Origin: Tetracentron sinense
Lineage: Eukaryota; Streptophyta; Magnoliopsida; Trochodendrales; Trochodendraceae
Direction: 5' to 3'
DNA: 64,000 bases
Assembly (NCBI GenBank): GCA_015143295.1
Contig: JABCRI010001378.1
Location: 1-64,000, forward strand
This document shows positions 1 to 64,000 of the stretch, piece after piece. Within the stretch, counting starts at the first letter, position 1, and each line of letters opens with the position of its first letter. The position numbers and the translations under genes were made by a program. The notes under the pieces were generated by a model that had not been told where the DNA came from, made no database searches, and saw only the letters and a program-made list of their open reading frames with translations.

Positions 1-3000
1 CCTATTATAACACGATCCAGCAATTGACTGGTGGGTTAGTAACTCCAATATTGTGGAGCAAATGATCTGGGACAATAAATGGCTTCTTGCTTTCTTAAAA
101 GGTCTTTCTCCATCGTTGAGCAGAATGTAGTAGTGAAATGAATAGTGAAATGGGATCTCCCCATCCATTTTATAGGATGAAGGACGCATAATGCATTGTC
201 GACATAGAATATAACCTTTGAAGTTAAAAAGCAAATTGCAATGCAAGAAGAACGCAGTTTCTGACTTCTGTATCACTATAACTTCATTCATAAATTCTAA
301 CACCCCCCCTATTCCCTCACCACAACCGCTCTCTTTTTCTGTTAACCAGAATGTAAGATTTCTGACCCATTCACCCTGTACTTGTGTGGTGCTTTTTTTA
401 AACAAGAAAACAGCTCCCTCCACTCGTTAATGGAACTTCTTAAAACATTCTTTGTAACATTTTGAGAGACTGTAATCAAGTTAATTTGTTTTATGCAGGG
501 CTTGAATTTCTCGATTCAAAATCAAATGGCAAGGGCTTCTTGGGACACTTCTTTTGTAACCACCCCATGCTAAATCATACTTGTCAAAAACATCCTTAAA
601 GAAGATAGTTTTATGCACATAATCCGTCGAAAAAAAAAAAAAAGGATTCAGGCATGCTTGCTCCATTATGGACATACCGCAAAAAAAAAAAAATGTGTCT
701 TTTAAGAAAACGGGAACCATATTTCGCGATCTTCATATAAAGTTGAAGCCACATGATCCCCAACTACATCACCCTGATTCAATCTACCAGGCTTTTTCAA
801 GTCATCACTTTTAAAGAGGTAAACAGCTTACTCATGCCATTTAATTGCTTAACAATCACGCAATTCCAAAATTTCTCGGAATTTTTTGCATGATGTTGTG
901 GTGAAACAGAGGATTCATTATGATGAGCTCTTGGGAATATCTCCCCAAACTGCATTTGCAAAGCCGTACATTGGTCGTAATGAGAGTTGTGAGAGCGTAC
1001 TGACATACATGCCAAAGCCCTTGCCCGTGGGAATAACCACCAAAACTACGAGCCATGGTTCACTGCAAGGAAACCACCAACCCGCAACACAGATTGCCCA
1101 TGGTGGTTACTCCAACACAAGGCCATGAGCGGAAAAACTCATATTTGTTGAACAAGAATGGTAGTGTTCAATGCAAATTACATCACAAAGTAGCCCCTAT
1201 GCAGCCTATGCCTGAGCATCAGCCAGAACACATTCCTTACATATCCTTCATCGTTTGTACATCAAGTAAAAGAAGGTCGGATCCGGGTCAACTGCATGCG
1301 ACAAACTGTAATTAATAAACGGCTTGTGTATCTCTTTTCTAAAGATTCAACTGCCTTTATTTGTACGATCACTGTAATCACTGCCCTGGTTTTCATCAAA
1401 AGTTGAGCTTGTCCCACACCTCCAGCATCTATGTGAGAATTGTTCGGCACAACTTCACCGGTCTTCCCCTTCGCTTCACAATCTGACTGCAACTTCTTTT
1501 GGGTTGTGGGCTAGCAAAAGGACTCTAAGATTGTGGTTGTGTTCAAGCAACTTCAACACCCTCAACTTTTTGAATCATTAACCTAAATCTTATTCATTGC
1601 TGGACAACCATGTTCATTTTTTCCGGCTTTTGATGATTTGCTTTGTTTTCAATTTAAAACCCTGGGCAAACACAACAAAGTACTGCACCAATACTTCTCT
1701 TTTGTATGACGTCTGAAGCATGAAGTTTTCACTCTGATACCAAAATCCGATTTTCCATGCAAACAATAAATAATAATTATAAGCATCATGTAATGTAAGA
1801 CTCAAACTCCAAACACAAAGCAGGGGGATAGATTCCTTTCTTTCCATGACTTACACCCATTTTGATCATCAGACTCTGTTTTTGTGTACAAAATCTCTTT
1901 CATCTTAGCTTCATGTGTCTTCATCCTCAAAACACTTGCTCTCTATTGACGAAACGAACTCCATCTGAACACAAATCAAACACCATTTCATATAAAAAAA
2001 AATTATTATAAAAAAAAAAAAGGGTATCAATTAGCAAATACAACATAATTAAGATAAATTAACAAACATATGTTTCTTCATCGGACCTCTTCTGCTATTC
2101 CAAAAAATTTTTGTTTATTATTTCTTAAGAATATGTAGTACCCATTTCCCGTTGGTTAGTAAATATTGTATCAAATAAAAAGTTGGTCCTCACTTGAATC
2201 CTCAAACTAGGTTCTAATCTTTCACTGTAGAGCTTTCTTATGGGAAAAATACAGTTTTTATTGAATTCAATGGGGGGGGCCCATATTGATTAACTGTACA
2301 GATATTACAACAGATTTTGTGTAAATCGCTCAAGCCTCCAATATCAGCCCCCATAGTAAATAATCTTGAACTGCCCAATCCAGTGTTTAATACATGAGTC
2401 ATGAATAGAGAAGCACAACTAAACAAGACTTAGCATCCCCATGTGACTACTCTTGAAGCCAAACCATTGTCCAGTAGATGATTGAAATAATTTGAAAAGA
2501 AACAACCAAAGAATGCTCAGTGAAACTTTCACAGAAATATTTGGCAAGTAGGATGCTGCTCAAGTTATCAGCAAAACCGTCTTTCTCTACCAGCCTGTAA
2601 CGAATTAGGAATCAACTGCAGCAGTCTCCTACTGAGGAGAGCCTATCCTTGCACGCACCAGTTAGCTAGATTTTACCTTGACCGCGGGTTCTTTTCATTC
2701 TCCTACAATTTAAATTTACCCCAAGATTCTAATTCGGCTTTTTTTTTTAAAAGTTTATTATATTAGTTTTTCATGTGTCTTTGCAGTTTGCACGCACCAG
2801 TTAGATCATCGGGCTAGCCTTCCTCTGCATCAAATACTCTACAGTCCAAACCAACAATATGGCTTGAAATACTGAGATACCATCAAATTCAAGAAAAAAA
2901 AAAAAAAAAAAGGTCAATTTTTCTTTCATTTCATCTTCAAACTAGAGCTGAATAAATGACAGTTTCAGTACATATCGTTTCATAGTGTTACCAAAACCTG

Positions 3001-3750
3001 TCTAAATGAGTTACAGCAAATTTCCTAGAATCTATAACTGATGCATTCAACCCTAAAATCTCAATACAATGACCTTGTAACAAATCCTATAAGCCTAAAT
3101 AGAGAAAATATTAGGTCTAAACTAGCTCCTGGGTGGTTATTTGATAATCAGTTCTAATATTCATATATATATTCCATCATAGAAGAAGAACAGAAGAACC
3201 AGAGAACATTTCCATGCATCCATTGTGATTGAAATTCATCATCATAGTACATCAAAGAGATCAAAACCTTTGATGAACCCTAGATCCCATACTGAAAAAA
3301 GACATGATTTTTACCTGAAAATAAGGGGAGAAACTAAATCAAATGAGATTTCAGAAGGTCTTACAGTGATTTTGAGATTTGGATTTCGCCAGAAGGTTTT
3401 GTTCCGGTCAGAGATGCAGAGAGTTTCCCACGTTTTCTGTCGAAATATGAGAGTTTTTTTTGCCCTTTCTCTCTTTTTAGGTTTTGTTATGATCCTTTAT
3501 TTTCTATATTTTCAAATACTCCCCTAAATGCAAGGGGCATCTAGGCCTTTCAAAAACCGCCCAGGGTGCCCAGAAACCCGGGGGTGTAGCCAACCGTAAA
3601 CCCGGAGGTCTCAACGGTCGATCCTGAGCTCTTATCAATATCGGTTGTATGGATTGGGGATAGTCCTAGTAAACATGTGGAACTAGTTTAAGTTTTTAAG
3701 GCTCAGGATATTTACCTTTAAAAAAAAAAAAAAACAAACAAACAAACGAG
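1..3750. other. AT-rich region with no recognised gene
   Basis: I see no assignable gene. A 34-codon plus-strand frame at about 26-127 (ending in TAG) faintly resembles a copia gag fragment (FLKGLSPSLS). A minus frame at 481-720 has coding-like composition (KTIFFKDVFDKYDLAWG) but contains two runs of Phe from poly-A tracts, and I do not recognise it. Homopolymer A runs occur at about 630, 680, 2010, 2895 and 3720. The segment at 3,200-3,450 read on the minus strand resembles a transcript leader, without proof. Confidence 0.35.
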
Positions 3751-5999
3751 GGTGTCAGACACACCATAGGCCTGTCCCAATGGTTGTGTGTCTCCCTTTG
3801 GGGAGGTGTGACTTGAGTCTTGGTGTGACATTGGGCTCCCACCATGAATGTTAACCCGCTTAACCCCTAATCTAGATAGATAAATGATTAGAGCCTATCG
3901 AAAAACAAAAAAACAACAATGAGGCCCCAGCCCTCCTACGAAGGCCCAACAATGTAAGGCCCTCTTACCTTGGAGCCGGGCTAGGGCTACCGTGCCCTAT
4001 CCTCCGTGGCCCAACCTTCCATTATCTATTATATTTAATAAATATAGTATATATTAAATACATAATTATTAATGTATTTAAAATTTTTATTATTAAAATT
4101 AATTATTAATCTTATTATATAAACTTTAAAATATTTTGATTTTAGGGGTATAGTGGTAATTCACTAACACCCTCTCATATAAAGCCCTAAACCTAACCTT
4201 AATCTCAATCCTAATTGAATTTCTCGACTCATCCCATCTTTTACTCTCTCTGGTTTCACTCTATTACTCAGTTGCTTTCTGATTTCTCTCTTTCAACTCT
4301 CTGATTTCTCTCTCTAAAGAGTCTAAATTATAATCTCTCTCACAATTCTTTGATATGTTTTTTATGTTACATTGGCAATCCCAAGCCTAAATAAAGGATG
4401 AGGGTTTTAAGTATAGGAAAAAAAAATCAGCTAAATTGATTCCAAAAAACTTTTTCTTCGATTTATTTTGGTCTGGCCCTTAAGGACATGGCTAGGGCAG
4501 GGGCAAAGGCCCATGTCCTAAAAAGTGAGGCAGAGCTAAGGTAGACCCTAGCTTGCCCTTTGACAGTTGGGGGCAATTTTGCGCGCAGTTTGGTCCTCGG
4601 TGGGGGTTAGGGGGGGGGGGGGGGGGGACCATCACAAGCCCAACAAATTAGCCTGCCAAACTTTTTTTTTTTTTTTGCCTAACTCAACTGACTTTCACTC
4701 AAGGTGCCCAAGCGAAGCGAGGGTTCATTTCTCAATCCTAACCTCAAGTTAGGCCGAGGGTGTTTTTGTGGTCAGATCCTCTCTCTGGGGGTTCAGTGTC
4801 ACCCTAAAGTTGCATCAAAGCACAAAATTTATTGTAATATAACACACCCAAGTCTTGTATTTCGGGATCCCTGTTGTCAAAAAAATATTGAACACAGGAT
4901 GATCTCCTTAGACCGACTCAAAAGAGGTTATGGAGAGACTAATTCAATAAACTATGAACATTAGTTCACGTGGATCCACTTATGAGTTAGTAAAGGAGGT
5001 GTCGCAAAGCTTTCCAGCCAAGGACTACTCCCTTTCAGGGTTACCAAGTTTGCTACATGCTATAGCGAAGCGTAAACCGAGCGAACCCGAACTGGTTCGT
5101 GGTTCGGTTCGGTTTCGTTCTTGAAATTCAGTGAAGTACACAGTGGTTTCAAAACAATCTTAGTCTGTCAAATTTTTTATTCAAATAATGATATTTTTCA
5201 TTCGATTCGACAAATTTATACTTTGAGTTCACAAACCGTTCATAAAAATATATTTTTAAAATTATTTTTCAAATAAGTATTTGTAATATTTTGTTTACAT
5301 GCTTAAAAGATATATATTTTTATAATATAATATAAAATATATATTTTGTTTTACATGCTTAAGTGATGAACTAAGCTAACGAACCAAACTAAAAGAACCT
5401 AAGTGAACCGAAAAACAAATTATCTCATCCTACCCCTAACGAACCGGGCTCACTCTAGAGTGGTGAATTACAAACCACGAACCCGAATTCGAACCGAGCA
5501 AACTGACGAACCAGGTAACATTGGGTCCCTTCAGTATCCGCACAGACCCACTCAAATTTTCCTTAAGGATACCAGGGTAAGTAGAGGAGCTGGACTTGAA
5601 CACACAACCACAGGGAGCAAACCTAGGACACTAGCAAACCACACCAACCATTGGTGGATGATATAATTCCATTGTGAAATAGACATTTCAAGTAAGAGTG
5701 CCTAATGTATTTTTTGAAACACAAGGAGGTCTATGTGTATTTTCGTCAAACCTTAGGGGTGTAAATGTACTTTACCCAAAATGATTTCAGGATAATTTTG
5801 AAAGTTTTTAAACTTTTTCACATTACATCAACAGGTTTGGCCAACTGATGGAAGGGATATAAGTGTCATTAGTTAGAAAAGTAAGTGTCTAACGTTTTTT
5901 CTACAAATTCAGGGGGTTTATGTATCTGGGAGAGAGTTGTGGGGGGGGGGGGGGAATAACATTTTTGTTTTTTCTAAACACCATAGTTAGATTGGGAGA
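3751..5999. repeat. Mixed repeats, no gene
   Basis: Contains a possible SINE-like segment (about 3,755-3,900, GTCCCAATGGTTGTGTG), AT-rich DNA at 4,030-4,140, a G homopolymer at about 4,609-4,628, and another G run at about 5,941-5,954. Between about 5,040 and 5,530 both ends are rich in GTTCGG/CCGAAC motifs in inverse orientation, suggesting a degenerate hAT-type MITE. About 5,500-5,660 looks like an antisense SINE. No open frame resembles a known protein. Confidence 0.35.
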
Positions 6000-6466
6000 G
6001 AAGAAAAAAAAACAGTAGAACTGAAATGAGTTTACTTCCGCATCAACTGCAAAGCCATGCATCTTGCAGATAGCCATTTAGTACAGGCCATGTTCTGAAC
6101 ACATGGTCATGCTGGGCAATTTCTGGGTGGCACCACTAGCTGATCCTAAGTTGATCAGCAATCTGCTTTGGAAGATCAATAATATTACCAGCAAAATTAC
6201 AAACAAAAAAATCCAAGTCCAGTTTTTTTTGGTTGTTAATCTACAAATTCTAGTTAGAATACGGCTATTTGCAAATATTTGGAGCTGGTCCTCCACCCGG
6301 ATGGGTAGCCAGTCTGCAAAATGAGATAAATTCGGTGCTGAGCTTCACGACAGAAGCTGTAATAAAACGGTACATGGAACAGTGGATTACGTTCTTCCTT
6401 CCATTTCTTCTACCAAAACATGAAAAGATGGTAGCACAGCCCCTTAATAACCATCTCAGTGCCCTC
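6000..6466 (-). other. Presumed FPG1 3' UTR and flank
   Basis: No coding family is recognisable here. Reading frames of 70-84 codons on both strands overlap each other and look random. The stretch directly follows the FPG1 stop codon, so the 3' UTR probably lies within it. I could not fix a poly(A) site. Confidence 0.4.
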
Positions 6467-6823
6467 CTACTTCTCACTTTTTTTCGACACTGTACTTTTT
6501 TTAGTCACTTTGAGTTTCTTTGATGTCTCCACCTTAGTTTGTCTATCCTTGGTCACATTTGTCGTAGTCTTCCCCTGGTCTCCATCTCCATTTTCATCAT
6601 CGTCGCTTTCCTTAGATTTTCGTTTTGCAGGAGGCTTCTTATTTCCACCTCTAGTTGTTTTCTGGCCTTCCTTCAACGTTGCTCCTTTCTTCTCCACATC
6701 CTCGCTTCCTGGTTCTTCTTCATCATCTACATCTCTTTTAGATGATTGTTTTCTCGATCTACCTGGTGTCTTCCCTGCTTGTGTTCCAGTTAGCTTTTGC
6801 AACTCTGGTACATATGCTGTTGT
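6467..6823 (-). CDS. FPG1: FPG1 exon 10, C-terminal tail and stop
   Basis: 118 codons plus TAG. It starts TTAYVPELQKL, then becomes a low-complexity basic/acidic tail rich in Lys, Ser, Asp and Glu (for example KKPPAKRKSKESDDDE). This is typical of plant FPG C-termini and likely carries nuclear localisation signals. An 82-bp intron separates it from exon 9. Confidence 0.93.
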   Translation of the reverse strand, partial: TTAYVPELQKLTGTQAGKTPGRSRKQSSKRDVDDEEEPGSEDVEKKGATLKEGQKTTRGGNKKPPAKRKSKESDDDENGDGDQGKTTTNVTKDRQTKVETSKKLKVTKKSTVSKKSEK

Positions 6824-9800
6824 CTAAAATGAAGGAGATGAGCCCAATTAGATCAATAACTCAGCAATCCAAACCATTTAGAAGGCAGGTTATAGAAAGA
6901 CATACCCGCCCGCCTGCATTGATGAATTCGATTATTTTCCCTGCCACACATTCACATTATTATTTTTTTTCTATTTGAGCTAATCAAAGGTATGCTGAGC
7001 TAGAAAGGAGAAAGCATGCTTGATATCTGAATACCATAAAATCATTACAACTAATTCATAGCTTGGACGGTATATAAGCTTGTATAGTACAACAAAAACA
7101 TTTATTGGTATTGAACTTGAGAAGCGGAAGCATGGAAATGGGAAACTACTACGAATTCTACTGTCATGGGAATGTGTTTTCTTTTTATTCTTCAGAGACC
7201 AATCCCGGGTCACAATGATATAAATAAATTAGCTGACATAAAAAAACAAGAGAAGGAAGTAAAAGAAAGAATAGCAGTAGCACTAGCAGAAGATGCAGGC
7301 TTAGGGGCCATTTGGCATCAATTCTGGTGATTCTCTCATTTTGGAACCTATTTAGGTTTGGTTATAATGAAATATGGTTTTGAACCTAATAACTTTGATC
7401 ACTGAATATACACTTGGATTAGTGGTTATATAATAATTTCTATTTATGTACATGGCATACTAATAGCTGTAAATGATTTGAATAGAATCATGAAATTTAA
7501 GAATAGCTTAAAAGCCAATTTGAAATGAAAAATATGGGTGAAGCATATGTAGCCTAATAATGTATGCAATGTTGTGTTCTTGACCAGATCTCAGTTTTGC
7601 AGTAGGTCTGATTAGGAGATTTCAGAATAATCTTGGATTACCACACTGGATAGTTGCAAAATGTGTATTGAGATATATATACAAGTACATTAAACCATGA
7701 GTCAGATGGTTTGAAAGTTGTGGGATTCTGCGAAGCAGATTTCACAGAAGATCATTATGATAGAAAATCCACCTCAAAATATATATTCTTGATGGGTGGT
7801 GCGGCCATTACTTGGTTAAGTAAAACGCAAGGATGTGTTACTAGATATACTATGGAAGCGGAATACATTGCTTGTAGTACTTTAATGCTTCACTTTTTAG
7901 CACTCACCAACTGTGGTTAAGATTCACTCACCTATAGATTCAAGTAATCCAATCAGGTTTTTTAGAAAAAAATAAATAAATATCCTAAATTTAATTTTGC
8001 TAAGCTTAACCAGGGTTAAAGGAGTGTTAAAAGGGACACGAGGACATGACGGTAAGTTAAGCAACGGACCCCGAGGTCCGCTAATCACCACTCAAAAATA
8101 TACTTTACAAACGGACAAAAAGACGAGATGACCCACAAACTTAGCCGTAATTTTTTTTTTCGGCGGCTGCACCCTCAAACCACCACACCTCACTGTTAGC
8201 CCCCCCGGACGAAAATCCTAGCTCCACCCCTCACTGTATGGATAAAGAGATTCTTAAATGACTTAAGAATTAATGTAATAACTGATAGACCTATTCACAT
8301 ATATTGTGATAATGAGCCTGATAAAAACCATTAAAAATGAGGAAATTGGTCCAAGAGGTAAACATATAGAACTGCAAATGATGTGATTCAGAAAAACCAT
8401 ATCACAATTGTATACATTTCCACTAAGGAAATGGTTGCAGATCCTTTGACCAAACCCATTGGTACTGAAGAATTTAGAAGGCATGACGCATGTAGCCTCT
8501 ATGGGTTTGATATAGAAACATCTCGAGCTTATAACCAAGTGGAAGATGTTGGATATTGAGATTGTGTGGTTACAAGCATTCGATCAAACGGCTATGATTG
8601 TTGATAGGTAAATCTAACCTCAATTATATGAATTCCCACATGCATCACACATCATTACACATGCATTCATGTTTTTCAAATATACTATATGGTATCTATT
8701 TATATTCAACTCCATACATTCATTTGTGCATAATTTAATGTTAGTATTGTGGGACAAAGATCATCAGATCATCGCTGTAACAAAAAACTTCATTTTTTTC
8801 AAAAATTCGCGAATTATTTGCACATTTTTGTTTTGCCGAATTATTCTCCGAATTATTTGCAAATTTTTTGAATTATTTGCGAATTTTCTAAATTATTCCC
8901 GAATTATTTTCTCAAACTTGGCAAAAAACTACTTATTTTGCATATTTTTTAATCAAATTGTTCGGTTTATTTTTATATTTATTAATTTATTTTTTATTTG
9001 TTCCGAATTTTTCCGAACTTGACATTGCCGAATTATTCCCGAACCCCGACTTTGTCACTATGGACAAAGATGCTTTACTACAGTACTACCCAAAGAAAGA
9101 TTGTATAACAGATTTTTACCCAAAAAAAGGCAAGAAATTACAGTATCCATGGCTTATGTATTTAATGCAGATCATAGATTTATAATAGTTGTAGGTTTCG
9201 CAAAGAGATAAAGGGCAAATGAATAATTATGATCATTTGCAGCATGAACTAGAAAAAGCTAATCGAATAGCTAAGAAAATCACAGGAGAAGAAGATATCA
9301 AATAAATAAACATGAATGTTACAAAGAACCACATAATAATGATGTGTATCAAGGTGATTCCAGCTAGGATGGACTGTAATGTATATTAAGGTGAATCCAA
9401 ATACCGAATATGTGAATGATGCGCATACAAATCCTTTAATCAGATATGATATGAGTGAGTGATCTCCAAGTTGCACATCAGGGAACAGCCACTTAGGGAT
9501 TCCATGCAGGTAGAGAAGAACAATGCAAGAACTACCATTTCTGATAGTCACTTCCAAGGTTTAGAGGATGGTGAGACTATATTGTTTTGATGGGGAAATA
9601 TCAATTAAACGTTGTGCCATGAAAGATTATGACTTAAAAGTCAGGAGCCAAACCATCAACAAATGCCTTGCCAGGCTTCTTTTCGCGAGAATGAAAAATC
9701 CAATTATTAGGAAACTGAATACTATCTGCTCCAACTTCCACTGCTTTTTCAATGACCTGTAAAATCAATTGATTTGATTTGTCAAAATGATCATAGATTT

Positions 9801-12800
9801 TAGAACACTATCTTACCATTCACTTTTCCAGTCATTTTGCCCCACCGAAAATGAAACAACCATTCAATTGGAAAGCGGCTGCAGTCAGCATCAACTTCAA
9901 CTGCATACTGAATAACCTACAAGTATTGTCCTCTATTTTTGCCATAAAGATCAAAGGAAACACATGTTTCTCCAAACGAAATTTCTAAAATTGCAAGCAA
10001 ACTATCCAATAAAGAACACTACCACGCACCTCTTTAATGCACTTATGCAAAGTTTCACAGCTCTCTTTGGACAAGCTGGCAGCAATTTGCAGCGGATGAA
10101 TTCTTGCCTGCAAGGAAATGAAAGAATGATAGTAATTAACATTGAACACTTCATTGATTGAAAGAATGAACCTTACAACTATGACAGTTTGTACGATTGG
10201 CATAAAAACTCTGGAAATTTTGACATGATAAAGCAAAACTCAACACAATCATACCATTAACTAAATGTTATGACATGCTTGCTACAGCTACTTTTTATCT
10301 GCCTAAAGCAAATGTCCATATTTCTTAAAATTTTCAATTTGCAAAGTCTCCTTTCTTTTATACAGGAAAAAGGGATGGGACAAAGCCAAATCAGGCTGAT
10401 AGGGATTCTGCTTATTAATAACAAAGTCATTGGGTAATAGCTTTCATTTGGAAAAAATGGCCAAAAATTTGGAGTATCCTCAACAAATTTAATAAGTATA
10501 CTCCATATAACATATTACCAATCTTTTGACAAAGGAAACAGGTAATAGCTTTCATTTAGAAGAATTGACCCGAAAATGCTTAGATGCTATAGAATATTTG
10601 GGCTACATAACATAAGTAGAGGGACACCACATAAAAATTATCTGTTAATTGTTATTGTGATAACTAGTGTAAGTCATCATACTGCCCCAACCATTCATGA
10701 GGAGACTTCTGGATATATAAGAAAGCTATTGTGGATGAAATTGTTTATTTTACACTGCAGGTCAGCAACTGGATTGGAAATATTTGTAATGGTTGCTCCA
10801 AGGCTTAAAATTAAGGATTTAAGAATTAAGTTATCAAATAAAAGAAGTTACGGAAAGTCCACAAAGGATCTGCTAGGCTGTGCATTATATAAAATATGGT
10901 GTGTCCATTGAATAAAGAATTAACAAATTTTATAGCTCTCTGTATATAACCGGCTAATTTTCTTCATCAACTGATACTTCTAGCTAAGATATGAAAATAA
11001 AGTTGGATAGTACATCAAGTTTGAAGAAATCTTGGCAAAAAGATGAGGTAATTAATTTTTTTTTTTTATAGCCTCAAACATGGATGTGATCATGTGAATG
11101 ATAAGAATTCACATTTGCAACTACAACAGAGTGAGCAACTTCTCAGAGGCATTGAAAGAAAAGGGGAAAAATTAGCACATCATTCAAAGTTAATTTTTTC
11201 TTGATCAGCCCAAGTAGAAGTATCTAATTGTTTTTAAATCTTCTTATCCTTAAAGATTGAAATTTGTTTCCGATTTGGCCTCAAATACAAAGAGCAATGC
11301 ATGGCCACTGTATGCTGAAAACAACATTTTTTCCATCAGTAATTTTCTTAGAAAGACTTTTTTTCATGTTCTTTCTTAAGTCTTAACATGAATGCAAATT
11401 TCATTATGAGGTCACACGGAGAGAATTGATGACAAAATTCAGATGTTGCAATCTTAAGAACCGACCCTTTTATTCATAATATGAATATTAGAGATCATCA
11501 AAACCTGATATTAGTATAACACTCTTGATATACTAGGTGACCAGAAAAATATTTAGAATAACTTTCTTCATTCTTTTATAACATGTTACATGCAAGCAGG
11601 GCGGAGCAAAAAAATTTTTCTTGGGGGCCCAAGTACATATATCAAGTATTAATGGGATTGGGGTATGGGCCTTGGGGGTTTGGGGATGTAGGCCCCAAGA
11701 AATTTTTTTTTTGAGTAATGGGTCCATCATGGCCATAAAATTCATTAATGTTGCATTCCAAAAAGGCGTCCGGTAACAAGAAAATTAAACATGGGCCTTC
11801 CCTTTTCATAGAGTCATTCTATAAATAAAATTATGGAAAATGCTTAACTTACCACGCATTTCCACTATGTAACGAAATTCCGGCCTTCATTGGTTCCTGC
11901 TGCCCACCTTTTTAATACCCACTAACTGTGGTTAAGATTCACTCACCCCTAAGGTTCATCCATATAACCTTGGTTTTTAAAAATAATAATAACTATAAGT
12001 TGATTAAGCTTAACCACGGTTAAAGGGCTAATCACTACTCTAAAATACTATATTTTTATTTACTTTTATTTTTATATTATGAAGATTTTTTTTCTCACGT
12101 GCAATCCATGTTTAGTGGAACGCCCACATCTCCCCTGCTTGACACATGTTCCTTTTAACACCCATTAACTATGGTTAAGATTCACTCACCCCTAGAGTTT
12201 ATACATCTACCCTTGGTTTTTATTTAAAAAAATTAACTCCTAAGATAATAAATCTTAACTAGGGTTAAAATGGAGACATAAAGAATCAATCCCTTTAAGT
12301 TATACATATAAAAAAATTACCATATTTTTTGGGGGGGGCCATATAAAAAAATTTACCATATTTTATGGGGGGGGCACTAAATACAAATTTTACATATTAT
12401 ATATATTTTTTAAATTGTATATATAATATAGTGAACTTTCAAAAAATTCGGGGGGCCATGGCCCCCCCTCGCCCCCTAGCACTGCCCCTGCATGCAAGAC
12501 TATAACTTTATTTGATGAGGGGCCTTCTGATTTCCATAGCCTTGTCAAACATCATAAAAAGAGGCTTCCATTTAAATTTGTTAAACAAGATTACAAACTT
12601 ATCAAGGGAGTGGTCAACATGAGTCAAACAAAGGACAAACCACACGATTTGCAGATATTTATATATGCTGAAGGAAGTAGGATATTTTAATATTCCAAAA
12701 AAATTAGGAGATATTGTTGGGATTTAAATGTTTCTTTAATAAATTTTAAAAGTTTAATTTTAACAAAAGAGTAATAGGAAAGTAGGATAAAGCATACAGA

Positions 12801-13622
12801 TGTATATTTGAGGTGATGTATTCATAAATTTTGTGTCGAAACTTTTAACAATCTAAACATATAGGCTTTAGAAGGTCTTTTGTGAGTTTCAAAATGTTTA
12901 GGCCCTATATATGAGGAAAAGGTTATGAGTTTATTTTTGGTGTAAAGGAGAAGAATCTGTTAAATAGATTCTTTGCTTTGAGTTTTTCCAGAGACACCCC
13001 TCTACTTTTCTAGTTTTACATTTACATTTACATTATCCATTCAAAAATCAAAATGAAGTAAAAAGAAGTAAAACAATATAGTGAAAAGGATGCCAATTTC
13101 CTCAATGATGAGCATACACAATCATGGTTCAAAATATCGATATTGAAGGGTGTATCGGTCAAGAGAGTTCAAGATACGTATTGTGGATACGCTTTGACTT
13201 GCCAGAAAATTTAAAGATATGCTAAGAAATGCTTGAATACGCAAGGAATAACTTGCATTTCTTGCATAAAACCTCTTTTAAAGAAAGATTGGCTAAAAAC
13301 AAACTAAATTAAGCCCTAGTGATATTTATAACCATACATATGAAAATTAAGAATCCTAAAAGTTAAAAAGTCATCAGTATTTGCATTTCCTCCCTTATCC
13401 TTTTGGATATGAGTCCTCGAAGTTGTCATCAATCAGTAAACTCGTCATCATCATCAGAACCACACTAGTCCCAGCCCCACTCGGCCCAACCTTACTCTTG
13501 TAAGGATATTTTGGGCATGCTATATTTATTTAATCTTTATGTAATTTGTCTGTCCAAGGGTATTTAAGTCACCCCACAATTATATATATATTAAAAGTCA
13601 AGGAAATGGGGTGTGATTCATT

Positions 13623-13674
<52 letters not shown>

Positions 13675-16600
13675 TCTTCTTCTTTATTTGTTAAAACCAC
13701 AATTTCTACTTGGTACAAAGGATTAACCAAGAAGCATCTACTAGATCAGAAAGGATTGAAGGAAACCAACCCAGACATTGCAGGTGCTAACGTTGGAATG
13801 GCGTATGGCTGACCTCAACAACCGTACGACCCTCCAAAAACCCTAATGTGAAAAACCTAATGGGATAAGAGACCAATTTTTTAGGGTTTTTTGGAATTTT
13901 CCTGAATTTTTTAGTCTTTCATGGTGATGTTTTGGCATGTTGATTGATTCAAGAAAAAAATAATAAATTTGAATCAATGAAATGGTATTGATTTATTGGG
14001 ATTTTTTGGTGCATGAAATTTATTGTGTTTAATATGTTTGGTGATTCCGGAGAGGTAGAAAGTTGTTTCATTGAATTTGGAAAATAATAGATGAATCTAG
14101 ACACTTTTTTCTCCTTTAGATATACTTTTTCCCCTTCTTATGAAGCTATTTGGACAGTGCAGTCCCTATAATCATTGGATACAGGTTGGGAAACTCCAGA
14201 TCCATTGTTATAAAGCTATTTGGTGTCAAAACAGCCCTCCAACACCTTTGTACAAGGTGTTAGGACATGTAATAGGCTGTTTTTGGGTGAAAAAATGCTC
14301 TATATTGGTGTTGAAAGTTGAAACCTCCTACAGTGCTGGTTTGTACAAATCAGCTATGTTTTGTTTATGCTTTGAGATTTGTGAAGGTGGCAAACTTATC
14401 TTTGAGTTTTTTTTAGAGTTGTAGCACAGTCAGCATGCCCACTACTAATCGTTTTGAAGAGCGGAGGTTTGAACATGTCTGCCTCCCAAAGAAGAGCGGT
14501 GGTTTGAACATAAAGCCTGGGATAGATGAATAGGGCTTTACTGGGCAGGTGGTTGTGGCAATTCAATAAAGAAAGGGGTAGCTTGTTGAGGGAGTCATAG
14601 TCACAAGGCATGGGGAAAGGAGTAGATGGGAGTTTAACACCGTTAAGGGATCATATGGAAATGCATTATAAAAGGTAGAGAGGACTTCTTAAGACATAAG
14701 ATTCGCAATGGGAAATTGGAAAGAGGCAAGTTTTTGTCGGATCTTTTGTGTCGACAGACACGGTTGAAACATGATTTTGGGAACTTTCACTTACTAGCAG
14801 TCAATCACGGTGCACCAATAGTATTAGCATTTTGAGTGAATTAGGAGCTTGCACTAGTAGCATTAGCATTTGAGTGGATTGGGGGCTTGCACTAGTAGCA
14901 CTAGCATTTGAGTGATTTGGGCCCCTAGGTTTAGGCAAGACCTTAACAATTGGGAAATGGATGACATGATTAGTCTTTCGTTAGCCCGCTTAGTGAGTGA
15001 TAGTTAAGTATGGTCCAAGGACAACAGAGGTCAATTTACAATAAGCTCATTCCTTAAGGATTTATGTCCTAATTACCCATTTCCTCGTCGAATTGTAAGG
15101 TACCCTGCATACCTTCAAAGGTATTTTTCTTTCTATGGACAGCACATTTAGACAAGATCTTGACCTTTGATCACCTTAAGCATAAAGGTTGGATGTTAAA
15201 AAATCATTGTGTTGTGCCTAACAACATAGGAATCCATTGCTCTTTCGTGTCTTGTATCTGGAACATCTTTTTGTCCATGCTAAGAATCGCATGGGTATTT
15301 CCCTGCTCCTTTCAAGGCTTTCTTATTTTGTTGGCAGTCGACCTCACTGTGTATGTTAGGCTCTAAGTTTGTGGCTTTCCTCCCAGGCATGATTTGAAAT
15401 ATCCTCGATATTTTCAATAAATCCCTAATATTTTCGATATCTAAGTAATCCTTACATATAGTAATTTTTTTTTGTTTTACAAAATATCCCTAAATATCTT
15501 CGATATTTCTTATGTATTTTCGATATATCTTTTATAAGCCAATGATATTTCGCCACTTAGTCTATAAAGGGGGGAAATATCGACCAAAGATGATGGGATT
15601 GAAAGATTTTGAAGGCATTTAAATAATTTGAGGAATTTTTTCATTTTTTAAAAAACAACTCACATTTACCTACATTTGTCATTTAGAATCGAAGTACACT
15701 CTATTTGCACTACCTTTAGTGAAATTTTCCAAAAATATAAGAATTTTCTTTAAATTAGAATGGAGTGCATAATTAGTGTCATTAGTTCTAAACTACTGCA
15801 CGAGTAACTCAGTTGGTTCGGGTCAAATCACTAAGATCTCGAGTTCAACTCCTCTTGGGCTTACCAAATGCACGTGGTTAGCGGGTGATTGCGTACATAC
15901 GAATGGACTAAGTCCTTCCTTATCAAGGTTGGGACACCCTTCGTTACCAAAAAAAAGCAATTTAATGTATTTACATTAGATTTCTAAGTCCAAAATTCAA
16001 ATTTTTTACTCTAGTCTTAAGGGAGGAGAAATGGAGGGAAACTCTAATTTTTTAACTTAACTTCATGAGGCTCTGATTGTAGTTTTTGGGGTGGGTTTTT
16101 GGGGTGGGTTGGATCATGGATAGACTATGTATGAAACTTTGATTGTGTATTTTTATTGTTATGATTGATTAAAGGATGATTGAAACATTTTATGTAAGTT
16201 GTATCAATATTAGCCAATCATACATTGGCGTCAACACATATCTTTTTCCTCCTTCCCATTGCATCCCTTATATACATTTTTTTTTAAAAAAATTATTCTC
16301 AAATGTGTATTAACATCTATCTTAATATTTTATGAAGTTTCATTGAAATTTTTCATATTTTTCTCATTCTCTCCTAAATTTTCCCTCGATGTGTGATATA
16401 TTTCTAACAAAACGATATATTATGCAATATCTCTTTATTCTAAGGTGTACATATCACACAATATCGACATTCAAAACCTTGCCCCCAAGTGCTATCTCAT
16501 GGTTAATCAGGAAAGAGAGAAAGGCGTATTTTTTTACAATATGTTGCTTCCCCAATCTAAGCTCCAAATGTCGGTTCATCATTTATTATCAGCTTGGTGC

Positions 16601-19600
16601 TCCGTTAGGGATAATGTGGACATTTTCGGGCCACCCAATCTCTAGTCTGATTAGGGGGAGTCCTGATGCCTTTTGTCTTTTGATTTGTTTTTTTCTTGCT
16701 CTCTTGTTTACAATAGTTTCTTTTTGGCTTCCTTTAGTTCACTTTTGTATAGGTGGGGCGGTGGTGGCGACGATAGTGTAGTGATGGTGGTGCCATTGAT
16801 GGTGAAGAGGTAATGGCGGTGGTAGCGTGGTGATGGCAGTGGAGGTGACTACTGTGATGGCAATGGTGGTGTTAGTGGTGGCAACAGTGTAGTCAAGGCG
16901 TCTAGGACTCTAGGCGTTTAGGCCTAGCTAGGCGAGGCGCTGCCTAGGCGATAAAAATAATTAAATTATATTTATATATATTAAATATATTTATATGTAA
17001 TATTAATATATACACATTATATAAATAATAGATACATAATTATTTTGAAGTTTTCTAACTTTTAAGGAGATTTTGAGTGTTGACTTTGGATGTTTGTTTT
17101 AAAGTTTAAATGCACCACCTATATCTAAGATAGCGTTTTTAGACTTTAAAAGAGAGTTTTAAAATAGGGTTTAAGAGTTTAAATGATAGTTTTAAAATAA
17201 GGTTTAAAATGGGAAATGTTTAACTTAACGTCGTCGCATTCCACTGTAGAGGAATGTGCGGTCCTCATTAGTCCATGTCCCCCTTTTTAACACCTATCCG
17301 TTACAGTTAAGATTCATTCACCACTAGGGTTAAGCAATCTAACCTTAGTTTTTTAAAACAAAATATATTAACCTTAATTTTCTTAAGCTTAACCATAGTT
17401 AAAGGGGTATTAAAAGGGACACGTGGACACAATATTTGATTACATAGTCAAATGCGTGGTGGGCTAATCACTACCCCATTTAAAATATGGTTTAAAAGAG
17501 GTTTTTAAATGAATTTTTAAAATAGGATTTTAAAGGAGGGTTGAAAAGAGGGGTTTAAAATAGGTTTTTAGAAGAAAAAAAAACTGTACGAACCGCCTAG
17601 GCAACCGCCTAGCGCCTAGATGCCTAGGCGACCGCCTAGGCGGCAAATAGTGAATTTTGCTTGCCTAGAGGGGTGCCTAGGCGGTTCAGGCCCAAAAACG
17701 CCTAGGCGACGCCTTGACTACACTAGGTGGCAATGGTGGTGGAAGAGGTGGTGGTCGGGCTTTGGGAGAGATTTTGGTGGTGGAGGAGAGCCAAAAGATT
17801 TTACTGAAAAATGACATAAAAAATTTTAAAAGGTACATCTTTTCCGGAAAATTGGCCTTTTTACGTAAAACATTTTACTTTCACAAAATTTTAAATACAA
17901 ACAAACAAGCAAAAAATAGCATTTTCAGCTAAATTCATTTATTTCCCGCTATTTTACTTAGAAACAAACAGGGGCCTTATTGAAAGTTGAATTCCTGTAT
18001 GAGTTTGATGCAAGTGGAACCATAATAAATCAATAAATTGTAACAAAATTAAAGCAAATAGTGATGTGAAAGGAAATGGATGGTACACTGACTTGATATA
18101 ACACTTCATCCGCAATCCAATTGCCAATGCCTGCAATATAACTCTGCAAATCGAAGAGTCATTTAAAACAATTTTACAGTAAAAAGAATCAAACTAAAAT
18201 TTAGAATGATATATATGAACTAGATAAATATTATATGATAAGTAGAACTTTGCTACAGAGGGACAAAGTCTTAGGCAATTCTGTCAATGTAGTTAAAACA
18301 ATTTTAAGCCTATTCAACCATGATGAGAATAAAAAATCTAACTAAAAGAAAATACATTTATGAAGAGATAAAAAGAGCAAATACCATACATGATACTTTA
18401 ATGGTCCTATCAATCTTCTAAATCTACGAGTAAAGCATGAATCCAAACATGTACAAGTGTTCTAGGGCAACTAATAGTGGAGGGCTACTTAAAGACAGTT
18501 TCCTTTTTCTTTTCTTATTTATTTTTCTCTTCTTCTGATAAGTCAGACTATTGAACATGCATTTTGAACGAATCCTTTCCACTTATAATTATTCCTAATC
18601 TGTGGGTTCTTTTTATGTTAGTTCAACTACGGGAAATCTTGGTCGTTCATTCTTTTAGCTGAGATCTTTTGAGGAGCCTCCCAGAATCAAGCAAAAGGCT
18701 TGTCCCTTTTCTCTTGAAGTACAAATTGGATAGATCAATTATGTAAATGACTAAAAACCCAACTTACAGAATTTAAAGGTTCTAGAGTCTTCAACCTGTA
18801 AAAGGCACCATATTTTTCTTTTTTCTTTTTTTTTTCTGGTGTGTGTGTGTGTGTGTTGGGGGGGGCAAACATAGTTGCTGTTATGTTTCTATTCTTCCTT
18901 TATTTAGAGCTCAAGTTCCACCTTTTTGAGAGATTTCTAGTCCTTGCTTTTTAAGGCTTTAAGCTCCCAGAACCCTTTGCTTATTGCTGATCCAAGCCCA
19001 TTCTGCTTGCATGTTGATGTTAGCTCAAATCCCACCTTGTTGAGGAATTTCGAGTCCCCACTTGTTAAAGCTTTAGGCTCCCAAAACCCTTTGCTTATTG
19101 TTGATCCAAGCACACTCTGCTTGCATGTTGATGTTCTAAGCTGTGTCCTTACATTTGTCTTATTGCTGATCCAAGTCCTTACCGCCTTCTTTTCTCCTAT
19201 CTTCTATTTTATTCTCTTTTCTCTTCAATATTCACTTCCTTGTCTTCTTCTTCTTCCCTCTTCTCCTGACATATCCAAAGGAATCATCCTTGAAAAGTCA
19301 TGACAATCAAGTTTTGGTCTGTCCTTGAGGATCCACTGGTAGCACTTGATTTCGGTTGTGTTCTCTTAACTAGTGTACCAAAATATGTGAAGAAATCAAA
19401 TCTACACAGTCTGATCTGGACTTGATTTGCATCATTCGCAAGGTAGTTGACACTTGGCACATCAATTTTCAGTGAGTCGGAAAGAATGTACACTACAATT
19501 TAAAGAATTGGTATTGTTACTGACAGACATCAAATTAGTTATTAGTAAAATTGAGGAGATGTAAAAGAGGAGGCATTTCTTGCTTCACCATCAAGCTAAA

Positions 19601-22600
19601 GTGACTAAATGCTTCGCCATGCGGCATCTAAAGAAGCACAAAGAAGGATAAAGGGCGTAGCAACAACAATACCCTTTCTCGATATCGAGGAATTGGTCCC
19701 ATTAGACACCCTGGCTATCTTTGACAGAACAAATATGATATGTGGAAAAAAGTTAGGACATAGCCGTCATGTGATCACTGGCTCCTGAATCAATGATCCA
19801 GTACTGGTCGTAGAAAGGGCAACACTATGGACAGAAGTTGGGGTACATGAGTAAGCAAAGGATGATACAACGGATGCAGATGGACGCTCCAACTAGGACA
19901 AAACATGAAGAAATGCTTCAACTTCCTCTTGGGATAGACCAGAGTTGCAGTGGGTACAGTAGGAGTCTAGGCAACAGGTGCAGTGTAGGTGGGATCACTC
20001 TCAATGAAAGAAGGAAAGAATCCCACTGGAGGCAACTGAGTGGGCAAAGGTACCACCCTCCCCTCCAAATCGACCTCTAAGACGAATCCCACGACCATTG
20101 TTACCCAGGCACGTGACACGGGTGTCCAGAGGTGTTCGACATGACAAAGTCTAGAAATTCCAATACGGCGGCACAACTATATCTATGTGTATAATATATA
20201 AATATATATATATATATATATATCGAGAGAGAGAGAGAGACCATTTAGATTTCATCAAGTGCAATTTCCATACTAAACTAACTTCATGATTCAAAATTAA
20301 CTCAATGTTAAACGAAAGAAAAAACATAAAAAGCAAAACAATCCCCCAAAAAGAAAAAGTGTGTCATCAATGTGTATCACAAAGAGGCAAAAACAGCAAT
20401 TAGTGAATTAGAACCATCCATTTGGTTCCTAATGTTTTCTTCAGTAGTAGAATCTAACTCGACATTGGTATTTGGAATCTCATCAGATTCAAAATTCATG
20501 CTCTGTAGTACTGGAACATCAAGAGAAATTTGTAAATTGAAGATCTGATGGCCTCATGGCCCCTCCAAATTGAATTCATCACCAACTGCGTCCCATTACT
20601 TGCTAGGTCCCGCCAAATAATGTTCATTTGATAAGAGACGCAAATTCGAGTGGACATATACAAGGTCTTCTGCACATTGTGATGTCAACAATTTCTTTTG
20701 ATACTTGATATCACTCCAAAAGTGTTCTAGTTTCTTTCATAACATGAAACAGAACAAAGTTGCCTCAATACCATACATCAATTCGTTTTTTAACAATAAA
20801 GAGTAAACGTAAAGTAACAAATATAAAGATAATTTGTACCTGAATACAAGGCTTGTGAATGTAGGTGCATTAGATCCTTGATTGCCCCACCATGCTAAGG
20901 GATTTATTATGTACCGCTCACTAAGAGCCTCCCATCGTCTAAAATTACCAATTGTGGCAACAAATTTTCCATATTCTTCACGAACTTTACAAAGCATGGT
21001 TACACTTGAAAATAGTCCCTCAAAACATGCATTTCTTCCTTATGAAATTTCTCCATCAAGATTTGGAGGAACTCAACTAATTCTTTCAGTTAACCACTCA
21101 TTGCTATAATATTTAGGATTTAATGAATGAGCGAGGCAATGCAGCAAAGTGCTACTTTTATTCCACATTCTAACCAATACTTCATCTACTTCATCATAAA
21201 GTTTGTTCTCATCTGTAAGGGTATTTTTATTCTAATGTCTAAATACCCTTTTTTTTAATTCTTCAATCATTGAGTCCCATTTTTCATAAACCAAATGAAG
21301 CATAGGAGTATCAGTATTAACTCGAAGCATCGAAACAATTGGTTCACTAAGTCTAACAAATACTCAACGTTATCCCAACACAAGTTAAGATGTCTTTGAT
21401 CTTTTATACCTTTTGAGAATCTTTTTCTTTATAAAATCTCCAACTCTCATCAATAACCATATGTTGCAATGCTGACTTTACCTGAAATATTCATGTTGTA
21501 TTGATATACTAATTACTTATAATAATATTAAAAAGATAAATAAAAGAAATAAAAATAAATAATTACCTGAAAGATTCGCTCTACCAAGATCAATGTAGAA
21601 GCAAATCTTGTCTTAGTCATATCAAGAAATTATAACTTTGAATACTTGTAAATTTTAAATGCAGCACTATGATTTACAACAAAATTTCTTTTCAATTTAG
21701 TTTCTTTGTCAATTTTGCCTAATCCGCTTCAATTGCTCATATCTTTCTGACATGTCTTTATCAGGCCTACATATGTTCTTCAATGCCAAATTGAGAGTAT
21801 GAACTACACAAGGTGTCCAAAAGATAGAGGGATGCCTTGCTTCCACTCTTACCTGCTGCCCTACATACAACACCATTGTTTGTTATCAATTGGACCACAT
21901 TTTCATGACCAACTTCAGAAATAATCTCCAAAAAAAAATTCCAATATATTCCCCCGACTTAACATCATCAGTTGCATCTAGGCTTTTAAGAAAATTGGGT
22001 CATTCTCTGACGCTATCATAAAATTAATCATCCTCCTTTTCTATTAGAATGAGTCTAACACCATCACTAACAATTGATACCCCTTTACAAGTCCAAAATT
22101 GTCGAAGTGATTTTAGGTGTAACTCGACATTTGCTTTGTTGGCTTGTAATAAAGTAGTCATTAATCTATTATATATAAACACTACATATCCCTTAAATTG
22201 ATTATCATATGCATGCTTGATCATTTGTCTGAAATATAGAGACCTAATCATATTGAAAGACAAACCACTCGCATAAAATGCCCTAGCTATCAAGTGATCA
22301 AGTTCATCCCGTTCTGCAACATTAAAGGATTTCACAATGCAACTATCTCATTTTCTCTTCTTTCCGAAATCTTCAACCTTTGGTGATGGGATATTAGCAC
22401 TTGAACCACTACTTGTTTCTTCCAAAGTCTTTTTTGTTTATGTTGTATCCTCCATCTTATGAAACTTGACTAACATGTCTCCATCAACAGATAAACATTG
22501 TTTAACTCCATGTTTGAGAATTAATAATAAATATCCTTTCACCTATAATAATTTCTTGTAAAAAAAGTGTTGCATAATTTACAACGAAGATTGCAATTTC

Positions 22601-25600
22601 CTTCACCTTGCATCTTTCCTAAGTTTTCCATAAATTCCCACAAAGGACCCTCTGAACTTTTTTTGTAGCCCATCTACAAAGAAAATTAACATGGACCCCG
22701 TAAATAAAAATTAGCAAAGAATAATGTACGTATAATAGAATGTATGAAAGATTTTATGGAAAAACGATACTAGACCAACAATTGCAAACCCCATAAATTC
22801 CCACAAAGGACCCACTGTCCCATTATTTTTACCAAACCTATTAGAAAAAAAGAAAAAAGGAGAGAGAAAGGGACAGACGAATAGGGATAAGGTCCTTTTA
22901 TTTTCTTTATTAAATCCATTTGAAAAAGAGGGGACAGACGAGTGGGACTAGGTGTCTAGGTCCTTCTCTTTAGCCATTAAAAAAACAGACAAATGGGACA
23001 ATGAAAAAAAACGGAAGAGAGCGAGAAGCGCATGTCCCTTCTCTTTACCCTTTGTCATTTAGTAAAAAAAACAGGAGAGGGTGAAGGGACAAACGAATGG
23101 CACAGGAAAAAAAAGAAAGAAAAACGCATGAGAGAGGGAACTCAATGAAGAGACCGACGACAGAACAGGGGTCCGCCCCTCTTTACCCTTTGTCTTTTAG
23201 CAAACCCCCCAAAAAAAGATTGAGAAGGGATTGTCGGAAGGAGAGACAAGTGGACTATCTTTTACGTACCAAACCATTAGTTTAAAAAAACAAAAGAAAG
23301 AGAGGAGGAACAGGCAATTTTCAAACCATTAAAAACCCTTTACCTTTTTAGCAAATCCCAAAAAAAAAAACAAAACGAATATTGGACAAAAGAGACGACG
23401 GAACCTATCTTTTACCGAAACATCAAAAAAACGACAACGAAAGAAAGAGAGAAAGGAAGGGGGTCAAACCACTCTTTAACTTGAACCACACTAAAATAAA
23501 AAGGAAAGAGATGGGGTAAAGGCCAGTGTTTTAAAAGATGTATGAGGCTTACGCCTTGAGGCTCTACCTTGAGGCTTAAATCCAATAAAGCTCGTGCCTC
23601 AAAGTGTGACACATGAGACACATGCCTCACGCTTTAAGGCTCACTTTATGCATGTTGTGTGCATCTCATACATTAACTAAAATTAGGATTCTAGCCACAT
23701 ATCTGAGACTTAAATGTCGATTTTTAAAAAAAATTGGTATTTGTTTCAACTAATAACAAACAACACTTTATTTATTTGGGATAAGACGTTGAAAATGATG
23801 ATTGTAATATTTGTTTCAACTAACACTTAATTTATTATGTTTAACATATTTAGGTTTTTAAAACCCTTTCTAATTCACACTAATTTTCATAGTAGACAGT
23901 ACAAAGATTTGGAAATTTTCATATTTTATTTATTTGTTAGAATGTGGGAGTGTGAGGTTTCTTGTGAGGCTTAAGCCGCGTGCATGCATACGCTTTATGC
24001 ATCTTGAGGTCCCAACGCCTCGCGTCTGCCTTCGCATTTTAAAACATTGGCAGAGGCAGACGAGAGGAAAGGGAGAGGAAGAGCAGACGAAGCAGAGGGA
24101 GAGAAGCGTACCTGGAGATGGAGCAGGGTACCAAGGTATGTTCCACCTCCTTTTAGTAGGCTCTAAAGGAAATCAAAACAAGGGACTTGGGCAACCACTT
24201 TTTTTTTTTCTCTTTTTCTCTTTTCTTCTTTTCTTGGAGTGGAGCAGTTTCTTGAAGTGGAGCAGGCAGCAGCAATGTTGTCAAAACAGGACCGGACCGA
24301 CCAGTGGAAGCGAGAACATGCCCCCTCGCCCGTTCCCAAAACCCTGGTACTCTTCAAGAACCGGCCAGAACCGGTGGTAGAACCGGTTGGGAACCAGTCA
24401 GAACAGGAAAATTAGGGGAAAATGAAAAAAAAAATGGTTTCTTTTGTAAAAAGTACACGGTCGAACCGGTGGAACCGGGAACCGGCCACTCTACCGATTT
24501 GATGCCCGGTCCAATTCTGACAACACTGGGCATCAGGATATTGGCTTCAAGCAATTGCTTTCCTTTCTACAAAGCCCTAAAAAACGAATTAACTCTTTTT
24601 TTTTTGACACAAAATAAAAGTGTCAGTACGCCATATTAGTTCAAGGCACCTTCATGGCATGACATGGACATGTGTCCAGACGTGTCATGCTGTATCTCGC
24701 CTTGTCATGTCGTGTCCGGGTGTTGGCCCTTCAGAATTTGGCATTTTTTTCATGCCTGGGTCTGCCCATGACCCTCAGGTCTCGACAGACAACCATGAAG
24801 AATCCAGCACGTCTCTTTCGTATGAAGGATACGCCCATAATGCTCGCAATTGAGCTTATCCTTATCATCTCCAAAGGATACATGATTCCTGCCTCTTCCT
24901 TTACCACCACTCCAACCACCTCTGAGACATGGATTGGTGGCTAGGGCGGATCTCTTGAAGGTAGAGGAATGAAGCATAGCACTTCTCCTATCTCTCTTCA
25001 CTCAGGAGATAGGAGTACACTTGGGTGAGTGAAGGGACTCTCTCGACCCAACAATTGAACCCTCGATTGCTCGTACTCGGGATTTAGCCCAACCAAGAAT
25101 TCAAATGTGTGATTTGTTTCAATCATCTTTTCACCTTAAGCATGTCATCGGAGTTAGAAAGTTGAAGATCCTGACAATGGTCTTACTCTTCCCACATCCT
25201 CCTAGACAGAAAAATATGTTGCAAGGATCTTCTCTCCTTGTCTTAACTAGCTAATACTTTAATGTAACTAATAGATGTGAGCTGAGTACCCTGCTTGAGA
25301 ATAGGATTGCTCCAAGGTATCCCAGATATCTTTGGTAGTCTTCAAGAAAAAAAGGCCTAATCTCTAGCTCCACAGAGTGTAGGAGCCAGGACATCACCAC
25401 AAAATTGTCAGAACTCTATTTACTGTAGTTCTCTAAGGTACACTCTGGGGCAGCAGTTTCTCTATTAACATAGCCCATTTTTCCTCTCTAATTAAGGTAC
25501 AACCTTGCAGATGGAGACCATGATAGGTAGTTCGTGCCATTCAACATAACAATTGTAATCTGGTTAGGGGCATCCACATTGTGCCCACTCGACCCAATAG

Positions 25601-28600
25601 GAACAAATCTACTGCTTAGGGAGTCTTCTCCAGATTGATTCACTTCTGACATAATTGAAACGTGACAACAACCACCACTTTCACAAAGACTTGGTTCATA
25701 CAAACATTTTCACCAACACTTGGAGGCCCTATAGGCCAAACCACTTTCCTTAGGCTTAATAAGTATCATCCAACTCTTCCATAACACCAAGAAAAACATA
25801 ACTGTCCCAATCAGCAATAGAGATCAATACTTTACCATCCCCAAGCTCAAACAAGGGTTCCATAACCTTCAAGAATAAAAAAGAGTCAAAATACCCATTT
25901 GAAGAATCAAATATGCCTCACAACATAGGCTATAACTCCTCCAAAACTTATCCAAAAGACTTCAAACCACTTTTACAACCTTTCTCCATAAAAATTGAAA
26001 CCCCTATGGCGATCAAACCTCATAAAAAATAAGCAAAAAAGATAGGAGTCATTTGAATGCAAATTGTAAAAAATGAAAAAAGGTTTTGTTTGGGGGGGAA
26101 AATCACCCTAACTCCTTCAATAATCATCCAAAACCCATGATACCAGTCCCAAAAAACTCACATAAAGGAGTTCTACCAGATCATACCTTCAAACCTAGGT
26201 TCCAAGACCTGTTCCGTACGGCTGCTGACGTCATCCTTACGGACAGTGATGTCAGCCAACGATTTCCTCCTTTTCTGCCTTGGTTGAACTTTAAGAGAAC
26301 TCCCCTTTAATCCTTTGTTGCTCTGATAAGTGATACCAAGTTGAAAAGGTGGTTTGTCTTTAGGGTTTGAATGGAGAAGAAAGAAAGAGAAGGAAAGAGA
26401 ATAGAGGAGAATAAATTGAAGAGAGTGAGAGCTTAGCTTCTAAGCCTCCTCTAATTTATTATTTATATGGTAGCCAAGTTATACATATACCCTTACAATC
26501 AAAGAAGGAAAAACAAAGACATAGATAGATGGACATAAATGCCCTTACATAAAATGTCACACATGCACACATTCTCAACAGAACGCATCTAATCTCTTGA
26601 AAGGATATACCAATTCATAGTTGAAGCTACTAACATCTCCAAAATTACATGGGAAGAACTTTTATAGAAGATATATGCACACTTAGTAAGCACATAAACA
26701 TAATCTTAGGAATAGCTGCATAAAGAGGCAATGTATTTTCAACCTTGTCAATTAAGTTTGTTTTTCTTTCTTTTTTTTATCGATAAGATAAATATATACA
26801 GATCAAAAGAAAGAACATGAGAGTTCACCGATAGAAATATAATATCATATTTATATATATATATATAAATTTTGTGAACTACTTGGTACTTTTTACAAAA
26901 GTTCTATCCATTACTTAGCAAGCACATAAACATAATCTTAGGATTAGCAATATGAAGAGGTATCTTGATTAACTACTTAACTTTATAAACTACTTGGCAC
27001 TTTTTCAAAAGTTCTATGTATTATTAGCAAGCACATAATATAATTTAGAGATATCTGTGGAAAGTTACAAAGTATTTTCAACCTGATCAAGTAATAGAGC
27101 CTTAATTGCAATCTTCTTTTTGCTCAAGGAGTTAGCAAATTCATCCATTGTCATAGGCTCCAACAGTGCATCTGGACCAAGCTCAGATATTGGGGGCGTA
27201 GATGCTGGCTGCATTAACAAACCCATTGCCACAAGAAAATAAGGAAGCTTATTCAAAGGACGGAAGAATGAACATCAAAATGAAAACTATAGACAAATGG
27301 ACGAATGATACATCTTTGAGCAAGCGAACTTTTGCGAATCTCCTCTTATCGATAAAAGAAAACTCTAAACCATCATCTAGCTGCAACAACAACAAAAAAA
27401 CCAAAAAAAAAAAACAAATATTTGTTATGAATGTCAATAAATAGGAGAATAACACTGCATGTGCTGAAATCAACGGATAATCATGGAGACAAATAACAAA
27501 AACAAGCATGATCTCTACTATTTGCATGATCATTTGAAAACAAGTCATATTACTAAGGAATGTCATACAAATATACAATCCAACCATATTCTGACCCATA
27601 GAACTTCTTCGGGACCTTTCATAGTTGTACTAACATCCAAAGAACTGCAATAGATCCGATAGTTACATTACAATCATAGTAACAAAATTCTCTGATTTTT
27701 TTTCCAAAAAGTCCCAAATAAGATGCAACTTTTTCGTTGAACGGTTAATTCACGAAGTAATTGCAACCTTTTGAAACAATTGCAACTTTTTCAAAAACGT
27801 CACAATTTGCAAATTAAACACAAATTATTCATGACTTTTTTGAAAAAGAATCCCGAATAAATATCCGATATATGAAATATATATTTTATAGAAACAATTG
27901 CAACTTTTTCATAAAAGTCACAATTTGCGAATTAAACACAAATTATTCATGGCTTTTTGAAAAAGAATCCCGAATAAATATCCGATATATGAAATATATA
28001 TTTTATAGAAACAATTGCAACTTTTTCATAAAAGTCACAATTTGCGAATTAAACACAAATTATTCATGGCTTTTTGAAAAAGAATCCCGAATAAAGATCC
28101 GATATATGAAATATATTTTTTATAGAAACAATTACAACTTTTTCAAAAAAGTCACAATTTGCGAATTAAACACAAATTATTCATGGCTTTTTGAAAAAGA
28201 ATCCCGAATAAAGATCCGATATATGAAATATATTTTTTATAGAAACAATTACAACTTTTTCAAAAAAGTCACAATTTGCGAATTAAACACAAATTATTCG
28301 CAACTTTTTGAAAAAATATCGAATAGATATCCGATATATGATATACATTTTTTATACGTTTTCATAATTTAAAATATCAATTATTATTAATTCATCTCTT
28401 GATAGTCATTTATATGATTTTTTTCCCAATTTTTGCTATTTTTCAGAACTTTTCCTTAGCTGAATAGTTCTCAAACTCTAACTTGATAACTAATAACTAT
28501 GGTTACAACCACACTTGTATAGAAGCTATGAGCAGGGTGGGATCCTCGCTTCTCAGGAAGCTTGCATCTCAGACTTGCTTCCCCGGAAGCTTTCTTCCAT

Positions 28601-31600
28601 TGTGTTCCATTTTATATTCAAAGAGAGTTATGTATATGGGATGTGATGGAATAGACCTGTGTCTACAGCCTAGGGTGTAGACCCTGAGCAAGAATGGTTT
28701 GATTGGAACCAGCAGAAATATTGAAACCCTAGCTCCTTGTATAAGAGAAGAGAAAGAGGGAGAAGATGAGAGTATTTGTAGGATACACTCTCTCTCCTAA
28801 TTATATTATTATAAAATATTGTAAGGACATAAATACCCTTACTAATGTGTAAACACGAGCAAACTAATAAATAAAATAACATGCTATGTGCTTAATGATT
28901 TAGGCACATCACAACACTCTCCCTCAAGTAAGGCATAGAAGTCCAACATGCCCAGCTTGCCAATAATAGAGTGATGACGATTAGAAGCAACCCCATTTGT
29001 AAGTATGTCAACTAACTGATCATCTATCTTGACAAACGGAAGGCTAATCGTTCTTGAAGCCACATTTTCACGAATGAAATATCGATGAATCTCGTTATGC
29101 TTTATTCTGTCATGTTGGACAGGATTGTATGCAATACTCATTGTTATCACATAATAGTTTCATCTATAACTTAACTGGAAATCCTAGCTCAGTCATAAGA
29201 ATTTTGATCCATAACAACTCAAATGCACCAAGTGTCATAACCATGTATTATGCCTCTAGACTGGACCTTGCTAAAACTGCATGTTTCTTGCTTCTCCGTA
29301 TAACTAAGTTTCTACCTACAAAGGAACAATACTCTGATGTGGATCTTCTATCTGTTACCAAACATGCCCAGTCATCATCTGTATAGCCTTCAACCTATAA
29401 GTGCCCTTTCTTCTGAAAAATAAGTCATTTACCCAAAGATGATTTGAGATACTTCAGTATTCTTTCAGCTGCCTCGAGATGTATCGTCTGTGGTGTATGC
29501 ATTCCAATACAAGGGAGTTCCATGGCCCCTGGCTCTTGAGGAAGTCTCGTCCATACCACTTTCAGACATTTATCATTTTTGGGGTAATAGAACACAATAT
29601 AAGTGAATCCAAGGCTTCTTCAACCCCCCAACTAGGATGAAAATAAGGCTGATTTATACAAATACATCCATCACATTGATTCAAGTATCACCAGAACATT
29701 CAAACTTCAACTATAGGACTTTATAGTCCAAAAAGGAGTAAACCAGGAGGCGTTAACATTCCCTCTTACAAGGTACATTCGGATCCAAGAGAAGGGGGTA
29801 TCCATACGTCAGCTGACATCAATCGTACGGCCAACTGACGTCAGTAGCTACTATAGTTGCTTTGTTAGTTGCTTTGTGATGTTAGTTCTTTCCTTTTCAA
29901 TCTCCTCCAATGTTTTTAAAAGAAAACTACTCTAATACCAACCAAGTAGAAATATTAACCCTAATTCCTTGTATGAAAAGAAGAGAAAGGGGGAGAAGAC
30001 TTCTTTGGAGAAGAGAAAGAATGACTGAATGAGAGTATTTGCTGGATACACACTCTTCATTTTACATTATTATAAAAACATTGTAAGGACATAAATACCC
30101 TTACTAATGTGCAAACAGGAGCACACTAATAAATAACATAACATGCTATGAGATCAATGACTCAGGCCCATCACAACAGAACCTAAGGCACCTACTTATC
30201 CTCACATATCTCATGTAAGACAAAATCTAAGGTATAGTTGTCCATCCTAATATAATGGGAGTGAGATACCTATCACTCATTCCTTGCTAAGAATTTTTTG
30301 AGTCTCTCTTCTTGCTTCTTGTTCTAGTAATTAAGCTTACAATACCAAGTTTTTAGCATGGAATATTCTTAAGGGGAACCATCAAAATGGTTAGTGTATT
30401 GCACCTTGTGCTTGCTTTTAAAATATTCTCTTTCAAAAATCTCCACCACAATAATCCCCCTCCCTCGGGAAGCAAAATTCTTGTGCAATCTAATTCAATC
30501 CCAAAATTAAATTTACTTTGTAGTTATAGAAGTAGAACATTATTAGGATGAGAACGACTATTTGCAACAAGATTTTATCTTATTCTAGGATAGACTTGCA
30601 TCATAGCTAAACAAAATATTGGGACAGAGCTTAGACAATGATGTATGGACTAGAGTCAGTTTTAAACAAATTTCCTGATTTCGTTTTAATCTGGAATTGA
30701 TTGCAACCTCTATTAAACACCCTCTTTATGTTTCAAATATGCCAAAGATTAAGAAATTGCATAAATTAGGAATCAGTATGCCAAAGATCAAGGACCAAGA
30801 TAGCAGCATGAAAGTGTAATAACTTGCCACAATGGCAATGATGTGTATTTATAAAGAAAAAAGGTCCTAAATACAACTGTAAAAAAATGATTTCCTATGT
30901 ATTGATGAAAGTGATGACTCTTACTTCTATAAATAACTTGGAATATTTGGAAGGCCATTCATCAGCATCATTTACAGCAGATCTGTAAGCACCACTCATT
31001 TATGTTATGAGAAATAATAACAGCAATCCGTCCCATATAAGGAAAAATTATAATCGAACAAGCATCATAGAGGAACAAGTCTGAAGTGAATTATGTTGGG
31101 TCATTTATAATCAACACAAAGGGAAACAAATGGAGCTGCCGCAACATAATAAGAGAATACAATTTCACAAAAAGAAAATGTGCACTACCCAGCTCTTCTA
31201 CATTGAAGTAAACAGTATCTCTTTTATAAAAGAGAGAGAGAGAGTGGTATCCAAAATCTCCTTTATGTTAATTGAAAATGTCATCTCCTAGATCAGGTTA
31301 TGGGGAGTCCTTGGTGGGTAGAGTTCTCTAAACTCACCCGTTTCAAGGTGGTAATGGGGAGGAAATCAAGTTCTGGCTTGATCCCTGGAACAGCCCTTGC
31401 CCTCTTCGGCAAGATTTTGAGAGTCTTTTCTTGGTTGCCTTTAATAAGGAGGCCTCGGTAGCTGATTATTTAGAGCATCAAGAGGGGGAAGCCATTTGGA
31501 CTCCCAGTATGAGAAGAAATCTATTTGATTGGGAGGTTCAAGACATGGTGAGTCTACTCTCATAGCTGCATCAGGTTACTCTAGGTCCGCTTGAGAGGGA

Positions 31601-34600
31601 TTTCGGGTGTGGGTCCCGGACAACAAGTGTAGATTTTCAATGAGGACATTGTTACAGTCTTAGCAGTCTATAGTCTACAGCTAGTCGTCCTTTTCCTCAT
31701 CTGGTTGTATGGTACTTCGCGGTACCCTCTAAGGTTTTTTTCTTCTTATCGACATCGGTTTTAGATAAAATCATAACTTGTGATCACCTCAAGCATTGAG
31801 AATGATGTCTTGCAAATCGGTGTTTCATGTGCCTTTTAACGAAGGAATTTGTGTATCACCTATTACTGCATTGTCCCGTTGCGAGAGATGTTTGGTTTTA
31901 TTTCCTTTCCTGCCTCCGTATCGCTTGGATCTTTCATCGTTCCTTGCGGAGTTTCTTATCCTGTTGGTTGTCAATGACGGTTCCCTCGCCGGCAGGACTA
32001 GTGTGGCATTTCATTCCGGGGGCTATAGCATGGACCTTTGGAAGGAAAGGAACAAGCAAGTTTTTGAGGATACTTCTTTGACCATTCCCCACATCCAACC
32101 GTGAGTACGCCATCAAGTTTCAGCGTGGTGTTCCATAGGGGGTTATAGTGGGGACTGGGGACCCATGGGGGATATACTACCACCTTAGTCATGTGATGTA
32201 GTTATGGTCATTTTGCTTTCCGCTTTTTGATGCTTTCTTGTTTCTCCTTGGTTCACTAGGTGTGAACTTGTCCCTATACATTCTTATTATATATTCCTAT
32301 TTTGATTACCAATATTAAAAAAATATGCCATCCCCTAGACAGAAGAATGTAGATATTTTAACAATTCTTGATAATGCAACTATAAGCATGGGTTTACATT
32401 GATCACAATTCAAAGACCTAAAAAAAACATTTTATTCTGATACAAAGGAAAGAGAAAACAATCAAAAATGTTTTTTCTAATGATTAATCCATTTTTGGAA
32501 TAACTTTCAAGAACAAAGTTAGCATATGGAGAAGAACTAAGGCCAAATGTTTAATGGCTATATTTTTTCTTTGGAGAAAAAAAAAAACTAGTATTGTCTG
32601 GCACGGTATCAATATAATTACGAAAAGAGGCAACGATTTGGTCAAATAAAAATTTAAGTAATATCTATACAATTGTTATATTAAGTACAATAAAAGATCC
32701 ATGAAGAGGATCGTGAAGAAGAGAAGATGAACATAATTGAGGGATCATGCGGAAGAAGTTGTTGATAGTGGAATCCAAGTCCATTGAGTTTGTTGGAAGG
32801 GAAGAGAAGCTAGGAAGGGTGGTATCCATATTTGAAAGGGGAAGGGGTTTTTCCATAGAGATTCAGCTTGGGGAACGAGTATTTTGGTGGTTACTACATT
32901 TTTTAGGGGATTGTGTGCACCTTCTAGATGAAAATTACAGAGTAGAGAAGTGTTAATGCCAATCTAAATCCTTCTTAGTTGAAAGAAAAAGCAATGCTAG
33001 GGGTGTATTTCTCTCCTTAGTAGTGATTCCGTTGGAGGGAGGGAGAAGAAGATGGATCATCTTTCCCAAAGGTGGCCAAGGATTTGGGTGGAAGGCAGTT
33101 TTGGGAGCGTTGAAACAGATCATACCTTCTAATCTTCAACATCGGCAGCATCAGGGTACTTCTATGATTAGCCCTCCGAAGAATCTTGCTCCCCAAATAT
33201 CTCAGATTCACTCTTCGCATATTGTATTGCCTCCCTTATCCGTCAAGGAGCCATTGCCAAAGGGATGGTGGGATTTGGCAATTGTATGTGCTTTTCCTAA
33301 CTCATTGGCGAGTTGGTCGGAGCAGGACAAGGCTATTCATGCGTTGATACCCATGGATGAGATTTCGCCTTTAATCACTTATGCAGATCGGAAACGGATA
33401 ATCAAAGTTTACCGCTGTTCTACGTTGGTGGATTTGTGTGCGAAAGGACCCTGGCCGATTCCGAAGGGTGGTTGCATCGTAATGAATAAGTGGTGGCCAT
33501 CCTCCAATCAAATCCCCAAGAGGAAGGTCAGGGCATCTTTCTAGATTGGAATAGAGGAATTGCCTCTGCATTTATGGAACGAAGAGACCCTAAAGGGGAT
33601 TGGAGACGGTTGTGGTGGAATCATAGCCATTGATCAACGGACCTTAGATCTTTCAGATCTCCGGCAAGCTTGCATCCGCATTTTATCATCCAGTAGAGCT
33701 GGAATCCCACCTGTTATGAGAATCCCTGATAGGGGTGGGAGCTTTGGGTTGTTCTTTCCATCATTTCGGAGGAGGTTTTGGGCTTCTCCGGCGATCCAAG
33801 AGATTTCCGACCTTGGCCAGCGATGGAAATTTCAAATTTCACCGGAGATAAGGCTTGTCCTGCAAAGTATAGGGAAAAACCAATAGTAGCGGTTGCTTTG
33901 GTCGATACTCTGATTCTACTGACAGAGTTTCCCTAGCCTCCAATCGTGGTGAACGCGTGGAGAGGAAGTGGCAGAGACCTCAAGAGAGCAAGACAACCTG
34001 CAACCATGGGGTGAACGTTGTCACCGCTCCTAGGGCTAGTGAAAAGCCTGGTAGCAACCCAAGGAACATCAAAGAGGATAGAAGGTCGTATCCTGATCAG
34101 GGAAATAATGCAAGGTACAGGAGTAAAGTAGCTAAGAAAAACCAGAAGAGGAACTGGCGTAAAAGATGGCTTAGGTGGGAGAAGAGAGCTCTAAATGGGG
34201 GTGTCAACCTGGAGGACAGAAGGCAAGTATCGCAGAGTATCGAAGGCGAAAAGAAAGGTGGATCAATAGGCCAGCTAGATCCAAATTCTGAGTTACTTGA
34301 GGATAGAGTTGGTTTTAGGTCCAATTCTAAAAGCCCATGTCTTTTCAATCATCAATTGGAATCTAAAGACGGAGAGAGTAGGGCCCATGCGACAGGCTTT
34401 TCTAAAGAGTGGATCCGGCAGACCAAGTGAATCCCGTTTTGCTTGAGTTTAGCCCAAAATTTTTTTACACGATCCAGTTGGCGAGACAGTCTCGCACTCG
34501 AGCCTGATTATTTGGAGCAGACTAGTAGAGATCACCGATCGATCCAGCAGGAGAGGGGAGACTGATTTCGAGCTGGGTGAGAGTGGGGATCGACGAAGGA

Positions 34601-37600
34601 ACCGATGTCAAGCTGTTCAGGAGCCGTAGGGGTGAGGGGCGAACATCCGGGTGGGGAGCAACAAAATTTAGGGGATGCCATAGACCTAGATGAGGCAGAA
34701 GATGGGGGTTGGGACAGCAAGGATGTGAATCGTCCTGAAGAACCTAGGGAGGAGGTGGAGGAGCGTACAAGAGTGGAGGGTATGCCTAGGTGGTCTCCTT
34801 CTGTTTTTGGGACTCCTCTAGCAGGTAAGATCTGGGATGATGAGACGGAGAATCAAGAGATGGAGAGCTATACTCCTTTAGTGTTAACAGAATTTGTATC
34901 CGCCCCTAGAACGATTTTGATAAACTCAGAAGGGCCGATCTTGTCCTCCCTGGCGGAGATTCCTTATGAGAACTCCTCCCAATCCCTGTCAAAAGGAGTT
35001 CTGATTCTCGGGGACCATGAGCCATCTCCGATTGTTGTCAAGGATACCCAGTTGGGGTCGAGCTACTCTCAGGGAGGGGATAATTCCAGCAATACAGCGG
35101 AAGCCAACGGTGATACAGAAGTTCCAAATATAATCAGATCGCATAGGAGATCTAATTGGCTTGAGGCACCACTGTCGGGAAGCGACGTTCAGACTCCTAC
35201 ATTTCAAAGACTAAATAAGGAAGTCTCATCTCCCTCTTTTCCCCTAACATCTCAGGATGACGAGGGGGTTGTAGCCGATCGGCAGATGCAAACTCCGAGA
35301 GGTCCGATGGAAGGTTGCGACCCAAAAAAGGGTCTGAAGCAGCAGAGGGAAATGGAATTACTAATGTGAGGGGTAGGAGATCTGAGCCCGAGCCTTTATA
35401 GCTTAGCCAGGTCGCTTCTACCCCGGTTCAAGAGGTGAGCCAGGTTATGCTTCCACAGATGAGTCCGGAGGCGATCTCGAATTGGGTAGTAAATCAGATG
35501 GAGGGGATCGGTAAGACTTTGGGTCTATCCATGGAAAGGCATGAATCCGAGGCTAGAGGTCTATTTAATAGAATTGAGACAGGAGGAAAAAGTGAAACAG
35601 AAGTGTGGGGTTGAGTCTCCGTTTCAGGTCGTGGGTCTAGGCTAGGAGGCAGGATTATGTTTATTTCTTTTTGTTGCTTTTGAGTTTATGCTTGTGAACT
35701 TTGTGCATGCATTTGCTTGTGATTCTGTATCCTTGTCCTATTCCTTTGTTATTAATATATTGCTGGATTATTGATAAAAAAAAATCAAAAGGAAAGTCTT
35801 TGGGAGGCAGGAGGGGAGCTTCAATGATGGAGAAGCGAAGGTTAGAATGCAACATCAATTATGATCGAGTCCGGATTTGAGGGGAGTCAGGTAGCCCAAT
35901 TTCTGCTAGAGATCGACGAGTGGATAAATGACAGGGTTGTCCATTATTTCTTGGAACATTCGAGGTCTGGGACAGTTGGAAAAAAAGAGCGGCAATAAAA
36001 AAGTTAGTGCAATTAAAGCATTTGTCGATCATGTGTATTCAGGAAACCAAGTTAACAGCCACACATGACTATCTTATCAGGGATATTTGGGGGAGCCCGG
36101 ATCCGAGGTGGATTGAGCTTCCATTGCTAGGAGCTTCCAGGGGTATCTTACTATTGTGGGATAAGGCAAAAGTTGAGGTGCTGGAATCAAAACTAGGAGC
36201 CTTTTTTATCTCCATCTTGTGCCATTTGATAGGGGAGGAATTTAAATGGGTTTTTCAGGGGTGTACAGCCCGGTAAGGAGGTCAGAAGATTTGGATTTGT
36301 GGACCGAATCAGATGATGTGGGTAGATGAGATCATCCGTGGTGCCTAGGTGGGGACTTTAACAATATCAGATACTCCTCCGAGAAGAGAGGGGGAAGTGT
36401 GTTCACTGCTAAGATGAAGCGATTCGGAGCATTTCTTCTATCACAGTTTGATTGATTACCCAACGAGGGGGGGCCAATTCACTTGGTCCCAAGCAGGTAA
36501 CAACATTTTAGCGAGCCGCCTCGACCGTTTTCTAGTAGATCCGGATTGGGAAGCTCAATTTCCAAATGTAACCCAGACTTCCCTGCCTAGACCCTTCTCA
36601 GATCATGTCTCTCTTATTAGCATCGGGAGCCTTTATGGGGGGTCCTAGCCCTTTCCGCTTTGAGAACATGTGGCTTCAGGACGAGCGTTTCAAAGACCTA
36701 GTAGCCGAGGTGTGGAATGATAGAAGAGAGTGGGGGTCAACAAGCACTAGATTTAGTCTCAAGCTGAAATTATTGAAAGCTCGTATTAAGATCTGGAATA
36801 AGGTCTTTAGGAACATTCAGGAGCGTATGACCGGGTTGTTAAGGGAAATAGGTGAATTGGATGGCTTAGTTGACTCCCGAGATCTCTTCCCATCTGAATC
36901 TAGCGATAAAGAGGCCAAGAAGATGGAATACGTTTCTCTCTTTAAGCAAGAAGAAATAAGTTGAAAACAAAAAACCAGAACCCGATGGCTTCAAGAGGGA
37001 AACCGCAATACCAAATTCTCATAGAATGACGACTTTTCATAGAAAAAGAACTTTATCTCCAAGTTGAGGATGGATGGGAATTGGAAGGAGGGGAGGAATG
37101 AAATTGAAGAGAGTGTGGTCTCTTACTGCAAAGAAATGTATCGTGAGAAAGAAGGATAGCGCCCACGTCTTGATGGTCTTTCTTTTGATGTGTTATCTCC
37201 GGATCAGAGAGCGTCCCTTGAGGCCCCTTTTGAGGAAGAGGAGTTACTTCGTGTGATCCAAAGTTTGGCCAACGATAAGGCTCCTGGGCCAAACGGATTT
37301 TCTATGGAATTTTATAAGTGTTGTTGGGAGATCGTGGGGCGGGACTTTATGAAAGTGATGCAGGAATTGTATGACACAGGACGATTTGACGGAGTTATTA
37401 ACAGTATATTTCTTGTCTTGATCCCAAAAAAGGAGGGGGTGGTAGATCTCAAAGACTTTCGTCCGATTAGCCTTGTGAGTAGCACGTACAAAATACTCTC
37501 GGAGGTGCTGGCTTCTCGTCTCAAGGAAGTGATGGCATCCCTTGTCACCCCTCAACAAGTGCGTTTGTTGGAGGGTATCAAATTTTAGATGGGATCCTTA

Positions 37601-40216
37601 TTGCCATTGAGTGTATAGACGCCAAGGTGAGAACTAAAATCCTGAGAATTCTTTGCAAGGTGGACATGGAGAAGGACTACAATCACATAAATTGGGAGTT
37701 TGTCTTGTATGTTCTAGGCAGGATTGGATTCAGCGAGAAGTTGAGGTTTTGGATGTACTCATGTATGTCCTCAGTATCTTTCTCCTTTCTGTTAAATGGT
37801 AGTTCAGTGGGCTATTTCCCCAACTCCAAAGGCTTGAGACAGGGGGACCCTCTTTGGCCCTTTATTTTTGTGTAGGCTTCGGAGGCTTTGATCCAGTTGT
37901 TGTCGAAAGCAGAGGGTCTATTTTTTGAATGTTTCGGGTGGGTGCTAGCAGAATGAGGATATCCCATCTCTAATTCGTGCATGATACTCTTATCTTTGGG
38001 AGGGCTTCGAGAAGGGACCTCCTTTATCTCATATGTATTCTAAGATGCTTTGAAGCAGTGTCAGGATTAAGAGTTAATCTTGTCAAATCAGAGTTTTTCC
38101 GGGTAGGCCATGTCCCTATTTTAGATCATCTGGCTATTTGTCTAGGTTGTCAAGTGTGTTCTCTTCCTTCGGTGTATTTGGGCATGTCGTTGGGTGCAAG
38201 TTCTAAAGCGAAATCAGTATGGACCCTGTGCTAGATCAAATTGTTAAAAGACTATCAGGATGGAAAGCATCTTACTTATCAAAAAGGGGAAAATTGACTC
38301 TTATCCAAAGCACCTTACGGGGCTTGCCTACTTTCTTCATGTCGACTCTTACTATCCCAAGATTGGTGGCCAAGGCCATTGAGCAACTACAGAGGGAGTT
38401 TATGTAGAGTGAAAAAGGAGATGCAGTCAAATATCACTTAGTCGCCTAAGGAAGCTAGGGGTTTGAATCTTAAGCCGCTGACCCAAGTAAATAAAGCTTT
38501 ATTAGGCAAATGGGTGTGGAGATTTGGCGATGAAAGGGGCAGTTTGTGGCGGGCTATGATTGTTGCCAAGTATGGGGAAACATCATGTTAGATTCCTAGA
38601 GAAGTGAGAGGTACGCATGGTCTGGGATTTTGGAAGGAGATTATGGCCAATGCCAACTTGGTCGTGACGTATTTCAGATTTCGAGTAGGGAGAGGGTCGG
38701 AGATCAGATTTTGGAAGGATGTATGGTCTAGATCTACTCGACTAATAGATGATTTCGGCAATCTATATGTCCTAGCCTCCAACAAGGATGCTCTAGTGGA
38801 GGATTCATATGAGAGGCAAGATTCAGGGTAGTTTGGTGTCCAAGGATGAGGCGAGGCCTTAATGACTGGGAAATCAGTGATATGCCTCGTCTTTTGGAGT
38901 GCATTACCTTGTTAGCCCTTCCTCCAGAGATAAGGGACTGCAGGTTGTGGTCCAGTAGTAGCCAAGGTCAGTTCTCGGTTAAATTATTGTTAAGATCGAT
39001 ATCCCCCAGCTTCAGTGAGACTTTCCCTCATAAAGTGGTGTGGAATCCTGGTATACCTTCCAAAGCCACTTTCTTCTTATGGATTGCAATGTTGAACAAA
39101 ATTCTTACCTGCAAGCACTTGCAACATAGAAGTTGGAGTTTGGCAAATAGATGTTATATGTGTCTCCAAGCAGAAGAAACGGTGGATCATCTCCTTTTGC
39201 ATTGCCCAGTTGCTCAAGAGATAATGAGGCTTTTTCCTATCCTGTATGGGGGTTGCATGGGTGTTTCCAACATCCATCCATGATTTCTTATCTTGTTGGC
39301 CCCGGGAGAACGGGGTGGGGGCTTGTGAGGCGATTTGGGAGGTGCTTCCTGGAGCTATTTTTTGGTCTTTGTGGAAAGAAAGAAATCACAGAGTATTCGA
39401 GGAAGTTATTTCTACCATTCCCCGGATCTGCGATCACATTGTAATAGGGAGGATCTTCGGGAAGTATTGTACTAAAAATGTTTTGTTCCTAGGGGGTTAG
39501 GACCAGGCTCGTTTTTTCTCAGCTTTTGAGTTTACAAGCTTGTAAGCTCCTGACGCCGGGGTTCTTCCTGTATCCCTTTTTATTTAATGCATTGCTTTAT
39601 CGATCAAAGAAAAAAACAAGATCCATTCAAATAAATTTAGCACCAAATCAAGGAGACGCAGAGAAGCATTTGTGGTCAGTGTTTTTTTCTCTTTTTTTTG
39701 CAGAAAAATCTAATAAATTGCATTAATATACAATAAACCAGAACCAGATGATCATCACCATAAGTACAGAGATTAAACTTATGCCTTACCTCTTATATTT
39801 CGTTACTGCGACCCCTTTAATATATATAGCACCCGCCATTCCTGAAATACCACAAAAGCTCATGAATCAAAAGCAATGGAACCCTAGATTTCTGAAACTA
39901 GAAATGGGCAAACACTTCATTAAACCCTAAAATCAAATCTTTAAAAAAAAAAACATTTAAAAATGCATAATATTTCAATAAACTCACCAAACTGAAACGA
40001 AGGGAACGGAGGAGAATCGAGCTGGAGCCACATGTTCTTGCCCTTTCTATGAGCAGAAACGATAGTTTTGCCAAGGAGAAAGGCCTGGAAGTCAGAGGGA
40101 GAGACGCCATCGATGACCTTGGAGTCGTCTGCAACAATCGAACTTCTGATCTTCTTTCCGAGACAATGCTCTTCGATTGCTCTTCTCGCTGCCTCTACTT
40201 CGGGAAGCTCAGGCAT
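6467..40216 (-). CDS. FPG1: Formamidopyrimidine-DNA glycosylase (FPG/MutM type), whole gene
   Basis: This is a plant FPG/AtMMH-type bifunctional DNA glycosylase/AP lyase, which removes oxidised purines such as 8-oxoG and formamidopyrimidines in base-excision repair. I assembled it by eye from GT-AG exons that all join in phase: 40216-39988, 39841-39790, 30982-30925, 27380-27312, 27208-27083, 18143-18093, 10107-10030, then 8a (9916-9817) or 8b (9756-9654), 6940-6906 and 6823-6467. The product is 384 aa with 8a or 385 aa with 8b, close to the Arabidopsis protein as I remember it. Visible landmarks are the N-terminal MPELPEVE (catalytic Pro after Met removal, then Glu), the HRKGKNMW lysine, the helix-two-turn-helix GIGNWIADE, and a zincless-finger segment AGGR-TTAYVPEL. 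The Lys/Glu-rich tail of about 100 residues looks nuclear. No stop or frameshift interrupts it. Large TE-filled introns stretch the gene to 33.75 kb. Family assignment is very sure; expression is not shown. Confidence 0.95.
6906..6940 (-). CDS. FPG1: FPG1 exon 9
   Basis: A 35-bp micro-exon completing GKIIEFINAGGR. The Arg sits in the zincless finger that in plant FPG replaces the bacterial zinc finger. Acceptor TGGCAG and donor GTATGT. It joins in frame to either 8a or 8b. Confidence 0.9.
7360..8543 (+). pseudogene. Ty1/copia pol remnant (RT end and RNase H)
   Basis: A decayed copia polyprotein 3' part. A reverse-transcriptase tail is followed by an RNase H segment: FCEADF, DRKSTSKYIFLMGGAAITW, then TMEAEYIA, resembling the family's CDADFAG, DRKSTSGY and TEAEY blocks. 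Coding resumes after an insertion at about 7,893-8,245, with HIYCDNEPD and ADPLTKPIG. Several stops and frameshifts make it non-functional. It lies antisense in the FPG1 intron before exon 9. Confidence 0.85.
7893..8245. mobile_element. MITE material inserted in the copia RNase H
   Basis: The insertion interrupts the RNase H reading frame after IACSTLMLH. Its left 148 bp (7893-8040) is a copy of the GTTAAG MITE family described at 17271-17428. Its right end (AGCTCCACCCCT) looks like the terminus of a CAGGGGCGGAGC-type hAT element, so it may be nested. I could not define a clean target duplication. Confidence 0.55.
8547..8760 (+). mobile_element. Probable copia 3' LTR start
   Basis: TGTTGGATATTGAG starts immediately after a purine-rich tract (GTGGAAGA) following the pol stop, the usual polypurine-tract/LTR junction. 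The far end is not clear; sequence similarity to anything recognisable stops near 8,760. Confidence 0.5.
8790..9060. repeat. Degenerate GAATTATT-type tandem repeat
   Basis: The motif GAATTATTTGC or CCGAATTATTC recurs about every 20-30 bp. No coding content is recognisable. From about 9,060 to 9,650 there is non-coding intron sequence with no feature I can name. Confidence 0.5.
9654..9756 (-). CDS. FPG1: FPG1 alternative exon 8b
   Basis: 103 bp encoding VIEKAVEVGADS...NNWIFHSREKKPGKAFVD. It ends in the same phase as 8a but at a weak GTTTGG donor. The HSREK form is the one closer to bacterial and plant FPG. Only 60 bp separates it from 8a. Confidence 0.88.
9817..9916 (-). CDS. FPG1: FPG1 alternative exon 8a
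   Basis: 100 bp encoding VIQYAVEVDADC...EWLFHFRWGK, ending one base into a codon at a strong GTAAGA donor. It is the counterpart of exon 8b and resembles the alternative segment known from the AtMMH isoforms. Using both 8a and 8b would add 203 bp and shift the frame. Confidence 0.85.
10030..10107 (-). CDS. FPG1: FPG1 exon 7
   Basis: 78 bp, 26 codons. It begins ARIHPLQIAASLSKESCE and completes the DNA-binding helices. Acceptor TTGCAG and donor GTGCGT, phase 0, so either exon 8a or 8b can follow in frame. Confidence 0.93.
10108..11588. other. FPG1 intron 6, unannotated part
   Basis: AT-rich intronic DNA. Frames of up to 111 codons (10,576-10,911) do not resemble any family I know and lack coding bias. 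No terminal repeats noticed. Confidence 0.4.
11597..12490. mobile_element. Non-autonomous hAT-like element with 8-bp TSD
   Basis: The 894-bp element is flanked by a perfect 8-bp duplication CATGCAAG (11589-11596 and 12491-12498). Ends are CAGGGCGGAGC... and the inverse ...TAGCACTGCCCCTG, the CAGGGGCGGAGC type common among plant hAT-related MITEs. It encodes nothing. Two partial copies of the GTTAAG MITE family (about 11907-12026 and 12148-12270) are nested inside it. G/C homopolymer blocks mark its subterminal regions. Confidence 0.85.
12499..13620. other. FPG1 intron 6, no feature recognised
   Basis: Non-coding sequence. A stretch near 13,130-13,200 (ATCGATATTGAAGG...) resembles the CGATATT-rich ends of the element at about 15,398-16,482, suggesting a fragment of the same family. 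Nothing else is assignable. Confidence 0.3.
13624..13685. repeat. (CT)n then (TTC)n microsatellite
   Basis: About 24 uninterrupted CT units followed by four to five TTC units. A TATA-like stretch and leader-like sequence precede it, so it may sit in a former LTR or 5' leader, but no gene is recognisable. Confidence 0.95.
14813..14925. repeat. Three 38-39-bp tandem units
   Basis: Units starting CACTAGTAGCATTAGCATTT occur at 14852 and 14890, with a diverged first unit at 14813. It lies immediately upstream of a LINE fragment. The preceding 13,686-14,812 is non-coding with no recognised feature. Confidence 0.8.
15398..16482. mobile_element. CGATATT-rich element interrupting the LINE
   Basis: The left end ATTTGAAATATCCTCGATAT and the right end (inverse GGTTTTGAATGTCGATATTG) form an imperfect terminal inverted repeat, and the LINE coding sense resumes on each side. 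Flanks CTCCCAGG and GCCCCCAAG may be a decayed target duplication. It encodes nothing recognisable and contains a SINE-like copy at about 15,790-15,960. Confidence 0.55.
15790..15960 (+). mobile_element. tRNA-derived SINE-like copy
   Basis: Shows an A-box-like TAACTCAGTTGG and, about 33 bp on, a B-box-like GAGTTCAACTC, then a body ending GTTACCAAAAAAAAG. The same 3' end (GGGACACCCTCCGTTACCAAAAG) recurs at about 63,690, so these are two copies of one family. Confidence 0.6.
16885..17725. mobile_element. hAT-like MITE with long CCTAGGCG inverted ends
   Basis: 841 bp flanked by a perfect 8-bp duplication GGTGGCAA (16877-16884, 17726-17733). Ends CAGTGTAGTCAAGGCGTC and inverse GACGCCTTGACTACACTA. 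Both subterminal regions are dense in CCTAGGCG and its variants, so the arms could fold into a long hairpin. It has no coding capacity. A GTTAAG-family MITE (17271-17428) is nested inside. The element interrupted a GGTGGT-rich stretch (16,750-16,880 and 17,726-17,790). Confidence 0.88.
17271..17428. mobile_element. GTTAAG-family MITE, best copy
   Basis: 158 bp. The left end GTCCATGTCCCCCTTTTTAA and the inverted right end GTCCACGTGTCCCTTTTAAT form a terminal inverted repeat, with internal TTAAGATTCA...CTTAACCATAGTTAA. Related copies occur at 7893-8040, about 11907-12026, about 12148-12270 and, in part, 40868-40905. Confidence 0.75.
17734..18092. other. FPG1 intron 6 end
   Basis: GGTGG-rich remnant and AT-rich intronic sequence up to exon 6. 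No feature recognised. Confidence 0.35.
18093..18143 (-). CDS. FPG1: FPG1 exon 6
   Basis: 51 bp, 17 codons, SYIAGIGNWIADEVLYQ. This is the core of the helix-two-turn-helix DNA-binding motif. Introns of 8.9 kb and 8.0 kb flank it. Confidence 0.93.
18144..18907. other. FPG1 intron 5, 3' part
   Basis: AT-rich non-coding DNA with a short (GT)n tract at about 18,838-18,856. No other feature recognised. Confidence 0.35.
18908..19140. repeat. 114-bp tandem duplication
   Basis: Units at 18908-19021 and 19022-19135 share AGCTCAA..CCACC and GCTCCCA.AACCCTTTGC. A partial third unit (TTATTGCTGATCCAAGTCC) follows near 19,160. A 119-codon frame (18,944-19,303) exists only because 114 is divisible by 3. 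Confidence 0.85.
19284..20150 (-). pseudogene. Ty1/copia gag-protease remnant
   Basis: Minus-strand fragments include SQEEVEAFLHVL and the protease signature YWIIDSGASDHMT (Asp-Ser-Gly-Ala), followed by LFSTYHICS, and further down SLKIDVPSVNYLAND. Several stops and frame changes are present. It probably belongs with the gag fragment at 24,740-25,703, with the hAT-containing block between them inserted later. Confidence 0.75.
20192..20242. repeat. (TA)n and (GA)n microsatellite
   Basis: An AT dinucleotide run followed directly by a GA dinucleotide run. Confidence 0.9.
20740..22680 (-). pseudogene. hAT-family transposase remnant
   Basis: Order on the minus strand fits a hAT transposase. A BED-finger-like part (about 22,560-22,680, with CNLRCKLCNTFF) is followed by FNVAERDELDHLIARAFYAS and GLSFNMIRS (22,024-22,335), a DUF659-like DG region, and near 20,830-20,997 the C-terminal dimerisation segment NPLAWWGNQGSNAPTFTSL. 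Multiple stops and frameshifts are present. No intact terminal inverted repeats were found. It lies in FPG1 intron 5 in the same orientation as the gene. Confidence 0.82.
22790..23420. repeat. Purine-rich degenerate tandem repeat
   Basis: GGGACAGACGAATGG-like cores recur at about 22,870, 22,930, 22,985 and 23,085, separated by poly-purine stretches and ACCCTTTGTCTTTTAGC-type segments. Non-coding. Confidence 0.6.
23524..24049. mobile_element. hAT-like MITE with CAGTGTTTTAAAA ends
   Basis: Ends CAGTGTTTTAAAAGATG and inverse CAATGTTTTAAAATGCG. Flanking octamers GTAAAGGC and GCAGAGGC match at 6 of 8 positions, consistent with an old 8-bp duplication. Subterminal GAGGCTTA/TAAGGCTC motifs alternate in both arms. 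No coding content. Confidence 0.65.
24273..24528. mobile_element. hAT-like MITE with CAATGTTGTCA ends
   Basis: 256 bp. Ends CAATGTTGTCAAAACAGGAC and inverse CAGTGTTGTCAGAATTGGAC. Flanks GGCAGCAG (24265-24272) and GGCATCAG (24529-24536) match at 7 of 8. The interior is rich in GAACCGG. Confidence 0.8.
24740..26580 (-). mobile_element. Ty1/copia 5' end: LTR, primer site, gag
   Basis: On the minus strand: LTR 26580-26342 (TGTTGAGAATG...CCTTTTCA, 239 bp), then a primer-binding-like TTGGTATCAC/TTATCAGAGC resembling initiator-Met tRNA complements, then gag. Gag fragments are VMLNGTNYLSWSPSARLYL (25,488-25,703) and a damaged zinc knuckle CEHYGRILHTKETCW near 24,800, where the second Cys is Tyr. Pol is absent here; a protease fragment 4.6 kb on may be its continuation. 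Confidence 0.8.
27083..27208 (-). CDS. FPG1: FPG1 exon 5
   Basis: 126 bp, 42 codons. It encodes ISELGPDALLEPMT and the KKKIAIKALLLDQ segment leading into the helix-two-turn-helix. The intron to exon 4 is only 103 bp. Confidence 0.94.
27312..27380 (-). CDS. FPG1: FPG1 exon 4
   Basis: 69 bp, 23 codons. It encodes the LDDGLEFSF...DKRRFAKVRLL strand region of the FPG N-terminal domain. Acceptor TTGCAG and donor GTATCA; phase 0 at both ends. Confidence 0.93.
27700..28372. repeat. 117-bp tandem repeat array
   Basis: Units begin at about 27867 and 27984 and recur through about 28,340; a diverged leading unit runs from about 27,700. Because 117 is 39 codons, one plus-strand frame stays open across four units (27,872-28,372) and would give a repeated YIFYRNN..FF peptide. 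I judge that a by-product of the period rather than a gene. It lies in FPG1 intron 3. Confidence 0.93.
28711..30178 (-). mobile_element. Internally deleted Ty1/copia element with TSD
   Basis: The element has a perfect 5-bp duplication GAACC (28706-28710, 30179-30183). The 5' LTR is 30178-29945 and the 3' LTR 28916-28711; they are alike but differ by an indel (234 vs 206 bp). A primer-site-like TGGTTGGTATTAGAG adjoins the 5' LTR. The only coding left is the RNase H end (minus 29,150-28,884: IAYNPVQHDRIKHNEIHRYF, QLVDILTNG), with stops upstream. Gag, protease, integrase and most of RT are missing. It lies in FPG1 intron 3, same strand. Confidence 0.9.
30184..30924. other. FPG1 intron 3, remainder
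   Basis: Non-coding AT-rich sequence leading to exon 3. No feature recognised. Confidence 0.4.
30925..30982 (-). CDS. FPG1: FPG1 exon 3
   Basis: A 58-bp exon encoding SAVNDADEWPSKYSKLFIE, with acceptor TTACAG and donor GTAAGA. The phase fits exons 2 and 4. It lies just downstream of the LINE-filled intron 2. Confidence 0.92.
31293..32324 (+). mobile_element. 5'-truncated LINE with diverged TSD
   Basis: 1,032 bp bounded by ATGTCATCTCCTAGA (31278-31292) and ATGCCATCCCCTAGA (32325-32339), 13 of 15 identical, with an A-rich 3' end. The content is the C-terminal zf-RVT region (KEFVYHLLLHCPVARDVWF) and 3' tail (WKERNKQVFED). It is the same type as the neighbouring full LINE and lies antisense to FPG1 in intron 2. 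Confidence 0.85.
32747..35369 (+). pseudogene. LINE ORF1 (DUF4283-like nucleic-acid-binding protein)
   Basis: Pieces in order: a DUF4283-like N-terminus (GRVVSIFERGRGFSIEIQLG, then PLEGGRRRWIIFPKGGQG, KAVLGALKQII), the LPLHLWNEETLKGIGD...GGIIAID block (33,560-33,886), then low-complexity linkers (33,957-34,430 and 34,605-35,369). The last stays open for 254 codons but has no domain I recognise. Stops separate the pieces. Confidence 0.8.
35920..39290 (+). pseudogene. LINE ORF2 (endonuclease, RT, zf-RVT)
   Basis: Order seen: an endonuclease (SIMCIQETKL at 36,007; FTWSQAGNNILASRLDRFLV and FSDHVSL at about 36,480-36,610), then RT (DKAPGPNGFSMEFYK, DFRPISLVSSTYKIL at about 37,450; GLRQGDPL at about 37,831). 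The catalytic FADD box reads FVHD at 37974-37985. The zf-RVT follows (CYMCLQAEETVDHLLLHCPVA at about 39,140-39,210). There are many in-frame stops and frame changes. Confidence 0.9.
39790..39841 (-). CDS. FPG1: FPG1 exon 2
   Basis: A 52-bp exon encoding MAGAIYIKGVAVTKYK, a signature of plant FPG. Acceptor TTTCAG and donor GTAAGG are clear. It is only 146 bp from exon 1, whereas the next exon lies 8.8 kb away. Confidence 0.93.
39988..40216 (-). CDS. FPG1: FPG1 exon 1
   Basis: This exon encodes residues 1-76 plus one base. The start is the ATG before PELPEVEAAR, because Pro-2 and Glu-3 are the catalytic residues and must follow the initiator Met. A more upstream in-frame Met at 40231 is rejected for that reason. 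It ends SPPFPSFQF-G at a GTGAG donor. The H-K-G-K segment near residues 56-60 holds the conserved lysine. Confidence 0.95.
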
Positions 40217-40232
40217 GGCGTAGAAGATCAAT

Positions 40233-40240
40233 TTTCGCGC
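40233..40240. promoter_or_regulatory. E2F-type site upstream of FPG1
   Basis: TTTCGCGC matches the plant E2F consensus TTTSSCGC. It lies 17-24 bp upstream of the FPG1 ATG within a CG-rich core (TTTTCGCGCGCTTTT) in otherwise AT-rich DNA. S-phase control of a repair gene would make sense, but binding is inferred only from the match. Confidence 0.4.
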
Positions 40241-40866
40241 GCTTTTCTTCTCTGCAACTTTGGGAGAAGAAGGCTTTTGTCACGAAAGGACAGAGTTGTC
40301 TTAATTGTTTTTCTTCTCTGTTTTTTTCTTTTTTTTTTCTTTTGTTTTTTTTAATGACTTGGGAGTTGGGATCCTCTCCAGTACTGGAGAGTGCAAATTC
40401 TCTAGTCGATCCCTAATACCGTATTGGTATGAGAGGCCCACTCTCTCAATTAAAAGTTTGTCACCTCCGCATTATAATTTATTTATTTTTTTTGGTGTGC
40501 CCAATAAGATCAGATATCATTTACCTACGTTGGTTAGTCAGCAGTCAAAAGTTGACTGGGCAGTGGAGCAGTTGCAACTCTTACCCAGGGGGATTAGATC
40601 TCATACATCTCCCTTAGGAGCCCACACTCCCTACCACTCACGCAACAAGTCGGAGGTTCCATATTATCTTTACTATTATAATGGGAGAGGCAGGCGTAGC
40701 TGAATTTTACAAAATTCCTAAACTACCCTTATATAAAATAAAACTTTAATTTAATTTAATATTTTACTTTGATTCCCAAACTACCCTCATCTATCTATTT
40801 AAATAATAGAATCACAGTCAATCGCGATTGAACTCAGAAGAGTTCAATCGCACCCGCGGGTTAACA
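40241..40866. other. FPG1 upstream region
   Basis: Presumed 5' UTR and promoter of the minus-strand FPG1. Pyrimidine-rich on the plus strand (TTTCTTTTTT tracts at 40,310-40,350). No clear TATA box. Frames of 62-132 codons on the plus strand resemble nothing known. Confidence 0.4.
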
Positions 40867-41269
40867 TGTATCCCTTTTAATTACTATTAACTGTGGTTAA
40901 CTCCTTCCTCTTGCTCTCACGTGCATCGCACGTGCCACCCGCTAGTCATTTAATAACTATAAAATGGAGTCAAATCTTCTCCGGTGTTAATCGAATTTGC
41001 CAAATCCGTTTGATACCCCTGCTCCGCGCGTGGCCAAAATTTGAGCAGGAAGTCGAATTGCCACATTTAGAATGTGAAGACGTTAATGGAGGGTTAACTC
41101 TGTTTTGCCGGTTCCCAAGACACGTTCTCTACAGACTACTATTTGATTCTTTCTCTTCTTTCCTCGAAAAACCAGACTTGCTGGGTTCTTCCAGGAGAAA
41201 CCCAAAAAACTCCATTTGCTTCTTCCCAAAGACTTGCTCTTCCCAAGAGAGGAAACTTTGGGATTCAAG

Positions 41270-42405
41270 TAGAGCTGTGAAGGGATCGGATAAATATCCG
41301 AATCCGTATCTATTTAAGCAGATTTTTATTTGAATAGGTATCCGATGGATCAGATTCGGATTGTTATTAGGGATATCCGTTTATAAACGGAGCGGATACG
41401 GATAGTGGTCCATCAGCTCCGCTAGATATCTGAATCATTTAAATATAGGTATGCATGGTTTTACTTTTCCATGTCAAAAATACCCTTGTATTCTTATAGG
41501 TAGTTAAGATAATTTTAGGTATTGATGTAATTCGTTTATATATGTGAGGGTATAATAGTACTTTTAATACCACTATATATACTCTCTTAACAAAACCCTA
41601 AGCCTTTAACTCTATTCATCTTGTTTAAACGGTGCTCTCATCTCTTCTCCCTACCTCTCCTCTCTCCATTTCTTTGAACAGCACCTCTCTCATTTCCCAA
41701 CCTCTCCTCTCCTCTCCTCTCCTCTCCTCTTCTTCTTCTTCTTCTTCAAACGGCACCATGGTGAACGTGACTCGCCAATCGAAGTGGGTGTTCAAGGAAA
41801 TTCATTTATGAGAAAAATTGCCCACAAAAACTCCCCAATCATCATCGCCTTGCCTATCTTTCTGAATCGAATGAATAGTCAGACTAGGTGCTAAGATGAA
41901 GTCTCTAAAACCCTCATTGTCATTTTCTTCGGCTTGTTTTGCATAAATGGATGTTGGGGTTTCACAGCATCGCTTTGCCTACAATAAATTCGGTTCTTCC
42001 TCTTTCATCTCCTTCCGAGCTAATCACCAAAATGACATTAAAAAAATTTGTCATCATTTTTGCTCTTCTTTATTTTTAGTTTTTGTTGATTCATTGATCT
42101 TGAATTTTTTATTTTTATTAAGGTATTTTTCTCAACTTTTTCATTTTTTGTAATTTACTTGGCAAAAGCTTAATCAAATAATCGGATATGTCAAATTCGG
42201 ATTTTATTTGAATTCGATTACCGTAATCGGACGAATTCGGATAATTATTAGAATTCAATTAACTAAACGAATTCACTTTCAAATTCGAATAGTTGATTTT
42301 ACCATCCTCCGAATATCGGAGCGAATTCGAATAGTATGGAGTGTTAATCGGATTGGATACCGATATAGCACTATCCGTTCCGAATCCGTTCCATTGACAG
42401 CCCTA
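41270..42405. mobile_element. hAT-like element, TAGGGCTGT ends
   Basis: 1,136 bp. Left TAGAGCTGTGAAGGGATCGG and inverse right TAGGGCTGTCAATGGAACGG ends; flanks GATTCAAG (41262-41269) and GGTTCAAG (42406-42413) match at 7 of 8. Subterminal regions are dense in CGGAT/ATCCG and CGAATTCG motifs. It includes a (CTCCT)n tract at about 41,700-41,730. No transposase is recognisable, so it is non-autonomous. Confidence 0.8.
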
Positions 42406-42413
42406 GGTTCAAG

Positions 42414-42950
42414 TGAACCCAACTAAACCGGAGAGATCAAACCCCTCCAGAGGGGTTTTGGCTTCAAGTGGGTTCTGACTTCGAGTAGGTTACAACAATG
42501 ACATCAGACCATATTTTAGTTCCCGGGACGAGATCAAACTTTAGTAACCCAAACCGTGTCAACTGCTGTCCGCTTATGCTCTCAAACCTCCCTCTCACGG
42601 TTTAAGAGTGGATCCGTCATGAGAGCGCGGTTTGGTAGAGCACCGGCTTTGGTTTTGCTATTATAGTTTGTGTAAAAGCCAACTTTAACTATGAAAAGCC
42701 TGACATGTAGGACATGCAAGGAAAATGTCACTTGTCTTTTCACCTCTTTTTTCTGTTTTTAAATTAAACCTTTTTTTTTTGTCACTCATAATAATTGTTG
42801 AGGTGATGGTGTCAGTCAATACTTTCTTTTCAACTTCTTTTATTTAATTTATTTATCTTTACATTTTTACCCCTTTTCGTTGCGGATGTTTGATAGTTTA
42901 ATGGTTTAGTAACTTTAGTTGTGTAACTTGCGATATTGTGTGGACTTCCA
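42414..42950. other. No feature recognised
   Basis: Non-coding, no family similarity noticed. Confidence 0.3.
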
Positions 42951-42959
42951 TTTTTCTTT

Positions 42960-43175
42960 CTTTATTAATAAATTAAAATTAAATAATAAAACTCTATTTT
43001 CTCTTTTTTGTAAATATATATTTTAAAGTAAAATTTGTTCTATAGTTTTATTAATTAATTGGGTTCAATCCATATATATATACATTGACGCTCCGGAGGT
43101 GCTCTCGACCCTATCCTAAATTAAAATTTGGTGCTCTCGCTCTCCCGCTCCACGCTCTGGTTACTTAGGATCAAA
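42960..43175 (+). repeat. Dispersed repeat, copy 1 (TATA plus CTCCGGAGG)
   Basis: Shares with 59,190-59,430 the ordered blocks TATTAATTAATTGGGTT, a TATATATATA run, GCTCCGGAGG, CTCGCTC.CCGCTC and CTCTGGTTACTTAG. The TATA-like run 10-20 bp before a GC-rich start suggests an old promoter/LTR unit. Confidence 0.65.
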
Positions 43176-44383
43176 CCTTGGGGTTCCTGCTCCGGCTGTG
43201 AGTGGGTTCCAGCAAAGACCCAAGATCAAAGGTGTGTTCCGACGACAGGTATTCTGGGCGACAGTGGTTCAGGTAATCCCTTTCTAACGCTTGGGGTACA
43301 ACTTCTTTTCTACTCTATGTTGTTAATCTACCAAGCTTTTATGGAAATTTTATATTATATGCTTTGTATTTTTTAAAAAAACTTATAAGAACAGATGCTC
43401 TGTATTTCTTTTGTGATTTAGAGCTTTTGGTAGCGCATTCTTTTGTATGATCTAGGGTTTGGTACTGATAGTAATTGGTATGGAAAAAAAATCAAAAATT
43501 AAATATGGATTAGTTTCAATGCAAAGAGGAACTCGCCGGTATTTTTTTTTTGGTGTGTATGCAGCTCTTTCAAAGTAATCCAGTAAAAGATATGTGATTT
43601 GATTTTCTCACCATCCCTACTTTAAGTTCCATAGCTTTCGTGAAGTTGGAATTGACAAGAAACTAATTTGGGGATTTAAGTTTCTACCAATTCAATCACA
43701 GGCTAGATACTCCTTACTATCAAATTAGTAATCTTATGGGTTTTTTTTTTTTTTTTTTGTGTATGCACATCTTGGGTTGGTTTAATGTTTAAATTCAAGG
43801 TAGATCCAATAAAAGATATGTGATTTGATTTTTAAAAAAATAGCTGATCAGGAGGCTTAGTTGAGTATAATAGCTATTATATCTGAAAAAATAGCTACTA
43901 TCTTTAGCATTACTTTTGTGTATCATCGAACAAAATAACTATTATCTTAAAAAAAAAATTGATCCCTTTGTTGTGTTCTCAATAATTAGGTAATTGGGTC
44001 TGTGATAGGATTAGATTTGATCTTTTCAATAGTTAGGGAATTCATCCTTTGTCGTAGAAATTAAATAAGAAATTCCAGATTTCTTAGTGAAGGCTTAGTT
44101 GTTATGTGCTCACATTTTTTGTTAGAAGTTAAATGGTGTCTTACAAATCAATGAGACATAGAAGATATAAATGATTTATCTCACGTAATGTGCAAGTCTG
44201 ACCCCTAGATCATATATATTCTCATGTTGCAGATTTACAAGTCTTCAAAGTAATTCTCAAACTTAAGGGTTAATTAGTATTTCTTCTTTACTTGTTATTT
44301 TAAACTAATTAGGAATTAATTTTTTTATTTCTATTTGATTCAGTCGGAAACTTGTCTTCATCATCAATTAGAATTAATTCTCA
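43176..44383. other. No gene; short internal duplication
   Basis: Two similar segments (about 43,556-43,612 and 43,758-43,836) share GTGTATGCA, AAAGATATGTGATTTGATTTT and a preceding poly-T tract. Otherwise no feature recognised. Confidence 0.4.
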
Positions 44384-44718
44384 AACTTAGCCAACAAAGC
44401 ATTGCGACAATGGGCCCCCTGTGTTGTGAAGACATCAAAAACTGATGTCAACCCTAACAGAGACTACTATGCATGCATTGGGAAGATGGTAAGTTATTAA
44501 TTCATAAATGTTTTATAAAATAACTATAAAATAAATATTGATGATCTGTTAATTTGATCTAGTAGGGCAAGCAATGTCAGAATTTTATTCAGTGGTGTGA
44601 TAAATATGCAAAGTCGTTGGGACAACCTGTTAGTAGTTCCAGACTAACTATTATAGGTGTAGACTATGGACTGAATTTACATGCAGAAATTTTGCATCTA
44701 CAAGATCAACTAGCATGA
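44384..44718 (+). CDS. Possible GRF-type zinc-finger small protein, partial
   Basis: Two joinable pieces, 44384-44488 (donor GTAAGT) and 44566-44718 (acceptor AGTAG, ending TGA), read LRQWAPCVVKTSKTDVNP, RDYYACIGKM, then GKQCQNFIQWCDKYAK. This follows the GRF finger plan (Cys, TS-x-NP-R, aromatic-Cys, Cys-x-x-F-x-x-W). The first Cys of the usual pair is not seen and no start Met is evident. Such short GRF genes are often multicopy and TE-linked in plants, so a fragment is likely. Confidence 0.45.
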
Positions 44719-44952
44719 ATCGAATCAGAATTTCGTCTTGCTAAATGGATTTGCGTTTGTTTCATTTTCTATTTTTTTAACACTAAACTATTTACTTGAA
44801 CATCTTAGTGAGAACTTGGGCTGGAGTACTGACTGAGTAAGAACATCTTAATTTTTCTTGTTATATAATTGGATGCTTGACTTGTTCTATCGAACCCTTT
44901 TTGTTATGTTATTTTGGTATGGGTCTCTTATATTCCTCTAGATTGATTTAGA

Positions 44953-45155
44953 ATGCTTGCTAAGGAGATGCATTAGAGTTTTGTTCTTGGTGTGATTGTC
45001 GTTTATGAAATTAATCAAGCATTGGGTGGAGGTCATGGTTGTGTAGGTACAAAGTATTATATGAAGGATGCTCAGAAGGTGCAGCCTTCTGAAGCACAGG
45101 TTTATTCAGGGACTACTTTGATTCCTTGGACTGTTATTGGACTGGAACTTGAATT
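44953..45155 (+). pseudogene. Folate-biopterin transporter exon fragment
   Basis: Reads MLAKEMH-stop-SFVLGVIVVYEINQ, then VGTKYYMKDAQKVQPSEAQV, YSGTTLIPW. This matches the N-terminal transmembrane region of plant folate-biopterin (FBT/BT1) transporters as I know it. A TAG stop (44974-44976) replaces the expected Trp codon, and similarity ends after IPWTV. No further FBT exons were found on either side. Confidence 0.65.
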
Positions 45156-45314
45156 AATGGCAAATTTTAGTTATTTTTAGGTATTATATTTGCTTTTCAA
45201 TATGCTTACAAGCGTTCATATATGTTCAAATCAATTTTTTTTAATGTCGGTTAGGATTATTGATGGAGTTGAGTTATTAAGGTAGGTGTAAGGGATAAAA
45301 TTCGTAAAATTAAA

Positions 45315-45644
45315 GTGTTAGAGAACGAGCTAGTTTTTGTTGTTATGTTCACTAATGAGAGACACGTGGATCGTGTGATTAAAATAGAGGTACATTCATT
45401 GTCTGATGTATAATGTTCCCGTTGTGGATTACGCAACGTATTCGTTGTCCTGTGAACAACGTTTCGTAAAATTAATTAAGTGTTAGAGAACAAGCTAGTT
45501 TTTGTTGTTAGGTTCACTAATGAGAGACACCTGAATCGTGTGATTAAAATAGAGGTACATTCGTTGTCTGATGTATAATGTTCCCATTGTGGATTACGCA
45601 ACGTATTCGTTGTCTTGTGAACAACGTTCACGTTGTATGCTTGA
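45315..45644. repeat. 165-bp direct duplication
   Basis: Units 45315-45479 and 45480-45644 both start GTGTTAGAGAAC and contain CACTAATGAGAGACAC and ATAGAGGTACATTC. Each ends in the 23-bp palindromic units described at 45576-45713. Confidence 0.9.
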
Positions 45645-45713
45645 CAACGTATCAATTGTCTTATGCACAACGTTCCTGTTGTACTCATGACAATATTCCC
45701 GTTGTCTTGAGGA
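45576..45713. repeat. 23-bp palindromic minisatellite, six units
   Basis: Units begin at 45576, 45599, 45622, 45645, 45668 and 45691, an exact 23-bp spacing. The five from 45599 follow CAAYRTNNNNRTTGT plus an 8-bp spacer (usually ending TGA or similar), so each is itself a short dyad. Two further units sit in the upstream 165-bp duplicate near 45,411-45,456. Confidence 0.9.
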
Positions 45714-46300
45714 TACGCACATCGAACCTCGTTTTAATGCATATACAACGGACCCGAGCTCAAGTCAATAACAAGACCGACTCGCAGTAGGAAGTGATCA
45801 GGAGGCAATCGTTTTGTTCTGCCAGGTAGGTGAAAAGCACTGCCTTGGTATTTAATGCTGGTCACTTCTGCGTGTTGTCAGAAACAAACCGACTGAACTA
45901 ATAGTAGGCTCCTACGTGTGACATGTTAGGTGACAAATCTGTCGGACATATTTGGTAATGAGTGTAGAACACATGGTATGAGTATCTATGGCCATCCATG
46001 GGCGTCTAGGACATCCAAAGTTAAACCAATAAATACCCCGAGAAGTTCAATGCATAAGGATCAAGAAATCTCTACTCTTTCTCTCTCAGTAGCTTCTGTG
46101 CTTGTTACTATTCATCATCTTCTACATCTACTTACTTTGGCATCAGAGTACAGGTCAGGGTATCACACTCGTCAACTCCTACCTTCTACCAGTAAACCAG
46201 AGTACTTGCGGCAGCTGCTGACGCGTGTTCTTCCCGGTAATTTTCCCTTCAGTAGGCATTGTGTTTGCTTTCTAATAAGGTTATAATTTATAAGCATTCA
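45714..46300 (+). mobile_element. Possible LTR 3' part with primer site
   Basis: AATAAATACCCCGAGAAG, then CTCTACTCTTTCTCTCTCAG and TTTGGCATCAGAGTAC resemble a retrotransposon LTR leader and a gypsy-type primer site. No gag follows. Weak call. Confidence 0.3.
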
Positions 46301-48583
46301 CATCTGTGATTGGTCCGGTAGTGCTTGAGTCCATCATGCAGAAATGGTTGATAGGAGTCAAACCGTCACCGTGGGATTTCCTCAAAAGGAACAACAAATG
46401 AACAATTTCAGGATTTTAGCACAAAAAATAAAATCTCCTCCTTTTGGCTCTATATCCTAGATATGAATTCGACAAGGTATCAATTATAGCACACGAAAGA
46501 AAACCTCGTAGAATCAAAGTGGAGTTGAGTTATCATAGATTTTCAAACAAAACAATCAGGGATTGAATTAGATCAATTCCGAAATGCCTTTCTAGATATT
46601 CCTTGGCTATTACAGAATGCAGTGAAAGAAAGTCTATCATACCACCATAAATCTTGCTTGTAGTAGGTGTCATGTAAAGGACCAGGCTAAGAAATGAAAT
46701 CAACATCGGGATGCATTCGTTTTGAGCTCTCTTCTGATTGATTGACTGGGCAAAATGATCTTACCTCCAATTTTTTTCCCTAATTGGATCCCTTTTTGGA
46801 AGGAATAATCCTTGTAGGTTTACCCAACTACTATATATTCAGTGATTATAATCATACTGATAACCCTACAACTGCATTGAGAGCATCAGAAATTCAAGTC
46901 CAATTCATGATTTTAAAAATAAAATAAAATAAACATGGAAAGTGTTTTAAAACTCTCAATCTCAATTGAAAATCCAAGGGCATACATTGCATTTTGAATC
47001 TGGCAGTCCGAACTCTCTGTCCATATACTAGCATGCATGCCCTCTTTGCACAAATTTGCAGATGACCTCCTATTACTAAAAATCATTCTCAAGAAAAGAA
47101 TTACAATAATAAAAGATTCAACACACCCAATGAGTTGGGGGTTTGGGGGTATGGCACAAAGTAATGAAGCTCATAATGAAAAGTAAGGGCAAAAGGGTAT
47201 GTTCTTTGGAACAACATACATCGTTCCCTGCTGAACCCAGTAGTTCGGTCTTCTGCTAATGATCAAAATAAAAAATATGTTCAAACTAATCAACAACATC
47301 AACCCATAAATACTTAATCATGTATAGCCATGTCGACAACCATTACATATTGTCAAGCCCGGTGAAGATCATAAAAATTATGCAACCCATAAAAATTACA
47401 AAAGCTGCAAACTAAAATCAATGTTCCCAATTCAACAGACCAGATTTGTTCAACAACTTGTGCCATATAAATTATAAGAGCTAATTTTTTTCCCAATTAT
47501 TCCCAAGTCCCAATCCTTCCCAAGTCGCAAACATTGTCATATAAACATTGTCTTAAAATGAAAGATAAAGAAATTAAAGTAGACAAAACTGGTTCTAACA
47601 GGTTACAAAGTTGACCAAAATGAACTAGGAAGCTAGGTCCTCTCCCCCAATTCAAGACTCTACCAAAAGGCCTCTTGATTCCTACATTCCAACACGAAGT
47701 GATCCTCATTTCTGGACTGATTTCTGGGGGCAACAAAGTAATCCTCCACATCCCTTCAATACCCATAAAAATCAGAGTATAAGAAAACGTTTATTGTTTT
47801 CAATTGAAAGATGTAAGTAAAACAATAACTTGACATTATAATGAACAAGTGGATCACGAACGAAATATTATCAAATTTTGAATATGGAGAACTCAATCAT
47901 TTTCTAATCAAAATAGTTCCCTATGTGCAATGAGTACGTATATAAACATTATATTGTTTGAAGATTGACACATACATTCCTAGTAAAGGTGAACACTATC
48001 AAAAGAAATTAAACAAGATACAAGCAAAGACAATCCAACGTAGAGGGGACAAGACAAGAGACAATCCATGTAGAGGTGAACAAACTCCAACTTTCAAAGA
48101 CACTGAAACATTCAATCAGTAAAACTAAAGATTATAATTCAAATACTATGATCCTAGGAAACCAACTGCATAAGTAGTTAGAGATTTGTCTCCTTTAACA
48201 GATAAACAAAGGAAGCTTGTAAACTAATGATAAATAAGCAAGTGATGTAGACCATTCATCTCCCCCTTAGCCAACTGCATTATATTCCCAATTAGAAAAT
48301 CTGCCAAACCTGATGCTAGGTCTTCTATTCCATATAAGTGTTGGTCCCAAATCAGAAGTTAGTTGCTATTGACACTGTAGTTAGTAATTTACCTTAGAGT
48401 TGGAATGCATGATTGCATGGCTTACTAAGTAACCAGTCAGCAATTCAAGCTTAATTGACAAGTGTATCATGTTCATAATCTACATTGCATTGTACGGTTC
48501 CTATAAAATGAGATATTAATGATATTAGTAAGAAACCAAAATCTAGATTGTATGACACTTAGCAACCAAATCATGTTCATATA
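46301..48583. other. Region 3' of the FRS pseudogene, no gene recognised
   Basis: AT-rich sequence with no frame resembling a known family. An 89-codon minus frame at 47,497-47,766 lacks recognisable domains. Presumed intergenic. Confidence 0.4.
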
Positions 48584-50867
48584 TTACTCACCCACAACAT
48601 TCAAAACAATCTCTCCTTGTGAGCTACTACTGACATTAGATTGTTGTTGTCTAGCATAAACTTGTGATTCCTATATATTATACATTTTCAATACATAGTA
48701 AAATATTTACTTATGCCAAAAAAGAGCTTATAAGCATCAACTTTTGCCTCAGTAATCTGAGCTGTGTTAAATAATTCTTGAGAAAATGGATACATGCATG
48801 GATTTAGTTGGTGTTGTTGAAACATGAGTTGTTGATACACATATGGGTTCACTCGAGTTATCTGAGAATGTTCATTTGTGAATCCCTATTTAAAAAATTG
48901 AATACACATGTGGTGTTATTAATAGTAGGGAATAACTTAAACATTCGTGGTGTCATTAATAACATTAACTACATAAAGACAACCAAACTAACCTGCACAA
49001 ATTGATTAGGTGGAGGGAAAGGGTTTGAGTGCCCCTGAAGACTAGATGAATTAGGTAAGGTGGAACGCGGTGCCTTCTTAGAATGTCTCGTGGTTCCACT
49101 TTTCTCCAAAGCATTCTTTATTCTGGGTCTTCCCTTACAACCTCGCTCATTTCTTTTAACCCCCTTCACTTTATTCGTCTTCGTAATGTCATCTCTTTCC
49201 AATAAGGTTGAATGTTTCCATATTCTTACCAAAAAGAGTTTGCAACTGGCCCATGTGACTCAATTATTACTAGCTCCGAACATGATACTTGTTTAAATGT
49301 CTCTTTCACCGTTTTACACGCATTTTCTATTAATCTAACAACAATACCATGTGCATGTTCATTTTCTGCAGCCCTAATGTTCAGTTTCATACATAGATGC
49401 ATCAAATGTTTGTAACGTGCTGACAAAACAATATCTCTTTCCAATGTCGCAGTTTGAAGATTATTGATTGACATTTGAATCCTTGCATCTTTTCGCCACC
49501 TTTGTAAAATATATTTATCTGGGACTTCTTGTAAAGCCTATCTATAAATTATTCTCAATGCGTACACACATAAAATTCCAGTGAACACAAACTTATTACA
49601 CGAACAAGTCACCATGTCATCTAAACAGTCGAATATAACAGTATATTCCCAATTTTTCTTAACCCAAACGAATTTTTATGTAATCATTGTTCCAAGCTCA
49701 CCATACTTGTTCACTGGACAACTCATTCCCTTGCAATATTCTGCTTAAAAGAGTTTAAAAATATCTGGTGTGTACTTTTCCCTTGCATTAATCAGTATTG
49801 GAACATCCATGATCAAATCTGGTACAGTCTATGTCATATGCAAATCGGTCCCTAATTCTGCCTTCTGTCTACCATTCACCAACACTTCAAAGTGTGTAAA
49901 AAATCTCATCAAATCATTGTTGCGGTGTAAGTAATATTGCAATATACCGTTCATTAATTCAATCCTTTGCGTACGTTTCATATTTGCGCAAAATGAACTT
50001 CTACTATACACTAGAGCCCACTTTTCTCTTTCATTGAATAATTTTCATAGCCATGCATTCTTTGTAAGATCATACTTCTTCTAGCATATGTTGCCAAACC
50101 TCAAGAAAATCTGCTTCATCATCGTAATCATAAATGCATCTGCTAAAATCTATATTAAAAGATGATGCATTAAATACATGACTGGGGTGTTTCGCAGCAT
50201 TCTGGTGCATATGCCATACACAAATGCGATGATAAGTTTTAGGCATAACTGAAGATATTGCATTGGCCATTCACTTGTCTTGGTCAGTGAGAATTATCTT
50301 GGGTTTCTTGTCAGACAATGCATCCAGAAAGGTCCTAAACACCCACTCAAAACACTCAATAGTCTCATCATATATTAATGTTGCACCAAATAAAATAGTT
50401 TGTTTGGGGTGATTCACTCCTACGAATGGTGCAAATGGCCGGTCGTAGTTGTTTGTCTTGTATGTTGTGTCGAAACAAACTACATCACCGAATACTTGGT
50501 AGTCCATCACTATTTTTGAATCAGGTCAAAAAATGTTTGCTATTTGATCTTTAAGATCAACTTGGATGACATAAAAGGAACTTGAATCTTTTACTGACAT
50601 CTTTTGCAAATGTTGTAATATGCCCCCTACATCTCCCCTCTCCATGGATTGCATCCTGTAGCACCTAGGAACTTTATGTGGCTACTGAATAGTGTATTCA
50701 AAGCCAAACGGCTTTCCACGTGTTTGAAATTAGTGGTTATGATAGAATGAATGTTAGCTACCCAAGTGCAGCATGAAAAAGGGGGTTTAGAGCCCTAAGG
50801 ATGATGGAAATGAGGTTGGAAACACCCCAAGGGGTCTATAGGTAGAAAAAAATCAAAAATCTGGGGA

Positions 50868-51080
50868 GTGCGATCGATTGCATACCGAGGAAAATGAACA
50901 AAAAGGTTCGCATCCAAGTACGATAGGTCAATCCCATGTGTGATAGATCGCAGGTGGGTGCTCCAGGTGCGATAGATCGCACTGGTGGTGTGCGATCGAT
51001 CGCATGCAGGGAAAAATCTTAACAAAACTTTTGGAATTAAGTGCGACAGATCGCTCCCATGTGCGATCGATTGCACTGGG
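50868..51080. repeat. GCGATCGATCGCA motif cluster
   Basis: About seven variants of GTGCGATMGATYGCA occur within 210 bp, with two more at about 53,855-53,895. They lie near the left end of the putative solo LTR. Confidence 0.75.
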
Positions 51081-51379
51081 TTGTCAGCACCCCTTTTTAA
51101 CCATGATTAATTAACTTAACCATGGTTAATCCAACCTAAACCTTAGGATAACCTTAGTCTAAACCCAAGGACTAAACCTTAGTTAAACCTAAAACCCTAG
51201 GTAGCCTTAAGTCATACCCTAGTTTAAGCCCTAGCATACCCTAGTTTAAGCCCCAGGTGGACCCAAGCCCATAGGGCTTAAAACCCATAAAACAGCAACC
51301 CTGGGCCTAAACATGGACCCAAGATCCCTAACCAAACCCAGCAGGAGGGGGCCTGGCCCAAAACAATTCAGATTTCAGT

Positions 51380-52533
51380 ATGTCGATAGATCATCTACCG
51401 ACATCCAATTCCCTGTGCAATTGGTAATGGCGGTAAACCAATTACCGCCATTACCCAGTGTTTTCAGACCTGCAACACCTCCTGCAGCTCTATACTGCTT
51501 TTCCCATGCGCCTGACCTCCTCCAGAAACCCACTCCATGGCCTGAGAGCTCCACCCAACCCCATCCTTATTCCCTCTAAGTCCCCAAACTCTCTGGCTAT
51601 AAAACGGAGCCCCCACACCCTGTAAACTCAAGCCAAAAAGACTCGTAGGGAATCCCTGGACGTATCCACAACCCCAGTATCCTTGGACCCTCTGTAATCC
51701 TTCAAAAAATTTGAAGATCATCCCTGTTACAGTGCACCACCGCGCAGCAACCACCACCGCCACTTCCAGCCACCGTGCAGAGCATCCCAGCAGGGTAGGG
51801 GATCTCCCTTCCCCTTTTCTACTTCTTGTTTCGAGCCCCTTGTAAACCCCTAGTCCTGTCCAGGAAGTTTTGGCTCAGTAGAACCCGAATAGGAGGGGTT
51901 CCTTGCCTCCTCCATAGGCAGTGGAACCCCATGAACACCCACACCAACACCATTGTGCATAGACCTCTGCAGACCCTCCACCAGTTTCTGGGGGTCCTTA
52001 ATTTATAAGGAACCCCCTATCTGCACCGTGGAACAGCCCATAACTGGGTTTTTATGTTTTTGTAGAAATCCAATAATGGCGGTAGAATAACTACCGCCAT
52101 TTTTGGTGATTTTGTTTGCAGGGGCTGTAGGCCAGGATTGGTAAGGCCCTGGTCCATTCCAGGGCCCATGTTGGTTCCCTTAGACCATCCGCCATCATAT
52201 CTGAGCTTTCCAAGCTCCATAGTTCAGCTTAACTAAGGTTAAAATGAGTAAAAAGGGAAACTGTCATTAATGTCGGTAAATACATTACCGACATTGTGGG
52301 CTTTGCATTTCAGTGAATTCAAGGCTATGGTGGGCCTCATTTAAACCAAGCCCAGGACATGTATCAAACTACTAAGACCCTTCCCTAGGCCCACCAGCTC
52401 ACGTGGCATCACCCTGAGCTTCCTCACTGGTCTGTAAGGCTACTATTCCTGTAAAACAGGAATGACACCATTTGGATTACCGACATTCCCAATATAACAT
52501 TCCCAATATGCATTATATTGAGAATGTCGGTAA
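51380..52533. repeat. Family of five hairpins with ATGKCGGTA arms
   Basis: Inverted repeats at 51380-51404 (12-bp arms, one mismatch), 51423-51455 (14-bp perfect arms), 52075-52101 (11-bp perfect), 52269-52295 (11-bp perfect) and 52477-52533 (21-bp arms, one mismatch). Three have exactly 5-nt loops. All arms share a CGGTA/TACCG core with either GGCGG or GTCGG. They lie inside the putative solo LTR. Confidence 0.85.
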
Positions 52534-53086
52534 ACAAATTGGCGCCATTCCCTGTATTGCCTGAATAATTGACTTGCATAAAGCCCACGCCTAATCTAAG
52601 GCCCACTGAGCCCATGCCACGTACACTAGGTCCACTATGACTCCTGTCCATGCTTATAACCGGGGTTAGTTCGACCCCGATTAATTTTTAACCCTAGTTA
52701 AGCTTGTCCCATGTGTAAATTCACATAAAATCATAAAAAAAACAAAAAAATGGAAAAAAAACTCAAAAGACCAAAAATATTGATTTGTTATCTTCTTCTT
52801 GACCTTAATTGGTCCCTAACTCAACCTTGGTTAGTTAACCATGATTAACTTGCATATATCCCTAAACCACATAAAATCACAAAATATGAAAAATCCAAAA
52901 AACCCAAAAAAAGACTCACTAGGCCTCTCTTAACTATGGTTAGCCCCTAATAATAGTTACACTCTTCTAACTGTGGTTAGACTCATCCTTATGCACTTGA
53001 CCTCCCCGGTCAACTAAACCCTAACCCTCCGGGCTATACCCTTGACCACCCTATGCACACACACACTACCCCGTAACCTTGGCACT

Positions 53087-53860
53087 GGCTCATGTACCAG
53101 AACTATGCTCTGTTTGATCTCACCCGGTGAGTACGTAGGCAACCCTATTCGGGTTCAACCCTAGTCACCTAGCTTTCTACATTTATTGGATTAACATTCT
53201 TTTAAACACTTGGAAATTTTAACTAAACTTTGAGATTATAATTGGCTTAGGTTTAGGAAGTAGGTAACCGCTTTAAAACGGGGATCCTGGGATGTCTAAC
53301 ACCTTCCCCAGGACTTAATCGAATTACTTACCTTAACTCTATATAGACCATTTACCTTATCCAAAACAAACGAACAAATACCCAGGACCTATCCCTAAGA
53401 ATGAATAGGTGGCGACTCTTTTGTCAAACCATTTATTGTAGGTCGGGAGAAAATCTCATGCTCACAGCTTACAGGCTCATGTGCCAGAACTACGCTCGGT
53501 CTGATCTCACCCGGTGAGTACGTAGGCAACCCTATTCGGGTTCCACCTTAGTCACCTAACTTTCTATATTTCTTGGATTAGCTTTCTTTTAAACACTTGA
53601 ACATTTTAACTAAACTTTGAAATTATAATTGGTTTAAGTTTAGGAAGTAGGTAACCGCTTTAAAACGGGGGTCCTGGGGTGCCTAACACCTTTCCCAAGG
53701 CTTAATCGAACCACTTACCCTAATTCTGTATAGACCATTTGCCTTATCCAAAACAAAACGAACAAAAACCCGGGACCTATCCCTAAGAATGAATAGGTGA
53801 TGACTCTTTTGTCAAACCATTTATTATGGGTCGGGGGAAAATCCCATGCTCACATGGGTC
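53087..53860. repeat. 387-bp tandem duplication inside the insertion
   Basis: Units 53087-53473 and 53474-53860 share GGCTCATGT.CCAGAACTA, TGATCTCACCCGGTGAGTAC and GTAGGCAACCCTATTCGGGT, continuing to AAAATCYCATGCTCACA. Confidence 0.9.
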
Positions 53861-54766
53861 TGCAATCGATCGTAGTTGGTGTGCAATTGATCGCACGTGG
53901 GTGCTGATTCTGAATTTGAGGGTTTTAGATCCTTGGCTTATAAGGGGATCTCATTTAGGGGTTTCTTAGACTTAAAAGAGAGAAGGAGAGAAAGTGAAGA
54001 CGGAGAGATTGGGAAAAATCCTAAGGAGGAGTTGGAATTGAAGATCAAAGGGAGTTCAACCAAGCTTGGATCATCCCTAAAGCAAGGATTCTTCCATTTT
54101 TCAAAGTGGTGATCTTCCTCAAACTTGGGGTTTCCAATCAAAGGAGGTTTTCTTCAAAATCAAGAGTTACTCCTAAAGGTTAGTACACCCTCCTAGTTTA
54201 GCTTAGTAATAATCTAGGTTTTCTTAATTTTGTTGATTTTGTATGTTCTCCTTCTTGAAATGTAGCATGTTCCCTAAAATGTGAAGATTTAAAAGTTAAT
54301 AGAAATGGATGTGTGGGACGTGGATGGTTGTGGCGATTGGATGCCGTTAGGGTGTGATGGAAAATGTTGAAAGGGCAATGTACTCATAATGAATGCACCA
54401 ATGATGTTTAATGAAATGTGAGCAATGAAAATATGTATTAAGAAACTCAAGAAAATATAAAACTTGTTGTGTTTGATGATATGCATGTATGAAATGCTAA
54501 GTGTGGAATTTTGACTCAAGGCTATGAAATTATGAGTTAGGATTCACCCCAAATTGGGTAGTTTTAATAGTATGCTTTATATGTTGAATCAAGCCTATCA
54601 CATGTTAATAGAACAGATAAAATACCATATGATGTTATCTAAGTATTCATGTCATTATAATTACCACAACTTGATGCACACAAGCACAGATACACGTATG
54701 AACCGAGGTTTTCTTTTAAGCACGAATAATTGAATTGACAAGTGAAACTCACAAGTACATGAAAAT

Positions 54767-55045
54767 GTCCAGGAGGTTGGTAGCCTCGGTTAAGGGTGCT
54801 AACTTCTTGCTCACAAGAATTGCTCCCAAGTTATTAGATTGTCAAGGAGATTGGTAGCCCAGGGTTGTGCGGGTGCTAATATCTTGCTCACAAGAAAGTC
54901 TCACAAATATAGTAGATTGTCAAGGAGGTTGGTAGCCCACAGGGTTGTGCGGGTGCTAACCTCTTGCTCACAAGAAAAGCTCATAAGTCAAGGAGATTAG
55001 TAGCCCAAGGTTGTATGGCGCAAATCTCTGGCTCACAAGGAAAAC
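54767..55045. repeat. Four 68-78-bp tandem units inside the insertion
   Basis: Units begin GTCMAGGAGRTTGGTAGCC at 54767, 54841, 54919 and 54987; each contains GCTAAC/AT..CTTGCTCACAAGAA. Lengths are 74, 78, 68 and about 59 bp. Confidence 0.9.
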
Positions 55046-56334
55046 TCACAATGAAAAATCTCACAAGAACTTACAAGAATCTCACAAGACTCATAAGTTT
55101 ATAAGAACTCATGAGAACCATAGATAGTGTTTTACGTTAATGAGAGATAGGATGTAAAGAATGATTTTGCATGTTACTTTAAGAATGATCTATGAACTGC
55201 GTTCCTTGAAATACTTGCTTATGCTATTTTGTTGTTATTACTATTGTTAGCTAGGAGCTTGTATTCGCTGGGTATTCCATACTCAGGCGTACTTTTCATG
55301 TCGGCAGGTACACGCTTCGACATTTGTGCTTTGGGTCCTTGGGTTGAGGAGGATTATGGCGAGGAGGAACCATATGTAGAGCCTGTAGTAGAACCCCAGA
55401 TGGAGGTAAGAGACCTAAATAGTTGGCCTTTCCCTGAGAAACATTGAGAGAGAGAGAGATAGTTATATGACTTTTGTATTTTGATAGGTGGGTATCTCCA
55501 CCTTTACTGGTTATATTTTGTATCTAACTTGGAATACAGAACACGTATAAAAAAAAAAGAAAAAGTTGGTTTACGTTTCCATATTGTTTTAACTTCCGTA
55601 CTCTGTATTATGTCTCTTCTATGCTATGTTATGCCTTGTTCATTATAGGATGGGTTGCCAGGTTAAGTATAGTCACACCTAAAGTATCCCTTAAATCCTA
55701 TGGGGTATTTTGAAGTGCGACACATCCGCTTAAAACAAAGATAATTTCTATAGTCCATTGGAAGAAAACCAATATTTTCTGGTCTTCCAGCTTGGGCATT
55801 GATTAAGTCATAGGCCGCCTTTGGAGCTATGCCAACATAGTATGCTATATTTGTTTGAGCAGCCTGCGTAGCAATAGTTTTTCTATATGACATGAGCATA
55901 TAGGATTTCTTTGGCGTGCAATGATGATTATGAGTTGGCTCAAATTTTGAAAAAACGTATCAACAGTTTGATTGCAATTTAATAACCATTTCTGTCTTGC
56001 ATTCAACTCTACTAGAGTCACGATGGTATTTCACAGCCCGTTTATCTTCTTTTTAAGTACCTTCTCTCGAGTAACAAAACTTTCTACTCTTCACAACACC
56101 AAACTTATTTTTGTTAATCAAATCCTTCTAAATGCTAAAACTAAAATATCTTGCATATTCATTATAAAAATCATATGCACTATCAGGGGTATCAAACTCC
56201 ATTCCAACTTTGGGTTTCGGTATATCAATGCTCCTTAGTTGATCTTCATTCGAGTAAACACTAACACCCTCCATCTCTTCTTCCCCAACTAAATTTGACT
56301 TTTCCACAATCTCTTCTATATCAAAAGATAACAT

Positions 56335-57464
56335 GCTCGAACTTCATCAATACCATAAATATTTCTTTATTCGGAATCCCTTTTCATAATGTTCACTGTC
56401 AGTCACAATTATGCATAAAGAAAATGATTAAATCATATACAAAAGTATATGTATCTATAACTAGAAAATAACTAAAAGATGATTAAATGATACACAAAAC
56501 CCATGTTGTTGGGCTTGTTCTACAACATTCTTAGTAGCAGGTGTTCTGATGCAAGAATTAATAAGTATACATGTATTTGTAACTGGAAAAGAATTCTCTG
56601 ACCAGGACAATTAAAGGGACATTTAGAATGCCCAAAAGGTCAATATCCGGTGGTATAGAGTAAAAGAAGATGCATAAAATTGCTAAATAACCTCTGGTGT
56701 CGGCTACGTTCCCTTCTTGAAACCCCTTTGTCGAAACCCTCTAAGGGTTTTTGGGTTTTTCCCTTGGAAGAACAACAATCCTTTCTCAAAACCCTCTGAG
56801 TATCTTGGGTTTCTTTTCTCTTTCCGAGGGAAGAGAAAGAACACCTAATAGAGAGCGTGTGTATTGAGAAACCCTCTAAGGGGGGTTGGGTTTTTCCCTT
56901 GGAAGACACACCAATCCTTTGCCCTCTGAGTATCTTGGGTTTCTTCTCTTTGGGAGGGAAGAGAAAGAACATTTGTATATGAACCGTGTGTCTTGGGAAT
57001 CCCGCAAACTGAGCGTTACCCTCTGTTAACGTCTTTGCATTCTAACAGTGGCAATTCAAATTCTCGCTCAAATTTTGTCCACGCGTCGAGTAAGAGTGTT
57101 AACCGGTAGAAGATTCGACTCCCTAGAAAATTGGTAAACAGAGACCGTCTCTTGTTAACAGCTAAACTAAAAGGTAAACTCGTCACCACTCTCTATCTCT
57201 CTTTGTGCAAAACTATATTTAATTTTCAGTCACCTCCGCCTCCCGTTTAAGCCTCAGTAACAATATGAAATGGCATGAAGGCCTCACCAGACATTTCAAA
57301 CCTCATTAATGGAGATATTAGCCATGAAATGGGAGTGTTTCCATTAAAGTGTAACATTCAAGGAACGAAGTCCTTGGACGAGTGTCTTTGCTTATCTCAG
57401 ATCAGGGACATGACCAAGATCTAATCTTGACATACACTTACCTAGTCCATATAGTGCATTGTAA
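56335..57464. other. Between FRS pseudogene and OVATE remnant
   Basis: Presumed 5' flank of FRS. An internal duplication occurs at about 56,735-56,990: GAAACCCTCT.AGGG, GGGTTTTTCCCTTGGAAGA and CCTCTGAGTATCTTGGGTTTC each appear twice or more. No gene recognised. Confidence 0.5.
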
Positions 57465-57467
57465 GAG

Positions 57468-57962
57468 TTGTCTTTATATGGAACAGATACAAAGGGAAGA
57501 ACATATCCTCCTGCATCACTCATTTCTCCTTTGAATGAGTTTCAGGAAATCAAAACAAAGGAGAGGAAGAAAAAATATAAGAAGAATAAGAACACCCACA
57601 AGAAAGAGAGTAATCTATTCAGCTCATCACAAACAGAAACTAATGGTGGGTGGTTTAGCAGTGAAGACAATATAGATGACGAAACCGAGACATTTTTCAC
57701 TTTGAGGAGCTTCTCTTATGATTCTTCTGCTGGCCGGAATAATAGAAGTTCTTGCTGGAAAATATCTGGAACTCGCCGGAGAAGAGCTGTGAGAAGGAAT
57801 TCTGAAATGGGTCCTTGCTCATATGCCATAAAAGGGAAAGTTCAAGAGAGCTTTGCATTAATTAAGCGTTTAAGAGATCCTTATAGTGATTTAAGAACTT
57901 CAATGGTGGGGATGATCATTGAGAAGCAAATACTTGCAGCTAAAGATCTGTGGTGGAGATGA
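57468..57962 (+). pseudogene. OVATE family protein remnant
   Basis: OVATE family proteins are plant-specific transcriptional repressors. This frame shows GGWFSSED..DDETETFFTL, RSFSYDSS, basic Lys-rich stretches, then the OVATE domain start GKVQESFALIKRLRDPYSDL, RTSMVGMIIEKQILAAKDL. The domain breaks off at AKDLWWR-stop, so roughly its last 20 residues (the ELL..FL.LN helix) are missing. No ATG opens the frame; it begins at a TTG after an upstream in-frame TAA, and the usual N-terminal region is absent. Probably a pseudogene, unless spliced exons escaped me. Confidence 0.8.
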
Positions 57963-59189
57963 TCAATGTGCTAAAACACGAATGATTTAATGACCTTTAT
58001 TTTTATTTTTATTTTTTTGTTGGAGAGAGAGAGGGGAGAGGTGACGAGTACGCCCTTTAGTTTAGACGATAAATCTCTGTTTACCTATTTTCTAGGCATT
58101 AAATGATAATGAAGAGGTCACAACTTTTAATTGAGTGTGTGGCCCCTAATACCAATTTTGGTATTAGGGACCGACTAGAGGATTTGCATTCCCAGTAGTA
58201 GCTCGCAAGGAAACCGCCAACTTCGCCGTATCACTCCCACATCATCTACATACCCCCTTAGCATGAAGCCCAACACATTTTGACACCGTACCCAATGGTT
58301 TGAAATAAAAAAAGACGCCACCGTCTTTTAAAAACACCTTTGAATTTTTTGAAACTAACGGCATCCTCCCGAGCACCAACTAGAGAGGATCCTGTGTCTT
58401 GTTTAAATAACAAACAGGCTTGAGCACACCACTACTTAGCTTGTCTCGATAACACCCCTAACTTTGGCACATTTTGGTTAGCTAGAAAATAAAAAGAAAA
58501 TGAGCGATGCTATGTCCACTTTCCTGTTGTCTATTCTCCGATTGTCTTTCCTAATTTTAAAGGAAAAGACAAAATAAAAGTGATGAGACCTACAAAAAGT
58601 GTCATACTATTTTGTCTTTTTGTATAAAAATTAGGAGAGAGTGAACAACCAGAAAGAAAGTGGATGTAGCATTGCTCAAAGAAAATTTATTTTAAAAAAT
58701 TGCAAGCCCCACTTCCTCCTATTGCACTCTCTTCATTTTGGGAAAAGCAAATAGGAATTTTGTGGATTAACCCATGCCCGATTCAAATTCCTTGTCTTCT
58801 TGCATGCTCCTAAAAAGAGAGATGCAATGAAGGAGAATGTAGTTAGCACTCCCCAAAACATAATAAAGAAAAAAAGAAAGTTAGCACAAGCACAAAGTTC
58901 CAAGCTCTCACAAATAGAGCAACACATAAGGCTGTAAACGAATCAAATTTGGATCGGATCTACTTAGCTAGATCCGAATCCTAAGAATCCGATAGAACCG
59001 ATCAGAGGTTGATAGTGACAAGGCGAGAGAAATTTGACAGTGACAAGGTGAGACTTTGAGAAACAAGTGTGTCAGCAGGAAAAGTCTTTTCAACTTTATT
59101 TTTTTTACAATTCATTTACTTATTTACTTTTTTACCCTCATATAAGTAAATATTTAAAAAATAGTGAAAGTGGGTTTGTAGTAAAAGGA
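57963..59189. other. No gene recognised
   Basis: Includes a GA-rich tract (about 58,024-58,040), a perfect dyad AATACCAATTTTGGTATT (58,150-58,167), and a CGGATC/GATCCG-rich stretch (58,930-59,005) like the subterminal parts of the element at 41,270-42,405. No coding family. Confidence 0.4.
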
Positions 59190-59430
59190 GATCTACTTTT
59201 TTCTTTTATTAATATTTTAAAAATAAATAAAGAAACTTTATCCTGTATATATATTATTTTAATACAATTTTTAAAAAGTGAAATTTATTTTATATTTTAT
59301 TAATTAATTGGGTTTAATTAAATTATTTCTATATATATATATATCAATGCTCCGGAGGCGTTTTCGATCTAAACCTAATGAAGTTTGACGCTCATGTGTT
59401 CTCGTTCTCGCTCCCGCTCTGGTTACTTAG
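59190..59430 (+). repeat. Dispersed repeat, copy 2 (TATA plus CTCCGGAGG)
   Basis: Partner of 42,960-43,175, same order of blocks including TATATATATATAT and GCTCCGGAGGCG. The following 59,431-60,146 is AT-rich with no feature recognised and includes the 3' flank of the GT47 gene. Confidence 0.6.
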
Positions 59431-60146
59431 GTCTGAGACATTACTCTCATAAAATGAAAATTTTGAAAATTCAGAGTATTATTTTATTTTTCTTTCTTGC
59501 ATTTTCTTTCATAACAATAAATAAAACAGCCTGAATTGTTACTTTTTCCCTTAATGTATTACCCTAGAATTGTTGTCATTCATAATTAAGAAGCCCTTCC
59601 AATTATCTAAAAGGAAATTGATCTAAGGGTCTTATTTTATTTCTTGAATTCTTAAGAGGCACTTCAAATATAAAATGGTAATTGATTAAAGATTCTTCTT
59701 TTATTTCTCGAATTTTTATATGGAATTTTTGGGGACTACTAGTCATAATCTCCTTAATATATATTGTGGCCCTTAATATATATTATGTAGTATGCTTAAT
59801 TTCTAGAACATTTGGATAAAAAGAAATGAGGATGTCAAATGAAGAAATAGTCTATTTTTGTGCGACTAACTTCTAATACGTGCAGTTTTCACTCCAATCG
59901 TATAACTCAAATATTTCCTAACTCTCAGCTGCTAAAGTGACGTGTGTTGTTATAACCGGTCAAGTATTTTCTCATTTTTTCAAATTTTTAACTTTAATCG
60001 GCTGCAAAAGCAACTTGAAAATGCAACAACACGTGTCACTTTATCGGTGAGAGTATGGAACTTTCTAACTAGGTCTAGCATCCCTTGCCTTCCATGTATA
60101 AGATAATATATATAACCCAGAATTGTATACAAGGGTAATCAAGCAG

Positions 60147-61399
60147 TTACAATGGCATTCTGAGGTTAAGCCTTCGTAGCCACACTGAGTGAAGTACCAT
60201 GTGAAGCACATCGAATCGCTGAGCGGGCCGATTAAGAACAAAATGTTTCTGCACTCTCATCACATTCTTCTGCATTTTTAGATACTTATCTATCGATATC
60301 CCTTGCAAGATCGTCTTAATTTCCGGTATTCTCTCAACAGGAATTTGAACCGAGAACTGGCTCCAATCAAGTACATCGCTAAATGGAAGCACGTAATTAT
60401 CGGAAATTATCACAGGAACACAACCGGAATATATGGCCTCAACCACTCTAGGACTTGCAACTTCATACCCACTTGGGCACAAGCAAAACTTGCTTTGATC
60501 CATTGCTTTAGTGTAATCAAGAGGTGTAGGGAGGTACTCGTGAACTTGAACTTCGTTATCCTTGTCTTTCCAATGCTTGAGCAGTATCTTCCTTATGTTG
60601 CCATGCGCCCTACCAGCAAAGAAAGCGAGGATCGAACGCTTATTAGGGGCTGGACTAACGTGCGGTTGGCCTAGTTCTCCGCGGTGGATGTGTATCTCTG
60701 GCAATGAGACATCTCTTCTCGGTCGGAAACTTTCAGAGGCGTTGGCATTGCAAAGAGCTCTAATGAAGTTCTTGAAAAGCTCTGGGTTGGCATTTGAAAC
60801 ATCTGGTGCCTGAAGAGTAGAGTTCACAATCTTAAGAGTATTACATTTCCCTAGACTTGAGCTATCCATGGCATAGTAAAAGAAGAAGAACGGTAATACT
60901 ATGTCTATTTTCCTTCTCATCCGCTTTTTAAAAAAAAAAAAAAAACATGAGGATAAAAAATTAAGACATTTTTTTTTACAGAGCCTATTACTATGTGGAT
61001 AAGAGAAGAAATGGATCTGTACGGAGAAGAAGTGGAGGAAATACCCAATCATGACAAGAAACCATGAAATGATCAGCTCCAGTGCTTCTGTTCCAGTAGG
61101 GGTACTTATTTGATATGATGTTGACGTAGTCTTTAACGATAGTTTGAAGGGGATTCCGAGAGTAGGTGGTGATGGGCATGTAGATAAAATGAATAACATT
61201 AACCACACTAAAGGGGAGGAAGAATGCGTGAGCCTCGTTGGGGTGTCGCGCCTTGAATCGACTTTCCCCAGAATCCATCTCGGCAATGAACTGCCCCTCT
61301 ATGGAGTAGATGTTGTTCAATGGCCCGTCGTGGACGAGGGGTGGCTCTCCTTCCCTATATGTCCACACCTTGAATATCTTCTCCATCTCAATGTAGCTC
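60147..61399 (-). CDS. GT47 exostosin-family glycosyltransferase, 3' two exons
   Basis: Plant exostosin-like (GT47) proteins are Golgi type II membrane glycosyltransferases acting on wall polysaccharides or glycans. Exons 61399-61045 and 60809-60147 (GT-AG intron of 235 bp) join in phase to give about 338 residues: [42 protein letters not shown], then [79 protein letters not shown]. It ends in TAA. It most resembles the Arabidopsis At5g03795/At3g07620-like clade. The catalytic region is uninterrupted, but the membrane-anchor exon upstream is not in the 2.6 kb to the window edge. Confidence 0.92.
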
Positions 61400-61449
61400 C
61401 TGATTATATTAGAAACAAATAAGTATGTGTTAATTAGACTTATTAACAT

Positions 61450-61651
61450 TTTTTTTTTTGGAACTCGGGGTGTCCCGACCCTTTGGGTAGGATTGAACCC
61501 CGAGAGTGCGACGTGAGCCTGCAATCTGCCACACCAGGTAAGTCTGGATAAACCCATGCGAGGCTGACCCCAAAGGGGGAGTGAGAAATAGAATCCAGGA
61601 CCCTCCCACTTGGGGAAAGGCCAGGAACCACTGGTCCACCCCTTTGGAGTT
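61450..61651 (-). mobile_element. SINE with 17-bp TSD in the GT47 intron
   Basis: About 200 bp. It is flanked by ATTAGACTTATTAACAT (61433-61449) and ATTAGGCTTATTAGCAT (61652-61668), 15 of 17 identical. The poly-A tail is on the minus strand (T run at 61,449-61,459). A-box-like GGACCAGTGGTTCCTGG and B-box-like GGTTCAATCC are visible. It lies directly upstream of the 61399 acceptor. Confidence 0.82.
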
Positions 61652-61668
61652 ATTAGGCTTATTAGCAT

Positions 61669-62286
61669 AAATGGATTAAATTATTGATTCCATGTAGAAC
61701 TGATAAGAAAGAAAATCCCCATTCGATTCTATTGCAATTTCACAGTTGGAAAATGTACCAGTTTGTTGAAAGGGTAACGATAGTTGATGAATTTCGAAGT
61801 AAAACTGTAAAATAATGTTGGTTCATGACCCCTGTGACTTGATTGGTTAAATTGGTTGACTCGGGACCCAAACCTCTCAACGGGCTATTTCAAAACTATA
61901 TATTTATGGGTCAAACCTTTAACCCGCGATGAACCACTTGACCTAACATGACCCGTGTGACCCAGACGGCTTACTTTAATCAGTCTCAATAGCCAAATTA
62001 AACTTTTTAAATTTAGATGCCTCGTATATAAAGCCCAAACCTGGCGCATGGGTTTTTAAAGAGATCCCAAAATTAAAAATATCAAATTAAAATAACTATG
62101 ACATCATTATTGGGTCTAATTGACGTCGGTGGACGGGTTTGGACTGACCCACACAGTCAGCCCTTGACTAGGTCAGTCTCTTGTTCATTACTTTTTAAAA
62201 CATTTTTTTTTATGAATCAGTCTATGGGTAATCCCAAATACATTCCAAAATCTACTCTCTAATCCTAACTGTTTATAACCAACCAC
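61669..62286. other. GT47 intron or upstream region
   Basis: No coding sequence recognised. A stretch rich in TGACCC/GGGTCA (61,840-62,180) may be a decayed repeat. Confidence 0.35.
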
Positions 62287-62289
62287 TAA

Positions 62290-62736
62290 GAGCATTCCTA
62301 ACGGCCTCACCAAAATAACTTTTTGATTATTTTGGTGAGCCAAAAGACTAAAAAGGTGCTAAAATGACTCCCAGCAGCCTCAACAGAATGAAGAAATCCC
62401 TTTGGTGAGTCTACAGTACTCACCAAACTTGGTGAGTACTGTAGACTCACCAAAGTTAAATCTTCTCACCCTTGGGCCCACACAAATAATAAAATAAGGT
62501 TTCTCTGTCTCCCTTTCTTTTTTGTGGTCCCACACAAACAATAAAATAATATTTTTCTCTTTCTTCATTTTTCGTTTTCCCACACAAATGATAAAATATT
62601 GCTTCTCTTTCCTTTTGTTTTGGTTAAAATGGTGAGGCTGTTGGGAGTGTTTTAAAAAAGTGGCTCACCAAAACCACTTTTTGTGGGTTTTGGCTATTTT
62701 GGTGAGTGAAATTTGGTGAAGCTGCTAGGAATGCTC
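62290..62736. mobile_element. Tourist-like MITE, copy 1
   Basis: Ends GAGCATTCCTAACGGCCTCA and inverse GAGCATTCCTAGCAGCTTCA, with TAA on both sides (62287-62289, 62737-62739). A TAA duplication is typical of PIF/Harbinger-derived MITEs. The interior repeats CACACAAAT.ATAAAATA and GGTGAGTACTGTAGACTCAC. Confidence 0.85.
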
Positions 62737-62739
62737 TAA

Positions 62740-63194
62740 GAGCATTCCTAGCAGCCTCACCAAAATAACCAACGGTGAGCCAAATAACTAAAAAGTGTTA
62801 AAAACTCTCTTCAGCAGCCTCACCAAAACTCAGCAAAATAAAGATTTGGGTTTGGTGAGTGTACAGTACTCATCAAGTTTGGTGAGTTACTGTATACTCA
62901 CCAAAGCTAAAATTTCTATTTCCCTCATTTTTGTAGGCCGACACAAATAATAAAGTAAAGGTTTCTCTCTCCCTTCCTTTATTGTGGTCCCACACAAACA
63001 ATAAAATAATGTTTCTCTCTTCTTTTCTTTTTCGTTTTCTCACATAAATAATAAAATATTGTTTCTCTCCTGTTTCTGTTAAAATTAATGATAAGGCTCC
63101 TAGGAATGTTTTAAAAAAGTGGCTCACCTAAATAACTTTTTGTGAGTTTTGGCTATTTTGGTGAGTAAAATTTTGTGAGGCTGCTAGGAATGCT
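62740..63194. mobile_element. Tourist-like MITE, copy 2
   Basis: Starts one TAA after copy 1 in the same orientation, GAGCATTCCTAGCAGCCTCA, and ends CTGCTAGGAATGCT. The right terminal TAA is not preserved (GAT follows). About 80% similar to copy 1 by eye. Confidence 0.85.
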
Positions 63195-63530
63195 GATAGG
63201 GTCAGGATTTGAGTTGACCTATTTTGTCATTACTAATGTCACATTAGCTCTAATTCTAACCGTTTAATAACTGAGATAAATGATTAGGATTTGGGAGTAT
63301 ATTTGGAGTACACCTTGGGAGTATCCCTAGACTAATTCTTTTTTTAGAGTACTAACCAAGAGAGAAAAAAGGGTCTTTTGTGAAGTTATGACTTATGACA
63401 GGTCTAGTATGAGCAGAATGTCTTGCTTGACCACATCTGGACCCTCAATCATTCAGCATATCCATCAATCAAGACCATCAAAATTTTAACCGGAATGGTG
63501 TGATTTTGTGTCAAAAATTAAACTGATGGA
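63195..63530. other. No feature recognised
   Basis: Non-coding sequence between the MITE pair and a SINE-like copy. Confidence 0.3.
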
Positions 63531-63534
63531 CGTT

Positions 63535-63715
63535 TCCTAGTCATATTGGTTAGCGTCCCGGGTTTGCTCGTGTTCAACTCCCATTCCTTGACATACCCTG
63601 GTATCTGAAAGAAAAATTCTATATATGTGGGTCGGTCCGGATATATCTAAAGGAACTAATCCTTGACTCGAAGGCTTTGGGACACCCTCCGTTACCAAAA
63701 GAATATTAAAAAAAT
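63535..63715 (+). mobile_element. SINE-like copy
   Basis: A-box-like TTGGTTAGCGTCCCGG, B-box-like GTGTTCAACTCCC, and a 3' end GGGACACCCTCCGTTACCAAAAG shared with the copy at 15,790-15,960. The rest of the window to 64,000 holds no feature I recognise. Confidence 0.6.
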
Positions 63716-64000
63716 ACACATATGCTCAAGAACATCTAAGCAGTGAGAAAAAAAAACATTGGATTATGAATAAACAAAAGGAAAAAAGATTAAAAATTAG
63801 ATGGAATAGCTCCAAGAAGAAAATTAGAAATAAGAAGTCACCATAAGAGTAGAAACATGCTGATAAGGCTTTTGAGAACAAAATATATTCCTTGACTTAA
63901 CTGATGAAAGGCATATGGATTTCTGTAAATGGATCCTCTAGGGATGAAGGTCTCCTCCTTGTTTGATGTGTAATTACGTGATCGAACTGCTTTTCGAATC

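Follow-up and report, generated by a model that had tools for sequence, protein, structure and literature searches.

A probable pair of ancient, mutually exclusive tandem exons in the FPG glycosylase gene of Tetracentron sinense

Alpha-tropomyosin contains mutually exclusive exons with a short spacing between donor and branch point, and to our knowledge mutually exclusive exon pairs are rare in plants. Plants carry both OGG1 and FPG, and the division of labour between the two is described as poorly understood (PMC6728418). In Arabidopsis, a review places the divergence of the AtMMH/AtFPG (At1g52500) isoforms just before the capping loop (PMC10573277); the original prediction held that alternative MMH isoforms are known in this region. 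Two sugarcane MutM/Fpg homologues (Scortecci 2007, as summarized in PMC10573277) are alike up to the H2TH and divergent after it; when placed in a fpg mutY reporter of E. coli, both reportedly reduced mutation. Another plant gene, MAF1/FLM, can code one segment of its protein with either of two alternative exons, and its cryptic exon is considered likely to be recent (PMC3266260). Human tandem mutually exclusive clusters, as reported, include homologous neighbours, frame shifts on double inclusion and gaps that are too short by the customary criterion (PMC5740500).

We analyzed a window of 64,000 nucleotides, positions 1 to 64,000 of contig JABCRI010001378.1 of Tetracentron sinense. The window contains an intact plant FPG (MutM homologue) gene on the minus strand, from the ATG at 40216 to the stop codon at 6467 (Table 1). 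The aligner put its protein at 76% identity to AtFPG1; 21 residues of AtFPG1 were unseen. Fapy_DNA_glyco, H2TH and Fpg-like_C each scored above the curated cut-off in both predicted isoforms, the tail being left out of the scan. Intron 8 is 2.7 kb long. The locus shares its gene family with AtMMH/AtFPG, whose isoforms part near the exon 7/8 boundary, a likeness drawn from the review's description (PMC10573277), and AtFPG1 itself carries an 8b-type segment. In contrast, the sugarcane forms are reported as two homologues, unlike even in their shared part, and not alternative exons of one gene (PMC10573277). Unlike the human clusters, the pair described here lies in a plant gene and is known from DNA sequence alone; unlike that of MAF1/FLM, it is older than the Arabidopsis split.

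Table 1. Features of the FPG locus in the window.
Feature	Position	Strand	Evidence
FPG exon 1, start codon 40216	39988..40216	-	tblastn to AtFPG1, 77 aa at 80.5%; gene model
FPG exon 2	39790..39841	-	tblastn to AtFPG1 and gene model
FPG exon 3	30925..30982	-	motif search and gene model
FPG exon 4	27312..27380	-	tblastn to AtFPG1 and gene model
FPG exon 5	27083..27208	-	tblastn to AtFPG1 and gene model
FPG exon 6	18093..18143	-	tblastn to AtFPG1 and gene model
FPG exon 7, H2TH region	10030..10107	-	tblastn to AtFPG1 and gene model
Exon 8a, putative ancestral-type alternative, codes WLFHFRWG as in the closest bacterial relatives	9817..9916, 100 bp	-	
8a-8b gap, 60 nt, GTAAGA..TTTTACAG (GT..AG), 75% A+T	9757..9816	-	
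Exon 8b, putative derived-type alternative, type found in crystallised AtFPG1	9654..9756, 103 bp	-	
Exon 8b read-through past GTTTGG donor: split Gly codon remainder, LAPDF, stop TAA; possible short C-terminus	9634..9653	-	
FPG exon 9	6906..6940	-	tblastn to AtFPG1 and gene model
FPG exon 10 with stop codon, Lys/Glu-rich tail	6467..6823	-	tblastn to AtFPG1 and gene model

The original prediction described two phase-matched exons of 100 and 103 bp separated by 60 bp, either of which would join exons 7 and 9 in frame; coordinates, phases and gap length were all reproduced, and the strand, which the prediction did not give, is minus. Each exon starts at phase 0 and ends one base into a codon. In the gene model, splicing as 7-8a-9-10 gave 384 aa and 7-8b-9-10 gave 385 aa, both without an internal stop, whereas inclusion of both exons led to an early stop after 256 aa, right behind 8a, and skipping of both to a stop after 223 aa. 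The elements VI.., AV.V.AD and W.FH noted earlier were present in both exons within a common motif, VI..AV.V.AD...FP..W.FH. The protein alignment of 8a with 8b (19/36 residues identical) scored 72, whereas 2000 shuffles gave a mean of -22.5 (sd 8.6) and a maximum of 17. Identity to the crystallised AtFPG1 was 31/35 for 8b and 21/36 for 8a. An open frame by itself is weak evidence, because 97 of 728 overlapping 99-nt windows in a nearby intron were also open. Over 29 aligned codons, mismatches at codon positions 1, 2 and 3 numbered 6, 5 and 18; together with a dN of 0.25 and a pS of 0.8 (saturated), this pattern indicates that the pair evolved under protein-level constraint, and in such a pairwise test constraint on one exon is inseparable from that on the other. 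On sequence grounds, 8a and 8b are homologous tandem duplicates, chance likeness being ruled out by the shuffles, and the duplication is old, predating the split from Arabidopsis.

These exons probably represent an ancient tandem duplicate within the FPG gene that acts as mutually exclusive alternatives for one segment of the glycosylase. The swapped segment would correspond to AtFPG1 residues 222-256, running from the last stretch of the helix that follows the H2TH, across the longer-loop site of ordinary bacterial Fpgs, into the initial part of the zincless finger, and the switch may retune finger contacts with DNA or lesion. Exclusivity would have two layers. The first is the frame shift, certain at the protein level; since inclusion of 8a with 8b shifts the frame, double inclusion would be unproductive whatever the spacing. 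The second would be steric interference between the 8a donor and the 8b branch point, because the 60-nt gap sets the predicted branch point about 35 nt from that donor. The best branch-point candidate in the gap, predicted against a consensus, was TTGAC, whose A is 35 nt away from the 8a donor and 25 nt away from the 8b acceptor.

The gap is shorter than the functional minimum of 70-73 nt reported for plant introns from deletion mutants (PMC1626468), and the predicted 35 nt falls below the 50-bp limit on donor-branch-point distance applied to human mutually exclusive exons (PMC5740500). The first comparison favours the earlier claim that the gap is probably too short to be spliced, and a validated 56-bp intron on record, in a passage that names no species (PMC6310983), speaks against it; spacing is a plausible exclusion mechanism. 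There is a somewhat less than even chance that exclusivity comes mainly from the frame shift coupled to nonsense-mediated decay, in which case the 60-nt intron would be spliceable and its unproductive transcript would tune the FPG level. The stop directly after 8a on double inclusion fits this account, as do the 56-bp intron and the gap itself, with its GT..AG ends, high A+T content and good branch-point candidate. Among the human clusters reported, 377 (60%) shift frame on double inclusion and 57 (9%) have a donor-branch-point distance of <50 bp (PMC5740500). Against it stand the plant minimum, which exceeds 60 nt, and the scarcity of exon-joining reads, found for no more than 83 (22%) of the human clusters with such a shift (PMC5740500), because of which frame shift would usually not be the sole control. 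As another candidate switch, RNA secondary structure gave no signal in the one sequence folded: the MFE of the 461-nt fold was -102.2, compared with -108.8 on average for shuffles (z +1.29), and the window gave no Rfam matches at gathering scores.

We also compared the two exons with bacterial relatives. Of 52 bacterial Fpgs of the plant type that were read (47 + 5), every one had the Trp of W[LM]FxxRW, as did 8a; 8b and AtFPG1 lacked it. In the same 52, residue 241 was Leu in 46, Met in 6 and Ile in none, and Gly247 occurred in 49. Position 235 was R in 22/47 and Q in 8/47; R235 as a diagnostic of 8a, an idea from three sequences, was dropped once 47 showed R in just 22. Among 108 first-pass homologues, W[LM]FxxRW was found only in L029, L030 and L031 (genome_contigs). 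Searches of viral contigs yielded 10 pattern matches and no relatives with an 83-aa query from the C-terminal part, and 28 relatives with query A1, W[LM]FxxRW being found in 0/28. When exon 8 was left out of the tree, plants fell inside a 39-row clade (support 94/86) together with 35 W-bearing bacteria, which formed one group (93/89), and two Actinomycetota rows without the Trp motif, one of them L041; the order of these three within the clade was left open. The shared Trp and the tree support well that the finger in 8a is still of the kind seen in the nearest bacterial relatives, W[LM]FxxRWG, and that 8b is derived and lacks the Trp. Other scores pointed the opposite way: in the more distant relatives L032, L033, L035 and L037, 8b scored above 8a by 1 to 10 (in L034 8a scored above 8b by 3), and the Pfam Fpg-like_C score was 83.6 bits for 8b and 40.1 for 8a (cut-off 27.1). 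The exons are not equivalent, 8a looking to be of ancestral type, a point absent from the original prediction.

A tentative extension is that 8a supplies a retained bacterial-type RWG finger, splice-switched with the plant-derived, Trp-less 8b, and that lesion preference or AP-lyase behaviour is not the same in the two isoforms. If the isoforms differ in this way, the statement that plant FPG hardly removes 8-oxoguanine, which comes from the 8b-type AtFPG1, need not cover 8a. AtFPG1, with the derived exon, is the source of the structures and of most reported biochemistry, and the best-studied plant FPG may therefore show only half of the gene's possible products. If a one-exon swap in the finger and loop region yields an ancestral-type isoform, substrate range and isoform ratios become testable on two proteins differing within about 34 residues. 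The locus would then also offer a plant example of a very old mutually exclusive exon pair, governed by a simple logic of spacing plus frame.

A near-identical second copy of the gene, probably the other haplotype, was found on C19. Both exons are conserved in it with their splice-site dinucleotides, as is the 60-nt gap (59/60 identical), and it has open frames of 384 and 385 aa. Between copies, 8a had 3 replacement differences, R235C and E228Q among them, and no silent ones, while exons 1-7 and 9 had 2 replacement and 4 silent differences. Fisher tests of 8a against exons 1-7 and 9 gave p 0.015 for replacement codons (3/33 vs 2/232) and p 0.09 for bases (3/100 vs 6/698). The 8a pattern hints at relaxed constraint, and with the 8b type of AtFPG1 it would suit an ancestral exon that is fading and seldom used today in Tetracentron sinense, with 8b making the working enzyme. 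We consider this unlikely, though worth keeping in mind: in each of the two copies 8a still has an open frame, its two splice sites and the Trp, its differences from 8b lie mostly at third codon positions, and its donor is nearer the consensus than that of 8b. The donors were as originally described (8a ATG/GTAAGA, 8b ATG/GTTTGG), and a bias in exon use had been proposed from them. The 8b donor is indeed weak, with 5/9 consensus matches and U1 pairing of -3.9 kcal/mol, but it is ordinary for this gene (E4 4/9, -1.3 kcal/mol; E6 -3.4; E5 5/9), and the crystallised AtFPG1 uses the 8b type; biased use through donor strength is weakly supported.

It is improbable that splicing at this weak donor often fails and leaves 8b as the last exon, with a short protein that ends in VDGLAPDF as the product. 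The frame does close five residues beyond the split Gly codon, and a short Arabidopsis isoform, divergent before the capping loop, is on record in the review (PMC10573277); however, 8b is in frame with exon 9 when the two are joined, and in AtFPG1 an 8b-type segment is followed by exon-9-type sequence. Least credible is an 8b type ancestral in plants with the bacterial look of 8a arising by convergence: the Pfam model, like the crystallised enzyme, resembles 8b and the tree leaves the branching order open, but W246, G247 and L241, matched in 52, 49 and 46 of the 52 bacterial relatives, would each have been gained independently.

The 71.6-kb contig C640, part of a genome assembly of 1.16 Gb in 1479 contigs, carries one complete FPG gene in the window. 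The gene lies on the minus strand, begins with the ATG at 40216 and ends about 33.7 kb away with the stop codon at 6467. Exons were located by tblastn with AtFPG1, the crystallised Arabidopsis enzyme, together with one motif search and manual fitting to GT..AG borders, giving a model of ten exon positions. All three Pfam domains characteristic of the family are present in the encoded protein, which shares 76% identity with AtFPG1 (aligner value; 21 AtFPG1 residues unseen). Two candidate eighth exons, 8a and 8b, sit after exon 7 and are separated by 60 bp.

Positions in the window of the two alternative eighth exons of FPG and the preceding exon
Feature	Position	Strand
FPG exon 7	10107-10030	minus
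FPG exon 8a	9916-9817	minus
FPG exon 8b	9756-9654	minus

Re-reading of the sequence confirmed the observation underlying the original prediction, including the length, phase and donor sequence of each exon and the residues that the two share; its interpretation was partly supported. Each exon starts in phase 0 and finishes after the first base of a codon. A 7-8a-9-10 transcript would encode 384 aa and a 7-8b-9-10 transcript 385 aa; inclusion of both exons leads to a stop after 256 aa, inclusion of neither to a stop after 223 aa, and 8b read past its donor without splicing closes the frame after LAPDF. Because double inclusion or skipping gives early stops, exactly one of the two exons is needed for a full-length protein under any splicing mechanism.

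The spacing itself had been proposed as the mechanism of exclusion. The gap has GT..AG ends and 75% A+T, and the best predicted branch point within it, TTGAC, is 25 nt upstream of the 8b acceptor and 35 nt downstream of the 8a donor. PMC1626468 describes a plant intron minimum of 70-73 nt from Goodall and Filipowicz and derives a plant cut-off of 73 nt, and PMC5740500 gives a donor to branch-point distance under 50 bp as the human steric criterion. A validated 56-bp intron, mentioned in a passage of PMC6310983 that leaves the species unstated, counts against steric exclusion. Judged from these lengths, steric exclusion by the 60-nt gap is likely but not proved, and it is unnecessary for the protein output because double inclusion shifts the frame. 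The 8a donor was indeed stronger than that of 8b (U1 pairing, -8.0 and -3.9 kcal/mol), as predicted; the suggested bias towards 8a is unsafe from strength alone. The donors of exons 4 and 6 of the same gene pair with U1 at -1.3 and -3.4 kcal/mol. Donor consensus matches were 7, 5, 4 and 7 of 9 for 8a, 8b and exons 4 and 6, respectively. Folding of the single surrounding sequence (461 nt) revealed no RNA structure around 8a and 8b more stable than in shuffles (z +1.29).

Comparison with AtFPG1 (PDB 3twl, 3twk) revealed matches at 31/35 residues for 8b and 21/36 for 8a, while 8a and 8b matched each other at 19/36. As 8b is far closer to AtFPG1 than to 8a, the duplication is older than the split of Tetracentron sinense from Arabidopsis, and the segment in the crystallised enzyme is of the 8b type. 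In a 29-codon alignment of 8a and 8b, with codons past length differences paired by hand, mismatches by codon position numbered 6, 5 and 18; dN was 0.25 and synonymous sites were saturated (pS 0.8). These values show protein-level constraint on the pair, which a pairwise test cannot apportion between the exons.

A genome scan for homologues was examined for the best 80 of 571 matches. The nearest relatives among these (L029, L030 and L031) have W-L-F-x-x-R-W-G at the exon-8 position, the same as 8a, whereas 8b and AtFPG1 have W-I-F-H-x-R-E. In the phyla to which these three belong, matches at E up to 1e-45 were found in 13/294 Planctomycetota, 9/288 Verrucomicrobiota (both even samples of larger groups) and 66/291 Armatimonadota genomes. 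From these 88 genomes 52 proteins were read (13/13, 9/9 and the best 30 of 66, respectively). The Trp of W[LM]FxxRW was present in all 52, residue 241 was Leu in 46, Met in 6 and Ile in none, and Gly followed the second W in 49. Exon 8a shares all of these residues (W, L and G), none of which occurs in 8b or AtFPG1. Residue 235 had no diagnostic value (R in 22, K in 13 and Q in 8 of 47; the other five proteins lacked the usual start motif and had their exon-8 region read separately). This plant-type lineage (the three nearest relatives and 49 further loci) occurs in part of the three phyla.

A 52-row tree was built without the exon-8 region from 35 W-bearing proteins, 15 others and 2 plants. 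The plants fell inside a 39-row clade (94/86) with the W-bearing proteins, which formed one group (93/89), and two Actinomycetota proteins in which the motif is absent. The tree does not fix how these three components branch relative to one another. An earlier 33-row tree agreed, with a 13-row clade (100/98) whose inner order is likewise not fixed. The grouping bears on the origin of plant FPG. Most simply, an 8a-type segment would have been present in the plant ancestor, and 8b would have arisen from it as a derived copy through loss of the Trp and gain of two residues close to the turn. The more distant relatives, in contrast, do not favour 8a: L032, L033, L035 and L037 score 8b above 8a by 1 to 10, and L034 scores 8a above 8b by 3. 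In L032-L035 a Trp lies one residue further on (REWD, RGWG). Pfam Fpg-like_C prefers 8b (83.6 bits vs 40.1 for 8a).

By alignment, exon 8 corresponds to AtFPG1 residues 222-256, from the last part of the helix that follows H2TH, across the site of the bacterial extra loop, to the start of the zincless finger. Ordinary bacterial Fpgs (L036, L038, L039) have eleven extra residues at this site; because both 8a and 8b lack them, the swap does not bring back the bacterial capping loop for 8-oxoG. Rather, it alters the strand and turn of the finger, and could influence how the enzyme contacts DNA or the lesion. According to PMC6728418, AtFPG1 shows almost undetectable 8-oxoG excision and potent AP lyase activity, and is the only isoform characterised biochemically; another review (PMC6651865) refers to two characterised variants, with MMH-2, another Arabidopsis isoform, inactive. 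PMC10573277 also reports that isoform 1 suppresses mutations induced by 8-oxoG in an E. coli reporter, which counts against simply reading the swap as a switch in lesion preference or AP-lyase behaviour. In the same text, a shorter Arabidopsis isoform departs just before the capping loop and gives no rescue, and two sugarcane forms both reduce mutation in E. coli despite differing beyond H2TH. Tandem exons that exclude each other across a short gap are a known kind of arrangement, and parts of the present finding may already be in print. An instance in a plant glycosylase, with a putatively ancestral bacterial-type exon beside the derived one of the crystallised enzyme, opens the way to a clear experiment.

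A family search found one other FPG place, on the 36.6-Mb contig C19. Its exons, read from five pieces (L111-L115), are all present, with the splice-site dinucleotides unchanged and both reading frames open; the gap is again 60 nt long and differs at 1/60 bases. The pieces were colinear with C640 at about 2.4-42.6 kb and 59.3-64.7 kb, intergenic parts included, and the main blocks in these compared regions were 88-98% identical. The C19 copy most likely represents the other haplotype, although it may be a recent large duplication. At around 10.68-10.745 Mb of C19, C640 resembles an alternative haplotype left unmerged, with insertions/deletions of several kb within introns. Coding differences between the copies were 3 replacement and 0 silent in 8a, 1 replacement in 8b, 2 replacement and 4 silent in pooled exons 1-7 and 9, and 3 replacement in exon 10. 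The 8a excess reached nominal significance when counted in codons (p 0.015) but not when counted in bases (p 0.09). We do not discount this excess, which is the best evidence against 8a being as important as 8b.

Elsewhere in the gene, the 8.8-kb intron 2 holds three open frames of 185-262 aa on the opposite strand (window 32957-37546, plus), with a weak RVT_1 match at 37367-37546 (plus; 21.3 bits, below the 29.6 cut-off); a scan of two of the three frames gave no Pfam match. Intron 3 contains a 117-bp tandem repeat of five copies (27773-28356; 95% matches) just upstream of exon 4. At 60147-61680 (minus), two overlapping open frames match Exostosin_GT47 (150 and 58 bits), which suggests a neighbouring glycosyltransferase gene in pieces.
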